Below are positions 1 through 64,000 of a stretch of DNA of 64,000 nucleotides, one piece after another. Source of the DNA: Streptomyces sp. NBC_01198 (GTDB lineage: Bacteria; Actinomycetota; Actinomycetes; Streptomycetales; Streptomycetaceae); NCBI RefSeq assembly GCF_036010485.1, contig NZ_CP108568.1, forward strand, positions 496,001 to 560,000. Direction: 5' to 3'. The position numbers and the translations under genes are program-made. The notes under the pieces were generated by a model, which saw nothing but the letters and a program-made list of their open reading frames with translations, had not been told where the DNA came from and made no database searches. How positions within the stretch are numbered: the stretch's first letter is position 1; every line of letters starts with the position of its first letter.

Positions 1-1232
1 AGCGTCACCCGGGCCGGGCCCGCCGCGGTGCGTACCGGGGTGCCCTCCAGCCGCTCGGCGATCACCGCGGCCGCCTCGTCGGGGGTCAGCGCGAACAGCC
101 GCCGCATGCGCAGCCGGTCGCCGTAGAAGCGGCTGTAGAAGGCCAGCGAGTCGCCGCGCATCGGGTAGCAGCGGAACTCCTCCTCGACCACGCCGCCCAC
201 CGCGACCCGCGGGATGGTGTGGGTGGCGTGCATGAAGGCGCCGCCGCCGCCGGAGACGACGTATTCGATCCGCCGGCCGTCCACGTCCACCGGATAGTGC
301 TGGTAGTTGTGGATGTCGCCGCCTATCGCGGCGACGAAGTGGTGCTCGGGGTCGCGGACGATCTCGTCGACGGTGCCGCCGCCCTCGATCGTGCACGGGT
401 GGTGCTCGCCGTCCACGTAGAGGGGAGAGCCCGTCACCAGGATCTTCGGGCGGGGCCCCGCGGCCACCCGGCGCAGCCACTCGCCCTGCTCGCGGTCGAT
501 GTCACCGAGCAGCCCGGTGTCGATGCCGATGATCCGTACCGGCCCGGTGTCCAGTGCCCAGTACGGCCCGGGCTGCGCGGCCGCCTGCTCCGGTGCGCCG
601 CGCATCTCCCGTGCCCGGTCGAGCCGTTCGTCGTCCGGGGTGGTCGAGGGGCGCCACAGCAGGCCGCGCCACCAGGCCGCCGACAGCGGCCGCGGCCGGG
701 GCCCCGGCGGCAGTGCGGGCGCCCGGCAGAAGACCCGCATGAAGCCGGTCAGGCCGTCGTACCAGTCGTGGTTGCCCGGTATCGCGTAGATCGGCGCCGG
801 GTAGTCGCGGTACGGGCGGAAGAACTTGCGGCCGTACTCGTTGGCGCTGCCGACCGGGTAGAGGACGTCGCTGCACACCACCGCGAAGCGGGTGCCGGCG
901 CCCGCCTTGAGCAAGCCGGGCACCACCGCGTACTGCGGGTCGTCGCCCTCGCCGGTGTCGCCGAGCAGCAGGAAGGAGAACTCCGCCGGGTCGTCCCTGG
1001 TGATGACCAGGTCGCCACCGGCCGCCTGCGCCCGCACCCACCGCTGCCGGTCGGCGCCGGTCGGGTCGCCGAACAGCGAGGCCAGCGGGCCGTTGCGGGC
1101 CTTCCACAGCGTGCTGGGGTTCAGCCACGACAGGTTGTTCACCTTGGGCGGCATCAACTCCCGGTACGTGCCGGGTTCGTGGCCTTCCCAGCCGGCACCG
1201 GCCAGCGAGTCGCGCGAGGAGGAGGCAGACAT
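1..1232 (-). CDS. Calcineurin-like metallophosphoesterase, 3' end outside window
   Basis: The reading frame opens with ATG at 1232 and runs off the left edge, so at least 410 residues are seen. Metallophosphoesterase metal-binding motifs are plain: GDTGEGD at residues 91-97, GNHDWYDG at 153-160 and GGDIHNYQH at 304-312. These build the di-metal centre that hydrolyses phosphoesters. There is no signal peptide or clear transmembrane segment, so the visible part looks cytoplasmic. No strong ribosome-binding site precedes the ATG. The gene is transcribed away from the methyltransferase at 1418. The substrate cannot be told from sequence, and the C-terminus is missing. Confidence 0.85.
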   Translation of the reverse strand, partial: MSASSSRDSLAGAGWEGHEPGTYRELMPPKVNNLSWLNPSTLWKARNGPLASLFGDPTGADRQRWVRAQAAGGDLVITRDDPAEFSFLLLGDTGEGDDPQYAVVPGLLKAGAGTRFAVVCSDVLYPVGSANEYGRKFFRPYRDYPAPIYAIPGNHDWYDGLTGFMRVFCRAPALPPGPRPRPLSAAWWRGLLWRPSTTPDDERLDRAREMRGAPEQAAAQPGPYWALDTGPVRIIGIDTGLLGDIDREQGEWLRRVAAGPRPKILVTGSPLYVDGEHHPCTIEGGGTVDEIVRDPEHHFVAAIGGDIHNYQHYPVDVDGRRIEYVVSGGGGAFMHATHTIPRVAVGGVVEEEFRCYPMRGDSLAFYSRFYGDRLRMRRLFALTPDEAAAVIAERLEGTPVRTAAGPARVT

Positions 1233-1417
1233 GGGCGGACTGTAGCAACGCCGCCCGGGCGGCCCGGCACTCGCTCCCCCGTGGCCCGATCGGCGCCGGC
1301 CGGGCGGCGCGTGCCCGGCCCGGCGGCCGAGGCCCACCGACTCGGGCCCGGGACGGCAACGTTCGGCGCCTGTTGAATCTCTGGCCGCCGCACCTTCCGC
1401 CTGGTGGGCTGGCCCTC

Positions 1418-2194
1418 ATGAACTCCGCCTCCGACGGCACGCCTGCCGTCTACGACCGCATCGGCACCGGCTACCGCGACATCCGGCGGCCCGATCCGCG
1501 GCTGCACGCGCTGATCACCCGGGCCCTGGACGGTGCCCGCAGCGTCGTCAACGTCGGCGCGGGCGCCGGCTCCTACGAGCCGGTGGGCGCCGCGGTGACC
1601 GCGGTCGATCCTTCGCGGGTCATGCTGGACCAGCACCCGGGGGCGGCGAAGGTGAAGGCGTCAGCCGACGCGCTTCCGTTCCCCGACGGCTCCTTCGACG
1701 CGGCCATGGCGGTCATGACCGTCCATCACTGGCCGGACCTGCGCCGCGGTCTCGGCGAGTTGCGCCGGGTGGCCCGCCGGCAGGTCGTCTTCACCTGGGA
1801 CCCGGTCTTCCGGCCGGAGCTGTGGCTGATCGAGGAGTACCTGCCGGAGATCCGGGAGATGGAGCACGCCCGCTTCACCCCGCTGGACGTCGTCGCCGAG
1901 GCCCTCGGCGCGCACACCGTGCTGCCCTTCCCGATCCCGCACGACTTCACGGACGGCTTCCAGATCGCCTACTGGCGGCGCCCCGAGGCCTATCTCGACC
2001 CGGCTGTGCGGCTGGCCAGCTCCACCTTCGCCCAGCTGCCGCCCGCCGTGGTGGAGGCGGCGGCCGAGCGGCTGCGCGGCGATCTGGCGTCGGGTGCCTG
2101 GCACCGGCGGCACGCCGACCTGCTCGGCCGGTCCGCCGTGGACTACGGATACCGGCTGCTCGTCGCGGGCCCCGCCCCGACCGCCGGTGCCTGA
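1418..2194 (+). CDS. Class I SAM-dependent methyltransferase
   Basis: A 258-residue cytoplasmic protein with a Rossmann-type methyltransferase fold. Motif I is VVNVGAGAGSYEP near residue 38, an acidic strand-2 end is seen in TAVDPS, and the post-motif region ADALPFPDGSFDAAMAVMTV is typical of the UbiE/Methyltransf_11 group. The start was placed at ATG 1418, after a weak GGTGGG, rather than at the codon at 1373, because homologous folds begin near the sequence YDRIGTGY. It ends three bases before the convergent ligase gene. The methyl acceptor is unknown. Confidence 0.8.
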   Translation: MNSASDGTPAVYDRIGTGYRDIRRPDPRLHALITRALDGARSVVNVGAGAGSYEPVGAAVTAVDPSRVMLDQHPGAAKVKASADALPFPDGSFDAAMAVMTVHHWPDLRRGLGELRRVARRQVVFTWDPVFRPELWLIEEYLPEIREMEHARFTPLDVVAEALGAHTVLPFPIPHDFTDGFQIAYWRRPEAYLDPAVRLASSTFAQLPPAVVEAAAERLRGDLASGAWHRRHADLLGRSAVDYGYRLLVAGPAPTAGA

Positions 2195-2197
2195 GTC

Positions 2198-3316
2198 CTA
2201 GACGGTTCCCGGGGCGGGGGCGATCAGGTCCAGGAGGGCGGGCATGCCGCCGCCGCGCACCGCCCGGCGCTGGCGGGCCGCGCCGGTGCCGCCGTCGAGC
2301 AGCTCCGTCAGGCCGCCGGCGACCCGCTCCGCGTCCCCGTACTCCTCCAGCGCGGGCGTCACGTACTCCAGCAGCGCGCCGACCACGTCGGCGGCCTTGG
2401 CGGGCCTGCCGCGCACCGGGTCGACCAGGTCGGCGTCGACGCCGTGCCTGGCCGCGTGCCAGCCGGCCGCGTGCAGCACGCTCCCCGGCGGGTCCAGGGC
2501 GGGCGTCCCGGCGGCGGCCTCCCGCAACCCGGTCGCCACCACGGCCCGCCCGAGGCCCGCGAGGGTGACGGCGCTGGCGACGTCGAGCTGCACGTCGGTC
2601 GCGCGGATCTCCAGCGTCGGATAGCGCTCGGAGAGCCGGGCGTGCCAGTAGACCTGCCGCCTGCCGCGGATCACACCGGTGTCCACCAGCGCGTCCACCC
2701 GCTGCTCGTACGTCGCCGCGTCGGCGGTGTACGGCGGCGAGCCGCTGACCGGCCAGCGGCCGAAGACCACCGTGCGCCAGCTGGCGAACCCGGTGTCGCG
2801 GCCGTCCCAGAAGGGCGAGTTCGCGCCGAGCGCTACCAGCACCGGCAGCCACGGCCGGACCCGGCCGAGCGCGGCGGCACCGGCGTGCCGGTCGGGCACC
2901 GCGACATGGATGTGCATACCGTTGATGAGGTGTTCGTCGACCAGCCGGGCGGCGTCGGTGCGCATGTCCTGATAGCGCGGCTCCTCGGTCACCGGCGTCG
3001 CGTCGCGGGACCACAGCGGCGCGCCGCCGGTCGCGGCCAGCCGGCACCCGGTGTGCAGGGCCGCGCCGCCGACCGCCTGCCGCAGCCGCCGCAGCTGCGC
3101 CTCGACCTCGGCGAGGCCGGAGCAGATCGGGGTGGCCACCTCCACCTGGGCCTGCAGCAGTTCGTTGTCCACCTCGCCCGCGCCGAGGACCGGCTCCAGG
3201 TCGGCGGCGGCCTGCACCTCGGCGGCACGCGCGGCGGGCAGTCCGGTCCGCGCGTCCAGGAGCAGGAACTCCTCCTCGACGCCGAGGGTGATCCCGCCCG
3301 CCGCCCGACCGTCCAT
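2198..3316 (-). CDS. Glutamate-cysteine ligase family 2 enzyme (YbdK/EgtA-like carboxylate-amine ligase)
   Basis: A 372-residue soluble protein of the GCS2 family. The N-terminus has the family signature LGVEEEFLLLD, followed by DNELLQAQVEVATP (acidic metal and substrate residues) and NGMHIHVAVPD. Family members form gamma-glutamyl or other carboxylate-amine bonds with ATP. Actinobacteria use relatives for glutathione-like or ergothioneine precursors, but no ergothioneine genes (egtB, egtD) are nearby, so a weak generic carboxylate-amine ligase name is safer. The length fits the YbdK group. It converges on the methyltransferase gene and is divergent from the cation transporter. Confidence 0.85.
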   Translation of the reverse strand: MDGRAAGGITLGVEEEFLLLDARTGLPAARAAEVQAAADLEPVLGAGEVDNELLQAQVEVATPICSGLAEVEAQLRRLRQAVGGAALHTGCRLAATGGAPLWSRDATPVTEEPRYQDMRTDAARLVDEHLINGMHIHVAVPDRHAGAAALGRVRPWLPVLVALGANSPFWDGRDTGFASWRTVVFGRWPVSGSPPYTADAATYEQRVDALVDTGVIRGRRQVYWHARLSERYPTLEIRATDVQLDVASAVTLAGLGRAVVATGLREAAAGTPALDPPGSVLHAAGWHAARHGVDADLVDPVRGRPAKAADVVGALLEYVTPALEEYGDAERVAGGLTELLDGGTGAARQRRAVRGGGMPALLDLIAPAPGTV

Positions 3317-3449
3317 GGCTGACTCCTACCCCGTCCGCACCGCTCAATCGGCCCGCCGTCGCGTACGGGGCGGCCGGAGGGGTAGCCGACCTCCGACAAC
3401 CGGCGGCGCCAGCCGCCTTCCGCCGGCCCGGAGGTCGCACGACACCGCC

Positions 3450-4544
3450 ATGACTCCCGACACAGGCACAGACACCGAAAAGGCCGCGGACAGCGGCACC
3501 GACACGGGCAAGCCCCCGGGCTCCGGGCAGGCGGAGGACGACGACACGACCCGGGGAACGGTGCTGGTCGCGCTGCTGGCGAACGTGGCGATCGCGATCG
3601 CCAAGGCCGTCGTCGGCGTCATCACCGCCTCCCCCGCCCTGCTCGCCGAGGCCGCGCACTCGGTCGCCGACACCCTCAACGAGGTCTTCCTGCTGGCCTC
3701 GGTCCGCTTCAGCCGCCGCAAGCCCGACGCGCAGCATCCCTTCGGCTACGGCAAGGAGCGCTTCTTCTGGGCGCTCCTCGCGGCCGTCGGCATCTTCGTG
3801 ACCGGCGGGTGCTTCTCCTTCTACCAGGGGCTGCACAGCTGGCTGTCGCCGGAGTCGGAGGGATCGGGGCACTTCCTGATCACCTACGTCGTCCTGGCGG
3901 TGGCCCTCGTCGCCGAGGGCACCTCGCTGCTGCGGGCGGTCGTCCAGCTGCGCGGCCGGGCCCGCACCCACGGGCGCACCCTGCTGCAGGAGGTCTCCAG
4001 GAGCGAGGACCCGACGGTGCGGACGGTGTTCGCGGAGGACGCCACCGCCGTGCTCGGCGTCCTGCTGGCCGCGGGCGGCGTGCTGGGCCACCAGCTCACG
4101 GGTTCGTCGCGCTGGGAGGCGGCGGCCGCGCTGGCCATCGCGCTGCTGCTGGTGCTCGTCGCGTACGGCCTCGGCCGCTCGGCCCGCGACCTGCTGGTGG
4201 GACAGGCCGTGGACCCCCGGCTGCAGCAGGAGGCCTACGAGCTGCTCGCCGAGCAGGAGGAGATCGACACCGTGGCCGTGCTGCAGACCATGCGCCTCGG
4301 GGTGGACTCGGCGCTGCTCGCGGCCCGGGTCGACCTGCGCGAGGGCATCGACAGCGAGGACGTCGAGGAGGTCAGCGAGCGGATCAAGCGCGAGCTGCGC
4401 ACCCGGTGCCCGGCCTTCGGTGAGGTGTTCCTCGACATCGTCGACGCCGACCACCACGAGCGGGTGCGCGCCCGCGAGCGCAAGGAGGAGGTCGACCGGG
4501 CAGTCGAGGAGCAGGTCGCCAAGGACCGGTCACCCCGGCGCTGA
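3450..4544 (+). CDS. Cation diffusion facilitator (CDF) family metal transporter
   Basis: A 364-residue inner-membrane protein. An acidic, threonine-rich N-terminal tail of about 37 residues precedes the CDF core. The family motif AEAAHSVADTLNEVFLL (metal-binding helix with HxxxD) and the loop QHPFGYGKERFFWALL are intact. About six hydrophobic segments follow, then a cytoplasmic C-terminal domain (about 270-350) ending in charged residues. CDF proteins export divalent metals such as Zn, Mn or Fe in exchange for protons. The start at ATG 3450 has GGAGG 14 bases upstream, a rather long spacing, and gives a normal CDF N-terminus; earlier in-frame codons would add an unrelated Arg-rich stretch. 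Confidence 0.88.
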   Translation: MTPDTGTDTEKAADSGTDTGKPPGSGQAEDDDTTRGTVLVALLANVAIAIAKAVVGVITASPALLAEAAHSVADTLNEVFLLASVRFSRRKPDAQHPFGYGKERFFWALLAAVGIFVTGGCFSFYQGLHSWLSPESEGSGHFLITYVVLAVALVAEGTSLLRAVVQLRGRARTHGRTLLQEVSRSEDPTVRTVFAEDATAVLGVLLAAGGVLGHQLTGSSRWEAAAALAIALLLVLVAYGLGRSARDLLVGQAVDPRLQQEAYELLAEQEEIDTVAVLQTMRLGVDSALLAARVDLREGIDSEDVEEVSERIKRELRTRCPAFGEVFLDIVDADHHERVRARERKEEVDRAVEEQVAKDRSPRR

Positions 4545-4555
4545 CCCCGCCGCTA

Positions 4556-4582
4556 CGGCCCGCCGGGGTTACCGGCGGGCCG
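4556..4582 (+). terminator. Hairpin terminator after CDF gene
   Basis: An 11-base-pair perfect GC stem (CGGCCCGCCGG and its complement) with a GGTTA loop lies 11 bases past the transporter stop codon. There is no U-tract, as is usual in streptomycetes. Confidence 0.65.
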
Positions 4583-4681
4583 CCGCGGTTTCCGGCCGGC
4601 GGGGCGGGACGGATGCCGCACACGGCAGAGGAGTGGCCCGCTCAGGCGTGTCCCCCGCTTCGGCCCCGCACGGACCGGCCG

Positions 4682-4695
4682 CCCGGTATACCGGG
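4682..4695. promoter_or_regulatory. Perfect palindrome upstream of the Mrp operon
   Basis: CCCGGTATACCGGG is a perfect 14-base palindrome 60 bases before the first mrp start codon. It is the only AT-containing stretch in the otherwise GC-only leader and could be an operator or overlap a -10 box (TATACC). The binding protein is not known. Confidence 0.4.
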
Positions 4696-4754
4696 GCAGT
4701 CGGACATGCGCGACGACGGGCGGCAGCCCGCACGGTTCGAGGAGGCGAGCGCGG

Positions 4755-5222
4755 ATGACGTCCCGGGTCCTGGTCACCGCGGCCACCGTGGTCGGGTGGT
4801 CGGGGCTGCTCCTCGTCCTCTACATCGTGCTGATCTCCGACGTCACTACGCTGGAGGCCGTGGTGGGCGGCGCTCTCGCCGTCCTCGGCGGGATCGCCGC
4901 GGAGGCGGTGCGCCGGGCCGAGCATCCACGAGTGCACGGTGGCCGCCGGATCGCCGCCGCCGTCGCCGCGCTGCCCGTCTCGCTGCTCACGGAGACCGCG
5001 CAGCTCGCGGCGGCCGTCGCGCGCGGCGGGCGCACGCCCGGGGAGGGCGAGGTCGTCATCCGGCTGCCCGCGGACACCGACCCGGCGCTGGCCGCGATGC
5101 TGCTGTCCGCCACGCCCGGCGCGTGCGTGCTGGACACCGTGGGGGCGGACGTGACCGTCCACGTGCTCGACGACGCGCCCTCGGCCGTCGAGCGGGCGCT
5201 CGGCGGACGGAGGTCGCGGTGA
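4755..5222 (+). CDS. mrpE: Mrp-type antiporter subunit E (MnhE/MrpE)
   Basis: A 155-residue membrane protein with two or three hydrophobic segments in the first 75 residues followed by a cytoplasmic domain (EVVIRLPADTDPALAAMLLSATPGACVLDTV) typical of MrpE. The signature near LSATPG and the Val-rich end are family features. The start has GAGGAG ten bases upstream. It is the first gene of a seven-gene operon whose members overlap by one to four bases. In Mrp complexes subunit E is a small membrane partner needed for assembly of the cation/proton antiporter. Confidence 0.85.
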   Translation: MTSRVLVTAATVVGWSGLLLVLYIVLISDVTTLEAVVGGALAVLGGIAAEAVRRAEHPRVHGGRRIAAAVAALPVSLLTETAQLAAAVARGGRTPGEGEVVIRLPADTDPALAAMLLSATPGACVLDTVGADVTVHVLDDAPSAVERALGGRRSR

Positions 5223-5518
5223 ACGCCTGGCTGCTGGCCGCCTGCGTGCTGCTGCCCGCCGGTCTCGCGCCCTGCGTGTGGCGGGCCTGCGTCGGCGAGC
5301 CGGCCCGGCGGCTGCCGGCGATGGCGCTGGCCGGGGTGATGGCGGTGGCCTTCTTCCTGCTGGCGGCGCGCGGCCTGCACCGCACCTCGTACGTGGACGT
5401 CGCCCTGGTGACGGCGGTGCTCTCGCCCACCGGGACGCTGGTCTTCGCACGCTGCCTGGCGGGGGGCGCGGGCAGGCCCGCCGACCCCACGCGGGATGGG
5501 CCGGGAGGGCGGGACTGA
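5219..5518 (+). CDS. mrpF: Mrp-type antiporter subunit F (MnhF/MrpF)
   Basis: A 99-residue protein with three hydrophobic helices, starting at GTG 5219 that overlaps the mrpE stop (GTGA). The segment YVDVALVTAVLSPTGTLVFA corresponds to the conserved third helix of MrpF, which normally reads D-x-A-L-x-x-A-x-L-x-F. Length and position between E and G support the call. The C-terminal tail is short and charged. Confidence 0.8.
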   Translation: MNAWLLAACVLLPAGLAPCVWRACVGEPARRLPAMALAGVMAVAFFLLAARGLHRTSYVDVALVTAVLSPTGTLVFARCLAGGAGRPADPTRDGPGGRD

Positions 5519-5519
5519 G

Positions 5520-5843
5520 ATGACCTGGACCCACGGTCTGGCCCTGGCGCTGCTCTGCTGCGGCTGCGCCGCCCTGCTGCTGGCCGCGGCGGCGCTGGCG
5601 GTGCTGCGCTCGCCCTACGCCCGGCTGCACGCGCTCGCCCCGGCGACCAGCCTGGGCGTGCCGCTGATCTGCCTGGCCCTCGCGGTCGACGCGGGCGCCG
5701 GCCGGCTGGCGGCGAAGCTGCTGGTCATCGGCGCCCTGACGGCCGTCTCCGGCCCGGTCACCACGATCGTCGTGGGCCGCACGATGGTGCACGAGGACGA
5801 GGCCGTCGACAGCGGCGTGCGGGACGAGGGGCCGCCGGCGTGA
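5520..5843 (+). CDS. mrpG: Mrp-type antiporter subunit G (MnhG/MrpG)
   Basis: A 107-residue protein with three hydrophobic helices. The stretch VLRSPYARLHALAPATSLGVPLICLAL matches the MrpG hallmark (a peptide like F-P-D-x-Y-x-R-L-H-A followed by a G/P-containing helix). ATG 5520 is preceded by GGGAGG and starts one base after the mrpF stop codon. The gene end overlaps the next start by GTGA, so translation is probably coupled. Confidence 0.85.
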   Translation: MTWTHGLALALLCCGCAALLLAAAALAVLRSPYARLHALAPATSLGVPLICLALAVDAGAGRLAAKLLVIGALTAVSGPVTTIVVGRTMVHEDEAVDSGVRDEGPPA

Positions 5844-6145
5844 ACCCTTCGCCCGGAGCGGTCGACTTCCTGGTGGCCGCCGGCCTCGTCCTGGTGAGCG
5901 CGGTCGCCACCGCTGCCGCGCTCACCCGTGACCCGGTACGCCAGTCCGTGCTGCTCTCGGTGCTCGGAGTGTGCCTGGCGCTGCTCTTCCTCGCCCTCCA
6001 GGCGCCCGACGTGGCGCTGTCGCAGCTCGCGGTGGGCAGCGCGGTGACACCGCTGCTGATCCTGCTCACCGTCCGCAAGATCCACCGCGGCCCGCGCGGC
6101 CGGACGCCGCCGGAGAACGGGCAGGACCCGGAGCGCGAGCGGTGA
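5840..6145 (+). CDS. MbhD-like subunit (DUF4040 type; C-terminal MrpA segment as a separate protein)
   Basis: A 101-residue protein with three hydrophobic helices. The peptide FLALQAPDVALSQLAVGSAV is the conserved helix of the MbhD/DUF4040 family, equal to part of the C-terminal region of large MrpA proteins (QAPDLALTQL-type motif with an acidic residue in the membrane). In this operon that segment is encoded alone rather than fused to an MrpA antiporter domain. The end is charged and hydrophilic. GTG start at 5840 overlaps mrpG. Confidence 0.75.
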   Translation: MNPSPGAVDFLVAAGLVLVSAVATAAALTRDPVRQSVLLSVLGVCLALLFLALQAPDVALSQLAVGSAVTPLLILLTVRKIHRGPRGRTPPENGQDPERER

Positions 6146-6909
6146 GCCGGCGGGCCCGCAGCACGGTCTTCCTGCTGGCCGCGGCGGTCCTCGCGATCGC
6201 CTTCGCGCTGGCCTGCACCGACCTGCCGCGCTTCGGCACCGCGCACCACCCCTACGGCACCAGGGCGGTCGCCGCGGCCGTCCGGCAGCACACCGCCAAC
6301 GTGATCTCCTCGATCAACTTCGACCAGCGCGCGCTGGACACCCTCGGCGAGGAGTCGATCCTGTTCGGGTCGGTGCTCGGCTCGGTCGTCCTGCTGCGCC
6401 GCGCGCGGGACGAGGACCGGGCCGACCCCGAGCCCGGCCGGGTGCAGCCCTCGACGATGCTGCTCGGCGCGTGCCTGCTGCCGGTCACGGTGCTGGTCGG
6501 CGGCTACGTCGTGGCGCACGGCCAGCTCAGCCCGGGCGGCGGGTTCCAGGGCGGGGTGGTGCTCGCCACCGGGCTGCACCTGGCCTACGTGGCGGCCGAC
6601 TACCGGGTGCTGCGCCGGGTGCGGCCGCTGGCCGTCTTCGCCGCGCTGGACGCGGTGGGCGCCGTGGCCTTCACCGCGCTGGGGCTCGCCGGGCTGTTCG
6701 TCGGGGCCGCCTATCTGCAGAACGTGCTGCCGCTCGGCACGTTCAACCAGCTCTCGTCGGCCGGGCTGGTGCCGTTGCTGAACGCCGCGGTGGGCGTGGA
6801 GGTCGGCTCCGGCGTGATCGTGCTGGTCGCGCAGTTCCTCGACCAGGCCGTGGAGATCGAGTCAACCGGGACGCAGCGCGTCCCGGCTCCGGGAGAGGAC
6901 GACCGATGA
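6142..6909 (+). CDS. mrpB: Fused MbhE-like/MrpB (MnhB domain) subunit
   Basis: A 255-residue membrane protein. Residues 1-90 match the end of MrpA/MbhE: the motif NFDQRALDTLGEESILFGSV corresponds to DFRGFDTLGE in MrpA. Residues about 95-245 form the MnhB domain, with VVAHGQLSPGGGFQGGVVLA, a signature for the family, and four helices. The protein is therefore a fusion of a short MbhE-type module with MrpB. The GTG start at 6142 overlaps the previous stop. It would sit in the membrane part of the antiporter and help form the cation path. Confidence 0.8.
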   Translation: MSRRARSTVFLLAAAVLAIAFALACTDLPRFGTAHHPYGTRAVAAAVRQHTANVISSINFDQRALDTLGEESILFGSVLGSVVLLRRARDEDRADPEPGRVQPSTMLLGACLLPVTVLVGGYVVAHGQLSPGGGFQGGVVLATGLHLAYVAADYRVLRRVRPLAVFAALDAVGAVAFTALGLAGLFVGAAYLQNVLPLGTFNQLSSAGLVPLLNAAVGVEVGSGVIVLVAQFLDQAVEIESTGTQRVPAPGEDDR

Positions 6910-7250
6910 CCGTACTGCCCTTCCTCGCGGCCGGCTGGATCCTCCTGGTCGGCGTCTACGGCATGGTGACCAGCCGCAACCTGGTGCACGCGGTCGGCTG
7001 CCTGGCCGTGGCGCAGTCCTCGACGTACGTCCTGCTGCTGGGCATCGGGTACCGGCACGGCGGGACCGCACCGGTGTTCTCCGACATCCCGGTCGGCACC
7101 CCCGTGGTCGACCCGGTCGTCCAGGCGCTGGTCCTCACCGACATCGTGGTCGGGGCGACCGTGACGGCGCTGCTGCTCAGCCTGGTCATCCAGATCCGCA
7201 AGCGCACCGGGACGGTGGATCCCGAGGCGCTCAGCGAGCTGAAGGGCTGA
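6906..7250 (+). CDS. mrpC: Mrp-type antiporter subunit C (NuoK-like)
   Basis: A 114-residue protein with three helices, homologous in design to NuoK of complex I. The final region DPVVQALVLTDIVVGATVTALLLSL is the conserved third helix; the helix-1 and helix-2 boundary GMVTSRNLVHAVGCLAVAQSS is also typical. ATG 6906 overlaps the mrpB stop by ATGA. Some MrpC proteins have a longer cytoplasmic tail; this one ends in a short charged tail. Confidence 0.85.
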   Translation: MTVLPFLAAGWILLVGVYGMVTSRNLVHAVGCLAVAQSSTYVLLLGIGYRHGGTAPVFSDIPVGTPVVDPVVQALVLTDIVVGATVTALLLSLVIQIRKRTGTVDPEALSELKG

Positions 7251-7259
7251 GGGGCGCAC

Positions 7260-9134
7260 GTGGCGTATCCCGGCTGGCAGCCGGCCGACCTGCTGCCGCT
7301 CGCCGTCGCGATCCCGCTGTTCGGCGCGGCCTTCCTGGTGCTGGCCGGGCGGGTGCTGCCGCGTACCGCCCTGGACGCGGTGGCGACCGCCTTCGCGGCC
7401 GGCACCGTCGCCGAACTCGCCCTGCTGTGGGACCGGGCGGGGGACGCGGACGGCGGCCGGGTGGTGTCCTGGGCCGGCGGCTGGACCCCGCTGCACGGCC
7501 GCGGGATCGGCATCGTGCTGGTCGGCGACCGGCTCGGCGTGGGGCTCGCACTGCTCGTCGCGGCCCTGGTGGCCGCCGTACTCGTCTACTCCTGGCGGTA
7601 CTTCGACGAACCGCCCGCACGGCACCGCGGCGTCTTCCCCGCGCTGCTGCTGCTCTTCGAGGCCGGCATGTGCGGATTCGCGCTGACCGGCGACCTGTTC
7701 AACGCGTTCGTCTTCTTCGAGCTGATGGGCGTGGTGGCCTACGCGCTGACCGGCTTCCGCATCGAGGACCCGCGCTCCCTGCACGGCGCGCTGACCTTCG
7801 GCGTGGTCAACTCCCTTGCCGCGTACGCTTCGCTGCTCGGCATCGGCCTGCTCTACGCGCGCACCGGCGAGCTGGGCATGGCGCAGATCGGCGGCGCGCT
7901 GGCCGGCCACCGCACCGACGCGCTCACCGTCACCGCGTTCGTCCTGGTGATGGCGGGCCTGCTGGTGAAGTCCGCGACCGTGCCCTTCCACTTCTGGCTG
8001 CCCGACGCGCACGCGGTGGCACCCACGCCGGTCTGCATGCTGATGTCGGGGGTGATGGTCGAACTCGGGGTGTACGGCATCGCCCGGGTGTACCTGACGG
8101 TCTTCGCCGGTCCCGGCGGCATCCCTGCCCCGGCCTACACCCACACGCTGGCCGCGCTCGGCGTACTGACCGCACTGGTCGGCGCCACCATGTGCTGGAA
8201 GCAGCGGCACCTCAAGCGCCTGCTGGCCTTCTCGACCATCGGCCACACCGGCCTGTGGCTGCTCGGCCTGAGCCTGCTCGACCCGGCGGCGACCGCGGGC
8301 ACCGCCCTCTACGTCGCCGGGCACGCGGGGGTGAAGGCGGCGCTGTTCGGCCTGACCGGCGTCCTGCTCGACCGGCACGGCTCGGTCGACGAACTCGGCC
8401 TGCACGGCACGGAACGCGGCTCGCCGTGGACCGGCGCGCTCTACGTGGCCTGCGGGCTGGCGCTGGCGGGGCTGCCGCCGTTCGGCGTCGGGCTGGGCAA
8501 GGCGGTGGCCGAGCACGCGGCGGGCGAGCACGCCGCCTGGCTGCCCGCGGTCTACGTCGTGGTGTCGGCGCTGACCGGCGGCGCCGTGCTGCGCGCCGGG
8601 CTGCGCGTCTTCTTCGGGGCGGGGCCCGCTCCGGACTGCGGCCACTCCGACGTGGAGACCGGCGGGGAGGGCGAGGAGTCGGAGGTCCGCGGCCCCCGGC
8701 GGGCGGTGCCGGGCGCGATGACCGCGGTGCCGGCGGCGCTGCTGTGCGGGGCGTTCGTGGTCGGGGTGTGGCCGGCCGTCGGGCGCGCTGTGGCATCGGC
8801 GGCGGTGGCCTTCCAGGACCGGGCCGGCTACCTCGCCCAGGTAGAAGGCCTGCCGGTGCCCGGGCAGGCCGCGCGGCCGCCGGACGCGGCCTGGACCGGG
8901 GCGGGGGCCGGGCTGGGCGTGCTGTCGGTGGCGCTCGCCGTGGCCTTCGCCGCCACCGCCCTGCGCCTGGCCGCCTTCCGGCTGCCGAGCCCGCTGGCGG
9001 CCGTGGCCCGCGGCGTCGACCGCCGGCTGATCGTGCCACTGCGCCGGCTGCACTCGGGCCACCTCGGCGACTACGTGGCCTGGCTGACCGTCGGCCTGGC
9101 CGGCCTGCTGATCGCCCTGGGGGCGCAGGTCTAG
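7260..9134 (+). CDS. mrpD: Mrp-type antiporter subunit D, proton-pumping NuoN/MrpD-like
   Basis: A 624-residue protein with about 14-16 transmembrane helices. The proton-channel motifs are present: an acidic residue in [17 protein letters not shown] (helix 5 Glu) and the lysine helix [21 protein letters not shown]. It is longer than typical MrpD (about 500) because of a C-terminal extension with extra helices. It is the only antiporter-like large subunit in the cluster; no full MrpA is encoded. GTG 7260 follows GAGGGG. It ends the operon. Confidence 0.85.
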
Positions 9135-9161
9135 AACGTGCGCCGGCGCCCCGGGCGGCCG

Positions 9162-9701
9162 TCAGGCGGGGCGGGCGCGGTGCAGCGGCAGGACGCTCGG
9201 CACGGCGCGGTCCTCGGGGGCGGCGGCCAGCGGGAAGGCGAGCCAGGTCTGCGTGAGGTCCAGCACGCGGGCCACCGCGGCGGAGATCGCGGTCACCGTC
9301 AGCTCGCCGCCGCCGGGGCCGGCCTGCGCGCAGACCCGCAGCAGCGCGTTCAGCCCGGCGCAGTCGAAGAATCCGACGCTGCCCAGATCGACGTGAAGGC
9401 CGCGGGGAGCCGCCAGCAGGGCACCGGACAGCACCCGCTCCAGCAGGTCCGCGGAGTCGAAGTCGATCTCGCCGTGCACGGACGCCCGGGTCAGGCCGTC
9501 GGCGTCGGACAGCCGCAGGACCAGGCCGGACCGCAGATGCCGGACCACGCGCACGTCCCGCGAGGCCCTCGCCTGCGCGACGGTCACCGCGTCCGGCGGC
9601 GACAGCGGGATCGGGCGGCGCCCTGTACCTGCCACGGCTGAGACCTCCTCGAGTTCCGAACTGGGCGGCTCCAGCGTGCGGTCCGCCGCGATCCCTGTCA
9701 A
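9162..9701 (-). CDS. STAS-domain protein, anti-sigma factor antagonist type
   Basis: A 179-residue soluble protein. Residues about 58-165 form a STAS domain: ASVHGEIDFDSADLLERVL begins it and HVDLGSVGFFDCAGLNALLRV carries the phosphoacceptor region, where Cys replaces the usual Ser after D in DSSG-type motifs (here D-C-A-G). Because the phosphorylated serine is replaced, it may act constitutively or not be controlled by a serine kinase. The first 55 residues are low complexity. It is transcribed divergently from the winged-helix gene at 9764, with 62 bases between them holding a shared inverted repeat. Confidence 0.75.
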   Translation of the reverse strand: MTGIAADRTLEPPSSELEEVSAVAGTGRRPIPLSPPDAVTVAQARASRDVRVVRHLRSGLVLRLSDADGLTRASVHGEIDFDSADLLERVLSGALLAAPRGLHVDLGSVGFFDCAGLNALLRVCAQAGPGGGELTVTAISAAVARVLDLTQTWLAFPLAAAPEDRAVPSVLPLHRARPA

Positions 9702-9709
9702 GAGATACG

Positions 9710-9723
9710 CGAAATCTGTTTCG
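9710..9723. promoter_or_regulatory. Inverted repeat in the STAS/regulator divergent promoter
   Basis: CGAAA-TCTG-TTTCG is a perfect inverted repeat; three more bases on each side (ACG... and ...TGT) pair with one mismatch. It lies just upstream of both divergent genes and next to the -35 box of the regulator, which is a good place for autoregulation. Confidence 0.5.
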
Positions 9724-9727
9724 TGTT

Positions 9728-9757
9728 TTGCATGTCCTGAATTCTGCGTCGTACGAT
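9728..9757 (+). promoter_or_regulatory. Promoter for a leaderless regulator mRNA
   Basis: TTGCAT at 9728-9733 and TACGAT at 9752-9757 are separated by 18 bases. The -10 box ends six bases before ATG 9764, so the transcript should begin at or beside the start codon. No ribosome-binding site exists, in agreement with a leaderless mRNA. Confidence 0.6.
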
Positions 9758-9763
9758 ACCGCC

Positions 9764-10081
9764 ATGGATGACGTCGCCAGCCAGAGGACCGGATGGACCT
9801 TCCTCACCAACCACGCCCGCGTCCTGGCGGCCATCGCGCGCAATCCCGACATCCGCGTGCGCGACATCGCCGAGCGCTGCCTGCTCACCGAGCGTGCGGT
9901 ACAGAAGATCATCTCCGACCTGGAGTCGGACGGATATCTCACCCACACGCGCAACGGGCGCACCAACACCTACGAGATCCCCGGCGGCACCTCGCTGCGC
10001 CACCCGGCGGACGCCGGCCCGACCGTGGCCGCCCTCCTCGCCCTGCTCTCGCTGGACCCCGGGCAGCGCCCCTCCTCCTGA
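9764..10081 (+). CDS. Small winged-helix (MarR-like) transcriptional regulator
   Basis: A 105-residue protein with a single winged helix-turn-helix domain at residues about 12-75: ARVLAAIARNPDIRVRDIAERCLLTERAVQKIISDLESDGYL, followed by the beta-wing HTRNGRTNTYEI. There is no ligand domain, only a short hydrophobic C-terminal helix (TVAALLALLSL) that could dimerise. The start was set by the promoter geometry. It may control the divergent STAS gene through the inverted repeat at 9710-9723. Confidence 0.8.
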   Translation: MDDVASQRTGWTFLTNHARVLAAIARNPDIRVRDIAERCLLTERAVQKIISDLESDGYLTHTRNGRTNTYEIPGGTSLRHPADAGPTVAALLALLSLDPGQRPSS

Positions 10082-10217
10082 CGGGCCGTCATGGAGGGGT
10101 AACCCGATGACGCGGGGGTACGCGCCCGGCACGGCGGGCCCCGGTACCCGGTGACCGCCGCCCTGTTCACGGAGCCCGCCGGACTCGCGCCGGGGCTCCC
10201 CTCACGGAAGGCGCCCC

Positions 10218-10460
10218 ATGGTCGCAGCAGCGCAGAACACCACGGTCCTGGCCGGTTCCTTCGGCGCCGGGTGGGCCGTCGCCGTCGGCGTGGTCCTGGT
10301 GGCCCTGATCATCGCCGCCTTCTGGTGGGGTTCCCGCCGCGCCTCGCGCCGGCCCGTACCGCCGCAGGAGCCGCAGCCCGGCTCCGACTCGTGGCACACG
10401 CCGGCCGAGAGCGAGACCCACCACTCCCCCGCCTCCTCCTCCCCCGACGAGCGGCCGTAG
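10218..10460 (+). CDS. Small single-pass membrane protein (DUF6479-like)
   Basis: An 80-residue protein: one hydrophobic helix (AGWAVAVGVVLVALIIAAFWWG, about 17-38), then an Arg-rich positive patch and a Pro/Ser/Glu-rich tail, so the C-terminus should be inside the cell. GGAAGG precedes ATG 10218. The design resembles the short streptomycete proteins grouped as DUF6479; the function is not known. Confidence 0.6.
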   Translation: MVAAAQNTTVLAGSFGAGWAVAVGVVLVALIIAAFWWGSRRASRRPVPPQEPQPGSDSWHTPAESETHHSPASSSPDERP

Positions 10461-10468
10461 CCGGCCCG

Positions 10469-10510
10469 GCACCCCGGCCGCCGCCCGCCCGGGGGCGGCG
10501 GCCGGGGTGC
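10469..10510. terminator. Bidirectional hairpin terminator
   Basis: A perfect 18-base-pair GC stem with a six-base loop lies between two convergent genes (small membrane protein and beta-helix lipoprotein). Confidence 0.75.
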
Positions 10511-10525
10511 GGAGCGGACCCGGGG

Positions 10526-11746
10526 TCAGTCGAGGGTGCTGCCGGACACGTCCGGCTTTCCGGCGCCGATGAAGAAGACCCCGGGGTAGCCGGCGGTGGC
10601 GAAGCCGTGGCTGGGGTTGGTGCGCAGGGTCGACCCGTGCACGGCCAGGGTGCCGGTGTGGTCGTTGCTGACGAAGAAGAAGGCGCCGCCACCCTCCTTG
10701 GCGTCGTTGTGCGCGAGGAGCGAGCCCTCGACCCGGACGGTGTAGCGGTTGCCGTCGGTGTAGACCGCGCCGCCGCTGCCGCCGCCGGGGGTGCCGCCGC
10801 GGGCGGGGTTGGCCCCGCTGCCGACCGCCGAGTTGTAGGTGATGACGCTGTTGAGCACCACCCAGGAGACCCCGATGCTGCTCAGCGCGCCGCCGTTGGA
10901 GCAGGACCCGCCCAGTCCCGGCCCGCCGCCGAAGGTGCTGCCGGTGATGTAGACCGGCAGGCCGTGGTACTGGTCGAGGACGCGGATCGCGGCGCCCCCG
11001 AGGTCAGGCCCCGTGCGGTCGCAACGGTTGCGTACGAAGCGGTCGTTGACGGCCTTGAAGCGGCCGCCGCGGACCAGGATCGCCCCGCCGCCACCGCCCT
11101 CGGCGCTCTGGCCGGTGGAGTTGCCGTCGGCGAAGGCCAGGTTCTGCACGGTGAGTTCGGGTGTGCTCTGGTCCTGGCAGTGCGAGGTGGTCCACCCCTG
11201 GGCCTGGTCGCAGGTGTCCATGTAGAGGATGCGCCGGGCGCCGCCGCCGCTGAGGGTGACCAGCCCGCCGCCGTCCAGCACGACGCGCGGCGAGGCGTTG
11301 CGGACCTTGGCGGTGGCCTTCATGGTGATCACCACCGGACGCGGCCCGCAGTGGAACGTGATGACTCCCCCCGCGGCGACCGCGGCCACCACGGCGGCCG
11401 ACGTGCAGCTCGCGGGTGTCCCGCTGCCCACCGTGCGGGTGGGCTTCGAGGTGTCGGCGGCCCGGCCGGCGGCGGGCACCGTCGCGTGCCCGGCCGGATT
11501 CCCGGCGGAGGCGGGGGCCGCCGGCCTGGTCGCCTTCTTCGTGGGGGACGGCTTGGCCCGGTGGGTGCTGGCCGCGGTGGCCGAACGCGTCGGCGTGGCG
11601 GCGGTGGCCGTGGTCGCCGTCAGGGACGCGGACGTCACGGGCGCCGAAGCGGCCGTGGGGCCGCCGCCGGAGGCCCCGCAACCCGTCAGCAGGGCGCCGG
11701 TCAGCAGGCAGGCGAGTACGGGTATCGCCGTGGGGAGGGAACGCAT
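10526..11746 (-). CDS. Secreted lipoprotein with right-handed beta-helix domain
   Basis: A 406-residue protein. The N-terminus is a lipoprotein signal with lipobox LLTGC (Cys 23), then a Ser/Thr/Ala-rich linker to about residue 110. The rest is a beta-helix with glycine-rich turns and repeated segments (LTVQNLAFADGNS, FKAVNDRFVRNRC, VLNSVITYNSAVG, RVEGSLLAHNDA) as in pectate-lyase-like and polymorphic outer-membrane-type repeats. Such proteins bind or cleave polysaccharides at the cell surface; no catalytic residues can be named here. Its start lies 440 bases from the divergent thiopeptide precursor. Confidence 0.75.
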   Translation of the reverse strand: MRSLPTAIPVLACLLTGALLTGCGASGGGPTAASAPVTSASLTATTATAATPTRSATAASTHRAKPSPTKKATRPAAPASAGNPAGHATVPAAGRAADTSKPTRTVGSGTPASCTSAAVVAAVAAGGVITFHCGPRPVVITMKATAKVRNASPRVVLDGGGLVTLSGGGARRILYMDTCDQAQGWTTSHCQDQSTPELTVQNLAFADGNSTGQSAEGGGGGAILVRGGRFKAVNDRFVRNRCDRTGPDLGGAAIRVLDQYHGLPVYITGSTFGGGPGLGGSCSNGGALSSIGVSWVVLNSVITYNSAVGSGANPARGGTPGGGSGGAVYTDGNRYTVRVEGSLLAHNDAKEGGGAFFFVSNDHTGTLAVHGSTLRTNPSHGFATAGYPGVFFIGAGKPDVSGSTLD

Positions 11747-11908
11747 CGCCCGATGCTATGCGCAGGCCTGGTTTTCGGTCAGGTGCGGGTCCGCTCCCGG
11801 ACACCCCCGGGCGCCCCGACCGGGCCCCGTCGGCTGCTCGCGGGGCCACCGGACCCGGGAGCGCGATCACCCGCAGATGTCCGGAAACCAGTGCCCACTA
11901 TCGCAATC

Positions 11909-11925
11909 TGCGCGAAATTCGCACA
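11909..11925. promoter_or_regulatory. Operator-like palindrome upstream of the thiopeptide operon
   Basis: TG-C-GCGAA-A-TTCGC-A-CA has perfect GCGAA/TTCGC arms around a central A and matching TG/CA ends. It lies about 280 bases before the precursor gene in the most AT-rich part of the gap. No regulator gene is in the cluster, so an external factor is presumed. Confidence 0.45.
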
Positions 11926-12045
11926 TTATCACGCGCGGATCTGCCACGATTCGAGCACGGAGGGGGAGTCGCCAGCCGCGACGCTTCGTATGCCGGCATC
12001 ACCGCCACTGGCCGCGTCCGCGAGTGGACCCGACCACGGGGGACG

Positions 12046-12146
12046 CGGTGAACAGCAGCCACCTGGAACCGACGTGTTGCGATCCGCTCCGCTGGAGTGA
12101 GGGGACCTCACTCCCGGCAGCCCGGGGGCACGCGAGCTGTTCACCG
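12046..12146 (+). promoter_or_regulatory. Structured 5' leader of the thiopeptide precursor mRNA
   Basis: CGGTGAACAGC (12046-12056) pairs perfectly over 11 bases with GCTGTTCACCG (12136-12146). The enclosed loop holds a second perfect hairpin, GGAGTGAGG-GGA-CCTCACTCC (12094-12114). The element ends 40 bases before the precursor ATG. It could be a cis-acting RNA or an mRNA-stabilising leader; no known riboswitch class is recognised. Confidence 0.45.
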
Positions 12147-12186
12147 TCCGTTTGTGTCCAACTCGTCTTTACCAGGGAGTGGTTCG

Positions 12187-12351
12187 ATGGATGAAGAACT
12201 CGCATTCGACCTCGACGGCCTGGCCGCCGACGTCTTCAGCATCACCGGGGAGGACGTCGAGGTGGAGTCGCTCACCGGCGCCCACGCGATGACCGAGACG
12301 GCCGCGTCCTGTTCGTGCTGGTCGGGCAACGGAAGCTGCGTGTCCCTGTAA
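12187..12351 (+). CDS. Thiopeptide precursor peptide
   Basis: A 54-residue peptide. The acidic leader (about 1-40) contains FDLDGLAADVF and VEVESLTGAHAMTET, which aligns with thiomuracin-type leaders (LTAGHGMTE...GAS at the core junction). The core after AA is SCSCWSGNGSCVSL. By analogy Cys2, Cys4 and Cys11 become thiazoles, and Ser1 and Ser10 become dehydroalanines joined into a pyridine, giving a 26-membered ring; Ser3, Ser6 and Ser13 are further dehydration sites. AGGGAG lies eight bases before ATG 12187. It is the first gene of an operon encoding all enzymes needed for these steps. The exact leader cleavage point is inferred from homology only. Confidence 0.9.
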   Translation: MDEELAFDLDGLAADVFSITGEDVEVESLTGAHAMTETAASCSCWSGNGSCVSL

Positions 12352-12376
12352 CCCCGACCAGGGAAGGAGCCGCGCC

Positions 12377-14263
12377 GTGGCGGACGGCGTATCCCATGTC
12401 ATGGCGCGGCTCCGGCCGGACGTCTTCCTGGTACCCGCTCCGGACGGCGCCAGGTTCCTCACCAACCGCGGTGGCGAGTCGCTCGGCGGCCCCACCATCC
12501 ACCGCTGGCTCAGCGTGCTCGCCCCGTACCTCGACGGCAGCACCCCGCTGTCCGAACTGGTCGGCCGGCTGCCAGCCGGGCAGCGGGAGATGGTGGAGCG
12601 GATCGTCGCCGCGCTGATCGACCGCGGGCTGGTCCGTGACGGCGGGGAACCCGCAGGACGGGCCGAGACCGGCTACCTCGACGCCTTCCTGCCCGACGCC
12701 GGGCACGCGCTCGCCACCTACCGGCAGGCCCGCGCCCTCGCTGTCGGATCGGGGTCGATCCTCGGTGAACTCCTGCGGCTGCTGGCCCGCTCGGGCATGA
12801 CCGCCGCCCGACAGCTGCCGACCGGCGCCGGTGCGGCGGAAATCATGACGCTGAAGGACGCGCTCGACCGCGGCGCCGACCTCGTCGTGCACGTCCCCGG
12901 CGGTCCTGCCGACCTGCCGGCGGAGGACGTCGACCGCCTGTGCCAGTGCGCCGGTGTGCCGGTGGTGCGCGCGGTCAGGCGCGGCGGCGAGCTGTGGTTC
13001 CACGCGGGCACCGGCGGGACGGGGGGCCTGAGCCGGCTCGACCGGTGGTCGCGCGGCCTCGGGCGACCGGCTTCGGGCAGCGACGCGCTGCCGCCCGAGG
13101 TGGTGGCGCTGGCCGCCGGGTGGCTCGGGACAGCGGCGTTGCGGCTGCTCACCGGGGTCGCGGAGGCGGCGGAGGCCGACACGATGGACTGCCTGGACAT
13201 CGCCACGCTCACGTCCACCACCCACCGGTTCCTGCCGGTGCCACTCCCGCCGTGGGAGATGAGACCCGGTTTCATGGCCCAGCGAAGCGGCGCAGCCCGG
13301 TCGGTCACCGAGAAGGTGGCCCGGCTGCGGGCCGCACCGGCGCTGACCGTGGACGTGCTCGACGCGACAGGAGCCAGGCTGCTCGACCCGCGGCTGGGTG
13401 TGCTCGGGGAGCTGTCCGAGCGCGACTTCGCACAGCTCCCGCTCAATGTCGCCGTCGCCACCGCGGCCGGCGTGCGCGACCCGCTGACGGGCGCAGGCAC
13501 CACCGTCGAGCAGGCCCGGTGGCGGGCGGTGCTCGCCGCGCTCGCGGCGTACGGGGTGTCGGGCACGGACATCAGCCGGCTGCCGGCCCGCCAGGCCTGG
13601 GGTGTCCAGCTCGCCGACGACCGCGCCCGGTCGGTTGACCCGGCGGACGTCTTCACCCTGGCGCAGGACAGCGGGCCCGGCCGGGACCGCTTCGCCACCG
13701 CCGGCGGCGAAGCGGTGGGCGCGGCGGCCGCTCTCAGCTGGCAGGAGGCCGTCACGGCCGGGCTGCTCGACCACTGCGCCCGGCTGACCGCTGCCAGGCC
13801 GGGGCCCACGGTCCGTGTCGACCTGGACCTGCTCGCGCGCCGGAGCGGCCAGGAAGCCGCGCACTGCCTGCGGATGGTCCGCATCCTCGGGGTGCCGCTC
13901 GCCGTCCACGACGTCACCGGCTCCCTGCGCGTGCCGACGCTGGCGTTCCTGACCGGCTCCAGGACCGTCGCCTACGTCAGCGCGCTGCGGCCCGCCGGCG
14001 CGCTGGCCGCCGGGCTGCGCGCGATCCTGCTCGACGAGCAGGCCCGCCGCCACCACCAGCCCGCCTACGCGCCGCCGCCGGTACCGCAGCCGGATCCCGG
14101 CGAAGCAGCCACGGGCGTGGCGGCGGTGCCGTGCACCGTGCCGCAGGCGGTGGCGGCGCTGCGGGCGCGCGGGCTCGACCCGGTCGCCGTCCCGCTTGAC
14201 CACGACTCCGAGGTGTCGCGCATCATGCCCTTCGTCGTCCGGGTGGTGCTCGCGCATGCCTGA
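12377..14263 (+). CDS. Thiopeptide RRE-containing cyclodehydratase partner (TbtF/LazD-like)
   Basis: A 628-residue protein. Residues about 10-90 look like a RiPP recognition element: a winged-helix fold with LNGGESL-like strands and VERIVAALIDRGLV at its end, which binds the precursor leader. The remainder is Ala/Arg-rich and resembles the ThiF/ocin-like partner that presents the leader to the YcaO enzyme. GGGAAGGAG lies seven bases before GTG 12377. The end overlaps the YcaO start by eight bases, a sign of translational coupling and of a complex between the two. It is not itself expected to be catalytic. Confidence 0.85.
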   Translation: MADGVSHVMARLRPDVFLVPAPDGARFLTNRGGESLGGPTIHRWLSVLAPYLDGSTPLSELVGRLPAGQREMVERIVAALIDRGLVRDGGEPAGRAETGYLDAFLPDAGHALATYRQARALAVGSGSILGELLRLLARSGMTAARQLPTGAGAAEIMTLKDALDRGADLVVHVPGGPADLPAEDVDRLCQCAGVPVVRAVRRGGELWFHAGTGGTGGLSRLDRWSRGLGRPASGSDALPPEVVALAAGWLGTAALRLLTGVAEAAEADTMDCLDIATLTSTTHRFLPVPLPPWEMRPGFMAQRSGAARSVTEKVARLRAAPALTVDVLDATGARLLDPRLGVLGELSERDFAQLPLNVAVATAAGVRDPLTGAGTTVEQARWRAVLAALAAYGVSGTDISRLPARQAWGVQLADDRARSVDPADVFTLAQDSGPGRDRFATAGGEAVGAAAALSWQEAVTAGLLDHCARLTAARPGPTVRVDLDLLARRSGQEAAHCLRMVRILGVPLAVHDVTGSLRVPTLAFLTGSRTVAYVSALRPAGALAAGLRAILLDEQARRHHQPAYAPPPVPQPDPGEAATGVAAVPCTVPQAVAALRARGLDPVAVPLDHDSEVSRIMPFVVRVVLAHA

Positions 14264-16193
14264 GGCGGGTGCCACAGCCGGGCCGTGGCGGCTGGCCGGC
14301 AGCGGCGTGCTGCACGACGCGGTCGAGCGCCTGCTGCCGCCGGGCGGCGGGCAGGGCGGGGCGGTGGTGGCCGTCAGCGACGGCTGGGATCCGGCGCTGA
14401 TCACGGCGAGCGCGCGCGCCGCGGCGGCGGACGGCATGCCCTTCCTCGGGGTGCGGGTGGAGTTCGGCCAGGTCCTCGTCGGCCCGACCGTGCTGCCGGG
14501 GCGCGCGGGGTGCACCGGCTGCCTGGACGCCAGGCGGGCCGCGGCCGACCCGGCGGGCGCGGCCGACCGGGCCGCGCTGCTCGCGGCGCGCGGCGACCGG
14601 CCCGCACCGCCGTCCACCTGGCTGACGGCCTTCGCGGTGCCCGCGGTGGCCGGCGTGGTGGCCGCCGAACTTCGTGCCCTGGCCCAAGGCCGGACTCCGC
14701 GTACTGTCGGCGCGGTCCTGGTGGTGGAGTTGGACCGGCTGACGACCGGCGTCCACCCCTTCCTGCCGGACCCGTCGTGCGCCACCTGCGCACCGGCGGG
14801 CGACCCGGCCGGCGCCCGGCGGGCCGCCGCGGTCGGGCTCACCGCCCGGCCCAAGCCGGACCCTTCGGTGCTGCGGGCCACCGATCTGGTCTCCCGGGCG
14901 GCGGAGTTGGAGCGCGTGTACGTCGACGGCACGGCCGGTCTCGTGCGCGCGGTACGCGAACGGGACGCCTGCGGCCTGCCGGTGGCGTACGCGTACACCG
15001 GGCTGCCCGGGGTGGGACGCCCCGAGCCGGGTATCGGGCGCGGCGCGGACCGGCGCTCCGCCCGGGCCGCCGCGCTGCTGGAGGCGGTCGAACGCCGGGC
15101 GGGGACCGTGCCGTCGGGGCGGTGGCCGGTCGAGCGGGCGGCGTACGCCGACGTGCGCGGGCACGCCGTCGATCCGCGGACCCTCGGCCTGCCCGGCGGC
15201 GCCGGCGAGGCGGCACAGCTCGACCCCCGCGAGGAGAGGGCCTGGGTGTGGGGGTTCTCCTTCGGCCGGGGCGAGCCGGTCCTGGTCCCCGCGGAGCACG
15301 CCTACTTCGGCCCGCTGCCCGGCGCCGCCGGCCGGTCGCGCGTCCACGAGACCTCCAACGGCTGCGCGCTGGGCGGCTGTTACGAGGAAGCCGTGCTCCA
15401 CGGCCTGCTGGAGGTCGCCGAGCGTGACGCGTTCCTGCTCACCTGGTACGCCCGGATGCCGGTGCCGCGCGTCGCGATCGGGTCGGCGAGGTCCAGCCGG
15501 GTCCGGCTGCTCGCCGACCGCGTCGACCACGCCCACGGTTACGAGGTGCTGGCCTTCGACACCTCCCTGGAGCACGGCGTCCCCTCGGTCGCGCTGCTCG
15601 CCGTCGACCGCTCCACCGACCCGCTGCGCCCCGCCGTGATGTGCGCCGCGGCGGCCCATCCCGACCCGGAGCACGCCTGCTGGTCGGCGCTGACCGAACT
15701 CGCCCTGCTGGTGGCGCACCTGCCCGTGCGGTACCCGGCGGAGCGGGCCAGGGCCGCCGCCATGGCGGCCGACAGCGACCTGGTGACCGCGATGACCGAC
15801 CACGAACTGCTCTACGGCCATCGCGACACCCTGCCCCGCTGGGACTTCCTGCTCGACCGCGGCAGCGCCGGGCAGCGCACCTTCGAGGACTCCTTCACCG
15901 GGCGTCCGGCGCCCGCTGCCGACCTGCGCGACGACCTGACCGGGCTGCTTGACCGCTACCGCCGGGCCGGTCTAGACGTGGTCGCGGTGGACCAGACCGG
16001 CCCGGAACAGCGCGCGGCCGGCCTGTCCTCGGTCCGGGTGATCGTGCCGGGCACGCTCCCGATGACCTTCGGCCACCGCAACCGCCGGCTCACCGGGCTG
16101 CCCCGGCTGCGGACCGTGCCGATGCTGCTCGGGCACCGCGGTGACCCGCTGCCCGAGGACGAGATCAGCCCCTACCCGCACCCGTTCCCGTAG
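14256..16193 (+). CDS. YcaO cyclodehydratase (thiazoline formation; TbtG/LazE-like)
   Basis: A 645-residue protein. The N-terminal part carries two CxxC pairs (Cys86/89 and Cys175/178) likely to hold zinc, as in the E1-like part of fused cyclodehydratases. From about 200 on it is a YcaO domain: SARAAALLEAVER at 268-280 is the SxxxAxxEAxER ATP motif, SNGCALGG at 367-374 and HGLLEVAERD at 382-391 supply the other Mg/ATP ligands. The C-terminus ends PYPHPFP, a PxPxP motif that marks azoline-forming YcaO proteins. It would convert core cysteines to thiazolines with ATP. Confidence 0.92.
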   Translation: MPEAGATAGPWRLAGSGVLHDAVERLLPPGGGQGGAVVAVSDGWDPALITASARAAAADGMPFLGVRVEFGQVLVGPTVLPGRAGCTGCLDARRAAADPAGAADRAALLAARGDRPAPPSTWLTAFAVPAVAGVVAAELRALAQGRTPRTVGAVLVVELDRLTTGVHPFLPDPSCATCAPAGDPAGARRAAAVGLTARPKPDPSVLRATDLVSRAAELERVYVDGTAGLVRAVRERDACGLPVAYAYTGLPGVGRPEPGIGRGADRRSARAAALLEAVERRAGTVPSGRWPVERAAYADVRGHAVDPRTLGLPGGAGEAAQLDPREERAWVWGFSFGRGEPVLVPAEHAYFGPLPGAAGRSRVHETSNGCALGGCYEEAVLHGLLEVAERDAFLLTWYARMPVPRVAIGSARSSRVRLLADRVDHAHGYEVLAFDTSLEHGVPSVALLAVDRSTDPLRPAVMCAAAAHPDPEHACWSALTELALLVAHLPVRYPAERARAAAMAADSDLVTAMTDHELLYGHRDTLPRWDFLLDRGSAGQRTFEDSFTGRPAPAADLRDDLTGLLDRYRRAGLDVVAVDQTGPEQRAAGLSSVRVIVPGTLPMTFGHRNRRLTGLPRLRTVPMLLGHRGDPLPEDEISPYPHPFP

Positions 16194-16202
16194 GAGGCGC
16201 GG

Positions 16203-18809
16203 ATGCCCCGGCTCGACCCGCTCACGGCCACCAGCACCGTCCTTGAGGTCGCCGCGCCCTTCGTGGTGCGGATCGCCGGCCTGCCGGCCTCCGCGCTCAC
16301 CGGCCTGTCGTCGGCGCCGCTGCGGGAGCTGCTGGCACGAACCCTGGCCGAGGAGCGGGCCGTCGCCGGCGAGGGCCGGGCGCTCGCCGACGACCTCGGG
16401 GCCCTCATCGGCGAGCCGGGCGATCCGGCACTCAAACCCCTCCTGGTCGGGCTGCGCCGCTCCCTCTTCCGCGGCCGGGCGCCCCGCGGCTCCGAGTGGT
16501 CCACCGCCGTGCGCGCCGCGCTGCCCGCGGGCACCGCAGACCGGATCGGCGCCTGGACGGAGCGGCTCGCCCGGCGCGACCGGCTCGCCGCCGGGCTGCC
16601 GGGCACGCTGGAGCGGGAGACCGAGCGCACCCTGGGGCTGCTGATCGGCACCGCCGCCCGCCCGGAGTTCCGGCACGGCCTCGTCCAGTCCAGCCCCACC
16701 CTCTCGGCGCAGTGGGAGAAGTGGCTCGCGCACCCGGTCGGCCAGCCGCCCCGCAAGGTGCTGGTCCGGCTGGTCAGATACGTCTCCCGGGCCGCCGCCA
16801 AGACCAGCCCGAACAGCACCTTCACCGCGATCGGGACCGGCGCGTGGACCTCCGGCGGGGACGGCGTCCTGGTCCTCGCGCCGCTGCCGCCCGCCCGCTG
16901 CCTGATCGAACCGGACGGCACGCTGATGGCGGACCTGGCCGCCGCCGTCGCCGCCGACGCCGAGCTGCGGCCCGCGCTGCGGGTGCGCGCCAATCCCAGC
17001 CTCACCCGGGTGGGCGACCGGGTGATGGTGCTGGGCCGCCGCCCCCTGGAGGACATCGCCTCGGTCGCCGCGCTGCCCGGCGTGGAGGCGTGCCTGCGGG
17101 CGCTGGACGGCGACCGGCCCGCGCTCGGCGAGCTGTACGCGCGGCTCGGCGCGGGCACGGACGGCGGCAAGGTACGCGCCTTCGTCGACCGGCTGGCCGA
17201 ACTCGGCGTCATCGAGCCGCATCTGCCGGTGGACGACCAGGAGCGGGACAAGTTCGGCGCCCTGGCACGCTGGCTGCGGCAGCACGGCGGTGCCCGCTGG
17301 GCGCCGGCCGCCGCGGCGTCCGCCCGGCTGTCCGCCGCCCTCACCGCGCCGGGGGACGCCGGTGCGGTGGCCGGCCACCGGGCGCGGCTGCGCGCGGTCG
17401 GGGCCGCGGTCACCGAGCTGCGGGCGAGCGCCGGGCTGGTGCCAGACCCCGAGGGACGGTCGGCCTCGCTGCACGAATACGCCGTCTTCCCCGGGCCCGT
17501 CGCCACGGCCGCGCTGCCCGCCTGGCAGGACCCGCTGGCGAGCCTGGAGCTGATCCGCCGCTGGATGGCGCCGCACGACACCGCCCTCCCGCTGCGGCTC
17601 GCCCTCGGCGCGTACGGGAACAGCCGCTACCCGGCCGGGGATCCGGTGCCCTTCCTGGTCTTCCACCGGGCGCTGCTCGCCGATCTCGCCGGTGGCGGCG
17701 GCGGCCCGCTGGACGACCTGCGGACGCTGCTCGCCCTCGGCGGCACCGGCAGGGGCGCCGCCACCTGGCGGTCGGCCGCGCTGCGGGACCTGGCCGCGCT
17801 GCGGGCCCGCTCGGTGGCCGCCCTGCTCGGGACGCCGCCTGGCGCCGACGGTGTCGCGCGGCCGGACCCGGACCTGCCGGCCGGGGACGCCGGCCTGCCG
17901 TCCTGGGCGGTCCCGGCCGGCTCGGTCGCCTGGTTCGTCCAGCCGGACGGGCCGCGGCTGGTGCTCAACTGCGCGATGAGCGGCCATGGCAGGGGCCGCG
18001 ACCGCTCCCTCTACCTCATCGCCCACGGCGGCGGCGACCTCCCGCCCACCGCGGCGCCGCCCACGGAGGCGCTGGTGGCCGACTCCTCCGGCGACTTCGG
18101 GCACAGCCTGAACCTGCGGCGGGCGGACGGCGGCCACGAGCTCGACTACCCCTTCACCGTCCACTCCCCCGGACACCGCCCGGTGACCGCCCTGCGGGAC
18201 CTCGGCGTCGGGCGGGACCCGGACACCGGGCTGCTCGTGCTGCGGCACCTCGGCAGCGGGCGGCGCGTGGTCCCGGCGCACCGCGGGATGGTCGTGGAGA
18301 CCGGCCTGCCCCCGGCGCTGCAACTGCTCTGCCGCGGCCTGGGCGCCAGTCCGGGCTGGCTGCTGCGCCCTGACGACCTGCTGGCGCCGCCGGTCCTGGA
18401 CGCCGCGGTCAGCGCGGCCCCCAGGATCGAGGTCGGCGCCGTCGTGCTGCGCCGCGCCACCTGGACGGTGCCCGCCGCGCTGGTCCCGCGCCGGACGGCC
18501 GGCGAGCCGGCGGCGTCGCTGCTGCTGCGGCTGCACCGCTGGCTGGCCGAACACCGCATCCCGCAGCGGTGCTTCGTGCGGACCAGCACGCCGGGCGGCG
18601 CCGGCTGGGCGGCGGCCGGCCCCGCCAAGGCCCGCAAGCCGCTCTACGTCGATTTCGCGAGCCCCTGGCTGGTCGCGCTGTTCGAGCGGCTGACGTCTGA
18701 GGCCACCGACCCGGTGGCGTTCACCGAAGCGCTGCCGTCGGTCGGGGACGGGCCAGGTGAGCGGCGTACCGCCGAAGTCGTGGTCGAGACGGCGGCGGTG
18801 ACGCGGTGA
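16203..18809 (+). CDS. tRNA-Glu-dependent glutamylating dehydratase (LanB N-terminal domain; TbtB/LazB-like)
   Basis: An 868-residue protein of the Lant_dehydr_N family. The signature AAAKTSPNSTFTAIGTG is at about residues 197-213. In this family glutamate is transferred from Glu-tRNA to serine side chains of the precursor, the first half of dehydroalanine formation. The elimination domain is absent and is encoded by the next gene, the split arrangement of thiopeptides. AGGAGG at 16192-16197 overlaps the YcaO stop codon and is five bases from ATG. It overlaps the next gene by four bases. Confidence 0.9.
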   Translation: MPRLDPLTATSTVLEVAAPFVVRIAGLPASALTGLSSAPLRELLARTLAEERAVAGEGRALADDLGALIGEPGDPALKPLLVGLRRSLFRGRAPRGSEWSTAVRAALPAGTADRIGAWTERLARRDRLAAGLPGTLERETERTLGLLIGTAARPEFRHGLVQSSPTLSAQWEKWLAHPVGQPPRKVLVRLVRYVSRAAAKTSPNSTFTAIGTGAWTSGGDGVLVLAPLPPARCLIEPDGTLMADLAAAVAADAELRPALRVRANPSLTRVGDRVMVLGRRPLEDIASVAALPGVEACLRALDGDRPALGELYARLGAGTDGGKVRAFVDRLAELGVIEPHLPVDDQERDKFGALARWLRQHGGARWAPAAAASARLSAALTAPGDAGAVAGHRARLRAVGAAVTELRASAGLVPDPEGRSASLHEYAVFPGPVATAALPAWQDPLASLELIRRWMAPHDTALPLRLALGAYGNSRYPAGDPVPFLVFHRALLADLAGGGGGPLDDLRTLLALGGTGRGAATWRSAALRDLAALRARSVAALLGTPPGADGVARPDPDLPAGDAGLPSWAVPAGSVAWFVQPDGPRLVLNCAMSGHGRGRDRSLYLIAHGGGDLPPTAAPPTEALVADSSGDFGHSLNLRRADGGHELDYPFTVHSPGHRPVTALRDLGVGRDPDTGLLVLRHLGSGRRVVPAHRGMVVETGLPPALQLLCRGLGASPGWLLRPDDLLAPPVLDAAVSAAPRIEVGAVVLRRATWTVPAALVPRRTAGEPAASLLLRLHRWLAEHRIPQRCFVRTSTPGGAGWAAAGPAKARKPLYVDFASPWLVALFERLTSEATDPVAFTEALPSVGDGPGERRTAEVVVETAAVTR

Positions 18810-19633
18810 GCTGGGTGAGCCTGCACGCCTTCCACCACGGTGACCTCGACGTGCTGCTGCTCGACGGGGTCCGCCCGCTGGTGGACGACCTGCGGCGGGC
18901 AGCACTGATCGACGGCTTCTTCTACCTGCGCTACTGGGACGGCGGGCCGCACCTGCGCGTCCGCCTCCGTACCGCGCGCGACGCCGAGGTCACCGGCATC
19001 GCCCTGGGCGCGCTGCGCGGCTACCTGCGGGACCACCCGGCGGCCGACCGCCCGCAGCCCGGCTACCCGGCGCAGTCCGCCCGGCTGGCGGCGGCGGAGG
19101 GCGTCACCGACCACCTGCGCACCCCCGAGCCCAACAACACCGTGCGGGCCGTCGCCTACCGGCCCGAGACCGGCCGCTACGGCGAGGGCGTCTCGCTGGC
19201 GGCCGCGGAGCGGCACTTCGGCGAGTCCAGCCGGATCGCGCTGGGCCTGATCGCCGCGGGGGCGGACCGCGGGCAGCGGCAGATCGCGGCCTTCGCCGCG
19301 CTCGTCCTCGCCTGGCAGGGCCTGCCCCGGCCCCCCGTCCCGCCGGCGGACCCGGCGACGGAAGCCGGCGACGACGAGGCCTACCGGGGCAACGTGACGC
19401 TGCTGCACGACGTGGCGGCCGCGGCGGCGCGGATCGCCGCCGGCACCTCACCGCTGCCGGACGACGGCGCCCTGACGGCCTGGTGGCGGACGGTCAGCAG
19501 CCTGCCGGAGCCCGGGGTGCGCGACATCTGCGCGCACCTCTTCTGCAACCGGCTGGGCGTCGGACCGCGCGAGGAACACCGGCTGCGCCGGCTGGCGTAC
19601 CGCACCGTGACCTGTGAGAGCGAGGACCGATGA
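18806..19633 (+). CDS. Glutamate elimination enzyme, SpaB_C type (TbtC-like)
   Basis: A 275-residue protein of the SpaB_C/thiopeptide-type biosynthesis domain. It begins WVSLHAFHHGDLDVLLLDGVRPLV and contains DGFFYLRYWDGGPHLRVRLR, the family hallmark (F-x-R-Y-x-x-x-G-P-H-L-R-x-R). The N-x-x-R and R residues of the domain bind the glutamyl group. It should remove glutamate to give dehydroalanine. It is the shorter of two SpaB_C-type proteins in the operon; the longer one (19630) fits the pyridine synthase better. GTG 18806 overlaps the dehydratase stop. Confidence 0.82.
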   Translation: MSWVSLHAFHHGDLDVLLLDGVRPLVDDLRRAALIDGFFYLRYWDGGPHLRVRLRTARDAEVTGIALGALRGYLRDHPAADRPQPGYPAQSARLAAAEGVTDHLRTPEPNNTVRAVAYRPETGRYGEGVSLAAAERHFGESSRIALGLIAAGADRGQRQIAAFAALVLAWQGLPRPPVPPADPATEAGDDEAYRGNVTLLHDVAAAAARIAAGTSPLPDDGALTAWWRTVSSLPEPGVRDICAHLFCNRLGVGPREEHRLRRLAYRTVTCESEDR

Positions 19634-20715
19634 CCGAACCGGCAGGCTGGCACACCCTGCGCGTCGACCACTTCGCGGACGCGGGCCGCAGCGACCTGAT
19701 CCTGGACGCGGTACGCCCGCTGTTCGGCGAGCTGTCGGGACAGGTCGGCGCCGCCTACTTCCTCCAGCACTGGCGGCGCGGCCCCCACCTGCGCCTGAAC
19801 GTGCTGACGACACCCGAGGTGCTGGACGCGGTCGTGCTGCCCGCGGCGGACCGCACGGTCGGCGCCCACCTGCGGGAGCGCCCGTCGCGGTCAGCGCTGG
19901 ACGTCCGCGCCCTGCTGCCCCGGCACCGCGAGCTGGCGGCGGTCGAGCTGGACGACCGCCCGCTGGGGCCGCCGAGCACCGACAACACCCTGAGCACCGA
20001 GCCCTACGACTCCCGGGCCGGCGTCCTGGGCGGCCCCGCGGCGGCGGCCCTGATCGCCGGCTTCTACGTGGCCGCCAACCCGGCCGCCTTCAGCGCACTG
20101 GAGGCGGCACGGGCCGAACGGCAGCGGCTGTGGGCCGCGTTCGACCTGATGGCCGCGACCGCGCACCTCTTCTCCGGCGGCGGTGTGTCCCGCGGCTACG
20201 TGTCCTTCCGCGCCCACGCGGACACCCACCTCACCCGCACCGCCGACCAGCGGCGTACCCGGGCCGCCTGGGACCGGCTGCACCGGGCCGCGGCTCCCGC
20301 GCTGGCCGGCCGGCTCCGCCAGGTGGTCACCGCGGTCGACAGCTGCGGCGGCCCGCCCCACGTCAGGGACTGGGCGGCCGCGCTGCGCACCGTACGGGAA
20401 CCGGCCCTCGCGCTCGCCGACGCAGGCGGGCTGACGATGGACCACCCCTCCCGCCCGGCCCGCGGCAGCACGCCCTTCCTGCGCGAGCTGCTGGCCAACG
20501 AGGACTTCCAGCTGCGGATGAAGACCTCCGTCCCCTTCCGGCGCTACCGGCTTCTGCTGAACCTGCTCTACCTCCAGCTCACCAGGATCGGGATCCGCCC
20601 CGACGAGCGCTATCTGCTGTGCCACCTGGTCGCGGGCACCGTCGAGGACGCCTACGGGGTGGACGCGGCCACCGTGGTCCGCGAGACGTCGGCCGCGCTG
20701 CGGGAGCAGCGGTGA
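19630..20715 (+). CDS. [4+2] cycloaddition pyridine synthase (TbtD/LazC-like)
   Basis: A 361-residue protein distantly related to the elimination enzyme: WHTLRVDHFADAGRSDLILDAVRPLF and AAYFLQHWRRGPHLRLNVLT repeat the SpaB_C start. It is longer, with a C-terminal helical region (RMKTSVPFRRYRLLLNLLYLQLTRIGIRPDERYLLCHLVA) typical of thiopeptide pyridine synthases. The role is to join two dehydroalanines and expel the leader, closing the macrocycle. It overlaps both neighbours by four bases. Which of the two SpaB_C proteins does elimination and which does cyclisation is inferred from length. Confidence 0.8.
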   Translation: MTEPAGWHTLRVDHFADAGRSDLILDAVRPLFGELSGQVGAAYFLQHWRRGPHLRLNVLTTPEVLDAVVLPAADRTVGAHLRERPSRSALDVRALLPRHRELAAVELDDRPLGPPSTDNTLSTEPYDSRAGVLGGPAAAALIAGFYVAANPAAFSALEAARAERQRLWAAFDLMAATAHLFSGGGVSRGYVSFRAHADTHLTRTADQRRTRAAWDRLHRAAAPALAGRLRQVVTAVDSCGGPPHVRDWAAALRTVREPALALADAGGLTMDHPSRPARGSTPFLRELLANEDFQLRMKTSVPFRRYRLLLNLLYLQLTRIGIRPDERYLLCHLVAGTVEDAYGVDAATVVRETSAALREQR

Positions 20716-22070
20716 CCGGCGCCGTCGAGCGGCGCATGGCGCTACGCCCCGGGGTGCGGCTGGTGACCGGCAGGGACTCGGGGATCTCACTGCTCGACGG
20801 CGGACGGCACAGCGAGGCCGTCGGCGTGCTGACCCAGCCGCAGAAAGCGGTGCTGCGGGCGCTCGCGGCGGGCGAGTGCGCGCAGGCCGACCTGGACGTG
20901 CTCGCCGGGCCGGCGGCCGGGCCGCTGGTGCGGCGGCTGCACGCCGGCGGCTGGCTCACCGTCCACTACGCCTTCGGCGGCCGGCGCCTGGTGACGGTAC
21001 GGCCGCTGGGACCGCTGGGACCCCCCACTGCGCATCGCGGGCCGCCCGCGCACGCCCCCGCCGAGGCCCGGCTGTCGCGGTTCGCCGTGCTGCGCGGGCA
21101 CGGCGGCGCCCTGGTCCTGGAGTCGCCGCTGAGCCGTGCGGTCTTCGAGGTGCACAGCCCCGAGGCGATGGCCCTGCTGCACGCGCTGGCCGGCGGTCCC
21201 CCGCCGGCGGACCTGGCCGCGCCGGTACGCACCGGTCTCCTCGCCCTGTTGGCCCGTTACGGCTTCCTGGACGACGCCGCCGCCGAGGACCCGCCGGACC
21301 TGGCCACCGAGCAGTGGAGCCCGCACGAGCTGTGGTTCCACCGCGGCAGCCGCGCGGGCCACCACGACCTGCCCTACGGGGCCACCGGCTGGGCGGAGGG
21401 CCGCTTCCCGCCGCTGCCTGCGCGCCGCCCGCCCTGGCCGGGCGCTCCCGTACAGCTGCCCGTCCCCGAGGCCGGCGCCCCGGCCATGCCGCTGGGCGCG
21501 GCGCTGCGCGCGCGGCGCTCGCTGCGGACGGCGGACGAGCGGGCGCCGCTGACCGTCGCCGGGCTCGGCGAGTTCCTGTACCTGAGCGCCGCGGCGGACA
21601 CCGGTGGCCCCGGCGGGGCGCTGCGCGCCAGCCCCTCGGGCGGCGGCCTGCACGCCCTTGAGCTGTACCCGGTGGTGCGCACGGTCGACGGCCTGCCCGG
21701 CGGGATGTACCACTACGACCCCTACGGCCACCTGCTGGAACCGGTCCCGGCGCGGCCGGCGACCGTCCGCAGGCTGCTCGCCGACGCCACCGCGGCGACC
21801 GGCGGCGCAGCGCCGCAGGTGCTGCTCGTGGTCTCGGCCCGCTTCGGCCGGGTGATGTGGAAGTACCGCAGCATGGCCTACGCGCTCGTCCTGAAGGACC
21901 TGGGCGCGCTGCTGCAGACGATGTATCTGGTGGCCACCGCGACCGGCCTGGCCCCGTGCGCCCTGGGCACCGGCGACGCGGACCTGTTCGCGCTGGCCAC
22001 CGGGCTCGACCCGCTGGCCGAGTCGAGCGTCGGCGAGTTCGCCCTCTCCAGCCGGCCGGACCCCGGCTGA
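20712..22070 (+). CDS. SagB-type azoline dehydrogenase, FMN-dependent (TbtE-like)
   Basis: A 452-residue protein. About 200 N-terminal residues form the docking region seen in actinobacterial TOMM dehydrogenases, then a nitroreductase-fold domain: MPLGAALRARRSLR, ASPSGGGLHALELYPVV and VMWKYRSMAYALVLKDLGALLQT. These match FMN binding and the active site of SagB-type oxidases, which turn thiazolines into thiazoles. GTG 20712 overlaps the pyridine synthase stop. It is the last gene of the operon, facing a convergent NIPSNAP-like gene. Confidence 0.88.
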   Translation: MTGAVERRMALRPGVRLVTGRDSGISLLDGGRHSEAVGVLTQPQKAVLRALAAGECAQADLDVLAGPAAGPLVRRLHAGGWLTVHYAFGGRRLVTVRPLGPLGPPTAHRGPPAHAPAEARLSRFAVLRGHGGALVLESPLSRAVFEVHSPEAMALLHALAGGPPPADLAAPVRTGLLALLARYGFLDDAAAEDPPDLATEQWSPHELWFHRGSRAGHHDLPYGATGWAEGRFPPLPARRPPWPGAPVQLPVPEAGAPAMPLGAALRARRSLRTADERAPLTVAGLGEFLYLSAAADTGGPGGALRASPSGGGLHALELYPVVRTVDGLPGGMYHYDPYGHLLEPVPARPATVRRLLADATAATGGAAPQVLLVVSARFGRVMWKYRSMAYALVLKDLGALLQTMYLVATATGLAPCALGTGDADLFALATGLDPLAESSVGEFALSSRPDPG

Positions 22071-22080
22071 GCCGGCGCCG

Positions 22081-22401
22081 TCAGTCCTGCGGGCCGGCCG
22101 GCAGCAGGGGGCGCATGAAGGTGCGCTCGTAGCGCAGCACGCAGGCGCTGTCGTCGCGGACGGCGTCGGCGGCGATGAACTCCGGGTCCTGGCCGAAGAG
22201 CGAGCGGTACTCCTCGTAGGCGGCCAGCGAGGGGAAGCTGAAGAGCGCGAGGGCCTTGTCGCTGGCCCCCTCGGACGGCAGGAAGTAGCCGTGGTGCGTC
22301 CCGCCCTGCCGCTGCACCAGGTCCATCCAGCGGCGCGCGAACTCCTCGAAAGCGGCGATCTGCGACGGGTCGATGGTGTAGTCGACGACACAGGTGATCA
22401 T
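22081..22401 (-). CDS. NIPSNAP/ABM-fold small protein
   Basis: A 106-residue soluble protein starting MITCVVDYTIDPSQIAAFEEFARRWMDLVQRQGG and ending in the dimeric alpha/beta barrel pattern (SFPSLAAYEEYRSLFGQDPEF, then RYERTFMRPL). This matches NIPSNAP-family ferredoxin-like folds. Its role is not clear and there is no sign that it belongs to the thiopeptide pathway, since it is on the other strand. Confidence 0.8.
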   Translation of the reverse strand: MITCVVDYTIDPSQIAAFEEFARRWMDLVQRQGGTHHGYFLPSEGASDKALALFSFPSLAAYEEYRSLFGQDPEFIAADAVRDDSACVLRYERTFMRPLLPAGPQD

Positions 22402-22530
22402 CGGGGGTCCCTTCTTGCGGGCGTCGCGGGCGTCGCACGCGCGGTGGCCGGTCCGGGTCGGGTCCGGCGGATCTGCACCCTACGGCGTCGGCGGGCGCGC
22501 CCGGCGCCCGGGCCGGCCCCCCGCACGGTC

Positions 22531-23175
22531 TCACCGGGGCGTCAGGGAGCGGAAGCTGTGCCCGAGTTCGGGCCCGAGACCGTGGTAGTGCCTGAAGTTG
22601 TAGATCAGCGGGCTCCACGCGGCCGGGTCGACGTGCTGGGTGCCGGGGACGACGATCCGCGGGTCGGCGTGCACCTTGAGCACCCGGGCCTCGACGATGA
22701 GGAACTCCCCCGAGGCGTCGGCCCGGACCGCCGCGGCCCGGGCCTCCAGCTGGAGCGGGCACCCGGCGACCCGGGGCGGCCGCACCAGCTCCGCGGGCTG
22801 CGGCCGCAGGCCGGCGGCGGCGAACTTGTCCGGTTCGAAGCGGAAGGTGCCGCGCTTGTGCGCGGGGACCGGATTGCGGCCGGTCAACGGTGCCAGCCGC
22901 TCCACCGCGGGCCACTGCTCGGGCCCGGGAAGGCTGACGACGAGGTCGGGGCGGCTGCGCAGGTTGGCCGCCGTCTGCCCTTCACCGCCCAGCCCGAGGA
23001 CGACCACCTGGCCGAGCGCCCAGGCCGACGACATCGGCGCCAGGTTGAACGAGCCGTCCTCGTTCTCCGTCGAGAGCAGCACGACCGGCGTCCCGAAATA
23101 CAGGATGCTCGGTGTGATGGCCACATGGCCTGCCGGGGTGTCCGCGGGCCTGCTGCTGAGCTTCGCGCTGTCCAT
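22531..23175 (-). CDS. Flavin reductase-like protein (FMN-binding split barrel)
   Basis: A 214-residue soluble protein with the flavin-reductase-like fold: ITPSILYFGTPVVLLSTENEDGSFNLAPMSSAWALGQVVVLGLG carries the FMN-binding segment of this family, here with P instead of the usual first-strand residue. The C-terminal strand SPLIYNFRHYHGLGPELGHSF resembles flavin-nucleotide contacts of the family. Start chosen at ATG 23175; a GTG 33 bases upstream is possible. Partner oxygenase genes are not visible nearby. Confidence 0.78.
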   Translation of the reverse strand: MDSAKLSSRPADTPAGHVAITPSILYFGTPVVLLSTENEDGSFNLAPMSSAWALGQVVVLGLGGEGQTAANLRSRPDLVVSLPGPEQWPAVERLAPLTGRNPVPAHKRGTFRFEPDKFAAAGLRPQPAELVRPPRVAGCPLQLEARAAAVRADASGEFLIVEARVLKVHADPRIVVPGTQHVDPAAWSPLIYNFRHYHGLGPELGHSFRSLTPR

Positions 23176-23256
23176 GACGCCGACCGTAGGGCCGCGACGT
23201 TTCGGCACCCGCCGAAGGATCCCCCGGCCGCCGGCTCCGGGGGCGCCGGCGCGGTG

Positions 23257-24291
23257 TCAGCGCCGGGACGGCAGGAGCTCCGGGTGCCGGGCCGCCGACG
23301 CGCGGGCGGCGCCTGCCGCGGCCAGCAGCCAGGCGGCCACCGAGATCCACAGCAGTACGGCGCCGAGGCCGTGCAGCCAGCGGGTGCCCGTCGCGTCGCT
23401 GGTGAACAGGGTGGCCTCCGCGGTCATGCCGAGCGGGAAGACGGTCGACCAGCGGCGCAGGTCGTAGTGCGGCCGCGGGTAGGCGATCTCGGCGAGGGCG
23501 AGGACGGCGCACCAGGCCAGGTCGAGTGACAGCAGCACGTAGGCGCCGGTGCGCAGGGCCGAGTGGGCGCCGCCGGTCCACACCGGCGACGTGCTGAGCT
23601 TGGCGGTGGTCAGCGCGGCGATGGCGATCGCGCCCCCGGAGATCCACTGGTCCCCCGCCCCGACGGTGACCTGCCGGAAGCCGAAGCGGGGCAGCGCCGC
23701 CAGGTAGAGCACGATGCCCAGGGCGCAGGCGGCCAGCGCCGCCGACGCCAGCCACTCGGAGTGCTCGGCGAGCGAGAGGGTGATCGCGAGCACCGCCAGG
23801 CTCTCGGCCGCGACGCAGACAAGGAAGACCACGCCCGGCATCCGGCGCTTCCAGTGCCGCAGAACGGAGACCAGCAGCCACGGGCAGACGGCGGCTGACA
23901 GCGCCAGCAGGATCTCGGCGACCGTCTGCCAGCCGAACAGCGACAGCCGCGTCCCCAGCACGCAGGACGCCGCGACCGCGGTCAGTCCCGGCGGGCTGGC
24001 GGCAACGGCCTGCCAGCCCGCCCGGTCCCAGCCGAGCCGCAGCGCGAAGGCCGCCGCCAGCACCACCCACACCAGGGCGGTGACCGCGAGGGCGGCGCCG
24101 GACAGCGACGCGTGGCCGAGCCGGCCAAGGCCCACCGAGATGATCCCGGTCGCCATCACCACGGCCCCGGCGCCCGGCGATGTGCCGCGCAGCATCTCCA
24201 GCACCTGCGCGACGGTGGGCCGGGATCGCGCTCCGCTCCCGGCCGGCGCGTCGGAAGTGCCGGGGCTGGGACGGCCGGGAGGTGAGGTCAC
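23257..24291 (-). CDS. TDT-family transporter (TehA/C4-dicarboxylate/sulfite type)
   Basis: A membrane protein of about 344 residues with around ten helices. The first helix region SPGAGAVVMATGIISVGLG is the TDT family hallmark, and the tail keeps the repeated hydrophobic pattern. The family exports tellurite, malate or sulfite by a voltage-dependent channel; the substrate here cannot be assigned. GTG 24291 has no obvious ribosome-binding site; a first helix starting further in (ATG 24195) is an alternative. It is on the same strand as the flavin reductase, 81 bases away. Confidence 0.75.
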   Translation of the reverse strand: MTSPPGRPSPGTSDAPAGSGARSRPTVAQVLEMLRGTSPGAGAVVMATGIISVGLGRLGHASLSGAALAVTALVWVVLAAAFALRLGWDRAGWQAVAASPPGLTAVAASCVLGTRLSLFGWQTVAEILLALSAAVCPWLLVSVLRHWKRRMPGVVFLVCVAAESLAVLAITLSLAEHSEWLASAALAACALGIVLYLAALPRFGFRQVTVGAGDQWISGGAIAIAALTTAKLSTSPVWTGGAHSALRTGAYVLLSLDLAWCAVLALAEIAYPRPHYDLRRWSTVFPLGMTAEATLFTSDATGTRWLHGLGAVLLWISVAAWLLAAAGAARASAARHPELLPSRR

Positions 24292-24453
24292 CTGTTCATC
24301 GCACCGCACGGCCCGCCGGCCCGCCACCGCGCCGGGCCGAAGGAACGACCCGGACACCCGGCCCGCGGCGGTCCCGGGGCCCTGGTCGCCGCCTCGCAAC
24401 CGACGCTGCTTCCGGCCACGCCGGGCGGAGGGACCGCGTACGGCCTCGGCGGC

Positions 24454-24468
24454 CCGTACTGAGTACGG
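24454..24468. promoter_or_regulatory. 15-base palindrome upstream of the UbiA operon
   Basis: CCGTACT-G-AGTACGG is a perfect palindrome about 90 bases before the first start codon of the two-gene UbiA operon and about 160 bases before the TDT gene on the other strand. It could be an operator for either. Confidence 0.45.
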
Positions 24469-24556
24469 ATGCTCATGCGCCGCCGCCGTCCGCCCGGGAA
24501 TACTTCGTGCCGGACGGACGCAGGGTCCGGCACGTCGACGAGCACCGGGAGGCGTC

Positions 24557-24748
24557 ATGCCCGACTATCTTCCGCCGGGGAAGTTCGACCCGCGGCCGCC
24601 CCGGGGAGGCCGCGGCCGGCGGGAGCGGTCCGTGTGGACGGCGATCGGCAGCCTGCTGGCCATCGTGCTGGCGCTGACCGGGCTGGTGGTCGTCGGGGCC
24701 ATGGTGATGCTCGCCGTGGGCATGAACACCATGGGGTCGAACAAATGA
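24557..24748 (+). CDS. Small single-pass membrane protein upstream of UbiA
   Basis: A 63-residue peptide: a Pro/Arg-rich cytoplasmic start (PDYLPPGKFDPRPPRGGRGRR) and one hydrophobic helix (about 28-55). GGGAGG precedes the ATG and the stop overlaps the UbiA start by ATGA, so the two are coupled. No family recognised. It may be an accessory of the prenyltransferase. Confidence 0.6.
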   Translation: MPDYLPPGKFDPRPPRGGRGRRERSVWTAIGSLLAIVLALTGLVVVGAMVMLAVGMNTMGSNK

Positions 24749-25818
24749 GCCGTGCCCGCGAGAACGCTGTCCGGCCGGAGCGGCTGCGGACGCCGGCGAA
24801 CCGCCTGCGGCTGCTGGTGACGGTGGCCAGGCCGCCGGTCCTCATGCTGTTCGCCCTCTACACCGCGCTGGCACTGGCCGGCGCCGGCCGGGCGGGCGAC
24901 CACCTGCTGCTGGGCCGGGCGCTGGTGCCCGTCGCCGCGTTCCTGATGTTCTCGGTGGCGGTCAACGACCTGGCGGACGAGCGGATCGACCGGGTCAACC
25001 TGCCGGGCGACCCGCGCCGGCCGCTGGTCGGCGCGGGCGCGCTGCGCGCGGAGATGACGGTGGTCGCGCTCGCGAGTGCGGCCGTCGCGGTGGCCGGCGG
25101 GTTCCTGCTCGGGCCGTGGCCGGGCCTGGCCGTCATCGCGGGGCTCCTGGTGAGCGCCGGCTACTCGCTGCCCCCGGTCCGGCTGTCCGACCGCGGTGCG
25201 GTGGCGGCGCTGGTGCTGCCCGCCTGCTACGTCGCGGTCCCGTACCTGGTGGGCTGGCTGGCGGTCGCCCCGCTGCCGCGCGGCCGGGGGATGCTGCTGC
25301 CGCTCGGGCTCTACGTCGGCTTCGTCGGGCGGATCCTGCTCAAGGACTTCCGGGACGTGCGCGGCGACGCGCTGTTCGGCAAGCGCACCTTCCTGGTCCG
25401 CCACGGCAGGGTCTGGACCTGCCGCTTCAGCGCGGTGGGCTGGACGGCCGGCTGCGCCCTGCTGCTGGCGGGTGCGCCCAGGCCGACCCCGGCGCTGGTG
25501 ACCGCCTCGGCCGTACAGCTCGCGGTGGTGCTGTGGCTGCTGCGCCGGCTGGCCGCTGACGCCCACCCGCGCCGCGAGGCGCTGCTGATCTCGGCCACCG
25601 CGATCGTCGGCCGGGGCATGCTGCTCACGCTGCTGGCCCACGAGTCGATGCTTCCGCAGGCTTGGTCACCGCTCGCGCGGAGCGCGGTGCTCGTCGCCCT
25701 GCTGGTCCTGACGCTCGGGCAGGTGCGGGTGATGCTGCGCCACGGCCCTAAGCCGCGCCTGTCGCTGCCGGTGGAGGGACCGGCAGCCGACCTGCGCGCG
25801 CAGCCCAGCGGGGTCTGA
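24745..25818 (+). CDS. UbiA-family prenyltransferase
   Basis: A 357-residue membrane protein with eight or nine helices. The two aspartate-rich motifs are seen: NDLADERIDRVN (about residue 72) and KDFRDVRGD (about residue 200), which hold Mg-pyrophosphate of the prenyl donor. The family attaches isoprenoid chains to quinones, haem or lipids. No quinone or terpene synthase genes are nearby, so the acceptor is unknown. Start is fixed by the 4-base overlap with the small membrane protein. Confidence 0.88.
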   Translation: MSRARENAVRPERLRTPANRLRLLVTVARPPVLMLFALYTALALAGAGRAGDHLLLGRALVPVAAFLMFSVAVNDLADERIDRVNLPGDPRRPLVGAGALRAEMTVVALASAAVAVAGGFLLGPWPGLAVIAGLLVSAGYSLPPVRLSDRGAVAALVLPACYVAVPYLVGWLAVAPLPRGRGMLLPLGLYVGFVGRILLKDFRDVRGDALFGKRTFLVRHGRVWTCRFSAVGWTAGCALLLAGAPRPTPALVTASAVQLAVVLWLLRRLAADAHPRREALLISATAIVGRGMLLTLLAHESMLPQAWSPLARSAVLVALLVLTLGQVRVMLRHGPKPRLSLPVEGPAADLRAQPSGV

Positions 25819-25822
25819 CCAG

Positions 25823-25871
25823 CGGCCCGGCCGCCGTGCCACCCGTGGGGGGTGGCACGGCGGCCGGGCCG
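25823..25871. terminator. Bidirectional hairpin terminator
   Basis: A perfect 22-base-pair GC stem with a five-base loop lies seven bases after the UbiA stop and seven bases before the stop of the convergent glucanase-like gene. Confidence 0.85.
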
Positions 25872-25878
25872 CCTGCGA

Positions 25879-28698
25879 TCACGCCTTCCAGACCTGGACC
25901 TCGGAGAGCTGGCCGGCCGGCCAGCCCGAGTTGGCCGTGACGGTCACCCGGACGTACCGCTCGGTGGTGGCGGGGAAGGTGACGGTGACGGTGTTGTCGG
26001 CCGCCGGATCGAAGGTGTAGGTCGCGGAGGCCTTGAGGGTGCCGAAGGCCGAGCCGTCGGTGCTGCCCTGCAGGGACACCGTCTGGGTGCGGGCGCCCCA
26101 GCCTGCGGGCAGCCTGAGTACCACGCGGGACACGCTCTGCGCCGAGCCCAGGTCCACCTGGACCCACTGCGGGAAGGCGTTGTTGGCGCTCTCCCAGTAG
26201 CTGGAACGGTCCGCGTCCGTCACGTTCGAGGCGCTGTACGTCTGCGTGTGGCTGGACTCGCCGGCCGGCCGGCCCGCGGCCAGGTCGGTGGCCGGGGTGG
26301 TGCCGGTCGAGGCGGTGAAGGCCAGCTGGTTGAGGTTCCAGCCGCCGTTGTCCTGGTTGACCGTCAGTACCTGCCGGCCGGCCGGCAGGGTGACGCTGGT
26401 GGTGACCGTCGCCCAGCTCTGCCAGTCGCCGGTGGCCGGGAGGGCCACCGCTCCGCTGAGGTTGGCGCCGGAGGCGTTGGACAGGTGCAGGGCGCCGCTG
26501 ACGGCGGCGGGGGCCGCCGCCCGCAGGCCGACGGTGTACGTACCGGCCGAGGCGACGTCCACCGTGTAGCGGAACCACTGCCCGCTGCCGGTCCAGCCCA
26601 GGTCGTAGCCGCCGCCGGAGTCGGAGGTGGCCTCCAGGTTGACGCCGTCACCGCGGTAGGCCGTGCCGTTGCCGTTGACCGAGGTGACGTTGTAGGCCGA
26701 GCCCTGGCCGCCGGTGTCGTAGTTCTCCGCCTGTACGGTGCCGGGCACGGCGGCGGGGGTGCCGCCGTAGGGGCCGCCGGCCGGCGGGGTGCTGGTCTGC
26801 CAGCTGTTTCCGCTGAGCGTCGCGCTGAAACCGGCGGAGTTGTTGGCGTAGGCGACGTTCCCCGCGTGCAGGCCGGTCAGGGTGTTGCCGCTGATGGTGG
26901 CGGACCCGCTGGGGGCGGGGTAGAACGGCGGCGAGATCACGACGCCGTTGCGCCCGGGGTTGGTGATGGTGTTGTTCTGCAGCAGGGTGTTGGTGGAGGT
27001 GGAGAAGCCCACCGCGTCGTAGACCGAGTCGGCGACGGTGTTGCCGGTGACGGTGACGTGGTCGACGACACCGGTGTTCTGGCCGTCGCCGCCGTTGCCG
27101 ACGTGCAGTGCCGGCTGGCCCTGGCTGTAGGCGTTGCCGCCGGAGCGCACGACGACGTTGCCGGTGACCGCGGCCGAGAGCAGGTCGCTGCCGTTGACGC
27201 CGAACCGGCCGGCGCCAAGGCCGATGTAGCGGGCCGTGTCGCTGATGTAGTTGTTGCTGACCAGATGGCCGCTGCCGCCGTAGATGCCGATGCCCTTGCC
27301 GCCCCAGGGCGCGATCGCCGTGTTGCCGGTGAAGGTGACGGCGGTCATCGGGTGGTAGTAGGTGGTGGTGCCGCCGTCGGTGTTGTAGTTGACCGAGTTG
27401 ATCGCCATGGCGTCGTCACCGGTGCCGCGGACGAAGTTGTTGGTCGCGGTCAGGTTGTTGCCCGTGTCGGCGCCCAGCGAGACGTTGTTGAGGTTGATCC
27501 CGTCCGCCCAGATCGAGGTCAGCCGGCTGTTCTGCACCTTGCCGCCGGTGCCGGAGGCCCAGAAGCCGGACATGGTGTGCTGGGTCCAGATGCCGTCGGC
27601 CACCCAGTTGGTGCCGGTGGTGTCCATGGCGCCGCCGTCGCCGCCGATGGTGCTGCGGCTGACGGCGTTGGCGTCGATGTGGAAGTCCTTCACCGTGCAC
27701 GAGGTGACCGAGAACAGCGCCGCCAGCGGCGTGTTGTTGGGTACCGGCACGTCACGGTAGATGGTGCTGTACCACATCCCGGCGCCGGCGATGGTGATCC
27801 CGGTGGCGTGCAGTCCCGCGGTGCCCTTGACGTAGAAGGTGCCCGGCGGGATCCACAGCGTCTTGGACTGGGACTGCGCCTGGTTGATGCAGTTCTGGAT
27901 GGCGGCGCTGCTGTCGACGGCCTGGCTGTCGGCGGAGCCGTTGGTCGGGGTGCTGTCCGACACCGCCCCGCAGCTGGTCAGCGAGATCGAGTTGGCCGGC
28001 TGGGCGATCGGCGCGGGCGGGTTCTCCACGTCCACGGAGTCGATGTCGTAGGAGGACGCGCTGTTGGCGGCGTCCTTCTTCAGCGCGAAGGTGCTGCCGG
28101 CGGCGATCGGGTCGCCGGTGACGAAGGCGTGCGACTCGTCGAAGAACACCCGCGGGGAGCCGTCGGAGGGGTTCTGGTTGTCGCTGGTGTTGTAGTTGTT
28201 GTTGCCCTCGTACACCCAGGTCTGCTTGGAGTTGAGGTTCAGCGCCTGCCGGAACGTGCCGTTGACGTACAGGTCGAGCGTGCCGGTCAGGCCGCCGCCG
28301 GCGGCCGAATCGGGGATGCTGGCGCGGACGTTGACGAAGCTGATGGGGTGGCCGGTGGTGTTGGTCCACTGGACCGACTGCCCGGTGCCGGCGAGGTGGG
28401 CGTAGGCGTGCCCGGACGCCTCGAGGGGCGCGCTGGAGAACTGCGTGGTGGGCGCCGAGGTCAGCGACACGGTGCTCGCGCCGCCGCCCAGCGTCCCCGC
28501 CTCGCCCTCGTAGATGGCGAAGGGCGTCGCGGCCCCCGCCGCGGCGCTCGCCGCGGCCGCCCGCGGGACGGCGGAGGCGTGGGGGGCGGCGCTGGCCGGC
28601 GCGACGGATATCCAGATCAGACCGGCCAGGGCGGCGAGGGCCGCGGACATACGTGGGAGGACCCGCGTCTTCCGCACGGGCCTCGGGATCGCACGCAT
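25879..28698 (-). CDS. Secreted multidomain alpha-1,3-glucanase-like (GH87-type) beta-helix enzyme
   Basis: A 939-residue secreted protein. After a signal peptide (about 1-37) comes a CBM35-like module (IYEGEAGTLGGGASTVSL on), then a right-handed beta-helix domain (about 215-625) with repeated motifs such as LTATNNFVRGTGDDAMAINS and LVSNNYISDTARYIGLG, which resembles GH87 mycodextranase/alpha-1,3-glucanases. Next is a CBM6-like module (VQAENYDTGGQGSAYNV) and a C-terminal discoidin-like (F5/8C) domain (ATDLAAGRPAGESSHTQTY to the end). AAGGAG precedes ATG 28698. The substrate is probably a fungal or bacterial alpha-glucan. The GH87 assignment is by overall design; the catalytic acids were not confirmed. 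Confidence 0.7.
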   Translation of the reverse strand: MRAIPRPVRKTRVLPRMSAALAALAGLIWISVAPASAAPHASAVPRAAAASAAAGAATPFAIYEGEAGTLGGGASTVSLTSAPTTQFSSAPLEASGHAYAHLAGTGQSVQWTNTTGHPISFVNVRASIPDSAAGGGLTGTLDLYVNGTFRQALNLNSKQTWVYEGNNNYNTSDNQNPSDGSPRVFFDESHAFVTGDPIAAGSTFALKKDAANSASSYDIDSVDVENPPAPIAQPANSISLTSCGAVSDSTPTNGSADSQAVDSSAAIQNCINQAQSQSKTLWIPPGTFYVKGTAGLHATGITIAGAGMWYSTIYRDVPVPNNTPLAALFSVTSCTVKDFHIDANAVSRSTIGGDGGAMDTTGTNWVADGIWTQHTMSGFWASGTGGKVQNSRLTSIWADGINLNNVSLGADTGNNLTATNNFVRGTGDDAMAINSVNYNTDGGTTTYYHPMTAVTFTGNTAIAPWGGKGIGIYGGSGHLVSNNYISDTARYIGLGAGRFGVNGSDLLSAAVTGNVVVRSGGNAYSQGQPALHVGNGGDGQNTGVVDHVTVTGNTVADSVYDAVGFSTSTNTLLQNNTITNPGRNGVVISPPFYPAPSGSATISGNTLTGLHAGNVAYANNSAGFSATLSGNSWQTSTPPAGGPYGGTPAAVPGTVQAENYDTGGQGSAYNVTSVNGNGTAYRGDGVNLEATSDSGGGYDLGWTGSGQWFRYTVDVASAGTYTVGLRAAAPAAVSGALHLSNASGANLSGAVALPATGDWQSWATVTTSVTLPAGRQVLTVNQDNGGWNLNQLAFTASTGTTPATDLAAGRPAGESSHTQTYSASNVTDADRSSYWESANNAFPQWVQVDLGSAQSVSRVVLRLPAGWGARTQTVSLQGSTDGSAFGTLKASATYTFDPAADNTVTVTFPATTERYVRVTVTANSGWPAGQLSEVQVWKA

Positions 28699-29115
28699 GG
28701 GATGCTCCTTGGGGTGGGGGGAGGGGCGTCCGTACCGTACTGAGCACCCTGTCGCTCCGCAAGCTTCCGCGTGCACAAAGAAAATTTTGCACAGTTCATT
28801 GGAAGCAATGGGCGTCAGGCCGGGACACATCGGATGACCATGGGACATCCGCGCCGGAGTTTCCGGCACGCCGAATTTGCGGGTGCTTGAATGTCGCGGG
28901 TGGAACCGCCCGGCGCTTTCGGTTTCGCTTCGACCCCGGCGTTCACGTCCGCACGGGAAGCCGCCAGTTGTCACGTGGATTCCCACGGGCACTAATACGG
29001 CTCATTCAACTCACCCGGTGCAGGCCGGGCCAACCTGCTTACGGCGCAAGGCCGCGTGCCCTAGTCTCAGCCCCCGAGTGCTCGTCGAACGACTTCAGCA
29101 GGGAGACCCACCACC
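28699..29115. other. Intergenic region between glucanase-like and membrane protein
   Basis: About 417 bases without a gene. AT-richer DNA at 28771-28810 has two inverted repeats: GTGCACAAA/TTTTGCAC around GAAAA, with one bulged base, and CATTG-GAAG-CAATG at 28797-28810. These lie about 75-110 bases upstream of the glucanase gene and could be its operator. A TAGTCT at 29062-29067 may be the -10 box of the membrane-protein gene. Confidence 0.4.
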
Positions 29116-29667
29116 ATGACGCACGAAGTGCCGCCGCCGCCCGGGCCGCCGGCCCAGCCGCCGAACTCCGGCGGTCCTTCAGCACATTCCTTCGACCCGG
29201 CATCCGTCAACCGCCTCGACTGGGCGATTCTCGCTATCGGGTTCGTCGTGTTCATCTTCTCGTTCTTCGACTACTACTCGTGGGACTTCGGCGGGTACGG
29301 CATCGACCTGGGCAGCGTCAGCTGGAGCGCCTGGCACTTCAGCCACGGGCTGTTCATAGCCTGGTTCGCGATGGTCCTCACCGTGCTCGGCGCCGCCGTG
29401 CTGGCGGTCAGCCTGTTCGCGCCCACGGTCTCGCTGCCCGCGCCGGCCAGGACGCTGTCCTTCCTCGCCTTCGCGGTGGGCTTCGTGCTCTACCTCATCG
29501 CGATCTTCGCCCACTCCGACTTCGGCCCGGACGGCGGCCACGCCTTCAGCTTCTGGCTCAGCCTGATCCTGGCCGCGGTGGGCGCGGTCATCGCACTGAT
29601 CCGGGCCCAGCAGACCGACACCGTACTGCCCGGCCAGCTCAACAGCCTGCCGCGCATCGGGAAGTAG
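29116..29667 (+). CDS. Four-helix membrane protein of unknown function
   Basis: A 183-residue protein with a Pro/Gly-rich cytoplasmic N-terminus (EVPPPPGPPAQPPNSGG) followed by four hydrophobic helices (about 33-50, 70-95, 110-130 and 140-160). The segment between helices 1 and 2 is aromatic-rich (FFDYYSWDFGGYGIDLG), a shape common to small conserved streptomycete membrane proteins. AGGGAG precedes the ATG. No known family motif seen. Confidence 0.75.
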   Translation: MTHEVPPPPGPPAQPPNSGGPSAHSFDPASVNRLDWAILAIGFVVFIFSFFDYYSWDFGGYGIDLGSVSWSAWHFSHGLFIAWFAMVLTVLGAAVLAVSLFAPTVSLPAPARTLSFLAFAVGFVLYLIAIFAHSDFGPDGGHAFSFWLSLILAAVGAVIALIRAQQTDTVLPGQLNSLPRIGK

Positions 29668-29694
29668 CGCACCCGGAACGCCCGGGAACCGGCG

Positions 29695-29731
29695 GGACCG
29701 CAGCCCACCCATCCGGTGACGGCTGCGGTCC
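29695..29731. terminator. Bidirectional hairpin terminator
   Basis: GGACCGCAGCC pairs perfectly over 11 bases with GGCTGCGGTCC across a 15-base loop, between the convergent membrane protein and WhiB genes. Confidence 0.6.
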
Positions 29732-29762
29732 TGCGGCTTTCCCACCGCCCTCCGGCGGCACC

Positions 29763-30044
29763 TCAGCGGGCGGCGGTGGCGCGTCTCGCCGCCCGGCCGC
29801 GGGTGGTGCGCGCCCGGCGGCCCGGCCGGCGCACGGCATGCCGCTCGCCCGTGCTCATCCCGCCCCACACGCCGTCCGGTTGCCTGGTCCGCAGGGCCCA
29901 GTCCAGGCACGCCTCCGCGACGGGGCAGCGGGCACAGATGTGCTTGGCCTCGGCGATCTGCCGCAGGCCCGCGCCGGATTCGCTGACCGGGAAGAAGACT
30001 TCGGGATCCTTGCCGGCGCACGCTGCGTCGTCCATCCACGCCAT
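29763..30044 (-). CDS. WhiB-family iron-sulfur transcription factor
   Basis: A 93-residue protein. The four [4Fe-4S] ligands are Cys9, Cys37, Cys40 and Cys46 (CxxC-x5-C), and the GVWGG turn is at 58-62. The basic tail, which binds DNA in Wbl proteins, is RHAVRRPGRRARTTRGRAAR and extends to the end. AAGGGAG precedes the ATG. WhiB-like proteins bind DNA with the sigma factor and can sense redox or NO. The targets are unknown. Confidence 0.92.
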   Translation of the reverse strand: MAWMDDAACAGKDPEVFFPVSESGAGLRQIAEAKHICARCPVAEACLDWALRTRQPDGVWGGMSTGERHAVRRPGRRARTTRGRAARRATAAR

Positions 30045-30192
30045 GCGAGCACTCCCTTCGCTGGGACGGTGACGAATAGGCCCCGCCTACCTCGGATGCC
30101 GCGGGGCAAACACGCCGCCACCGGCCGGAGTCCGCGTCCCGCCGGCGTCGCCCGCCGGTCCCCGGGGTCCGACGGCCGGGCGCGCGCCGGGG

Positions 30193-31239
30193 TCAGCGCC
30201 GCCTGGCCCGGAGCGCTCCCGCCGCCAGGCCCGCGGCGGCCGCCACGGCGGAGGCGGTCCACAGCAGCCGGGAGTGCCGGGACAGCGACGCCTGCGGTGA
30301 CCTGTGGTGGGACCGCTCGTCGAAGACGCCGTGGGCGCCGTAGTCGTGTGCGCCGGGGGACGATCCGTCCAGCGGCTGCCACAGGTTGCCAGGACGCCGG
30401 TCGTGGCCGCCGCGCTCGCCCGTCTGCTGGGCGGCATAGCCGGTCCTGGCCAGGTAGCGGTCGAGCAGCCCGGCCGCGAACTTGTCGGCCACGATGGTCG
30501 CGACGGTGGAGGCGCCGACGTAGAACTGCTTGCGGCCCGGATGCCCGGCGGCGTAGACGACCGCGCGGGCGGCGACCTCGGGCTGGTAGATGGGCGGCAC
30601 CGGCTGCGGATGCCGGGGCAGCCGGGACAGCACCCAGGAGAACTGCGGGGTGTTCACGGCCGGCATCTGCACCACGGTGACGCGTACGGCGCTGTGCTGG
30701 TGCATCAGTTCGGTGCGCACCGAGGAGGTGAAGCCGTTCACCGCGTGCTTGGCACCGCAGTAGGCGGACTGCAGCGGGATCGAGCGCTCGCCGAGGGCCG
30801 AGCCGACCTGGACGATCGTGCCCGCGTCTCGCGGCTGCATCCGCGACAGCGCCTCGCGCGTGCCGTTGACGTAGCCGAGGTAGCTGACGTCGGTGACCCG
30901 CTGGAACTCCTCCGGGGTGATCTCGTCGAAGGGGGCGAAGACCGAGGTGAAGGCGACGTTCACCCAGACGTCGATCGGGCCGAACTCCTCCTCCACCGCG
31001 TCGGCCGCCGAGTGCAGCGCCTCGTGGTCGGCGACGTCCGCCGGCACGGCCAGGGCCTGCCCGCCGAGTCCGGTGACCTCCCGGGCGGCGGCCTGAAGGC
31101 CGGTCAGGCCGCGGGCGATCAGACCGACCCTGTCCCCTCTTCTGGCGAACTCACGTGCGCAGGCACGGCCGATGCCGCCGCTTGCGCCGGTGATGACGAC
31201 GGTCCTGTGCACGGCCGGGCGGCCCCCCTGCGGCTCCAT
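30193..31239 (-). CDS. Short-chain dehydrogenase/reductase with C-terminal extension
   Basis: A 348-residue protein. A Rossmann NAD(P)-binding start (TVVITGASGGIGRACAREF), NAG-like strand (here WVNVAFTS) and the catalytic SxxxYxxxK pattern (Ser near VGSAL, then QSAYCGAKHAV with Tyr and Lys) are present. After about residue 250 an unusual hydrophilic linker and a hydrophobic end (LLWTASAVAAAAGLAAGAL) suggest a C-terminal membrane anchor. AGAGGAAG precedes ATG 31239. The substrate is unknown; the anchor is rare among SDRs. Confidence 0.8.
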   Translation of the reverse strand: MEPQGGRPAVHRTVVITGASGGIGRACAREFARRGDRVGLIARGLTGLQAAAREVTGLGGQALAVPADVADHEALHSAADAVEEEFGPIDVWVNVAFTSVFAPFDEITPEEFQRVTDVSYLGYVNGTREALSRMQPRDAGTIVQVGSALGERSIPLQSAYCGAKHAVNGFTSSVRTELMHQHSAVRVTVVQMPAVNTPQFSWVLSRLPRHPQPVPPIYQPEVAARAVVYAAGHPGRKQFYVGASTVATIVADKFAAGLLDRYLARTGYAAQQTGERGGHDRRPGNLWQPLDGSSPGAHDYGAHGVFDERSHHRSPQASLSRHSRLLWTASAVAAAAGLAAGALRARRR

Positions 31240-31422
31240 ACGCTTCCTCTCAGCGGTAGCTGCCGGGCCGCCGGGCCCGGGGTGGTCCGCCCGGCCGAAG
31301 CCCCTCAGGTCTGCGCCTGTCCTGTCCGGGCGGGATGAATCCCCGGCGCGGAGCGGCGTGCGGCCGGCTCGACGTCGCCGGGGGCGCACCGGCGGGCGGC
31401 GCACGGTCCCGCCGCCGGGGTC

Positions 31423-31887
31423 CTACTCGGGGTCCTCCACGATGTGGACGGCCGCCTCCTCGGCGCCCGCGGCGCCGCCGTCGATGCCGACGTCCTCGGC
31501 CACTTCCCCGTCCTGCACCGGGCGGTCCGAGCCCTCGTCGGGCGCCACCAGCCGCCCGGCCCGCCGGTCGCCCGCCTCCGGGTCCAGCGGCTCACCCTCG
31601 GTGTCCGTGGAGTCGCCGATGCCGTCGCCCTGCTCCGGGCGGACGTCGGGGACCTCCTCGGCGAGGCGCTCGTCGAGGCTCTCGCCCTCGCGCTGCTCCG
31701 CCGCGGTGGTGCCGTCGGCGTTCACCGCGTACGGCCGCTCCGGCGGCGAGTAGCCCTTGTCGAGCTCCTGGTCGTAGTCGTCCTCGCCGAGGGCGTCCTC
31801 CATGTCCAGCTCGGTGGCGTCACCCTGGTCCTCGCCCTCCCCGGTCGGCTGGTAGACCTCGTCTCCCATGCTCTCCTCGTCACTCAT
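31423..31887 (-). CDS. Highly acidic DUF5709-like protein
   Basis: A 154-residue soluble protein with many Glu and Asp. The conserved segment GYSPPERPYAVNADGTTAAEQREGESLDERLAEEVPD is characteristic of the streptomycete DUF5709 group. The start was set at ATG 31887, which has AAGGGAAA upstream; an in-frame GTG two codons earlier is possible. Possibly stress-associated, but no role is established here. Confidence 0.75.
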   Translation of the reverse strand: MSDEESMGDEVYQPTGEGEDQGDATELDMEDALGEDDYDQELDKGYSPPERPYAVNADGTTAAEQREGESLDERLAEEVPDVRPEQGDGIGDSTDTEGEPLDPEAGDRRAGRLVAPDEGSDRPVQDGEVAEDVGIDGGAAGAEEAAVHIVEDPE

Positions 31888-32093
31888 GGCCACGGTTTCC
31901 CTTCTGTACCGGAAAGCGGTGTGGCCTGCGGCTGCCCGTTCCGGGGCGAGGCATTCATCCGGCCGCGATCAAGGCCGCGGCGCCCGGCTGTCACACCGCG
32001 GGGGCCGGGGCTCGACGGGCGGTCCGGCTCGCAGGTCAGGGTCGTCACCGCCCACGCCCTCGGCATCGCCGCCTGACCGCCGCGGCCCGCGGC

Positions 32094-32966
32094 TCAGGGC
32101 ACGTGCGGACCGCCGAGGTAGCGCCCGTGGGCGTCGTAGGGCCAGGCGTTGGCGACGCAACCGTGCAGGCCGTCGATCTGCTGCATCATCGCGGGGGCCG
32201 GCTCGCCAGGTCCTGGGCATGTCTCGTGGCCGTGGCCGATGCGGTGGCCGACCTCGTGGTTGATGATCAGTGCGCGGTAGTCGGTGACCGGTCCCGGGAA
32301 CTCCGGTGAGCCGATGTTCCAGCGCTTGAGGTTGACGATCACCTGGGCGCCGACGTCGCAGTTCACCTCGCCGTGGGTGTGCAGGCCGGCGGCTCCGCAG
32401 ATGGCGTCCACCGTCGCCGGGGTCGCGATCTTCACCTCGAAGTCGTAGGAACCGCCGGAGACCAGCTGGAAGGCGTCGTGGTGGTCGGCGGTCCAGCCCC
32501 TGGGGTCGCCCAGGATCTGCTCGATCTCGCGGGCCGCGGTGCCCGCCGAGACGCCGCTGCCCTGCTCGACCTGGACCTTGTAGCGGCGGACGGTGCCCTC
32601 GCCGACGGGCTTGCCTGCCGCCTCGGCGGTGCTGAAGCGGCCGGTGCCGCTCTCCGGGCCGGGGTCCGCGCCGGTCGCGCCCGGCTTCGGCTTCGGCTTC
32701 GGCTTCGGTGACCGGGTGGGCGCCGGCGTGGCGGCCGGCGGCGGGGTGGTCGGCGCGCGCGTGCTGATCTGTGCCGCGTGCGAGGCGGTCGCGCTCCGCC
32801 CCGCGTTCCTGCCGGCCACTACGGCGCCGGCCAGCCCGACGGCCAGCACCGCGCAGAGCGCCCACAGCCCCCGCCGGCGGCGCCCGCCGCCGCGGCGGCG
32901 TGACCCCGCTCTGCCGTCCCTTGCGGGTGTCACCGCCGGTGACCCGCGCTTTTTCGCATGTTGCAT
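32094..32966 (-). CDS. DUF3152 secreted/membrane-anchored metalloprotease-like protein
   Basis: A 290-residue protein. An Arg-rich start and a hydrophobic helix (about 35-53) make a type II anchor, then a Pro/Lys-rich linker (PKPKPKPKPGA). The globular part has HEVGHRIGHGHE near its end: an HExxH-x5-H-type metal site (here HEVGHRIGH), a mark of metzincin-like proteases, and this is the DUF3152 signature. Cysteines late in the protein may form disulfides. It is expected outside the membrane. A TTGACA-type promoter is not obvious. Confidence 0.82.
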   Translation of the reverse strand: MQHAKKRGSPAVTPARDGRAGSRRRGGGRRRRGLWALCAVLAVGLAGAVVAGRNAGRSATASHAAQISTRAPTTPPPAATPAPTRSPKPKPKPKPGATGADPGPESGTGRFSTAEAAGKPVGEGTVRRYKVQVEQGSGVSAGTAAREIEQILGDPRGWTADHHDAFQLVSGGSYDFEVKIATPATVDAICGAAGLHTHGEVNCDVGAQVIVNLKRWNIGSPEFPGPVTDYRALIINHEVGHRIGHGHETCPGPGEPAPAMMQQIDGLHGCVANAWPYDAHGRYLGGPHVP

Positions 32967-33186
32967 GGCAGACCAGACTGGTTGTGCCAGGTGATCGGCG
33001 CTGGCCCAAGGAGTCACGAGAACGTAACAGGTAGCAGATGACCTGGGACGCGAGGGCCGCGGGACCGGGCGGCGGGCGCCGCGGGACCGAAACCCCCGGC
33101 TGGCCGAGGCACGGTGGCGGTCCGGCCGGGAAGGAGAACCTCGGCGCCCGGTCGCGGGCGTTCCTCGGACAGCGGGAGAACAGAAG

Positions 33187-33981
33187 ATGATCATCGACCT
33201 GGACGGCCGGACCGCCCTGGTGACCGGCTCGACACAGGGCATCGGGTACGCCGTCGCCGCCGGCCTGGCGCGGGCCGGCGCCCGGGTCGCGCTGAACGGC
33301 AGGAGCGCCGACTCCGTGGAGCGGGCCGTCGCCGCGCTGCGCGAGGAGACCGGGTCGGGTGCCGTCCTCGGCGCGGTCGGGGACCTGGCCACCGACGACG
33401 GGGCGCGGCAGGTCACCGAGGCCGTCCCCGACGTGGACATCCTGGTCAACAACCTGGGCGTCTACGGCGCGGTCGCCGCGCTGGAGATCAGCGACGCGGA
33501 ATGGCGGCGGTATTTCGAGGTGAACGTCCTGGCCGCGGTGCGGATGATCCGCGGCTACCTGCCGGGGATGAAGGACCGCTCCTGGGGGCGGGTGATCAAC
33601 GTCGCCAGCGACTCGGCCGTGGTCACCCCCGTCGAGATGATCCACTACGGCATGACGAAGACCGCCCTGCTCTCGGTGACCCGCGGCTTCGCCAAGGACG
33701 CGGCGGGCACCGGCGTGACGGTGAACTCGTTGATCGCCGGCCCCACCCACACCGCGGGCGTGGAGGACTTCGTCTACTCGCTGGTGGACCGGTCGCTGCC
33801 CTGGGAGGAGGCGCAGCGGGTGTTCATGGCCGAGCACCGCCCGCAGTCGCTGCTCAAGCGGCTGATCGAGCCGGCGGAGATCGCCCATATGGCGGTCTAC
33901 CTCAGCTCGCCCTTCGCCACGGCCACCACCGGAGCGGCCGTGCGGGCCGACGGGGGCTACATCGACTCCATCCTGCCCTGA
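33187..33981 (+). CDS. Short-chain dehydrogenase/reductase
   Basis: A 264-residue classical SDR: TALVTGSTQGIGYAVAAGL (NAD-binding), ILVNNLGVYG (NAG-like), SDSAVVTPVEMIHYGMTKTAL with Ser, Tyr and Lys of the active site, then SLIAGPTHT. The C-terminal segment ends DGGYIDSILP, typical of this family. AGAAG sits close to the ATG. It stands alone between two oppositely oriented genes and its substrate is unknown. Confidence 0.9.
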   Translation: MIIDLDGRTALVTGSTQGIGYAVAAGLARAGARVALNGRSADSVERAVAALREETGSGAVLGAVGDLATDDGARQVTEAVPDVDILVNNLGVYGAVAALEISDAEWRRYFEVNVLAAVRMIRGYLPGMKDRSWGRVINVASDSAVVTPVEMIHYGMTKTALLSVTRGFAKDAAGTGVTVNSLIAGPTHTAGVEDFVYSLVDRSLPWEEAQRVFMAEHRPQSLLKRLIEPAEIAHMAVYLSSPFATATTGAAVRADGGYIDSILP

Positions 33982-34008
33982 GTACCGGCCCGCGGCCACG
34001 GCGTACGG

Positions 34009-35805
34009 TCAGGCGGTGGCGACGCCGTTCACGTAGCGCCTCATGTCGTAGGTGCCGAAGCCGTTCTGCACCGGATCACCGCTGTTGTTGATGGCGTGCA
34101 GGATGCCGCCGCCGCCGGCGCCGTTGAGGCAGACGGTCATCAGGTCGGTGAACACGACGCCGGGGGTGTCCGGGACCTCGTACGCCCGGTCGGTGTAGAT
34201 GTCCGCCTCCAGGTTGAAGAAGCAGTAGCTGCCGAGCCCCCAGGCCTGGTGGTCCCTGACGTGGTCCCCGACCTTGTAGGCGGCGTACCCCTTGGTCGTG
34301 CCGTGGACCCAGGCGGACTGCGTGGGGACGTCGTAGGGGTGCTCGTTCTGGAAGAAGTACGTGCTGCCGTGGTCGCCGTTCCAGAGCACCTCGTACTTCT
34401 GGTAGTGCTCCACGAACAGCCCGTAGGCGGTGACGTGGTCGCCGTTGACCAGGAAGCCGGTGTCGGCCGGGTTCACCGACCAGCCGACGGTGCCGTCCAG
34501 GCCGTGGTCGGCGCGCCACAGCCACAGGTGGTCGCCGATGACGTCGTTGCTGTCGATCTGCACGCTGACGCCCGCGCCGCCGCCGATGGCGCCGCCGATC
34601 CGGGCGAAGACGTCGAAGAGCACGGTCGGGTCGGACTGGTGGCGGCGCCGGCTGCGGCCGTCGCCGACCTTGAGCAGCACGGGGGTGTGCGCCGAGGCCG
34701 CCTCGACGAGCACGCCGGCGACGGTGACGCCGCTGACGTCGGCGACGTCGATCAGGGTGTTGCCGTGGGTGGACCGCAGGGTGGTGTAGCCCAGGCCCAG
34801 CACCACCGTGCCGGGGCGGGTGACCCTGATCGGCGAGGACAGCTGGTAGATGCCGGGCGTGAACAGCAGGTGCTGGCCCCTGGCCAGCGCCCGGTTGATC
34901 TCGGTGGCGGAGTCGCCGGGCCGGGCCACGAAGAAGTGCGAGAGGGCGATGCTGTGCCCCGCGGCGTGCCCGTGGGCCCAGCTGGTGCCGGTGCTGTTGT
35001 GGCGCAGGGCCGGTACGAAGACCTCGTACGAGCCGTGCCGGTCCACGGTCAGGAACGGCTTCTCGCGGACGACCGGGGTGTGGTCGACCGTCGTGTAGGG
35101 GGGTGTCGGGAAGCTGGTGGCGGGTGCGCCCTGGACGCCGACGAAGACCATGTTCCAGTTGGAGCCGGTCCAGCTGCCGAAGGTGTCGTTGCGGGACAGC
35201 CACTGCTGCTGCGAGCCGGACTCCACGTAGCCGTCCACCACGCTGTCGACCAGGAAGCCGCCGCTCGACCACTGGTTGCCGGGCGGGCTCGGCCACAGGG
35301 TCAGGTTGCCCTTGACGTGCACCCGGCGCATCGGTCCTGCCTGCGCGACGGCCCACCGGTTGAGGCCGTCCGGCGGCACGATGGTCAGGTTCTCCGCGGC
35401 GCGCCAGAAGTTCTGCGTCCCGTTGCCGTCGAACCACTGGGCGTCGACCGTGACATGACCGTTGATCACCACGTCGGAGGGGCTGGCGCCGAGGCCGAGC
35501 ACGTGGGTGTAGAAACCGACGTTGAGGTCGATGGCGTACGTCCCCGGCAGGAAGGCCAGGGCGAAGCGCTCGTTGCCGAACTGGTTGGACTCCTGAACGG
35601 CGAAGACGGCGTCGACCTGCGCCTGGATCGCGGCGTCACCCATGGAGGGGTGGAAGACCAGGACGTTCGGCCCGAGGTCGGCGCGGTCCCGGTGCGCGGG
35701 CGACGAGGCGAAGGCGGATCCGCCGGCGATACCGCCGGCCAGCGGCACCGCGGCGGCGACAGCGGCCCCGCGGAGTACGGAACGGCGAGTGGGGATTACG
35801 GACAC
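34009..35805 (-). CDS. Tat-exported right-handed beta-helix protein, GH55-like
   Basis: A 598-residue secreted protein. The start RRSVLRGAAVAAAVPLAGG is a Tat signal (twin Arg then hydrophobic region). The body has two beta-helix repeats with conserved motifs such as PGTYAIDLNVGFYTHVLGLG and LFTPGIYQLSSPIRV, and YVESGSQQQWLSRND, typical of exo-beta-1,3-glucanase-like (GH55-related) proteins. GTG 35805 follows AGGGAG. A LacI-type operator lies 56 bases upstream, which suggests sugar-dependent control. The catalytic activity was not confirmed. Confidence 0.72.
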   Translation of the reverse strand: MSVIPTRRSVLRGAAVAAAVPLAGGIAGGSAFASSPAHRDRADLGPNVLVFHPSMGDAAIQAQVDAVFAVQESNQFGNERFALAFLPGTYAIDLNVGFYTHVLGLGASPSDVVINGHVTVDAQWFDGNGTQNFWRAAENLTIVPPDGLNRWAVAQAGPMRRVHVKGNLTLWPSPPGNQWSSGGFLVDSVVDGYVESGSQQQWLSRNDTFGSWTGSNWNMVFVGVQGAPATSFPTPPYTTVDHTPVVREKPFLTVDRHGSYEVFVPALRHNSTGTSWAHGHAAGHSIALSHFFVARPGDSATEINRALARGQHLLFTPGIYQLSSPIRVTRPGTVVLGLGYTTLRSTHGNTLIDVADVSGVTVAGVLVEAASAHTPVLLKVGDGRSRRRHQSDPTVLFDVFARIGGAIGGGAGVSVQIDSNDVIGDHLWLWRADHGLDGTVGWSVNPADTGFLVNGDHVTAYGLFVEHYQKYEVLWNGDHGSTYFFQNEHPYDVPTQSAWVHGTTKGYAAYKVGDHVRDHQAWGLGSYCFFNLEADIYTDRAYEVPDTPGVVFTDLMTVCLNGAGGGGILHAINNSGDPVQNGFGTYDMRRYVNGVATA

Positions 35806-36213
35806 GGCTCTCCCTGAAGTGGTGGATGGGGGAGGGATCGCGGTTGGTCCCGAACCGCAAGAGAGCGCTCTCAGGGACGAAGTGAAGCACCAGCGCTATG
35901 CAGCGTCAATAAAGAAACGGTCATCACCCGTCCAGAAGGTGAACGCATCGGCGGGCGGCCGGAGCAGCGCGGCGGGCGCCGGCGGGCACTCCCGGCCGAG
36001 GCACACCGGCGGCGGCCGACCGCCTGACCCAAGTCCTGCCTGGTGCGGGCCACTTCGGACGGCGGAGGCGGGCCGGCATCCACCACGTCAGCGGGCCTCG
36101 CCGGTGCCGCGCTCCGGTTCGCGCGGGATCACCCCGTGTTTCGGCGGGGCGACCACGCCCGGTCGCCGGGTTCGGGATGTGACGGTGAATCAGGTGCCGG
36201 TGGGCGGGTACGG
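35806..36213. other. Intergenic region with LacI-type operator
   Basis: About 408 bases. Apart from the operator at 35861-35872 and an AT-richer promoter stretch around 35890-35925 reading toward the beta-helix gene, I see no gene or clear terminator. An open frame on the forward strand here has no ribosome-binding site or motif and is judged spurious. Confidence 0.5.
35861..35872. promoter_or_regulatory. LacI-family operator (GAGAGCGCTCTC)
   Basis: A perfect 12-base palindrome with the central AGCGCT of LacI-family operators (CebR-type sites read TGGGAGCGCTCCCA). It is 56 bases before the start of the beta-helix glucanase-like gene, in its promoter region. The regulator gene is not in the window. 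Confidence 0.6.
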
Positions 36214-36756
36214 CTACCCGGCCGGCGACTCGTCCAGCGGCTCACCCGCGGACGCGAGCGTCGCCATCCGCCGGTTGACCACGACGACCGCGGCCGCGGC
36301 GCTGACGGCGAAGGCCAGCAGCACGGTGCTCGGGCGGTTCAGCCGGTGGCCGGAGACCGCGTCGATCGAGTAGCAGCCGGGTCCGGCGAGGCCGAGGCCC
36401 GCGGCGACGAAGCCGAGGAAGGCCGGGTATTCGAAGCCTCCCTGCTGGAAGAAGAAGCCGGCGGGCGCGTGCACGGACACCGCGCCGGCCATGGCGCCCG
36501 CCGCAGCCGCGCCCGCCACGGGAGTGGCGAGCCCCAGCACCAGCAGGGCGCCGCCGCCCGCCTCGCCCAGGCCGGCGGCGATCGCGTTCTCCCGCCCGGG
36601 CGTGAAGCCCATGCTCTCCATGGCCGCGGTCGTCCCCTCGATGCCACCGCCGCCGAACCAGCCGAGGAGCTTCTGCGCGCCATGCGCGAGCAGCACCCCG
36701 CCGGTGCCCAGACGCAGGGCGAGCAGGCCGATGTCCTTGCGATGGCTGTACGGCAT
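36214..36756 (-). CDS. DoxX-family membrane protein
   Basis: A 180-residue protein with four helices. The DoxX signature LRLGTGGVLLAHGAQKLLGWFGGGG is near the start, with GFEYPAFLGFVAAGLGLAGPG and a second hydrophobic pair after it. GGAAGG lies nine bases before ATG 36756. DoxX proteins are quinone- or thiol-linked membrane proteins whose function is poorly known. The gene is divergent from the DUF2236 gene. Confidence 0.85.
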   Translation of the reverse strand: MPYSHRKDIGLLALRLGTGGVLLAHGAQKLLGWFGGGGIEGTTAAMESMGFTPGRENAIAAGLGEAGGGALLVLGLATPVAGAAAAGAMAGAVSVHAPAGFFFQQGGFEYPAFLGFVAAGLGLAGPGCYSIDAVSGHRLNRPSTVLLAFAVSAAAAVVVVNRRMATLASAGEPLDESPAG

Positions 36757-36888
36757 GGGGCCAGACCTTCCGCAGACGGAGCCAGTGCGATCCGCGGCCC
36801 ATCCTGCCCCCGCCCGTCCCCGCGCGCATGCGCTCCCGGGCACTCGGGGACCTCGTGCGTCAGGGCCGGGCCCGGGAGGCGGCCGACG

Positions 36889-36894
36889 TACAGT
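36889..36894 (+). promoter_or_regulatory. Candidate -10 box of leaderless DUF2236 mRNA
   Basis: TACAGT ends six bases before GTG 36901, the spacing expected when transcription begins at the start codon. No clear -35 box or ribosome-binding site is present. Confidence 0.4.
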
Positions 36895-36900
36895 GGCCGT

Positions 36901-37803
36901 GTGGGCTACCCGGAGATACCAGGACTTGACGCGGTGCGGCGCCGGATCGGGGCCGAGCTCTTCGCGCGCGTCGCGGGGCCGGAGGGGCCCGCCCGCCGGG
37001 CCCGTATCAACGGCACCCCCGGCGACCGCTGGTTCGGCCCGGAGCGGCCGATCCGTGCGGTGCACGGCGACGCCTCGATGTTCGTCGGCGGCCTCCGGGC
37101 GCTGCTGCTCCAGTCCCTGCACCCGCTGGCCATGGCCGCGGTCGCCGCGCACTCCGGCTACCGGGGCGACCCCTGGGGCAGACTGCAGCGGACCAGCGCG
37201 TTCCTCGCCGTGACGACGTTCGGGACCGCGCAGGACGCGGAGGAGGCCGTCGCGCACGTGCGCGCGATCCACGCCCGGGTGTCGGGCACCACCCCGGAGG
37301 GCGAGCCGTACCGCGCCTCGGACCCGCACCTGCTCAGGTGGGTGCACGTGGCCGAGGTGGACAGCTTCCTGCGGGCGCACCGGCGCTACGGTGCCACGCC
37401 GCTGGACGAGGACGGCTACGACGCCTACGTCGCCGACGCCGCCCGGGTGGCCGTCGCGCTCGGCGTCCAGGACCCGCCGCGCGACCAGGCCGAGCTCGCC
37501 GCGCAGCTCGACGCCTACCGGCCCGAGCTGCGCGCCACCCCGCAGGCCCGGGACGCCGCCCGTTTCCTGCTGCTGAGCCCTCCGCTGCCGTGGGCGGCCA
37601 GGGCGCCGTACGCGGTGCTGGCCGCCAACGCCGTGGCCCTGCTCCCGCTGTGGGCCCGGGTGCCGCTGCGGGTGCCGTATCTGCCGGTGGTCGAGGAGAC
37701 AGGCGTCCGGCTGGCGGGTCGCGGGCTGACCCGGGCCATCCGCTGGGCCATGACGCCGCCGCCCGCCGGGTCCCCGGCGCCGCGGGAGCCGGAGAAGCGG
37801 TAG
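36901..37803 (+). CDS. DUF2236/MpaB-like oxygenase
   Basis: A 300-residue soluble protein of the oxygenase MpaB/DUF2236 family. ARINGTPGDRWFGPERPIRAVHGDASMFVGGLRALLLQSLHPLAMAAVAAHSGYRGDPWGRLQRT contains the conserved haem-binding region of the latex-clearing/MpaB type; the histidine in SLHPLA and the acidic DP after YRG are the key residues. No membrane helix is evident apart from a C-terminal hydrophobic stretch. GTG 36901 was chosen for its promoter. The substrate may be a lipid or polyketide. Confidence 0.82.
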   Translation: MGYPEIPGLDAVRRRIGAELFARVAGPEGPARRARINGTPGDRWFGPERPIRAVHGDASMFVGGLRALLLQSLHPLAMAAVAAHSGYRGDPWGRLQRTSAFLAVTTFGTAQDAEEAVAHVRAIHARVSGTTPEGEPYRASDPHLLRWVHVAEVDSFLRAHRRYGATPLDEDGYDAYVADAARVAVALGVQDPPRDQAELAAQLDAYRPELRATPQARDAARFLLLSPPLPWAARAPYAVLAANAVALLPLWARVPLRVPYLPVVEETGVRLAGRGLTRAIRWAMTPPPAGSPAPREPEKR

Positions 37804-37904
37804 CGCTGCGGTGCACGGCGGGCCGCTTTCGCCCGCCCGCGGCCCGGAGCACATCGGGCATGCCGAAGTTATGCTGAAAAACATGCGGACCAGGCGGTCG
37901 TGCC

Positions 37905-39869
37905 GTGGGTGAGGCGCGCGGCTCCCGTGGCAGGGCGGGCCAGGCGCGGCAGGGCGCCGCCGGTCAGGCCCGGGCCGCGGCGAAGAGCTCCAGGACGGCC
38001 GCGGACGGCCCGGGGAAGGCTGCCAGGAAGGCCGCGGACGCCGCCGGGAAGGCCGCCGACACCGCAGGGGACGCCGCCGGCTGGCGGGCCAGACCCGACG
38101 CGCAGGTCGACGCGCTGAGCGGCGCGGTCGAGGACCTCGCCGGCCAGTTCGCCCTGCGACCGCTGCTGCAGCGGATCCTGCGGCGGGCCGTGGGCCTGCT
38201 GGGCGCCGACGCCGGCTCGATCAGCACGGTCGACGAGAGGGCCGGTACGTACCGCAAGGAGGTCGACCTCGGGGTCGGCTGCCAGGAGGGCGCGGTCTTC
38301 CCGCTCGCCGAGGGCGCCACCGGGGCGGTGGTGGCCCGGCGCGGCCCCTGCGTCTTCGACAGCTACGCCGACGTGCCGGGCGGCCATGTGGACCCCGCGG
38401 ACCGGGCACGCCTGCACGCCACGCTCGCGGTACCGATCACCTGGCACGACGAGATCATCGGGGTGTGCGTCGTCTTCAGCACCGACCCCGAGACCCGCTT
38501 CGACAAGGGCGACGTGGAGCTGCTGCACATCTTCGCCCAGCACGCCGCCATCGCGATCGCCAACGCCCGGCTGCACCAGGAGGCCGAGCAGCGGGCCAGG
38601 CGGCTCGCGGTCGGCGCCGAGCGCGAGCGGATGGTGCGCGACGTCCACGACACGGTGGCCCGCGCGCTCGGCTCCATCCTGCGCCACCTCGACGCCGGCG
38701 ACGCGCTCTCGCCGCCCGATGCCGCCGATGCCGCCGGTGCGGCCGACCGGCTGGCCGCGGCCCGCGCGGTGGCGCGTGCCGCGCTGTCCGACACCCGGCG
38801 GACCGTCCTGGGCCTCGGCCCGTCGCTGCTCGACCTGCACTCGCTGGACGACGCGATCGCCGTCGAGCTGGCCTGGGTGCACTCCACGGCGGGGGTCAGG
38901 ACCGACCTGGTGGTCACCGGCGACCGCCCGCAGCTGGACGCGGACATCGGCGGGCACGCCCTGCGGCTGGTGCAGGAGGCGCTGACCAACGTGGTCGCCC
39001 ACGCGCACGCGGAGGTGGTCAGGGTGGGCGTGATGTACGGGGACGACGAGGTCGCGCTGGTCGTGGAGGACGACGGCCGCGGTTTCGACCCGGCGGACGC
39101 CGGGGTGCGACGGCGCGGCATGGGGCTGACCGGCATCGTGGAGCGCGCCGACCAGCTCGGCGCGGATCTGCGCATCGAGTCGACGCCCGGCTGGGGCACC
39201 CGGCTCACGGCCCGGATCCCCTACGCGGCCGACCGCGGGCACCCGCATCCCGCCACGGCGCCCTTCCGGGTCCTGGTGGTGGACCGGCGGCCGGTGGTGC
39301 GGGCCGGCCTGGTCCGGCTGCTGTCCAGGTCGGGGCCGGAGATCGAGGTGGTGGGCGAGGTCGGGGACGCGCGCAAGGTGGTCGACGCGGTACGGGCGCT
39401 GGAGCCCGACGTGGTCCTGCTCGATCTGCGGATGCCGGGTCTTGACGGCCTCCGGCTGACCTCGTACGTCCGCTCCGCCAGCCCCGGCACCGCGGTGCTG
39501 ATGCTGACCGACGACCTCGGCGACGAGCTGCTGGAGGAGGCGGTGCGGGCGGGCGCCCGCGGCTGCGTGGGCACCGACCTGGACGGTCCCGGGCTGGCCC
39601 GGGCCGTGCTGGCCGCGACCCGCGGGGACGCGCTGCTCACCGAGCGGATCCTGCGCCGGCTCACCACCCGTGACCGTCCCGCGCCGGACCCGCTCACCGG
39701 CCGGGAGCGCGAGGTGCGGGCGCTGGTGGAGCGCGGTCTGCCGGACAAGCAGATCGCCGCGATGCTGGCGATCTCGGTGAAGACCGTCGAGAAACACGTC
39801 GGGGCGGTGCTCCGCAAGACCGGGGCGCCCAACCGCACGGTGCTGGCGCACCGGGCCGCGGGCCGCTGA
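37905..39869 (+). CDS. Fused GAF sensor kinase and NarL-type response regulator
   Basis: A 654-residue protein joining two proteins that are usually separate. Residues 1-60 are a Lys/Ala-rich low-complexity tail; 75-225 a GAF domain; 238-310 the HisKA_3 region with His248 in VRDVHDT; 345-440 the ATPase domain (RLVQEALTNVVAHAHA, VVEDDGRGFD, GMGLTGI); 454-570 a receiver with Asp507 in VVLLDLRMPGLDG; 590-650 a LuxR helix-turn-helix (LTGREREVRALVERGLPDKQIAAMLAISVKTVEKHVG). The receiver lacks the usual second acid (D460-R461) and the usual Lys near 555. GTG 37905 has no ribosome-binding site. Confidence 0.88.
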   Translation: MGEARGSRGRAGQARQGAAGQARAAAKSSRTAADGPGKAARKAADAAGKAADTAGDAAGWRARPDAQVDALSGAVEDLAGQFALRPLLQRILRRAVGLLGADAGSISTVDERAGTYRKEVDLGVGCQEGAVFPLAEGATGAVVARRGPCVFDSYADVPGGHVDPADRARLHATLAVPITWHDEIIGVCVVFSTDPETRFDKGDVELLHIFAQHAAIAIANARLHQEAEQRARRLAVGAERERMVRDVHDTVARALGSILRHLDAGDALSPPDAADAAGAADRLAAARAVARAALSDTRRTVLGLGPSLLDLHSLDDAIAVELAWVHSTAGVRTDLVVTGDRPQLDADIGGHALRLVQEALTNVVAHAHAEVVRVGVMYGDDEVALVVEDDGRGFDPADAGVRRRGMGLTGIVERADQLGADLRIESTPGWGTRLTARIPYAADRGHPHPATAPFRVLVVDRRPVVRAGLVRLLSRSGPEIEVVGEVGDARKVVDAVRALEPDVVLLDLRMPGLDGLRLTSYVRSASPGTAVLMLTDDLGDELLEEAVRAGARGCVGTDLDGPGLARAVLAATRGDALLTERILRRLTTRDRPAPDPLTGREREVRALVERGLPDKQIAAMLAISVKTVEKHVGAVLRKTGAPNRTVLAHRAAGR

Positions 39870-39870
39870 G

Positions 39871-39906
39871 CCCCGGCATGGGGGATTTCCCGCCCCGGCA
39901 TGGGGG
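39871..39906 (+). repeat. Tandem 14-base direct repeat before the aldolase
   Basis: CCCCGGCATGGGGG occurs at 39871-39884 and 39893-39906, a 22-base period or two helical turns. Each copy is itself an inverted repeat (CCCC-GGCAT-GGGG). It lies at the end of the sensor gene and about 76 bases before the aldolase start, so it may be an operator or a terminator pair. Confidence 0.5.
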
Positions 39907-39981
39907 GAACCCCCGCTGACCTCGGCCGTCTCCCGGATTAGCGTGGATGGGGAAAGGCGAACCCGAGCCCGGGGAGTCGAT

Positions 39982-40842
39982 GTGTCCGTCGTACCGCTGA
40001 CCGACATCCTGTCCGACGCCTTCAAGGAGCGCTACGGCGTACCGGCCATCAACGTGGTCAACGACCTCACCTTGGAGGCCGTACTCGCCGCCGCCGTGGA
40101 GAACTCGTCACCGCTGATCGTCCAGACCTCCGTGAAGACGGTCAAGGCGATCGGCTACGACGTGCTCTTCGCGATGTGGCGCTCGATGACGGCCGGTATC
40201 GAGGTACCGGTCACCCTGCACCTCGATCACTGCCCGGAACGCGAGGTCATCTCCGAGTGCCTGCGGCACGGCTGGAACTCCGTGCTCTTCGACGCCTCCC
40301 GGCTGCCGGTGGAGGAGAACATGCGGCAGACCGTCGAGGTGGTCGCGGAGGCGCGGCGGTACGGGGCGCACGTCGAGGGCGAGATCGAGTCCATCACGGG
40401 CGTGGAGGACGGGATCGGCAGTGACACCGCGGCCCAGCAGCAGGACCTCGCGGTCGCGCTGGAGTTCCTGCGGACCACGCGGGTCGACGTCTTCGCGCCG
40501 GCCATCGGCAACGCGCACGGCAGTTACAAGCAGGCGCCCGTGCTCGACGCGGAACGCGTCACGGCGATCGTCGACGCGCATCCGATGCCGATCGCCCTGC
40601 ACGGCGGCAGCGGGCTCTCCGACGAGCAGTTCCGCGACCTGATCTCCCGGGGATGCGCGAAGGTCAACATCTCCACCGCGCTCAAAGAGACGTTCATGAC
40701 GTCGAATCTGGCCTTCCTCGAAACCGCGGCGCAGAAGCAGAAGTGGGACCCGCCCTCGCTCTTCACGCACGTCAGGGCGGACGTGGTGGAGCTGGCGGCC
40801 TCGCTGATGCGGTTGTTCGGCAGCGCCGGACGGGTGGCGTGA
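39982..40842 (+). CDS. Class II (zinc) ketose-bisphosphate aldolase
   Basis: A 286-residue protein of the class II aldolase family (FbaA/GatY/KbaY). Zinc ligands sit in VTLHLDHCPE and AIGNAHGSYK; LHGGSGL is the phosphate loop. Tetrameric aldolases of this type cleave sugar phosphates to DHAP plus an aldehyde. GTG 39982 follows GGGGAG by five bases and gives the normal N-terminus (LTDILSDAFKERYGVPAINVVND). It begins an operon with a phosphatase and DHA kinase subunits, so the substrate is likely a sugar phosphate that yields DHA phosphate. Confidence 0.88.
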   Translation: MSVVPLTDILSDAFKERYGVPAINVVNDLTLEAVLAAAVENSSPLIVQTSVKTVKAIGYDVLFAMWRSMTAGIEVPVTLHLDHCPEREVISECLRHGWNSVLFDASRLPVEENMRQTVEVVAEARRYGAHVEGEIESITGVEDGIGSDTAAQQQDLAVALEFLRTTRVDVFAPAIGNAHGSYKQAPVLDAERVTAIVDAHPMPIALHGGSGLSDEQFRDLISRGCAKVNISTALKETFMTSNLAFLETAAQKQKWDPPSLFTHVRADVVELAASLMRLFGSAGRVA

Positions 40843-41642
40843 TCGCCATGCCCGCACTCGTCTTCGACTGTGACGGCGTCCTCGCCGACACCGAGCGCTT
40901 CGGCCATCTGCCCGCGTTCAACCGGACGTTCGAGGAGTTCGGCCTGCCGGTGCGGTGGAGCGACCAGGACTACGCCGAGAAGGTGAAGGTCGGCGGCGGC
41001 AAGGAACGGATGAAGACGCTGCTGACACCGGAGTTCGTCGCCGAGGCCGGACTGCCCACCGATCCGGACGCGCTGGACGCGGAGGTCGCCCGCTGGCACC
41101 GGCGGAAGACCGACATCTACACGACCACCATCGCCAGCGGCAGCATCCCGGCGCGGCCCGGCGTGCGGCGGGTCGCCGAGCAGGCCCGGGGCGCCGGCTG
41201 GGCGCTCGCGGTCGCCTCGACCTCGGCCGAGCCCTCGGTCCGCGCGGTGCTCGACATGGCGATGGGCAGCGAACTGGCGTCCCGCTTCTCGGTGTTCGCC
41301 GGCGACGTGGTCGACCGCAAGAAGCCCGCTCCGGACATCTACACCCACGCCGTGGACCACATGGGTGCGGACGCGGCCGACGTGCTGGTGGTGGAGGACA
41401 GCCGCAACGGGATGCTCGCCGCGCTGGCCGCGGGCCTGAGGTGCACCGTCACGACCAGCGCCTACACCGGGGACGAGGACTTCACCGGCGCCTCGCTGGT
41501 GGTCAGCACGCTGGGCGCGCCGCCGCCCGACCCGGTGGCTGCGCGGGTGCTCGACGACCCGTTCGGCGCGGAACCGGGCGCGTACGTCACGCTCGCCGAT
41601 CTCGAGTTCCTGCTCACGGCCCCGCCCCCGCGGGCGGGTTGA
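40839..41642 (+). CDS. HAD-superfamily phosphatase (CbbY/beta-PGM-like)
   Basis: A 267-residue soluble protein. The HAD nucleophile motif is DCDGVLADTE at the start; motif II is ASTSAEPS, motif III includes KKPAPDIY and motif IV VVEDSRNGMLAALAAGL. It overlaps the aldolase gene by four bases. In this operon it may dephosphorylate the aldehyde or ketose product of the aldolase before or after the DHA kinase step. Confidence 0.85.
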   Translation: MIAMPALVFDCDGVLADTERFGHLPAFNRTFEEFGLPVRWSDQDYAEKVKVGGGKERMKTLLTPEFVAEAGLPTDPDALDAEVARWHRRKTDIYTTTIASGSIPARPGVRRVAEQARGAGWALAVASTSAEPSVRAVLDMAMGSELASRFSVFAGDVVDRKKPAPDIYTHAVDHMGADAADVLVVEDSRNGMLAALAAGLRCTVTTSAYTGDEDFTGASLVVSTLGAPPPDPVAARVLDDPFGAEPGAYVTLADLEFLLTAPPPRAG

Positions 41643-41664
41643 CACCGCGACGGCAAGGAGAGCC

Positions 41665-42327
41665 ATGTCATCGTCATCACCAGCAGTCAGTGACCTCGAA
41701 TTCGTGGTCAGGACCGTGGCGCAGACCTCGGTCGACAACGAGCGGGAGTTCGGCGAGCTCGACGCGGTCGTCGGCGACGGGGACTTCGGTTACTCGCTCG
41801 CCCGCGGCTTCGAGATCGTGCTCGCCGACTGGGAGAGCTTCGACCGCTCGACTCCGTCGGCCTTCCTGAAGAAGGTCGCGCTGGTCATCTCGCAGCGGGT
41901 GGGCGGGACGTCGGGCCCGCTGTGGGGCACGGCCTTCCTGCGGGCGGCGAGCGCGGTCAACGACCGAGCCGAACTGGACGCGCTGACCGGGCAGGACGCG
42001 GTGGCCATGCTGCGCGCGGCGGCCGAGGGCATCAAGGTCCGCGGCAAGTCCGATCTGGGCGACAAGACGCTGCTTGACGCGCTGATCCCGATGACCGACG
42101 CACTGGAGAAGGAGTTGGGCGCCGGCGACGACAGTGCCGCCGGACTGGCGCGGTCCACCGCGTCCGCGGCACGTGCCGCGGCCGACGCCACCACCCCGAT
42201 GCAGGCCATGCGGGGCCGGCCGAGCTACACCGGCGAGCGGAGCATCGGCTCGCCGGACGCGGGCGCGGTGGCGGTCGCGGTGATGGCCGAACGCGTGGCC
42301 GACGAGTGGGCCGGGCGCGCGGCCTGA
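41665..42327 (+). CDS. dhaL: Dihydroxyacetone kinase subunit DhaL
   Basis: A 220-residue ADP-binding subunit. VVGDGDFGYSLARGF carries the D-x-D-x-G Mg/ADP motif, and GGTSGPLWGTAFLRA, GDKTLLDALIP and TPMQAMRGRPSYTGERSIGSPDAGA are the other family motifs, in order. AAGGAGAG precedes the ATG. No DhaM gene is present, so phosphate would come from ATP rather than the PTS. Confidence 0.92.
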   Translation: MSSSSPAVSDLEFVVRTVAQTSVDNEREFGELDAVVGDGDFGYSLARGFEIVLADWESFDRSTPSAFLKKVALVISQRVGGTSGPLWGTAFLRAASAVNDRAELDALTGQDAVAMLRAAAEGIKVRGKSDLGDKTLLDALIPMTDALEKELGAGDDSAAGLARSTASAARAAADATTPMQAMRGRPSYTGERSIGSPDAGAVAVAVMAERVADEWAGRAA

Positions 42328-42352
42328 CGAAGCCGAGACAGGGAGTGACACC

Positions 42353-43348
42353 ATGAAGAAGTTCGTCAACGACCCGAAGAACTACATCCCGGAGATGCTG
42401 CAGGGGCTGGCTCTCGCCAACCCGGACAGTCTGCGCTACGTACCCGAGTACAACCTGATCATGCGGGCCGACGCTCCGAACGACGACAAGATCTCCATCA
42501 TCCAGGGCTCGGGCTCCGGCCACGAGCCTGCGCACGTGATGAGCGTCGGCAAGGGCATGCTGGACGCGGCCTGTCCCGGCGACGTCTTCTCCGCGCCGCC
42601 CACCGACTACGTGCTGGAGACGATCAAACGCGTCGCCTCCCCCAAGGGCGTGCTGCTGCTGGTCAACAACTACACCGGTGACCGGATGGCGTTCGAGATG
42701 GCCCAGGAGTTCTCCGAGGCCGAGGGCACCAAGGTGCGCACGCTGTTCATCGACGACGACGTCTCGGTGCAGGACTCGACGTACACCGTCGGGCGCCGGG
42801 GCGTGGCCGGCAACTTCTTCGTGATGAAGGCGGTCGGCGCGGCGGCCGAGCGCGGCGCGGAACTCGACGAGGCGGTGCGGATCGGCGAGAAGGTCAACTC
42901 GGTGACCCGCACCATGGGTATGGCCCTCACCGCGTGCACTCCCCCGGCCAAGGGCTCGCCGCTGTTCGAACTGCCCGACGACGAGGTCGAGATGGGCGTC
43001 GGCATCCACGGCGAGCCGGGCCGCCGCCGGGAGAAGCTGCAGGAAGCGGACACCATCGTCCGCGAGCTGGTGGACGCGGTCGCCGACGACCTGCCGTACG
43101 CCTCGGGCGACGAGGTGGCGCTGATGGTCAACGGCCTGGGCGGCACCCCGATCAGCGAGCTGTATCTGGTGTACGGCATCGCTCACCGCCTGCTGGCCGA
43201 CCGCGGCATCAGCGTCGCCCGCAGCTACGTCGGCGAATACTGCACCTCGCTGGACATGGCAGGCGCGTCGGTGACCCTGGTCCGGCTGGACGACGAGATC
43301 TCCGACCTGCTCGCCGACCCCGCTGAGACCGCGATCCGCGTCTTCTGA
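42353..43348 (+). CDS. dhaK: Dihydroxyacetone kinase subunit DhaK
   Basis: A 331-residue substrate-binding subunit. The active-site GSGSGHEPAHVM and GIHGEPGRRRE, and the covalent His of the DHA-binding region (GIHGEPG), are intact; GVLLLVNNYTGDRMAFEMA and VGEYCTSLDMAG are also typical. It follows dhaL by 25 bases. It ends at a hairpin terminator. With the aldolase it would feed a triose into central metabolism. Erythrulose or another ketose is an alternative substrate. Confidence 0.92.
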   Translation: MKKFVNDPKNYIPEMLQGLALANPDSLRYVPEYNLIMRADAPNDDKISIIQGSGSGHEPAHVMSVGKGMLDAACPGDVFSAPPTDYVLETIKRVASPKGVLLLVNNYTGDRMAFEMAQEFSEAEGTKVRTLFIDDDVSVQDSTYTVGRRGVAGNFFVMKAVGAAAERGAELDEAVRIGEKVNSVTRTMGMALTACTPPAKGSPLFELPDDEVEMGVGIHGEPGRRREKLQEADTIVRELVDAVADDLPYASGDEVALMVNGLGGTPISELYLVYGIAHRLLADRGISVARSYVGEYCTSLDMAGASVTLVRLDDEISDLLADPAETAIRVF

Positions 43349-43358
43349 CCCACACCGG

Positions 43359-43403
43359 CTGACGCCGGGGCGGCCCACCCGTACGGTGCCGCCCCGGCGT
43401 CAG
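43359..43403. terminator. Bidirectional hairpin terminator
   Basis: A perfect 16-base-pair stem (CTGACGCCGGGGCGGC and complement) with a 13-base loop; its right arm includes the stop codon of the convergent enolase gene. Confidence 0.7.
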
Positions 43404-44692
43404 GGGGTCCGGGGGCGCAGGCCGAGGGCGTCGCGGCCGGCGTAGCGGGCCTGGGTGCCCAACTCCTCCTCGATACGGATGAGCTGGTTGTACTTGGCGG
43501 TGCGGTCGGAGCGGGACAGCGAACCGGTCTTGATCTGGCCGCAGCCGGTGGCGACGGCGAGGTCGGCGATGGTGGTGTCCTCGGTCTCGCCTGACCGGTG
43601 GGACATCACGACGGTGTAGCCGGCGCGGTGCGCGGTGCCGACGGTGGCCAGCGTCTCGGTGAGGGTGCCGATCTGGTTGACCTTCACCAGGATCGAGTTG
43701 GCGACGCCGTCGCGGATCCCCTCGCGCAGCAGCGTCTCGTTGGTGCAGAAGACGTCGTCGCCGGTGAGCTGGCAGCGGTCGCCGAGCCGTGCCATCAGCA
43801 GCCGCCACCCGTCGCGGTCGTCCTCGGCCATCGGGTCCTCGATGGACGCGACCGGATACGCGGCCACCAACGCGGCGAGGTAGTCGACGTGTTCCTCGAC
43901 GCTGCGGCGGACACCCTCGCCGGCGTAGTCGTAGACCCCGTCACGGAAGAACTCGGACGTGGCGGGGTCCATCACGACGGTGATGTCCGTGCCGGGCTTG
44001 TAACCGGTCCGCTCGACCGCCCGGACGACGAAGTCCAGCGCCTCCTCCGCGCTGCGCAGATCCGGGGCGAAGCCGCCCTCGTCGCCGACGCCGGTGCTGT
44101 GGCCGGCGGCCAGCAGGTCGCGGCGCAGGGTGTGGAAGACCTCGGAGCCCATCCGCACCGCCTCGGCGAAGGTGGCGGCGCCGATCGGCGCGATCATGAA
44201 CTCCTGGAAGTCCAGGCGGTTGTCGGCGTGCGCGCCGCCGTTGACGATGTTCATCATCGGCACCGGCAGCAGCCGCGCGTCCACCCCGCCGACGTAGCGG
44301 TGGAGCGGCACCCTGTGGGCGAGCGCGGCGGCCTTGGCGGTGGCCAACGAGACGCCCAGGATCGCGTTCGCCCCGAGCCTGGCCTTGTCGGGGGTGCCGT
44401 CCAGCTCGATCAACGCGGCGTCCACCAGGGCCTGGTCCTCCGCGGGCAGGCCCACCACGACGTCCGCGATGGACTCGTTGACGGCGTCGACGGCGCGCCT
44501 GACGCCCTTGCCGTGGAAGCGGGCCGGGTCCTCGTCGCGCAGTTCCACGGCCTCCCGCGCGCCGGTCGAGGCACCCGACGGCGCGGCCGCCCGCCCGGTC
44601 GAGCCGTCGGCGAGCTCCACGTCCACCTCGACGGTCGGGTTGCCCCTGCTGTCGATGATCTCGCGCGCGACGATCCGGGTGATGGCGGTCAT
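43400..44692 (-). CDS. eno: Enolase
   Basis: A 430-residue soluble enzyme that converts 2-phosphoglycerate to phosphoenolpyruvate. Key parts: [13 protein letters not shown] at the start, [16 protein letters not shown] (mobile loop), Mg ligands in [21 protein letters not shown] and GDDVFCTN, catalytic KVNQIGTL and [24 protein letters not shown] lies seven bases before ATG 44692. Residue differences such as [32 protein letters not shown] are within normal enolases. It sits next to a triose operon and a redox-type regulator, so it may be a second, regulated isozyme. Confidence 0.93.
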
Positions 44693-44723
44693 GGTGCTGC
44701 TCCCCATGGTCGGTCCGTACGGC

Positions 44724-44737
44724 GGGACTAAGTTCCC
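44724..44737. promoter_or_regulatory. DosR-box-like element in the eno/HxlR divergent promoter
   Basis: GGGACTAAGTTCCC matches 12 of 14 bases of the mycobacterial DosR/DevR core GGGACTWWAGTCCC. It lies 32 bases upstream of eno. Actinobacterial DevR-like regulators could bind it; the GAF-kinase fusion at 37905 is one candidate partner, but this is inference. Confidence 0.4.
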
Positions 44738-44754
44738 ACCCAAAACAAAGTGAG

Positions 44755-44767
44755 TTCCGAAAAGGAA
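44755..44767. promoter_or_regulatory. Inverted repeat beside the HxlR gene
   Basis: TTCC-GAAAA-GGAA, upstream of the start codon and overlapping the promoter; TACTCT at 44770-44775 ends six bases before ATG 44782, which would make the regulator leaderless. A likely autoregulatory site. Confidence 0.45.
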
Positions 44768-44781
44768 TGTACTCTGCCGGG

Positions 44782-45657
44782 ATGAAGATGCACAACGCCG
44801 ACGCCGACTGCGGGATCGCCCAGGCCGCCGTCGTGATGGCCGACTGGTGGAACGTGCTCGTGCTGCGAGAGGTGGCGCGCGGCCATGTGCGCTTCGACGC
44901 CCTCGCCGCCGAACTCGGCCTGTCCCGCAAGGTCCTCACCGAACGGCTCGGCGCCCTGGTGGCCCGCGGTGTCCTGCGCCGCAGCCTGTACCAGCGCCGC
45001 CCGGTCCGCTACGAGTACCTGCTCACCGACGCCGGACTCGCCCTGCTGCCGCTGCTGGTGGCCATGCAGGACTGGGGCGACCGCTGGGTGCTCGGCGACG
45101 GCAGCGCCACCGCGACGGCGGCGCCGGACAGTTCCGAGCACGCCCGGGTGCACGCCCTCGCCCGTACCGGCACGCAGCTGCCCGCGGACCTCCGGCTGCC
45201 CGGCGCCGACGGGGACCCGCACCACGTCGTGGCCCCGGACGCCGCCGCCACCGTGCTGTTCACCTACCCCGGCACCGGCGTGGACTGGGGCGACGACCCG
45301 ATCCCCGGCGCCCCCGGGTGCACCCTGGAGAACCAGCTCTTCCGCGACACCTGGCCCGACTTCCGCCGGGTGGGCGTGGCGGTGCACGGGGTCAGCACCC
45401 AACTCCCCCACGAACAGGCGGCCTTCGCCCGCGCCCAGTCCGTGCCCTACCCGCTGCTCTCCGACGCCCAGCAGCAACTGGCGGCCGCCCTGCGGCTGCC
45501 GGCCTTCCGGGGCGCGGGGCGGCTGCGTCTCAAGCGCCTGGTCCTGGTCGTGGACCGCGAGCGGACCGTACGGCACGCGCTGTTCCCCGTCGACGACATA
45601 CCCGGGGCCGTCGAGCGGACGCTGGAGCTGGCCCGCGCGACCGCGGCGGCCGGCTGA
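44782..45657 (+). CDS. HxlR-family regulator fused to a peroxiredoxin-like domain
   Basis: A 291-residue protein. Residues 1-105 are an HxlR winged helix with the conserved Cys10 that many members use as a thiol sensor ([10 protein letters not shown]); [44 protein letters not shown] is the recognition part. Residues about 135-290 are redoxin-like: [35 protein letters not shown] carries a peroxidatic-type Cys in PGCTLE, followed by thioredoxin-fold strands. An RBS is absent; the start fits a leaderless mRNA. Divergent from eno. Such a fusion would join a peroxide sensor with its regulator. Confidence 0.83.
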
Positions 45658-45670
45658 CGCCGCACCGCAT

Positions 45671-45715
45671 GCGGCGGCCCCCGGTCTCCGTGGTGGAGAG
45701 GCCGGGGGCCGCCGC
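45671..45715. terminator. Bidirectional hairpin terminator
   Basis: A 14-base-pair GC stem (GCGGCGGCCCCCGG), continued by a TCTCC/GGAGA pair toward the loop, between the convergent HxlR-fusion and symporter genes. Confidence 0.7.
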
Positions 45716-45729
45716 AGTGCGTTCCGGGG

Positions 45730-47034
45730 TCAGACGCCGACCAGCTCCCGGTCGGGTGCGCTCTGCTCGGCGGACTGCTCGTCGGGGTCCTCGATGTCGC
45801 GCGGGTTGTTGAACTTTTCCAGGTCCAGGATCTTCTCCCGCGAGGCGACCAGGACCGGGGTCACGACCTGCCCGGCGACGTTGGTCGCGGTCCGCATCAT
45901 GTCCAGGATCGGGTCGATCGCGAGCAGCAGGCCGACGCCTTCGAGCGGCAGGCCGACCGTGCTCAGGGTCAGCGTCAGCATCACGATGGCGCCGGTGAGC
46001 CCGGCGGTCGCGGCCGAGCCGATCACCGAGACGAAGGCGATCAGCAGGTAGTCGCCGATCCCCAGGTGCACGTGGTAGACCTCCGCGACGAAGATCGCCG
46101 CCAGCGCCGGGTAGACCGCGGCGCAGCCGTCCATCTTCGTGGTGGCGCCGAACGGCACCGCGAACGAGGCGTAGTCGCGCGGCACGCCGAGCCGCTCGGT
46201 CACCCGCTGCGTCACCGGCATGGTGCCCACCGAGGAGCGGGAGACGAAGGCGAGCTGGATGGCCGGCCACGCACCCCTGAAGAAGTTGACCGGGTTCACC
46301 TTGCCGACCAGCGCGAGCAGCAGCGGGTAGACCACGAACATCACCAGGGCGCAGCCCACGTAGACGTCGACGGTGAAGGTGCCGAGCGGCTTGAGCAGGT
46401 CCCAGCCGTAGGTGGCGACGGACTTGCCGATCAGTCCCAGCGTGCCCAGCGGGGCGAGCCTGATGACCCACCACAGCGCCTTCTGCACGACCTCGAGCAC
46501 GACCTTGGAGAAGTCGATCAGGGGTTCTGCCTTCGGGCCGACCGACAGGCACGCGGCGCCGACCACCACGGCGAGGAAGACGATCTGCAGCACGTTGGGC
46601 TCGCTGAAGGCGTCCACCACGTTGGTGGGGATGATCCCGGTGAGGAAGTCGATCCAGCTGCCCTTGTGCAGCTCGTCGGGCAGCGCGGCGGCCTTGAGGT
46701 GCACGCCGTCGCCGGGCTTGGTGGCGAGCCCCAGCAGCAGGCCGATGCTCACCGCGATCAGCGAGGTGATGCAGAACCACGTCAGCGTGCGCAGCGCCAG
46801 GCGGGCGGCGTTGGTGACGTTGCGCAGGTTCACCACGCTGACCAGCACGGCGGTGAAGACCAGCGGCGGGACGGCCAGCTTGAGCAGTTGGACGAAGATG
46901 TCGCCGATCCGGGTGAGGGTCTCGGTGAGCCAGTTCACGTCGGCGTCGCGGGCGATCAGCCCGAGGACGACGCCGAGGACCAGACCGCCGAGGATCTGGG
47001 CCCAGAACGGGGTTCTCTTGAGCAGGGCAGGCAA
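45730..47034 (-). CDS. DAACS-family symporter, probably for cystine (TcyP-like)
   Basis: A 434-residue membrane protein of the dicarboxylate/amino-acid:cation symporter family with about eight helices plus two hairpin loops. The family hairpin is SRSSVGTMPVTQRV; others are FGATTKMDGCAAVYPALAAIF and DPILDMMRTATNVAGQ (cation/substrate site). TTG 47034 was chosen because AGGAG lies seven bases upstream; a GTG at 47061 lacks a site. A cysteine-rich leader peptide precedes it at 47275, which points to cystine or cysteine as substrate rather than C4-dicarboxylates. Confidence 0.85.
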   Translation of the reverse strand: MPALLKRTPFWAQILGGLVLGVVLGLIARDADVNWLTETLTRIGDIFVQLLKLAVPPLVFTAVLVSVVNLRNVTNAARLALRTLTWFCITSLIAVSIGLLLGLATKPGDGVHLKAAALPDELHKGSWIDFLTGIIPTNVVDAFSEPNVLQIVFLAVVVGAACLSVGPKAEPLIDFSKVVLEVVQKALWWVIRLAPLGTLGLIGKSVATYGWDLLKPLGTFTVDVYVGCALVMFVVYPLLLALVGKVNPVNFFRGAWPAIQLAFVSRSSVGTMPVTQRVTERLGVPRDYASFAVPFGATTKMDGCAAVYPALAAIFVAEVYHVHLGIGDYLLIAFVSVIGSAATAGLTGAIVMLTLTLSTVGLPLEGVGLLLAIDPILDMMRTATNVAGQVVTPVLVASREKILDLEKFNNPRDIEDPDEQSAEQSAPDRELVGV

Positions 47035-47177
47035 GGGGGAACTCCTGGAGAGAGCGGACACGGCCGGACACCGCGGATGAGGTGGACCGGCGCGGTGCAG
47101 CTCGTGCCGCACGCTCCTCAGCGAGTACGCGGATCAGGAGCGGCAGGCGGACGACGACCGGGCCGGGTGGTGAAGGG

Positions 47178-47208
47178 CCGGCGCGAGGCGCCGGGACGCC
47201 GCCCCGGC
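47178..47208 (-). promoter_or_regulatory. Mutually exclusive hairpins of an attenuator
   Basis: Two perfect hairpins share the sequence GCCGG: CCGGCGC-GAG-GCGCCGG at 47178-47194 and GCCGGG-ACGCCGC-CCCGGC at 47190-47208. Only one can form at a time. They lie between the cysteine leader peptide and the symporter start, as expected of transcription or translation attenuation. Confidence 0.5.
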
Positions 47209-47274
47209 AGTCGTGTGCCGCCGCACACGGCCGGGTGGGCACGGGGCGGCGGGGACCTCAGGGGCGAATTCGCG

Positions 47275-47385
47275 TCACGGCGTACAGAGGTCGCCGTTGC
47301 AGTGGCACAGGTCGACATGCCGACGCGCGACGAGCGGGGTTCCCCCGGTCGACCGCGTGTCGAAGACCCTGTGTGCACTGGACAT
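47275..47385 (-). CDS. Cysteine-rich leader peptide (attenuator uORF)
   Basis: A 36-residue peptide with HVDLCHCNGDLCTP at its end: three Cys codons within eight, where the ribosome would stall when charged Cys-tRNA is scarce. The RRHVDL-type stretch and cysteines match small leader peptides found upstream of sulfur genes in actinobacteria. The ATG at 47385 is the predicted transcription start, so it needs no ribosome-binding site. It is too short for a usual gene call and lies 240 bases before the symporter start. The function as attenuator is inferred. Confidence 0.8.
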   Translation of the reverse strand: MSSAHRVFDTRSTGGTPLVARRHVDLCHCNGDLCTP

Positions 47386-47392
47386 GACCAGG

Positions 47393-47421
47393 ACTTTAAT
47401 ACATTCATCACGCACGGACAA
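47393..47421 (-). promoter_or_regulatory. Promoter of the cysteine leader/symporter mRNA
   Basis: On the reverse strand, TTGTCC (47416-47421) is followed after 17 bases by TAAAGT (47393-47398), with seven bases to ATG 47385. This fits a vegetative promoter with a leaderless first codon. Confidence 0.7.
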
Positions 47422-47508
47422 GTCTCGACGAGGTCACGGACCGCGGGGTTCCGGTGCGCCGGGCCGCCCGGCGCACCGATGTTTTCCAGCCAGCGCCCCC
47501 GCGGCGCC

Positions 47509-49926
47509 CTACAGGTGGCGCAGGGTGACGGACTCCCCCGGCCTGAGGTCGATCCGGCGGGAGCCGCCGCCCGCGGCGAGCGTCGTGGTGCGGCCCCCCA
47601 CGCTGCGCAGGGTCGCCTGGGTGACCTTGCCGTCCCGCCAGCTCAGGTCCACGACGAAGCCGCCGCGGACCCCCACGCCGGAGACCGAGCCGGCTGCCGC
47701 CCACGCGGCGGGCAGCGCGGGCAGCAGCTCGACGTGGCCGGGCCGGGAGTAGACCAGCATCTCCACGATCGCGGAGGGGGTGCCGAAGTTGGCGTCGATC
47801 TGGAAGATGCCGCGGCCCTGCTCCACCTCGTAGATGTCGAACAGGTTCATCGCGCTGCCGTTGCTGCCGTCCGCCGACGGCCTGAGGTTGGTGACGACCA
47901 GCCGGTAGGCCTTCTCGGCGTCCTTCAGCCGCGCCCAGCACAGGCTGCGCCAGGCGTTGGCCCAGCCGAAACTGTTCATGCCGCGGGCGGTGAGCAGGGC
48001 CGTCGCGCCGGCCAGGATGCCCTTCGGGGTGGAGTCGTCGGGGCGGATCCGGTCACCAGGGAAGAGGCCGAACAGCGGTGACAGGTGGCGGTGGGTGGTC
48101 TCGCCGAGGTTGTCCGGTGACATCCACTCCTCAAGCCAGCCGGTCGTGGGGCTGACCACGGGCAGGTAGAGCCGGTCGCGGAGCGCCTCGACCGCCGCGC
48201 TGTGGCCGGTGTCCCTGCCGAGCACCAGGGTCGCGGTGCGGTAGTGCCCGAAGAGGTTCCACACCAGTTCCTGGGCGTAGGTGATCCCCCTCGCATCCAG
48301 CGGCCCCTGCTCGGGCGACCAGTCGCTGTCGGCGATCAATACCTCGCGGGTGGCCCCGGAAGCATCGGTGACGGTGGTGGTGATCAGCCGCGCCTCCCAG
48401 AAGTCGACGGCTCCCTTGATGAGCGGGTAGACCTTCGCCAGGTAGTCGCGGTCCTGGGTGTACTCGTAGTGCTCGAAGAGGTTGTGGCACAGCCACGCGT
48501 TGCCGGCCGGATGCCACCACCAACCGCCGCCGCCGTAAGGGTTGGTGGAGATCGCCACGGTCCAGCCGGCCACCTTGCCGCTGGAGTTGCGGTATCGGTT
48601 GGCCGGGTCGTCGAACAGCCGCCTGGTGGTGTCGGTCCAGCAGGGCAGCTGCGCCAGGCAGTAGTCCGCGAAGGCGTCGAAGCTGTCCGCCAGGCCCGCC
48701 CTGTCGGCCATCCAGTAGTTCATCTGGAGGTTGATGTCGGTGTGGTAGTCGCCCATCCAGTCCGGGTCGTTGCCGTCCAGCCACACGCCCTGCAGGCCCA
48801 TCGGCAGGCTGCCCCGCGACCCGGAGATCATCAGGTAGCGGCCGTACTGCAGATACGCGGCCTCCAGCTCCGGGTCGGGGACGTCGTCGCGGTAGCGGGC
48901 CTGCACCCGCTGCCAGGTGTCCAGCGCGCGCTGCGCCGCCGAGGACGTGCCCAGCCGCAGGTCGAACCCGCCGAAGGCGGCCCGGAAGTCGGCGACATGG
49001 GTGTGCAGCAGGGTGGTCGCGGAGTGCCGGGCCGCGGCGAGGACCTTCGTCCTGGCGAGGCGTTCCGGGTCCACGGACGGGTCACGGAAGCCGGCCGACG
49101 CGTCCGGGGCGTAGTCGGTGCCGCCGCTGACGACCACGGTGAGGTCCCTGCACCCCGTGAACGACAGCGCCGTGCCGTCCACGGCGACCTTGCCGGTGCT
49201 GCTGGTGGCCGTGACCGCGGCGCCGTAGGCCAGGCCGTTGCCGAGGGCCGCGCCGAACGAGGCGTGGCGGCCGCCGCGGTCGGCGGTGGTGGTCTCGCCG
49301 TGGGTGCCGGCGAGGGAGACGGTGCCGGTGTAACTGCCGCCGCCGCGCTGGGAGAAGTGCAGCACGATCGCGTCGTCGGGGCGGCTGGCGAAGATCTGCC
49401 GCTGGTAACTCGCGCCGCCGACGTCGTAGCTGGTGGTCAGCACGCCCTGCGCCATGTCCAGGACGCGGCGGTAGCCGTTCACCGAGCCGAGGTCGTGGTC
49501 GGGTATCTCGACGGTGAGCTGGCCCAGCAGGGTGAGGGAGCCGAAGTCGTCGCGGCCGTAGGGGAACTGGCCGTCGTCCTGCAGGGTGTCGTTGCGGCCC
49601 CCGGTCCACAGGGTGGCGTCGGTGATCATCAGCAGCTCGGCGGCGGGGTCGTTGCCGGCGAGCGCTCCCAGCCGGCCGTTGCCGACCGGCAGGCCCTGGC
49701 CGATCATCGAGCCGGCCGAGCCGGGTGCCTGCCACCACAGCTGGTTCCGCGCGGCGTCGGCGGCGGACAGCAGGGGCGAGTCGGTGGGACGCTGCGGGGC
49801 CGCCGACGCCGAGAATGCGGGCAGGCCGAGGGCGGCGGTGGCGCCGGTCGCGGCGGCGAGGGCCAGGAAGCCCCGGCGGCTGGGGCGGTTGTCGGGTGCG
49901 GGTGAGTCGGTGTGCTGGATGTCCAC
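47509..49926 (-). CDS. Tat-exported GH95-type alpha-L-fucosidase
   Basis: An 805-residue secreted enzyme. The Tat signal SRRGFLALAAATGATAALG is followed by the GH95 body: LWWQAPGSAGSMIGQGLPVGNGRLGALAGN at the start, WHPAGNAWLCHNLFEHYEYTQDRDYL and QIDANFGTPSAIVEMLVYS late in the domain. GH95 enzymes hydrolyse alpha-1,2-L-fucosides by inversion. The start GTG 49926 has CTGGAG eight bases upstream; a GTG three codons earlier is too close. It is last in a ROK-GH27-GH95 group. Confidence 0.88.
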   Translation of the reverse strand: MDIQHTDSPAPDNRPSRRGFLALAAATGATAALGLPAFSASAAPQRPTDSPLLSAADAARNQLWWQAPGSAGSMIGQGLPVGNGRLGALAGNDPAAELLMITDATLWTGGRNDTLQDDGQFPYGRDDFGSLTLLGQLTVEIPDHDLGSVNGYRRVLDMAQGVLTTSYDVGGASYQRQIFASRPDDAIVLHFSQRGGGSYTGTVSLAGTHGETTTADRGGRHASFGAALGNGLAYGAAVTATSSTGKVAVDGTALSFTGCRDLTVVVSGGTDYAPDASAGFRDPSVDPERLARTKVLAAARHSATTLLHTHVADFRAAFGGFDLRLGTSSAAQRALDTWQRVQARYRDDVPDPELEAAYLQYGRYLMISGSRGSLPMGLQGVWLDGNDPDWMGDYHTDINLQMNYWMADRAGLADSFDAFADYCLAQLPCWTDTTRRLFDDPANRYRNSSGKVAGWTVAISTNPYGGGGWWWHPAGNAWLCHNLFEHYEYTQDRDYLAKVYPLIKGAVDFWEARLITTTVTDASGATREVLIADSDWSPEQGPLDARGITYAQELVWNLFGHYRTATLVLGRDTGHSAAVEALRDRLYLPVVSPTTGWLEEWMSPDNLGETTHRHLSPLFGLFPGDRIRPDDSTPKGILAGATALLTARGMNSFGWANAWRSLCWARLKDAEKAYRLVVTNLRPSADGSNGSAMNLFDIYEVEQGRGIFQIDANFGTPSAIVEMLVYSRPGHVELLPALPAAWAAAGSVSGVGVRGGFVVDLSWRDGKVTQATLRSVGGRTTTLAAGGGSRRIDLRPGESVTLRHL

Positions 49927-49985
49927 GTGCTGCACTCCAGGGTGAGGGACGGCGGGAGCGGTCGTGCGGCCTTGACGGGGTGGGG

Positions 49986-50014
49986 GCGGGCCCGGCCGGT
50001 GTCACCGGGCCCCG
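49986..50014 (-). terminator. Hairpin after the GH27 gene
   Basis: GGGCCCGG (49988-49995) pairs with CCGGGCCC (50005-50012), and flanking bases extend it; it lies just past the GH27 stop, before GH95. It may end or reduce transcription between the two. Confidence 0.5.
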
Positions 50015-50025
50015 CCCGGGGTCGG

Positions 50026-51894
50026 TCAGCCGGACTGCGGCACGTCGATCCGGTCGATGTCGGGCGCGTATCCGTCGGCGCCGCTGTCGAAGGTGATGGT
50101 GTTGGCGCCCGCCTTGAGCGCGAGCTGGACGGCGACGGTCTGGACGGTGCCCCAGTCGCCGGTGGACGGGAAGGGCAGGGATGTTCCGTTGCCGCTGTTG
50201 GAGCGGACCGTCACCGAGCGCGGATCACCGCTGGTGTAGGCGACCTTGACGGTGTAGATGCCGTCCTTCGCCGCCGTGACGTCGTTGAACCGCAGCGTGC
50301 CGCCCGCGTAGAGGTTGCCGACCTTGTGGCCACCGGAACAGGCCGCGCAGTCCGCGACGGAGGCGTTGCCGCCGAGGGTGTTGGCCGCGGACTCCGCCTC
50401 GTAGGCCGTCGTCACCAGCGCGTGGCCGGCCGGCTTGACGGTGAAGAGCCGGGAGCCGTGCGCGGGCAGTGCCCCGGTGATGCCGTCCCGGTACGACCCG
50501 AGGTTCTGCTTGTTCCACAGGTCACGCACCGAGGCGCTGCCGGCGAAGCCCAGCGACGCCCAGCCCGCGGTGACGGAGGCCGGCGCGCCGGCGAGGTTGA
50601 ACAGGGCGACGGTGTAGCTGCCGTCGGCGTTCTTCGCGGCCCACACCTGCTGGTCGCCCACCGGGGTGACCGGGCGCGCGACCGGCGAGGCGTTCTGGTC
50701 GACGGCGATGACCTCCCGGTTGGTCAGCAGGGAGACGCCGTAGCTGTCCAGCGCGGTGAGGTCGTCGCCGGTGAACAGCGGGGACTTGTTGATGGCCCAC
50801 AGCGTCAGATAGCTCTGCCGCTCGGCCTTGGTCAGGCCGTCCATCGCGCCGTTGCCGACGTCGACCGCGTCCAGGTCGTTCCAGCCGCCCGGACCCGCCT
50901 TGCTGCTCCACGCGGGGGCGTCCTGCCACCGGTTGTCGACCGAGTTCTCCCAGGTGACAAGGGTGTTGCAGTAGCACTCGACGTCGGTGTCGATCCGCCA
51001 GCCGTCGGAGTACCGCTGCCAGTCGGCCGCGTGGCCGATGTCCAGTGCCCAGGATATTTCGAGGTGGATGGGCCGGCCGGTGGCGGCGATGGCCTGCTGC
51101 CAGGCGGCGACGTCGGGGACGTTGTCGTAGTTGTCACCGGACTTGGCCGAGCCGGGACCGACGCCGTCCAGCTTGAGGAAGTCGTAGCCCCAGTCGGCGA
51201 AGGCCCGCGCCTGCGAGTCGACGTACTTCTGCGCGCAGGGGTTGCCGAAGTCCAGCTTGTAGGCGCTGTCCCAGCCGTTGGTGGTGCGCAGGTCCGGGTA
51301 GACGATGTCGGCGGTGGTGCAGCCGGGGGCGTTCCAGATCGGCACCTCGCCGTTGCCGTAGGCGCCCTTCTCCAGGCCGACGGGCAGGTAGATGCCGGCC
51401 TTGAGGCCCTTGGCGTGGATGTGGTCGGCCACCGGCTTCATGCCGTGCGGGAAGCGGACCGGGTCGGGCCGCTGCCGGCCGTACTGGTCATAGCCGGGCG
51501 TCCAGCTGTTGTCCATCCACCAGCCGGCGTCGATGTTGACGTAGTCGTAGCCGTACGGCTTCAGCGTGGTGGCGAGGGCGTCCGCCTGCTTCAGGACGTT
51601 CGCCTCGGTGAGGTAGCTGTAGCTGCCTTCCGGGTTGAGACCCGGATACTGCGAGGACTGCATGCTCCAGCTGGACCAGCCCATGTACGGCGTGGCGGCG
51701 GTGCCGCCCGCGGCTGCCGCCTGGGCGCCGGCGGCCGCAGGCGGGGCCGCGGGAGCGGCGGCCGCGGCACGGGCGCCGGCGGGCACGGCCGTCGCCAGGC
51801 CGGCCGTGACGGCCAGCACCAGCAGGGCTCTGAGCGACCGGCGCACGGGGCCGGTGGCGGCTCCGTGCGGGGCCGGGTAGGACGATGACCGCAT
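50026..51894 (-). CDS. GH27 alpha-galactosidase-like enzyme with C-terminal CBM35-like module
   Basis: A 622-residue secreted protein. A signal peptide (about 1-45) precedes the GH27 barrel: TPYMGWSSWSMQSS, YDYVNIDAGWW, then YDFLKLDGVG with the nucleophile Asp in FLKLDG, and later WNDLDAVDVGNGAM. A C-terminal region (about 500-622, TTAYEAESAANTLGG on) is CBM35-like. AGGAGG precedes ATG 51894. It would remove alpha-galactose or related alpha-linked sugars. The upstream ROK gene and a 23-base inverted repeat suggest sugar-controlled expression. Confidence 0.86.
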   Translation of the reverse strand: MRSSSYPAPHGAATGPVRRSLRALLVLAVTAGLATAVPAGARAAAAAPAAPPAAAGAQAAAAGGTAATPYMGWSSWSMQSSQYPGLNPEGSYSYLTEANVLKQADALATTLKPYGYDYVNIDAGWWMDNSWTPGYDQYGRQRPDPVRFPHGMKPVADHIHAKGLKAGIYLPVGLEKGAYGNGEVPIWNAPGCTTADIVYPDLRTTNGWDSAYKLDFGNPCAQKYVDSQARAFADWGYDFLKLDGVGPGSAKSGDNYDNVPDVAAWQQAIAATGRPIHLEISWALDIGHAADWQRYSDGWRIDTDVECYCNTLVTWENSVDNRWQDAPAWSSKAGPGGWNDLDAVDVGNGAMDGLTKAERQSYLTLWAINKSPLFTGDDLTALDSYGVSLLTNREVIAVDQNASPVARPVTPVGDQQVWAAKNADGSYTVALFNLAGAPASVTAGWASLGFAGSASVRDLWNKQNLGSYRDGITGALPAHGSRLFTVKPAGHALVTTAYEAESAANTLGGNASVADCAACSGGHKVGNLYAGGTLRFNDVTAAKDGIYTVKVAYTSGDPRSVTVRSNSGNGTSLPFPSTGDWGTVQTVAVQLALKAGANTITFDSGADGYAPDIDRIDVPQSG

Positions 51895-51934
51895 GGGGGG
51901 CGGACCTCCTGTCGGGGGTACGGGCAAGGGCGTG

Positions 51935-51957
51935 CCGGAACCGGGAGCGCGTTCCGG
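51935..51957. promoter_or_regulatory. Inverted repeat operator before GH27
   Basis: CCGGAAC-CGGGAGCGC-GTTCCGG: perfect seven-base arms with a nine-base spacer, 40 bases before the GH27 start and in the gap after the ROK gene. The ROK regulator is a likely binder. Confidence 0.55.
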
Positions 51958-52005
51958 GGCAGGGGGGGTCGGAGGGGAAGGGCGGCTCGGCGGCTGCCGC
52001 GGCGT

Positions 52006-53187
52006 CTAGTCCTGGGGGGTGTGGGGGCCGATGAAGGTCTGGATCGCGGTGGCCGCGGCGCCCCGCGCCCACTCCTCGAAGGGCAGCGGGCGAGTCATCA
52101 CGTCGCACTGTGCGGCGGTGCCGAAGGCCGAACTGGCGAAGGCGGTGCGGATGTCCTCGGCGAAGAGGTCGTAGGCGGCCAGTCCCTCACCGGAGATGAT
52201 CACCCGCTCTGGACCGAGGACGTTGACCACGGAACCGATGGCGCGGCCGATCGCCGCACCGGCCCGTGCGTAGACCTCCCTGGCCAGCGGGTCCCCGGCG
52301 CGGGCCAGTTCCAGGGCCTCGGCGGCGCCGGCCAGCGGCAGGCCGGTGGCGGCGCGGACGGCGCGCAGGATCGCCGGGTCCGACGCGATGCCTTCCACGC
52401 ATCCGCGGTTGCCGCAGTGGCACGGCGGCCCGAGCGGATCGATGGACAGGTGCCCGATCTCGCCGGCGACGCCGTGCGCCCCCGAGACCACCCGCCCGTG
52501 CACCACAAGACCGCAGCCGATGCCGGCGCCGACCGTCACCAGCGCGAAGTCGGACAGGCCCACTCCGGCCCCGAACCACTGTTCGGCCACGGTGAGCGCC
52601 CGCACGTCGTTGTCGACGGTGACCGGCAGCCCGGTCGCGGTGCCTGCGACGTCGGCGAGCGGTACGTCCCGCCAGTCCAGGAAGGGCGAGTAGCGCACCA
52701 CGCCGTCCACCCGGTCGACGTCGCCCGACACGGCGATGCCGAGACCGGACACCGGGACGCCGAACCCGTCCGCCTCCGTGAGGAGTTCCTGCACCATGGC
52801 GATGAGCGGCGGCAGCACCGCCGCGGGCTCGCGCCCGCCGAGCGGCGCGTGCCGGGCGACCCGGATGCGGCAGCACAGGTCGGTGAGCACGGCGATGATC
52901 TCGTCGCCCGTCACCTTGACACCGATGAACAGCGCCCTGCCGCCGTCCACCCGCACCAGGTTGGCCGGGCGTCCGACGGCGGGCCGCGCGTCCTCGTCCA
53001 GGTCCTCGACCAGGTAGCCGACCTCCATCAGCGGGCGTACCGCCTTGGTGACCGCGGCCGGCGACAGCCTGGTCCGCCGGGCGATCTCGGACCGGGTGAG
53101 CGGGCCGCGGGACAGCACGGTGGTGAAGACCAGGGAGGCGGCAGGCGTCGTCGCCGGGACCGTCGCGTGCAGAGGGGCTGGGCGCAT
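52006..53187 (-). CDS. ROK-family transcriptional repressor
   Basis: A 393-residue protein. The winged helix (LTRSEIARRTRLSPAAVTKAVRPLMEVGYL, about 29-58) is followed by a ROK domain: DVDRVDGVVRYSP, DNDVRALTVAEQWFG, GEIGHLSIDPLGPPCHCGNRGCVEG (CxCGxxGCxE zinc motif) and AIGRAIGSVVNVLGPERVIISG. It probably senses a sugar or sugar phosphate. The start ATG 53187 was chosen because a consensus promoter ends exactly seven bases upstream. It lies just upstream of GH27 and GH95 on the same strand. Confidence 0.9.
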   Translation of the reverse strand: MRPAPLHATVPATTPAASLVFTTVLSRGPLTRSEIARRTRLSPAAVTKAVRPLMEVGYLVEDLDEDARPAVGRPANLVRVDGGRALFIGVKVTGDEIIAVLTDLCCRIRVARHAPLGGREPAAVLPPLIAMVQELLTEADGFGVPVSGLGIAVSGDVDRVDGVVRYSPFLDWRDVPLADVAGTATGLPVTVDNDVRALTVAEQWFGAGVGLSDFALVTVGAGIGCGLVVHGRVVSGAHGVAGEIGHLSIDPLGPPCHCGNRGCVEGIASDPAILRAVRAATGLPLAGAAEALELARAGDPLAREVYARAGAAIGRAIGSVVNVLGPERVIISGEGLAAYDLFAEDIRTAFASSAFGTAAQCDVMTRPLPFEEWARGAAATAIQTFIGPHTPQD

Positions 53188-53194
53188 GGCCGGA

Positions 53195-53223
53195 AACATA
53201 GGATCATTCTTTTCCGCTGTCAA
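53195..53223 (-). promoter_or_regulatory. Consensus promoter of the ROK gene (leaderless)
   Basis: TTGACA (53218-53223), 17-base spacer, TATGTT (53195-53200), then seven bases to ATG 53187. This is the best match to a vegetative promoter in the window. The ATG inside the -10 box (53199) is in frame but cannot be the start. Confidence 0.8.
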
Positions 53224-53423
53224 CGAAAAAAGCAGAACCCTGCGGAACATCCCCCACAGCCCTCACCCGGCCTGCAAAAGATGCCGACCACCGGGGTATT
53301 GACGGATGATCGAAGGCGGGGTTGGCTGGTGGGGCCGCAGTGACAGCGGGGAAGGTGACGCGGGCGGGCAACCCCGGTCAGGCGGCCAACTGCCCACCGT
53401 CCAGAGGGAAGCAGACATCCGAC

Positions 53424-53456
53424 GTTCACCCGGGTGTCCCCTGGCGGTTGCCCGGC
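53424..53456 (+). promoter_or_regulatory. PHO box (PhoP-binding direct repeats)
   Basis: Three adjacent 11-base units: GTTCACCCGGG matches the streptomycete PHO-box consensus at all 11 positions; TGTCCCCTGGC and GGTTGCCCGGC match 8 each. CAGATT at 53462-53467 ends seven bases before ATG 53475. The box overlaps the -35 region, as in PhoP-activated promoters. Confidence 0.72.
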
Positions 53457-53474
53457 GCTGCCAGATTGCGCAGC

Positions 53475-55070
53475 ATGGACACACCTCACACGGGTATTGA
53501 CGCCAGGCTCGCAGCGAAGATGAGCATGGCGGAGCAGCACGAGTATCTGCGGTCCAAGGTGACGCGCCGTCGGATGGTGCTCGGCGGGATCGCCACCGCG
53601 GGCACGGTCGCCGCGTCCGGGCTGCTCAGCGGGGTCGCGCAGGCCCAGAGCACCAGCCCGGCACTGCTCACCCGGCCGGCCACCGACCACCACGTCGACG
53701 GAGCGCTGGTCGCCCCGTTCGGGCGGCACCTGCAGTTCGGGGCCGACCCGAAGACGCAGTTCACCATCTCCTGGCAGGTGCCGCTCGCGGTCCGCAAGCC
53801 GTTCGTGCGGATCGGCCTGCAGCCCTGGTCGCTCAGCCACAGGATCGAGGCCGAGGTCCGGGACCTGCACACCCCGCAGCTGCTGAACAGCAAGCTGCCG
53901 CCGGTCGACCAGTTCTACCTGCACACGCGGATCGACGGCCTGCGTCCCGGCACCACGTACTACTACGGCGTCGGCCACGAGGGCTTCGACCCGGCGACCT
54001 CGGCGGCCTTCGCCACCATCGGCTCGTTCACCACCGCGCCCGCGCGCAGCGAGCGCTTCACCTTCACCGCCTTCGGCGACCAGGGCGTCAGCTACCACGC
54101 GCTGGCCAACGACTCGCTGATCCTGGCGCAGAACCCGGCCTTCCACCTGCACGCGGGCGACATCTGCTACGCCGACCCGGACGGCTCCGGCCAGCAGAGC
54201 GACGCGGCCGACTACGACGCGCGCACCTGGGACTCCTTCCTGGCGCAGACCGAGTCGGTGTCGGCCCGGGTGCCGTGGATGGTCACCACCGGCAACCACG
54301 ACATGGAGGCCTGGTACTCGCCCAACGGCTACGGCGGCCAGGAGGCCCGCTGGACGCTGCCGGGCAACGGCCACGACCCGAAGAACCAGCCGGGCGCCTA
54401 CTCCTTCGTCTACGGCAACACCGCGGTGATCGCGCTCGACGCGAACGACGTGTCGTACGAGATCCCCGCCAACTACGGGATCACCGGCGGCAAGCAGACC
54501 GCGTGGCTGGACCGCACCCTGGCCGGCTACCGCGGCCGCCGGGAGATCGACTTCCTGGTGGTCTTCTTCCACCACTGCGCCTACTCGACCACCAACTCGC
54601 ACGCCTCCGACGGCGGCGTGCAGGCCGAGTGGGTGCCGATCTTCGAGAAGCACCAGGTCGACCTGGTGATCAACGGCCACAACCACGTCTACGAGCGGAC
54701 CGACGCGATCCGCAAGGGCGCGGTCGCGCACGCGGTGCCGATCGGGGAGACCACCCGTCCGGCCACCGACGGCACCGTCTACATCACCGCGGGCGGTGCG
54801 GGCCGCAGCCTCTACGACTTCCCGGCCCCCGACACCTTCGAGGGCAGCGAGAACCGGGTGGACACGGTGACCACCTGGCACTCGGCCAAGGGCGGCGCGC
54901 ACGTGGTGGACACCGTGCACTGGTCGCGGGTGCGCTACACCGGCTACTCGTTCGTCTCGGTGGACGTCGAACCTGCCCGCCCGGGCCGCGAGTCGACGCT
55001 GACGGTCTCCGCCATCGCCGAGACAGGGCGACGCATCGACCACTTCACGGTCGCGCGCCGCGCCAGGTAA
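53475..55070 (+). CDS. Tat-exported purple-acid-phosphatase-like metallophosphoesterase
   Basis: A 531-residue secreted enzyme. The Tat signal is in VTRRRMVLGGIATAGTVAASG. A fibronectin-like N-terminal domain (about 75-180, with LRPGTTYYYGVGHEG) precedes the catalytic domain: FTAFGDQG, HAGDICYAD, TTGNHDMEAWY, FFHHCAYSTTN and NGHNHVYERT, the di-metal ligands of the purple acid phosphatase/phosphoesterase group. It would release phosphate from organic phosphates outside the cell under low phosphate. The PHO box just upstream supports this. The start fits a leaderless mRNA. Confidence 0.9.
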   Translation: MDTPHTGIDARLAAKMSMAEQHEYLRSKVTRRRMVLGGIATAGTVAASGLLSGVAQAQSTSPALLTRPATDHHVDGALVAPFGRHLQFGADPKTQFTISWQVPLAVRKPFVRIGLQPWSLSHRIEAEVRDLHTPQLLNSKLPPVDQFYLHTRIDGLRPGTTYYYGVGHEGFDPATSAAFATIGSFTTAPARSERFTFTAFGDQGVSYHALANDSLILAQNPAFHLHAGDICYADPDGSGQQSDAADYDARTWDSFLAQTESVSARVPWMVTTGNHDMEAWYSPNGYGGQEARWTLPGNGHDPKNQPGAYSFVYGNTAVIALDANDVSYEIPANYGITGGKQTAWLDRTLAGYRGRREIDFLVVFFHHCAYSTTNSHASDGGVQAEWVPIFEKHQVDLVINGHNHVYERTDAIRKGAVAHAVPIGETTRPATDGTVYITAGGAGRSLYDFPAPDTFEGSENRVDTVTTWHSAKGGAHVVDTVHWSRVRYTGYSFVSVDVEPARPGRESTLTVSAIAETGRRIDHFTVARRAR

Positions 55071-55076
55071 TCGCCA

Positions 55077-55108
55077 CCGGCGGCCACGGGAGGTCCCGTG
55101 GCCGCCGG
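55077..55108. terminator. Bidirectional hairpin terminator
   Basis: A perfect 14-base-pair stem (CCGGCGGCCACGGG and complement) with a four-base loop between two convergent genes. Confidence 0.7.
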
Positions 55109-55142
55109 ACGGTTCAGGACCCGTCGGGTCCCGAGGGGCGGA

Positions 55143-55868
55143 TCACAGCGAGGCCTTGATCCGGCGCGGGGCGTCGAAGAACCGGCTGATGCCGCGTACG
55201 AGCGCGGGCGGGCGGGCCGCGCCGCGGGCCGAGACGTTGAGCACGTAGTAGACCTGCTCGATGGAGGGCGGGCCCACCGCCAGCGTCCTGACCGTGGCCT
55301 GGTGGACGGTGGCCTGGCCGGTGCGCACCAGGTAGGCCGCGATCATCGAGCCGGTACGGCCGACGCCGGCGCCGCAGTGCACGTACACCGGCCCCGGCGA
55401 CTGCCGGACGACGGCGAGGAATTCGTCCACCTGACGCCTCGGGGGGGTCTGGCCGTCGCGGATCGGCAGCCGGACCGCGGTGATGCCGGCCCGGGCGGGG
55501 CGGGCCAGTTCATCGGCGGGCAGGTGCTCGGCGCGCAGGTCGACCACGGTGCTGATGCCCTGCCGGGCGAGTTCGCGGTAGCCGGCCTGGGCGGGTGCCG
55601 AGCCGCGCCACACCTTGCCGTCGACGCGCAGGAAGTGGTTGATGCCGGCCGCGGTGTGCCGCCCGCCGGAGGCGTCGTGGCGGGCCCAGCCGGTCAGCGC
55701 GAGCATGCCGCCGGCCGAGCCGGCCCACAGCACGCCGTAGCCGAGCAGCGCGAGGACCAGGAACTTCGCCAGCCGGCGCGGCAGTTGCCGGTACGTGAGA
55801 GGTGGTCGCGGGGCCGGGGCGAGGACGGGTGGGGGCGGGGCGACGGGGGGAGCCGGGGACGGGGGCAA
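55143..55868 (-). CDS. Membrane-anchored dual-specificity/tyrosine phosphatase-like protein
   Basis: A protein of about 241 residues. Its Pro-rich start is followed by one hydrophobic helix (LAKFLVLALLGYGVLWAGSAG, about 34-54). The phosphatase domain carries the CX5R signature in VHCGAGVGRTGSMIAAYLVR (about 165-184) and an upstream general acid region (LPIRDGQTPPRRQVDEF). The start codon is uncertain: the open frame begins with TTG at 55868 without a good ribosome-binding site and no better codon is in frame. It may dephosphorylate proteins or phospholipids at the membrane. Confidence 0.75.
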   Translation of the reverse strand: MPPSPAPPVAPPPPVLAPAPRPPLTYRQLPRRLAKFLVLALLGYGVLWAGSAGGMLALTGWARHDASGGRHTAAGINHFLRVDGKVWRGSAPAQAGYRELARQGISTVVDLRAEHLPADELARPARAGITAVRLPIRDGQTPPRRQVDEFLAVVRQSPGPVYVHCGAGVGRTGSMIAAYLVRTGQATVHQATVRTLAVGPPSIEQVYYVLNVSARGAARPPALVRGISRFFDAPRRIKASL

Positions 55869-55984
55869 GCGCGGGTCACCACCTGGGCGGAAGGCCGGGG
55901 ACGGGAGCCGCCGCAGCCGTGCCGGCGGCGGCGACCGTGCCAGCAGCGTACCTGCCGCCGCCGTGTCCCCCTCGGGCCTGACGG

Positions 55985-56449
55985 TCAGTGAGCGCGTATC
56001 GCGTCACCGTCGCCCAGCACCGTCGCGGTCGCCCGGTTGGCCGTCGCGTCCGTCAGGCAGCCGCGCAGCCGCAGCTTGTCGTGGGAGCTGAGCGCGGGGC
56101 GGACGACGGCCGCGTAGACCCCGCCGGAGAGCCGGTCGAGGCTCGCTGCCGGGCTGTCGGCGGACGTCGAGCGCCGGCAGCTCTCCCACAGGTCCTGGGC
56201 GGCGAGCCGGCGGGCCTGTTCGCTGTTGCCGCCGTGCACCTGGATCTGGAAGACCACGATGCTGGCGGCGGAGTTCGGCCGGGACTCGGCGCGGGTCTCG
56301 GTGGCGTCGGACAGGGCTCTGACGCCGAGGACCAGCAGCACGACGGCGATCAGCGAGCCGAGCACCGCGGCCGACGTGCGCAGCACGTGCGGACGCGGCA
56401 CGACAGGCCGGTCCTCCCACTGCGGCAGCGGGCCGCGGACGCCGCCCAC
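55985..56449 (-). CDS. Single-pass membrane protein of unknown function
   Basis: A 154-residue protein with a hydrophilic start, one membrane helix (AAVLGSLIAVVLLVLGVRALS, about 27-47) and an extracytoplasmic Ala/Arg-rich part with two cysteines (ESCRRST and RGCLTDATA). No family recognised. GTG 56449 has no clear ribosome-binding site, and the frame is open a little further upstream. It follows the chimeric gene on the same strand by 75 bases. Confidence 0.55.
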   Translation of the reverse strand: MGGVRGPLPQWEDRPVVPRPHVLRTSAAVLGSLIAVVLLVLGVRALSDATETRAESRPNSAASIVVFQIQVHGGNSEQARRLAAQDLWESCRRSTSADSPAASLDRLSGGVYAAVVRPALSSHDKLRLRGCLTDATANRATATVLGDGDAIRAH

Positions 56450-56524
56450 CGGGGCGGCCAGCGGGGCGAGCCGGCCCGCCAGGCGGCGTTCGGCGCCGGG
56501 GCGGGCGGTGAGGGCGGCGAACCG

Positions 56525-57058
56525 CTACACCACCCAGGCCAGTCCGGACAGCGCCGCTCCGGTCACCATCAGCACGGGGACGAACACGAAGGTCCGGCCC
56601 GTACCGTCAGGGGCGTCGCGGCGCGGGTCGCCGCCGAGCCAGCGGAAGGCGTTCGCCGACCGCTCGTCGCGGGAGTGCTCGAGACGCCGCCTGATCTCGT
56701 CGACGCGGCTGTCGGCCTCGGCGAGCCGCCGCTCGATCCGGCCCAGCCTGCCGAGCATCACCACCAGCACCAGGAAACCCTCGACGGCGAGCAGCAGGAC
56801 CCCCGCGACGATCGCGCGCTGCCACTCCCAGCGGTAGAGGTAGATCACCAGGTAGACGGCGGCGGCGCGCAGCGCGTCGCCACCGCCGGGGAGGCCGGGG
56901 GCGCGGCCGGCGGGCACGATCACGAAGCCGGGCAGTACCGGCAGGCCGGCCGCGGCGGCGCGGGCCAGGTTGGCGGCCTTCGCCCCGGACAGGCCCGGAT
57001 CCCGGGCGGTTGCGGTGTCCAGCGGCGCGACCGCGAGCGCGTCGGCGTCGATCTCCAT
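56525..57058 (-). CDS. PEP-synthase N-terminal fragment fused to a membrane/coiled-coil protein
   Basis: A 177-residue protein with a good ribosome-binding site (GGAAGGAG) before ATG 57058. Residues 15-47 (DPGLSGAKAANLARAAAAGLPVLPGFVIVP) match the start of PEP/pyruvate-binding phosphotransferases (GGKGANLxxLxxAGLPVPPGFVI). Then the sequence changes to hydrophobic helices (YLVIYLYRWEW..., about 65-105), a coiled-coil stretch (LGRIERRLAEADSRVDEIRRRLEHSRDE) and a final helix. The ATP-binding domain is missing, so this is not an active phosphotransferase. It reads as a chimera formed by deletion or fusion; the expression signals are intact. Confidence 0.65.
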   Translation of the reverse strand: MEIDADALAVAPLDTATARDPGLSGAKAANLARAAAAGLPVLPGFVIVPAGRAPGLPGGGDALRAAAVYLVIYLYRWEWQRAIVAGVLLLAVEGFLVLVVMLGRLGRIERRLAEADSRVDEIRRRLEHSRDERSANAFRWLGGDPRRDAPDGTGRTFVFVPVLMVTGAALSGLAWVV

Positions 57059-57274
57059 CAGGGCGCTCCTTCCCGGACGCCGCCGGCCCGGCGGCACCCA
57101 CCGCCCGGGCTGCGGGTGCCATGCCACCCGGGTGGTCTCTTCCTGCCCTGCTACCACGCTTTGTCACCGAAGTACCTTCCAGGCGCCGCAGGTTGGCCGC
57201 TTTCCGTGCACGGCACGGGCGCCGTGACACCGTGCCACCGCCCGGCCCGGCCCGAGGCGGCGGGGACAGCGAAA

Positions 57275-57309
57275 CCCCCCGGGGGCGGCCGGCGGCCGCC
57301 CCCGGGGGG
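57275..57309 (-). terminator. Hairpin terminator after copper oxidase
   Basis: A perfect 16-base-pair GC stem (left arm 57275-57290, right arm 57294-57309) with a three-base loop, 20 bases past the oxidase stop codon. Confidence 0.75.
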
Positions 57310-57328
57310 CGTGGGCTGGGACGGTGGT

Positions 57329-59122
57329 TCAGGAAGTGGGCGCCAGCCGGACCCACTTGGCGACGCTGGGCACGCCCTTGTCGTTGAGCAGGAAGAGCAT
57401 GTAGTAGCCGGGCGGGGCCGCCTTGGCGGACGGTGGCATCTTCAACTCCAGCTGGTTCCCGGCACGGCCGGTGATCTGGAGGTCCAGGTGCCGCTGGCTG
57501 GTGTCCACCGAGTGGGTGGAGGTGATGGGCGCCAGCAGGACCGCCCTGCTGACCTGGTCAGGGGTGCTGGTGCCGACCCGCACGTCGGCGCCGTAGCCGA
57601 CCGGGCCGGTGGGCGCGCTGCTCAGCACCGGTCGGGCGCCCTGGTGCAGATAGGCCGGCTCGTAGATCTCGATGGTGCCGTTCTGGCCCGAGGTGATGTC
57701 CGGGTTGTTGGCGATCTGCTGGAGCTCGTCGCCGGTGACCATGATCCGGCCGTCGGGGAGGATGACGGCGTTGGAGTGGTAGCCGCGCGGCAGGCGCTGG
57801 GCGGGCCCGAGCCGCCAGGTGCCGTCGGCGTCGCGCATCTCGGTCTGGCGGTACTTCAGGTCGGCGTTCGGGTTGAGGTCGCCGTTGCCGTAGTTGCGGA
57901 TGTCGTAGGCGCCGTTGACGGTGAGCAGCGTGCCGTCGGGCAGGATGAGCGTGTCGTCCTGGGTGCGGCCGAACGCGCGCGGGGTGTCCTTGTGCCACGC
58001 GCCGCCGGAGAAGCGGTAGGTGTTCGGGTCGTTGCGGTTCCCGCCGAGCACCAGGACCGAGTCGGGGCCCTGCGTCCCGCCCGGCAGCGCGATGGCAGAA
58101 CCGTAGTTGCGCAGGCCCCCGTCGGGACGGTCGGGCAGCTGCGTACGGGACTGGTCGGCCGGGTCGAAGCGCCACTCCTGGTCCGCGTCGCGGCCGAAGC
58201 CGTAGATCCTCCCGTCGTTCAGCGCGAAGAGGTGCGGGTAGTCCATCCGGTACGGCGCCTCGGAGGACCACTGGTCGGCGGCGACGCCGTCAGGAGCCTG
58301 TGCCGGGTCGGACGGGACCGGGACGCCCTTCGCCGGGAACTGCTCGATGACCGGTGTCGGGGTGCCCCAACCCAGCTCGGACTGGCCGGACATGATGACC
58401 TGCCGGCCCTCGGCGTCGGTGACCACGGTCGGATACCAGCGGCCGACCGCCAGATCCTGCTGCTGGTGCCAGGTCTCCGTCCACGGGTCGAAGACCAGCG
58501 CGAGCTTGGCCCCGGTGCCGCCGTTGCCGCCCAGATTCCCGCCGAACACGCCGATCATGCCGTTGGGCAGGTAGGAGTGGCCGGCGCAGAAGAACGGGGC
58601 GGGCCGCGGCTCGTCGGTCCCGTCCGGCATGTTGACCACCGGCGGCGGTACGGCCTTGAAGGCCGCCGGGCCCTCACCGGCGGCCGGGTCCCAGACGTAG
58701 GCGCGGCCGGCGTTGCGGCTGCCGATGACGTCGGTGGGCGCGGGCTCCTTCTGCGGGTTGTCCTCGACGCTCTCGAAGGAGAACAGCAGGACCCTGCCGG
58801 TCGGCAGCAGCGCGACATGGACGCCGAAGTCGGGGCTGGAGAAGTAGTCGGTGAACTTCCCCGACTTCGCCGGGTCGAACTTCGCGTTGTCCTTGGCCTG
58901 CGTCTCGGTGAGCATCTTCAGCCGCAGGGTGCGGGTGGTCTGCGGGTAGCCGGTCTGGACCGCGCGCGTGGCACGGTCCCCCGACCCGGGGTCGGAGGCG
59001 GCCGAGGCCGACAGCGGCGCGGTCAGCGCGGCGGTCGTGCCCAGGGCGAGCACGGCGCCCCAGGCCGCCCGCACCGCCGGCCGTCCGGTGCGCGGGCGGA
59101 TGCGTGATCTGTTGGGTGACAT
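57329..59122 (-). CDS. Secreted galactose/glyoxal oxidase-like radical copper enzyme (GlxA-like)
   Basis: A 597-residue secreted protein with a signal peptide (about 1-42). The galactose-oxidase-type copper and cofactor residues are seen: Cys in PFFCAGHSYLPNG (Cys-Tyr cross-link partner), Tyr in AVGRWYPTVV, Tyr-His in RGYHSNAVILPDG and the final His in ITSTHSVDTSQRHLDL. The C-terminal DUF1929-type domain (about 490-597) follows. It would oxidise an alcohol or aldehyde with O2, giving peroxide. The cellulose-synthase-like cslA gene that accompanies GlxA in streptomycetes is not within this window. GAGGAG precedes the ATG. Confidence 0.88.
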   Translation of the reverse strand: MSPNRSRIRPRTGRPAVRAAWGAVLALGTTAALTAPLSASAASDPGSGDRATRAVQTGYPQTTRTLRLKMLTETQAKDNAKFDPAKSGKFTDYFSSPDFGVHVALLPTGRVLLFSFESVEDNPQKEPAPTDVIGSRNAGRAYVWDPAAGEGPAAFKAVPPPVVNMPDGTDEPRPAPFFCAGHSYLPNGMIGVFGGNLGGNGGTGAKLALVFDPWTETWHQQQDLAVGRWYPTVVTDAEGRQVIMSGQSELGWGTPTPVIEQFPAKGVPVPSDPAQAPDGVAADQWSSEAPYRMDYPHLFALNDGRIYGFGRDADQEWRFDPADQSRTQLPDRPDGGLRNYGSAIALPGGTQGPDSVLVLGGNRNDPNTYRFSGGAWHKDTPRAFGRTQDDTLILPDGTLLTVNGAYDIRNYGNGDLNPNADLKYRQTEMRDADGTWRLGPAQRLPRGYHSNAVILPDGRIMVTGDELQQIANNPDITSGQNGTIEIYEPAYLHQGARPVLSSAPTGPVGYGADVRVGTSTPDQVSRAVLLAPITSTHSVDTSQRHLDLQITGRAGNQLELKMPPSAKAAPPGYYMLFLLNDKGVPSVAKWVRLAPTS

Positions 59123-59383
59123 CGGACTCCTCAGCCCGGCCGCACCGGCGGACGGGACGGACGGCGTGCGGCATACGCCGGTCAGGCCGCACATGTGACT
59201 ACGGACAGCGATGATTTGATCACGCAGAGTGCGCAATGGGGAGTGGACACAGCGCCGAATCCCGTACGGTCACTCGATAGTGGTCACTCTGGGTGTCCGG
59301 CCGCGCTTCCGGTCGGGGGCGTGCTGCAATGACTGGAACCGCTTCGGCGGGAAGTGCGAGGACAGCTGGAAGGAGCGCGTTCA

Positions 59384-59797
59384 GTGATCAGCAGGACCCT
59401 CAAGCGCGCCGCCGCGGCGGTGGGCACCTCGGTGCTCGTCGTCATGGCAGGCGGCGGAACGACAGCCGTGGCGCAGACCACCGTACAGCCGCAGGCGGTG
59501 CAAGGCGGCGTGATCAGGGGCGGCGCCGACGGCAGCCCGCGCACGTTGATGTGCCCGCCGGAAGAGAACGTCCTGAGCGGCGGTTTCGCCCTCTCGGCCC
59601 CCCGGGGACGGACCCTCGGCCACACCTCGGCGGACCTGGTGGAGAGCCGGCCGACCCCGGACGCCACCGGGTGGACCGTCGCGGTGCGCAAGGACCTCGC
59701 CCGGGACGCCCGCAGCCGGCCCGGGCACCGCGGCACCGCGGCCGACCTGACGCTGTTCGTGGTCTGCACGCAGGGCGAGAACACCCCGGGCGGCTGA
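59384..59797 (+). CDS. Secreted protein of unknown function
   Basis: A 137-residue protein with a signal peptide (about 1-30, cleavage near AVAQTT). The mature part has a few conserved-looking segments (MCPPEENVLSGGFALSAPRG, ATGWTVAVRKDLARD, LTLFVVCTQGEN) and two cysteines (MCPP and VVCTQ) that could pair. GTG 59384 follows GGAAGGAG. No family recognised. Between it and the copper oxidase lie 261 bases with a direct GGTCACTC repeat (59268-59275 and 59282-59289). Confidence 0.65.
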   Translation: MISRTLKRAAAAVGTSVLVVMAGGGTTAVAQTTVQPQAVQGGVIRGGADGSPRTLMCPPEENVLSGGFALSAPRGRTLGHTSADLVESRPTPDATGWTVAVRKDLARDARSRPGHRGTAADLTLFVVCTQGENTPGG

Positions 59798-59918
59798 CGG
59801 CCCCGCCCGGCCGCCAGGCCCGGCGCCAGACCCGCCGCCAGGCCCGCCGCTCGTCACTCTGCGTCCGCGGAAGGCCGCGCGGGACGAGGAAGGCGGCCAC
59901 CGCGGGTAGCGGGGACGC

Positions 59919-60146
59919 TCAGCGGCCGCCATGGGACGCCCACGCGCCGGCCGGGCGCCATCGCGGGAGGAAGCGGCGCCGGCCGCGGGGCGCCGAAGCG
60001 GCGTGCGCGTGCTTGGCGCGGAGCGCCTGCGCCTGGACCCGGACGCGTTCCGGGTCGAAGCCGGGCGGCGGCTCGGCGCCGCCGACGAGTGCGGCCAGCA
60101 GCCGCTGCTGCGCCGCGCCGAGCGCGGCCCGCTCATCCTCGGACAC
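59919..60146 (-). CDS. Small basic protein, partner of DUF692 enzyme (SCO6045-like)
   Basis: A 75-residue protein: acidic helical start ([22 protein letters not shown]), then [23 protein letters not shown] and a basic tail. Streptomycetes often encode such a protein directly downstream of DUF692 genes; it may bind the substrate or the enzyme. GTG 60146 overlaps the DUF692 stop by 14 bases, so the two are coupled. The identification is by position and weak sequence resemblance. Confidence 0.6.
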
Positions 60147-60963
60147 CGGCGCCCCTGGCCACGGCGCCGCGGATGGCGGCGAGTTCGGCGGCGAGTTCGG
60201 CGTCGGCCGGGTAGTCGCCGTCCCGTTCGAGCAGCACGCCCGGCAGCCGGGTCCTGGCCGCGAGGTCGGCGAGCAGGTCGATCACCGCCCGGCCCACCGG
60301 GTGGGTGTGGGTGTCGTGCCAGACGCCGTCCCGCTCGGCCCCGCCGGCCACGTGGACGTAGCCGAGCCGCTCCAGCGGGAGGTCGTCGAGCACCCGGTGC
60401 GGGTCGATGCCGAGGTTGACGTGCGCGGTGTGCAGGTTGGCGACGTCGACCAGCAGCAGCACGCCGGTGCGTTCGGCGAGTTCGGCGATGAACTGGCCCT
60501 CGGTCAGTTCCTCGTCCGGCCAGGCGAGCAGCGGCGCGATGTTCTCCAGCGCCAGCGGGACCGGCAGCTGGTCCTGGGCGATCCTGATGTTCTCGGTGAG
60601 GACGCCGAGCGCGGCCCTGGTCCTGGGCACCGGGATCAGGTGCCCGGCGTTCCAGGCGCCGGCCCGGGTGAAGGCGATGTGCTCGCTGACCAGCGGTGCG
60701 CCCAGTGCGGTCGCGCACGCGGCGAGATGCGCCAGCCGCCGGGGGTCCGGGCGTTCCGCGCCGCCGAGCGACAGCGAGACGCCGTGCGGGATCACCGTGG
60801 TGCCGCGGTCGCGCAGCACGCGCAGCGAGGTGAACAGCCGCCTCGGGACGATCCCTTCCGCGACGGCCTCCACGAAGTCGACGCCGGGCAGCCGCTCGAC
60901 GGTGAGGTCGATCTGCGGCCGCCAGCCGATGCCGTACCCCAGCGCGGGCGCGGCGGCGGTCAC
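60133..60963 (-). CDS. DUF692 multinuclear iron oxygenase (MbnB/TglH-like)
   Basis: A 276-residue soluble TIM-barrel protein. Metal ligands of the DUF692 family appear in order: [48 protein letters not shown] and HDTHTHPVG. Known DUF692 members modify cysteine residues of peptides (oxazolone or carbon excision). GTG 60963 overlaps the membrane-protein stop by GTGA, which shows tight coupling to the Cys/Gly-tail protein. The substrate is unproven. Confidence 0.88.
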
Positions 60964-61850
60964 CCGCCGCACCCCCCGCCACCGCATCCGCCGCCGCCAC
61001 AGCCGCCCCCGCTTCCGCCGCCGGAGTCGCCGCCCGAGGACCCTGACAGCCCCCCGTAGAGGGCGTTGCGCAGGTCGGGGTCCGCCACGCCCGCGGCGCC
61101 CAGCACCGCGACGCCGAGGACCGCCGCGGGGACGAGGGAGTCGCCGCCGCCGGCCGGTGCGTAGGCAGCGTCGTAGCGGCCGAACAGCCCCGGGTCGGGC
61201 GCACCGCCCTGCCGCGCCCGCTCCAGCAGCCGGTCCCCCGCCAGGGTGCGCCGCGGGACGGCCGCCGCCGTGACGCCCAGGACGACACCGCTGACCACCA
61301 GGGCGAGGACCAGCAGGCCGACCGGGCGGCCCAGGTGGATCCCGTTGACGAGTCTGGCCACACCGGCGCAGAACACCGCGAGCATCGGCAGCGCCGCGGC
61401 CAGCGACCCGGCCCGCCTGCCTGGCGGGAGCAGCAGGCCGCGGGCGACGGCGTCCCCGGCGATCCGCGACACCGGCTCGCGCGCGGCGGCGCGGGCCCGC
61501 ACGACCGAGAGGTCGATGCCCCCGGTGCCGCCGAAGCAGGTCAGCACCGCCTGCTGCACCGGCTCGGCCGCCGCGGGCGTCCCGCAGACGGTGATCCGGT
61601 GGTTCCGGCCGGCCCGCAGCCGGCCGTCCTCGATGAGCGCCTGCACCGCGGTGTCCACCACCCGCGCCCTGCCGCCGCCGACCACGGCCAGCGTGTAGAC
61701 GTCAGCGGGCCCGGTGCCGGCCGCCGGATCCGTGTCGTACCGCTTGCGAAGTCCCGCTCTCAGCAGGCCCGTCACCATCCCGGCGCCGGCGAAGGCCGCC
61801 GCGTACACCGCCAGGAACTCCGGCCCGCTCATCCCCCATGGCTGGCTCAT
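60960..61850 (-). CDS. TIGR04222-like membrane protein with Cys/Gly-repeat tail
   Basis: A 296-residue membrane protein. A hydrophobic start ([20 protein letters not shown]), a central soluble part and two more helices (about 175-225) are followed by a regular low-complexity tail: Cys at 284, 289 and 294, each separated by four glycines, ending CGG. The design matches the TIGR04222 group, whose genes often neighbour DUF692 genes. The tail cysteines are attractive targets for the coupled DUF692 enzyme. ATG 61850 has only a weak GGTGG site. Confidence 0.8.
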
Positions 61851-62138
61851 GCCACCACCCCCGCTGGAGGTGACGCCAGCACCCGGCACGGCGGTTCCGC
61901 CACCCGGCACGTCAACAACTCGCCAGCCATGTGCAAACCGTTGACAAAGCAGAGACATGATTGCAGCCTTTGACTCGCAAAAAGCTGGCCAAGGTCCCCA
62001 CTTTTACTGGCTGTTGTTTGCAACTTCATGGCACCGGCCGCTGCCCCAGCATGCCCCCGCGCCGCGCGAGCCGTCGCCGAAGCGGCCAGGAGGCCTCCCC
62101 CCACCCGCTCTCTCGTTCCGGACAGAACAGAGGAGACC
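61851..62138. other. Intergenic region before the right-edge secreted protein
   Basis: About 288 bases between divergent genes, unusually AT-rich for this window around 61915-62030. TTGACA at 61931 may be a -35 box on the forward strand, and GTTG-TTTG-CAAC near 62014 is a small inverted repeat. No gene is seen. Confidence 0.4.
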
Positions 62139-64000
62139 ATGAAACGCAAACAGCTCAGACGCCTGATCACGGGCGTGCTCGCGGCCGGCCTGATCGCCCT
62201 CGGCCTCTCCCCCCTCGCCACCTCGGCCGGCGCTGCCGACCGCCCCGACCTGGCGCTCGGCAAACCCGCTTCCGCGGGCGGGTCGACCGGCGGCTATCCC
62301 GCGGCCAATGTCACCGACGGGAACCAGGGTTCGTACTGGGAGGGTCCGACGAACGCGTTCCCGCAGGGGCTTCAGGTCGACCTCGGGCACATCGCCGCCG
62401 TCGACCAGGTGGTGCTCAAGCTGCCGGCCTCGTGGGAGGCGCGCACCGAGACGCTCAGCGTGCAGGGCAGCACCGACGGGACCGCGTTCAGCACGCTGGC
62501 CGCCGCGCAGGGACGGGCGTTCGCGCCGGGCACGGCCAACACCGTGACCATCAGCTTCAGCGCCGCCGACGCGCGGTACGTACGGCTGAACATCACCGGC
62601 AACACCGGCTGGCCCGCCGCGCAGGTCTCCGAGTTCGAGATCTACGGCACCGAGGCGACCGATCCCGGCGGTGACCCCGGTGACCCCGGTGACGGCAACG
62701 GCACCGACCTCGCCCACGGCAAGCCGATCGAGGCCTCCTCCACGACCCAGTCCTTCGTCGCGGCCAACGCCGACGACGGCCAGCTGGGCACCTACTGGGA
62801 GTCCAACGGCTTCCCCGCGACCCTGACCGCGAAGCTCGGCGCGGACGCCGACCTGACCTCGGTCGTGGTCAAGCTCAACCCCGACGGCGTCTGGGGCACC
62901 AGGACGCAGAACATCCAGGTCCTCGGCCGCGGGCAGGCCGGCGGCGGCTTCACCTCACTGGCGGCCGCGGCCGCCTACACCTTCAATCCGGCCACCAACC
63001 AGAACTCGGTGCGGATTCCGGTGAGCGGCCGGGCCGCCGACGTGCAACTCGCCATCACCGGCAACTCCGGTGCGCCCGGGGCCCAGGTCGCCGAGTTCCA
63101 GGTCATCGGAGTCCCGGCGCCCAACCCCGACCTGACGGTCACCGCCCTGTCCTGGTCGCCCGCGGCGCCGGTGGAGACCGACAGCGTCACGGTCAGCGCG
63201 ACCGTAAGGAACGCCGGCTCGGCGGCCTCCCCCGCCACCACGGTGAACGTCAGCGTGGGCGGCGTGGTCGCGGGCACCGCCCCGGTCGGCGCCCTGGCGG
63301 CCGGGGCCTCCGCCACCGTGTCGGTGAACGCGGGGAAGCGGCCGACGGGCAGTTACCCCGTCACCGCGGCGGTGGACCCGTCGGACACGGTGATCGAGCA
63401 GAACAACGCCAACAACAGCCTGACGGCGTCCTCCCCGCTGGTGGTCGCCCAGAGCCCCGGACCCGACCTCCAGGTGCTCGGCGTCACGTCGAGCCCGTCC
63501 AATCCGGCGGTCGGCGCCTCTGTCTCCTTCACCGTCGCCGTGCACAACCGCGGCACCACCGCCTCCGGCGCCACCACGGTGACCCGGCTGACGGTGGGCG
63601 GGACCACGCTCAACACCAACACCCCCTCGGTCGCCGCCGGTTCGACCACGACCGTGAACGTCAGCGGCACCTGGACCGCCACCAGCGGCGGCGCCACCAT
63701 CGTGGCCACCGCCGACGCGACCGGTGTCGTCACCGAGACCAACGAAAGCAACAACATCTTCTCCCAGCCCATCGTCGTCGGCCGCGGAGCAGCCGTGCCG
63801 TTCACCGAGTACGAGGCCGAGAACGGCACCTACCAGGGCACGTTGCTGACCACCGACCGGGAACGCACCTTCGGGCACACCGACTTCGCCACCGAGTCCT
63901 CCGGCCGCAAGTCCGTACGGCTCAACTCCACCGGCCAGTACGTGCAGTTCACCTCGACCGTGCCGACGAACTCCATCGTGGTGCGCAACTCCATCCCGGA
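62139..64000 (+). CDS. Secreted multidomain carbohydrate-binding protein, 3' end outside window
   Basis: At least 620 residues, continuing past the right edge. A signal peptide (about 1-32) precedes two discoidin-like (F5/8C) modules (DLALGKPASAGGSTGGYPAANVTDGNQGSYWEG on; then DLAHGKPIEASSTTQSFVAAN on) joined by a Gly/Asp/Pro linker. Two CARDB-type Ig-like modules follow (PDLTVTALSWSPAAPVETDSVTV and PDLQVLGVTSSPSNPAVGASV). Near the edge starts a CBM-like part (YEAENGTYQGTLLTTDRERTFGHTDF). The catalytic domain, if any, lies outside. AGAGGAG precedes the ATG. A role in polysaccharide breakdown is likely. Confidence 0.85.
   Translation, partial: MKRKQLRRLITGVLAAGLIALGLSPLATSAGAADRPDLALGKPASAGGSTGGYPAANVTDGNQGSYWEGPTNAFPQGLQVDLGHIAAVDQVVLKLPASWEARTETLSVQGSTDGTAFSTLAAAQGRAFAPGTANTVTISFSAADARYVRLNITGNTGWPAAQVSEFEIYGTEATDPGGDPGDPGDGNGTDLAHGKPIEASSTTQSFVAANADDGQLGTYWESNGFPATLTAKLGADADLTSVVVKLNPDGVWGTRTQNIQVLGRGQAGGGFTSLAAAAAYTFNPATNQNSVRIPVSGRAADVQLAITGNSGAPGAQVAEFQVIGVPAPNPDLTVTALSWSPAAPVETDSVTVSATVRNAGSAASPATTVNVSVGGVVAGTAPVGALAAGASATVSVNAGKRPTGSYPVTAAVDPSDTVIEQNNANNSLTASSPLVVAQSPGPDLQVLGVTSSPSNPAVGASVSFTVAVHNRGTTASGATTVTRLTVGGTTLNTNTPSVAAGSTTTVNVSGTWTATSGGATIVATADATGVVTETNESNNIFSQPIVVGRGAAVPFTEYEAENGTYQGTLLTTDRERTFGHTDFATESSGRKSVRLNSTGQYVQFTSTVPTNSIVVRNSIP

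Follow-up and report, generated by a model that had tools for sequence, protein, structure and literature searches.

A probable thiopeptide operon of the thiomuracin/GE37468 leader type with a low-sulfur core in Streptomyces sp. NBC_01198

Thiomuracin-type clusters have the gene order A-B-C-D-E-F-G, and the thiomuracin core contains six cysteine residues. In lactazole (Laz) a non-azole residue precedes the closing serine. The usual closing residue of thiopeptides is a serine followed by cysteine. Work on the Tbt, Laz and Mro enzymes describes an order of events in which azoles are made first, then dehydroalanine, and lastly the ring is closed by [4+2] reaction with ejection of the leader (PMC9247985, PMC7210931). 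The ring of lactazole has 32 members and its Trp2 stays unmodified; the LazF protein of this pathway is an elimination domain fused to a dehydrogenase (PMC7210931). The Mro pathway of Micromonospora rosaria is described as having neither azole genes nor cysteine; its products pyritide A1 and A2 have rings of 14 (Ser1/Ser6) and 17 (Ser1/Ser7) members respectively (PMC9247985).

The window analyzed here is a stretch of 64,000 nucleotides, comprising positions 496001-560000 of the 7.92-Mb single-contig genome of Streptomyces sp. NBC_01198. It contains an operon of seven genes (Table 1) whose sequence features indicate that it is very probably a complete thiopeptide (i.e. azole-containing pyritide) pathway of the thiomuracin/GE37468 leader type. 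A sequence-only reading of this DNA had proposed a complete minimal thiopeptide or pyritide-type operon, and this is borne out, in that the precursor and all six enzymes are evident in the sequence and are encoded on the + strand. The start of A lies one base later than in that reading. The start of G is probably the ATG at 14256, the mechanical open reading frame beginning at TTG 14196.

Table 1. Coordinates of the operon, its genes and the surrounding inserted segment, numbered within the window. Assigned functions are putative.
Feature	Position	Strand	Description	Matches or remarks
Operon A-F-G-B-C-D-E	12188-22070	+	seven genes	
A	12188..12351	+	precursor peptide, 54 aa; leader MDEELAFDLDGLAADVFSITGEDVEVESLTGAHAMTETAA, core SCSCWSGNGSCVSL	NF033399, PF19409
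F	12377..14263	+	ocin-ThiF-like leader-binding protein, N-terminal RRE	PbtF chain 8t19
G	14256..16193	+	YcaO cyclodehydratase, partial C domain, C-terminal PYPHPFP, 645 aa	TIGR03604, TIGR03882, PF02624
B	16203..18809	+	Glu-tRNA-dependent glutamylation protein, TbtB type	PF04738, 6ec7
C	18806..19633	+	glutamate-elimination protein with HLRVR (RxR) motif, 275 aa	PF14028, TIGR03891
D	19630..20715	+	pyridine synthase, [4+2] macrocyclase, TbtD/PbtD type, HLRLN replacing RxR	NF045556, 5wa3
E	20712..22070	+	SagB-type FMN azoline dehydrogenase with ThcOx domain, 452 aa	TIGR03605, PF22767, PF00881
Inserted segment	11764..24459		12.7 kb; operon and three convergent genes	
NIPSNAP gene	22081-22401	-		Pfam
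Flavin reductase-like gene	22531-23208	-		Pfam
SLAC1-family (TDT) transporter gene	23257-24558	-		Pfam; may extend ~100 bases past the border, or have a more internal start

All seven reading frames are intact. The genes are closely packed, with gaps of 25 bases between A and F and nine between G and B, an overlap of eight bases between F and G and overlaps of four bases each at B/C, C/D and D/E. Overlaps of 4 to 8 bases, claimed earlier for most junctions, are thus present at four of the six. Codon-position bias is strong in F, G, B, C and D, the genes scored. These features, together with a precursor relative that is 94% identical (below), argue against a cluster that is decayed or silent and makes nothing. 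That alternative draws on the isolation of the operon within its genus, where among 35 genomes a D protein more than 41% identical to that of the window is found only in the window's own genome; we consider it unlikely. These 35 genomes include the strain recorded as Streptomyces sp. DvalAA-14, a locus of the genus (L099) being 100% identical over 4119 bases to the one named for that strain (L078). The family and structural matches of D, B, F and the precursor, and the same close precursor relative, indicate that the operon is not a chance assembly.

The precursor scores 26.9 bits against PF19409 (cut-off 23.5) and 43.3 bits against NF033399, the thiomuracin/GE37468 family (cut-off 29). With the conservation described below, these matches identify a thiopeptide leader followed by a core of the form Ser1...Ser-Cys; the border between the two was placed by the conserved Ser1, and is therefore a probable one. 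A search of 5.8 billion proteins gave 16 precursor relatives (P0001-P0016). Their source labels suggest that they are probably environmental, P0001 showing no source. P0001 is 94% identical to the window precursor and lies on a contig of 1,805 bases. The core sequence SCSCWSGNGSC is present exactly in 8 of the 16 (P0001-P0006, P0009 and P0012).

The core had been put forward as none of those of known thiopeptides. This stands insofar as no named cluster that we examined has it, but it is not unique, as the eight relatives demonstrate. The string SCSCWSG is absent from the open literature searched; supplements and a survey of 508 thiopeptide clusters (cited in PMC7210931) lie beyond that scope and may list the core. 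A precursor profile was run over open reading frames of 30-220 aa in 87 loci, i.e. 79 with a relative of D, six found by the precursor profile and two from the genus. It gave 46 precursor-like frames in 44 loci (38 among the 79 D loci, and six further loci), none of which contains SCSCW; the remaining 41 of the 79 gave no precursor candidate and are hence not informative on the core. Within the family, and beyond the window genome, the profile has matches in 6 of 393 genomes, all scoring far lower. Scanning named genomes with the precursor alignment gave 594 stretches that fit the pattern, of which none was confirmed.

All 17 precursors (including that of the window) retain core Ser1, Cys4 and a Gly-Ser-Cys sequence (GSC), while the spacing varies. 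The GSC serine is at position 10 in ten of them (including the window), 11 in three, 13 in two and 15 in two. Since Ser1 and the GSC serine are invariant while the distance between them changes, these are the likely closing residues. Closure between Ser1 and Ser10 of the window core is thus predicted, with the second serine assigned from conservation, and would generate a 26-membered ring; for the relatives the predicted rings have 29, 35 and 41 members where the GSC serine is at 11, 13 and 15 respectively. Ring sizes were calculated by the rule 3n-4, which reproduces the published rings of pyritides A1 and A2. The same pathway might instead close Ser1 onto another serine such as Ser13, or give mixed ring sizes. 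Of the 17 precursors, 13 have a tail serine in the context V/I/L-S-A/L/F/G, and pyritide enzymes are reported to tolerate a wide range of ring sizes in vitro (PMC9247985). However, the four relatives with long cores (P0013-P0016) lack this tail serine, whereas the GSC serine is present throughout. The GSC serine, moreover, is one followed by cysteine, the usual thiopeptide closing residue. Closure at Ser13 or as a mixture therefore seems very unlikely, and we retain closure at Ser10.

All six enzymes have family or structural matches. F alone matches the 86-residue PbtF chain 8t19 over residues 10-88 (E 2.4e-14); we take this chain to be an RRE. A profile built from 24 F proteins reaches 1.3e-31, and the C-terminal half also touches YcaO proteins. 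F scores 43.2 bits against TIGR03693, far under the cut-off of 561.9, and a Pfam scan gave no family match for the F protein of the window. Proteins of the F type have been described as leader binders that serve a truncated fused cyclodehydratase (PMC4603692). G scores 308 bits against TIGR03604, 104 bits against TIGR03882 and 260 bits against PF02624, and matches the structures of TruD (4bs9, E 3e-24) and LynD (E 1e-21). It was read earlier as a YcaO cyclodehydratase ending in PYPHPFP, and the protein indeed terminates in EISPYPHPFP at 16193; a PxPxP C-terminal end is found in 52 of 59 related G matches. B scores 110 bits against PF04738, and residues 6-853 match 6ec7 (E 2e-113), which is listed as a lantibiotic dehydratase domain protein and is presumably TbtB. 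E scores 148.6 bits against TIGR03605, has matches to PF22767 and PF00881, and matches CyaGox (5lq4, E 8e-49); it carries the Lys-Tyr pair that is typical of azoline dehydrogenases. A YcaO protein, a leader-binding partner and a dehydrogenase, i.e. the set for azole formation, are thus all present in the operon.

C and D both belong to PF14028. C scores 124 bits against this family and 86 bits against TIGR03891. D scores 391.9 bits against NF045556, for which the cut-off is 325, while C scores 74.9 and falls below it. D also matches TbtD (5wa3, E 7e-68) and PbtD, so that by its NF045556 score and the TbtD match it is assigned as a pyridine-forming [4+2] enzyme. The two proteins are further divided by the HxRxR motif. 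This is present in the C protein of the window and in 55 of 70 C matches of related loci (12 lack the motif stretch and three differ), but in none of 79 D matches (one of which lacks the stretch); the window D reads HLRLN. By this split the window C groups with the elimination proteins and the window D with the pyridine synthases. In NisB the two arginines of the motif reportedly serve glutamate elimination. The 6ec7 match of B, together with PF14028 and the RxR motif in C, points to a split dehydratase of the Glu-tRNA-dependent kind, the use of tRNA being putative. It is very improbable that D does not cyclize and that the product is a linear, goadsporin-like peptide containing azoles and dehydroalanines, for while goadsporin clusters likewise have split dehydratases and YcaO (PMC4603692) and a set lacking a pyridine synthase above cut-off is found elsewhere in this genome, D passes NF045556 and matches both TbtD and PbtD, and a leader peptidase, which a linear product would be expected to need, is absent from the operon. 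The missing peptidase had been taken earlier as a sign of a stripped-down pathway. Its absence is in fact normal, since pyridine synthases expel the leader (PMC9247985, PMC7210931).

By analogy with the characterized homologues, the reactions leading to a macrocyclic product would be as follows. F would bind the leader and present the core to G, which would cyclodehydrate Cys2, Cys4 and Cys11, and E would oxidize the resulting thiazolines to thiazoles. B would glutamylate Ser1 and Ser10 using Glu-tRNA, and perhaps also Ser3, Ser6 or Ser13, and C would eliminate glutamate to give dehydroalanine (Dha). A formal [4+2] cycloaddition by D would then link Dha1 with Dha10 and generate the pyridine, the leader being ejected as an amide. 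The predicted product is a macrocycle of 26 members that includes two thiazoles, with the third in a tail reading thiazolyl-Val-Ser/Dha-Leu. Gly9, which is not an azole, would precede the closing serine. With three thiazoles and the Ser1/Ser10 pyridine its [M+H]+ is calculated as 1258.386, falling to 1240.376, 1222.365 and 1204.355 if one, two and three more Dha residues are formed, and the mass of the leader-amide as 4168.90 Da, or 4037.86 Da if Met1 is removed.

Searching proteins with D yielded 46 matches at E ≤1e-20 (8000 candidates scored), including the window itself; the D proteins P0018-P0045 are 50-65% identical to that of the window. Among 84,980 species genomes, 85 stretches encode a relative of D; 80 of these were retained, and in the 79 loci compared the relatives are 32-43% identical to the window D. 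At E 1e-40 D was matched outside the window genome in 2 of 34 other genomes of the genus (40-41% identical), 11 of 390 in the order sample (40-43%), 8 of 393 in the class sample (35-43%) and none of 395 in the phylum sample; these samples overlap, and as five candidates per genome were scored in the order, class and phylum samples some matches may have been missed there. A tree of 125 D proteins places the window in a clade of 29 rows with P0018-P0045 (SH-aLRT 100), in which there are none of the 79 locus rows, and the nearest to it are P0018, P0020 and P0019. The tree was made by a quick method and has several long branches outside this clade. Precursor P0002 shares a contig of 287,126 bases with P0020, and precursor P0016 one of 94,641 bases with P0041, which points to linkage of precursor and D in these relatives too.

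Matches to all six enzymes are present in 35 of the 79 loci. The order is B-C-D-E-F-G in 17, F-G-E-B-C-D in 17 and C-D-E-F-G-B in one, and 44 are without one or more matches; the order F-G-B-C-D-E of the window was found in none of the 79 (tblastn, at least 45 bits). These orders are approximate, as loci were cut at 10 kb and weak matches (above all those to E) may be other genes.

The window locus resembles the thiomuracin, GE37468 and GE2270 (Tbt, Pbt) systems in its NF033399 leader family, in having separate B and C proteins and a D of TbtD/PbtD type, in the F protein adjoining a fused YcaO, and in the separate SagB dehydrogenase. It differs from them in its gene order, A-F-G-B-C-D-E, in the predicted ring of 26 rather than 29 members and in the glycine before the closing serine; its core has three cysteines against the six of thiomuracin. 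With lactazole it shares a compact minimal cluster of ~10 kb, a low cysteine content and the non-azole residue before the closing serine, but C and E are separate genes, so that there is no fusion of the LazF kind, and residue 2 is cysteine. Earlier the locus had been likened to lactazole in logic with thiomuracin-type gene splitting. The small size and the splitting of C and E agree with this, but the enzyme layout follows thiomuracin, not lactazole, and the gene order is not that of thiomuracin. The Mro system has similar B, C and D enzymes (its D protein is 38% identical to that of the window), its leader is ejected by D, and pyritide A1 has glycine before the closing serine. The three core cysteines and the presence of F, G and E place the window outside pyritides in the narrow, azole-free sense. 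Also close are the D clade P0018-P0045 and precursors P0001-P0016, most with the same or a similar core, though four cores are longer, with predicted rings of 35 or 41 members.

In two congeners (G132 and G059) sequence matching the window at 85-88% identity runs up to 11763 and resumes at 24459/24460, the two parts being separated by 49 and 42 bases; neither the operon genes nor the three convergent genes were found in those stretches. Since both show an empty site, the 12.7-kb segment looks to have been gained in the window strain; loss from both relatives would be a less simple alternative. The upstream match to both is broken, ~430 bases of the window (10087-10523) having no counterpart, and the spot has therefore changed more than once. 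The matches of a third congener (G043) are confined to 6747-9132 and 30219-31945 and are not informative on the empty site. The island has a GC content of 76.7%, against 75.1% in the upstream and 72.8% in the downstream flank, which is hardly informative. No repeat with copies at both island ends was found among the 20 of 27 direct families and 25 of 28 inverted pairs listed, and a Pfam scan of nine island genes gave no integrase or transposase. The three convergent genes were rejected as biosynthetic, as at E 1e-6 none of them matches in any of the 79 related loci. The operon itself contains no transporter, as stated earlier, but a SLAC1-family (TDT) gene is present in the inserted segment on the opposite strand. 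EF-Tu was dropped as a clue to self-resistance; two EF-Tu genes score over cut-off in the genome, neither in the window. For the other YcaO cluster of this genome the label dehydrazole was rejected, since dehydrazoles are described as using LanM-type dehydratases (PMC10676384).

A 2014 review gives natural thiopeptide rings of 26, 29 and 35 members, the 26-membered binding the L11 region and the 29-membered EF-Tu (PMC3917276). Lactazole, which is low in Cys, Ser and Thr, was reported to have no antibacterial activity (PMC7210931). Neither L11 nor EF-Tu can be assumed as the target here, because relatives with predicted rings of 26 and 29 members differ by one residue, the rest of the core being much alike, and the predicted ring has few azoles.

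The chemistry itself is already known and the pathway is otherwise ordinary; what is new is its branch, which has no named or characterized member in the data searched. Tentatively, and we regard this as doubtful rather than probable, the operon may be the only genome-level member, in those data, of a subfamily in which one leader type and enzyme lineage natively makes rings of 26, 29, 35 and 41 members by lengthening only the stretch from Ser1 to GSC. The largest would exceed the natural rings of that review and the 32 of lactazole, and the size of the ring would then not follow a set target on the ribosome or EF-Tu. The pathway is complete, lies in a single-contig genome and opens to experiment a branch otherwise represented in these data by contigs alone. 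As the core is low in sulfur and ring length varies among the relatives, the enzymes may be naturally tolerant and so useful for making macrocycles.

The inserted segment that carries the thiopeptide-type operon also holds the genes for the NIPSNAP protein, the flavin reductase-like protein and the SLAC1-family transporter, which are convergent with the operon. The gene for the large alpha-1,3-glucanase-domain protein adjoins the empty site and is kept in the two congeners (G132 and G059). A further stretch of ~430 bases (10087-10523) is missing at the same place in both; it seemingly contains a small ORF that encodes a membrane-spanning segment.

Features around the operon and elsewhere in the genome (G000:C1 is its single contig; L139-L141 are stretches outside the window)
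Feature	Position	Strand	Basis or context
NIPSNAP protein, flavin reductase-like protein, SLAC1-family transporter	22081-24558	-	in inserted segment
Large protein, alpha-1,3-glucanase domain D1 + CBM6 + F5/8 type C domains	25879-28992	-	
Second EF-Tu gene, divergent	G000:C1:7632894-7634066		
Second RiPP cluster	G000:C1:1774000-1788000 (L139, L140)		YcaO, split LanB-type dehydratase, SagB dehydrogenase matches
FxLD-type RiPP cluster	G000:C1:4544629-4552789 (L141:8630-16790)		TIGR03891 + FxLD-system methyltransferase domains

The second RiPP cluster has three YcaO matches, a split LanB-type dehydratase (PF04738, 145 bits; PF14028, 148 bits) and a SagB dehydrogenase. Its PF14028 protein scores 75 bits against the pyridine-synthase cut-off of 325 bits; because this is far under, the cluster may be of the goadsporin type, encoding a linear azole peptide. 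The cluster in L141 is, from its domain content, of FxLD type: a TIGR03891 (thiopep_ocin) domain protein precedes a protein whose FxLD-system methyltransferase domain scores 450 bits against a cut-off of 320. The second EF-Tu gene scores 555 bits, compared with 731 for the main gene.

Two relatives of the operon precursor, P0013 and P0014, have cores SCPCIGG(W/G)EWYCSGSC..., for which a 41-membered ring is predicted (3n-4, from Ser1 to the Ser of Gly-Ser-Cys). This would be larger than the natural thiopeptide rings in the available parts of the review PMC3917276 (26, 29 and 35) and of the lactazole paper PMC7210931 (lactazole, 32).
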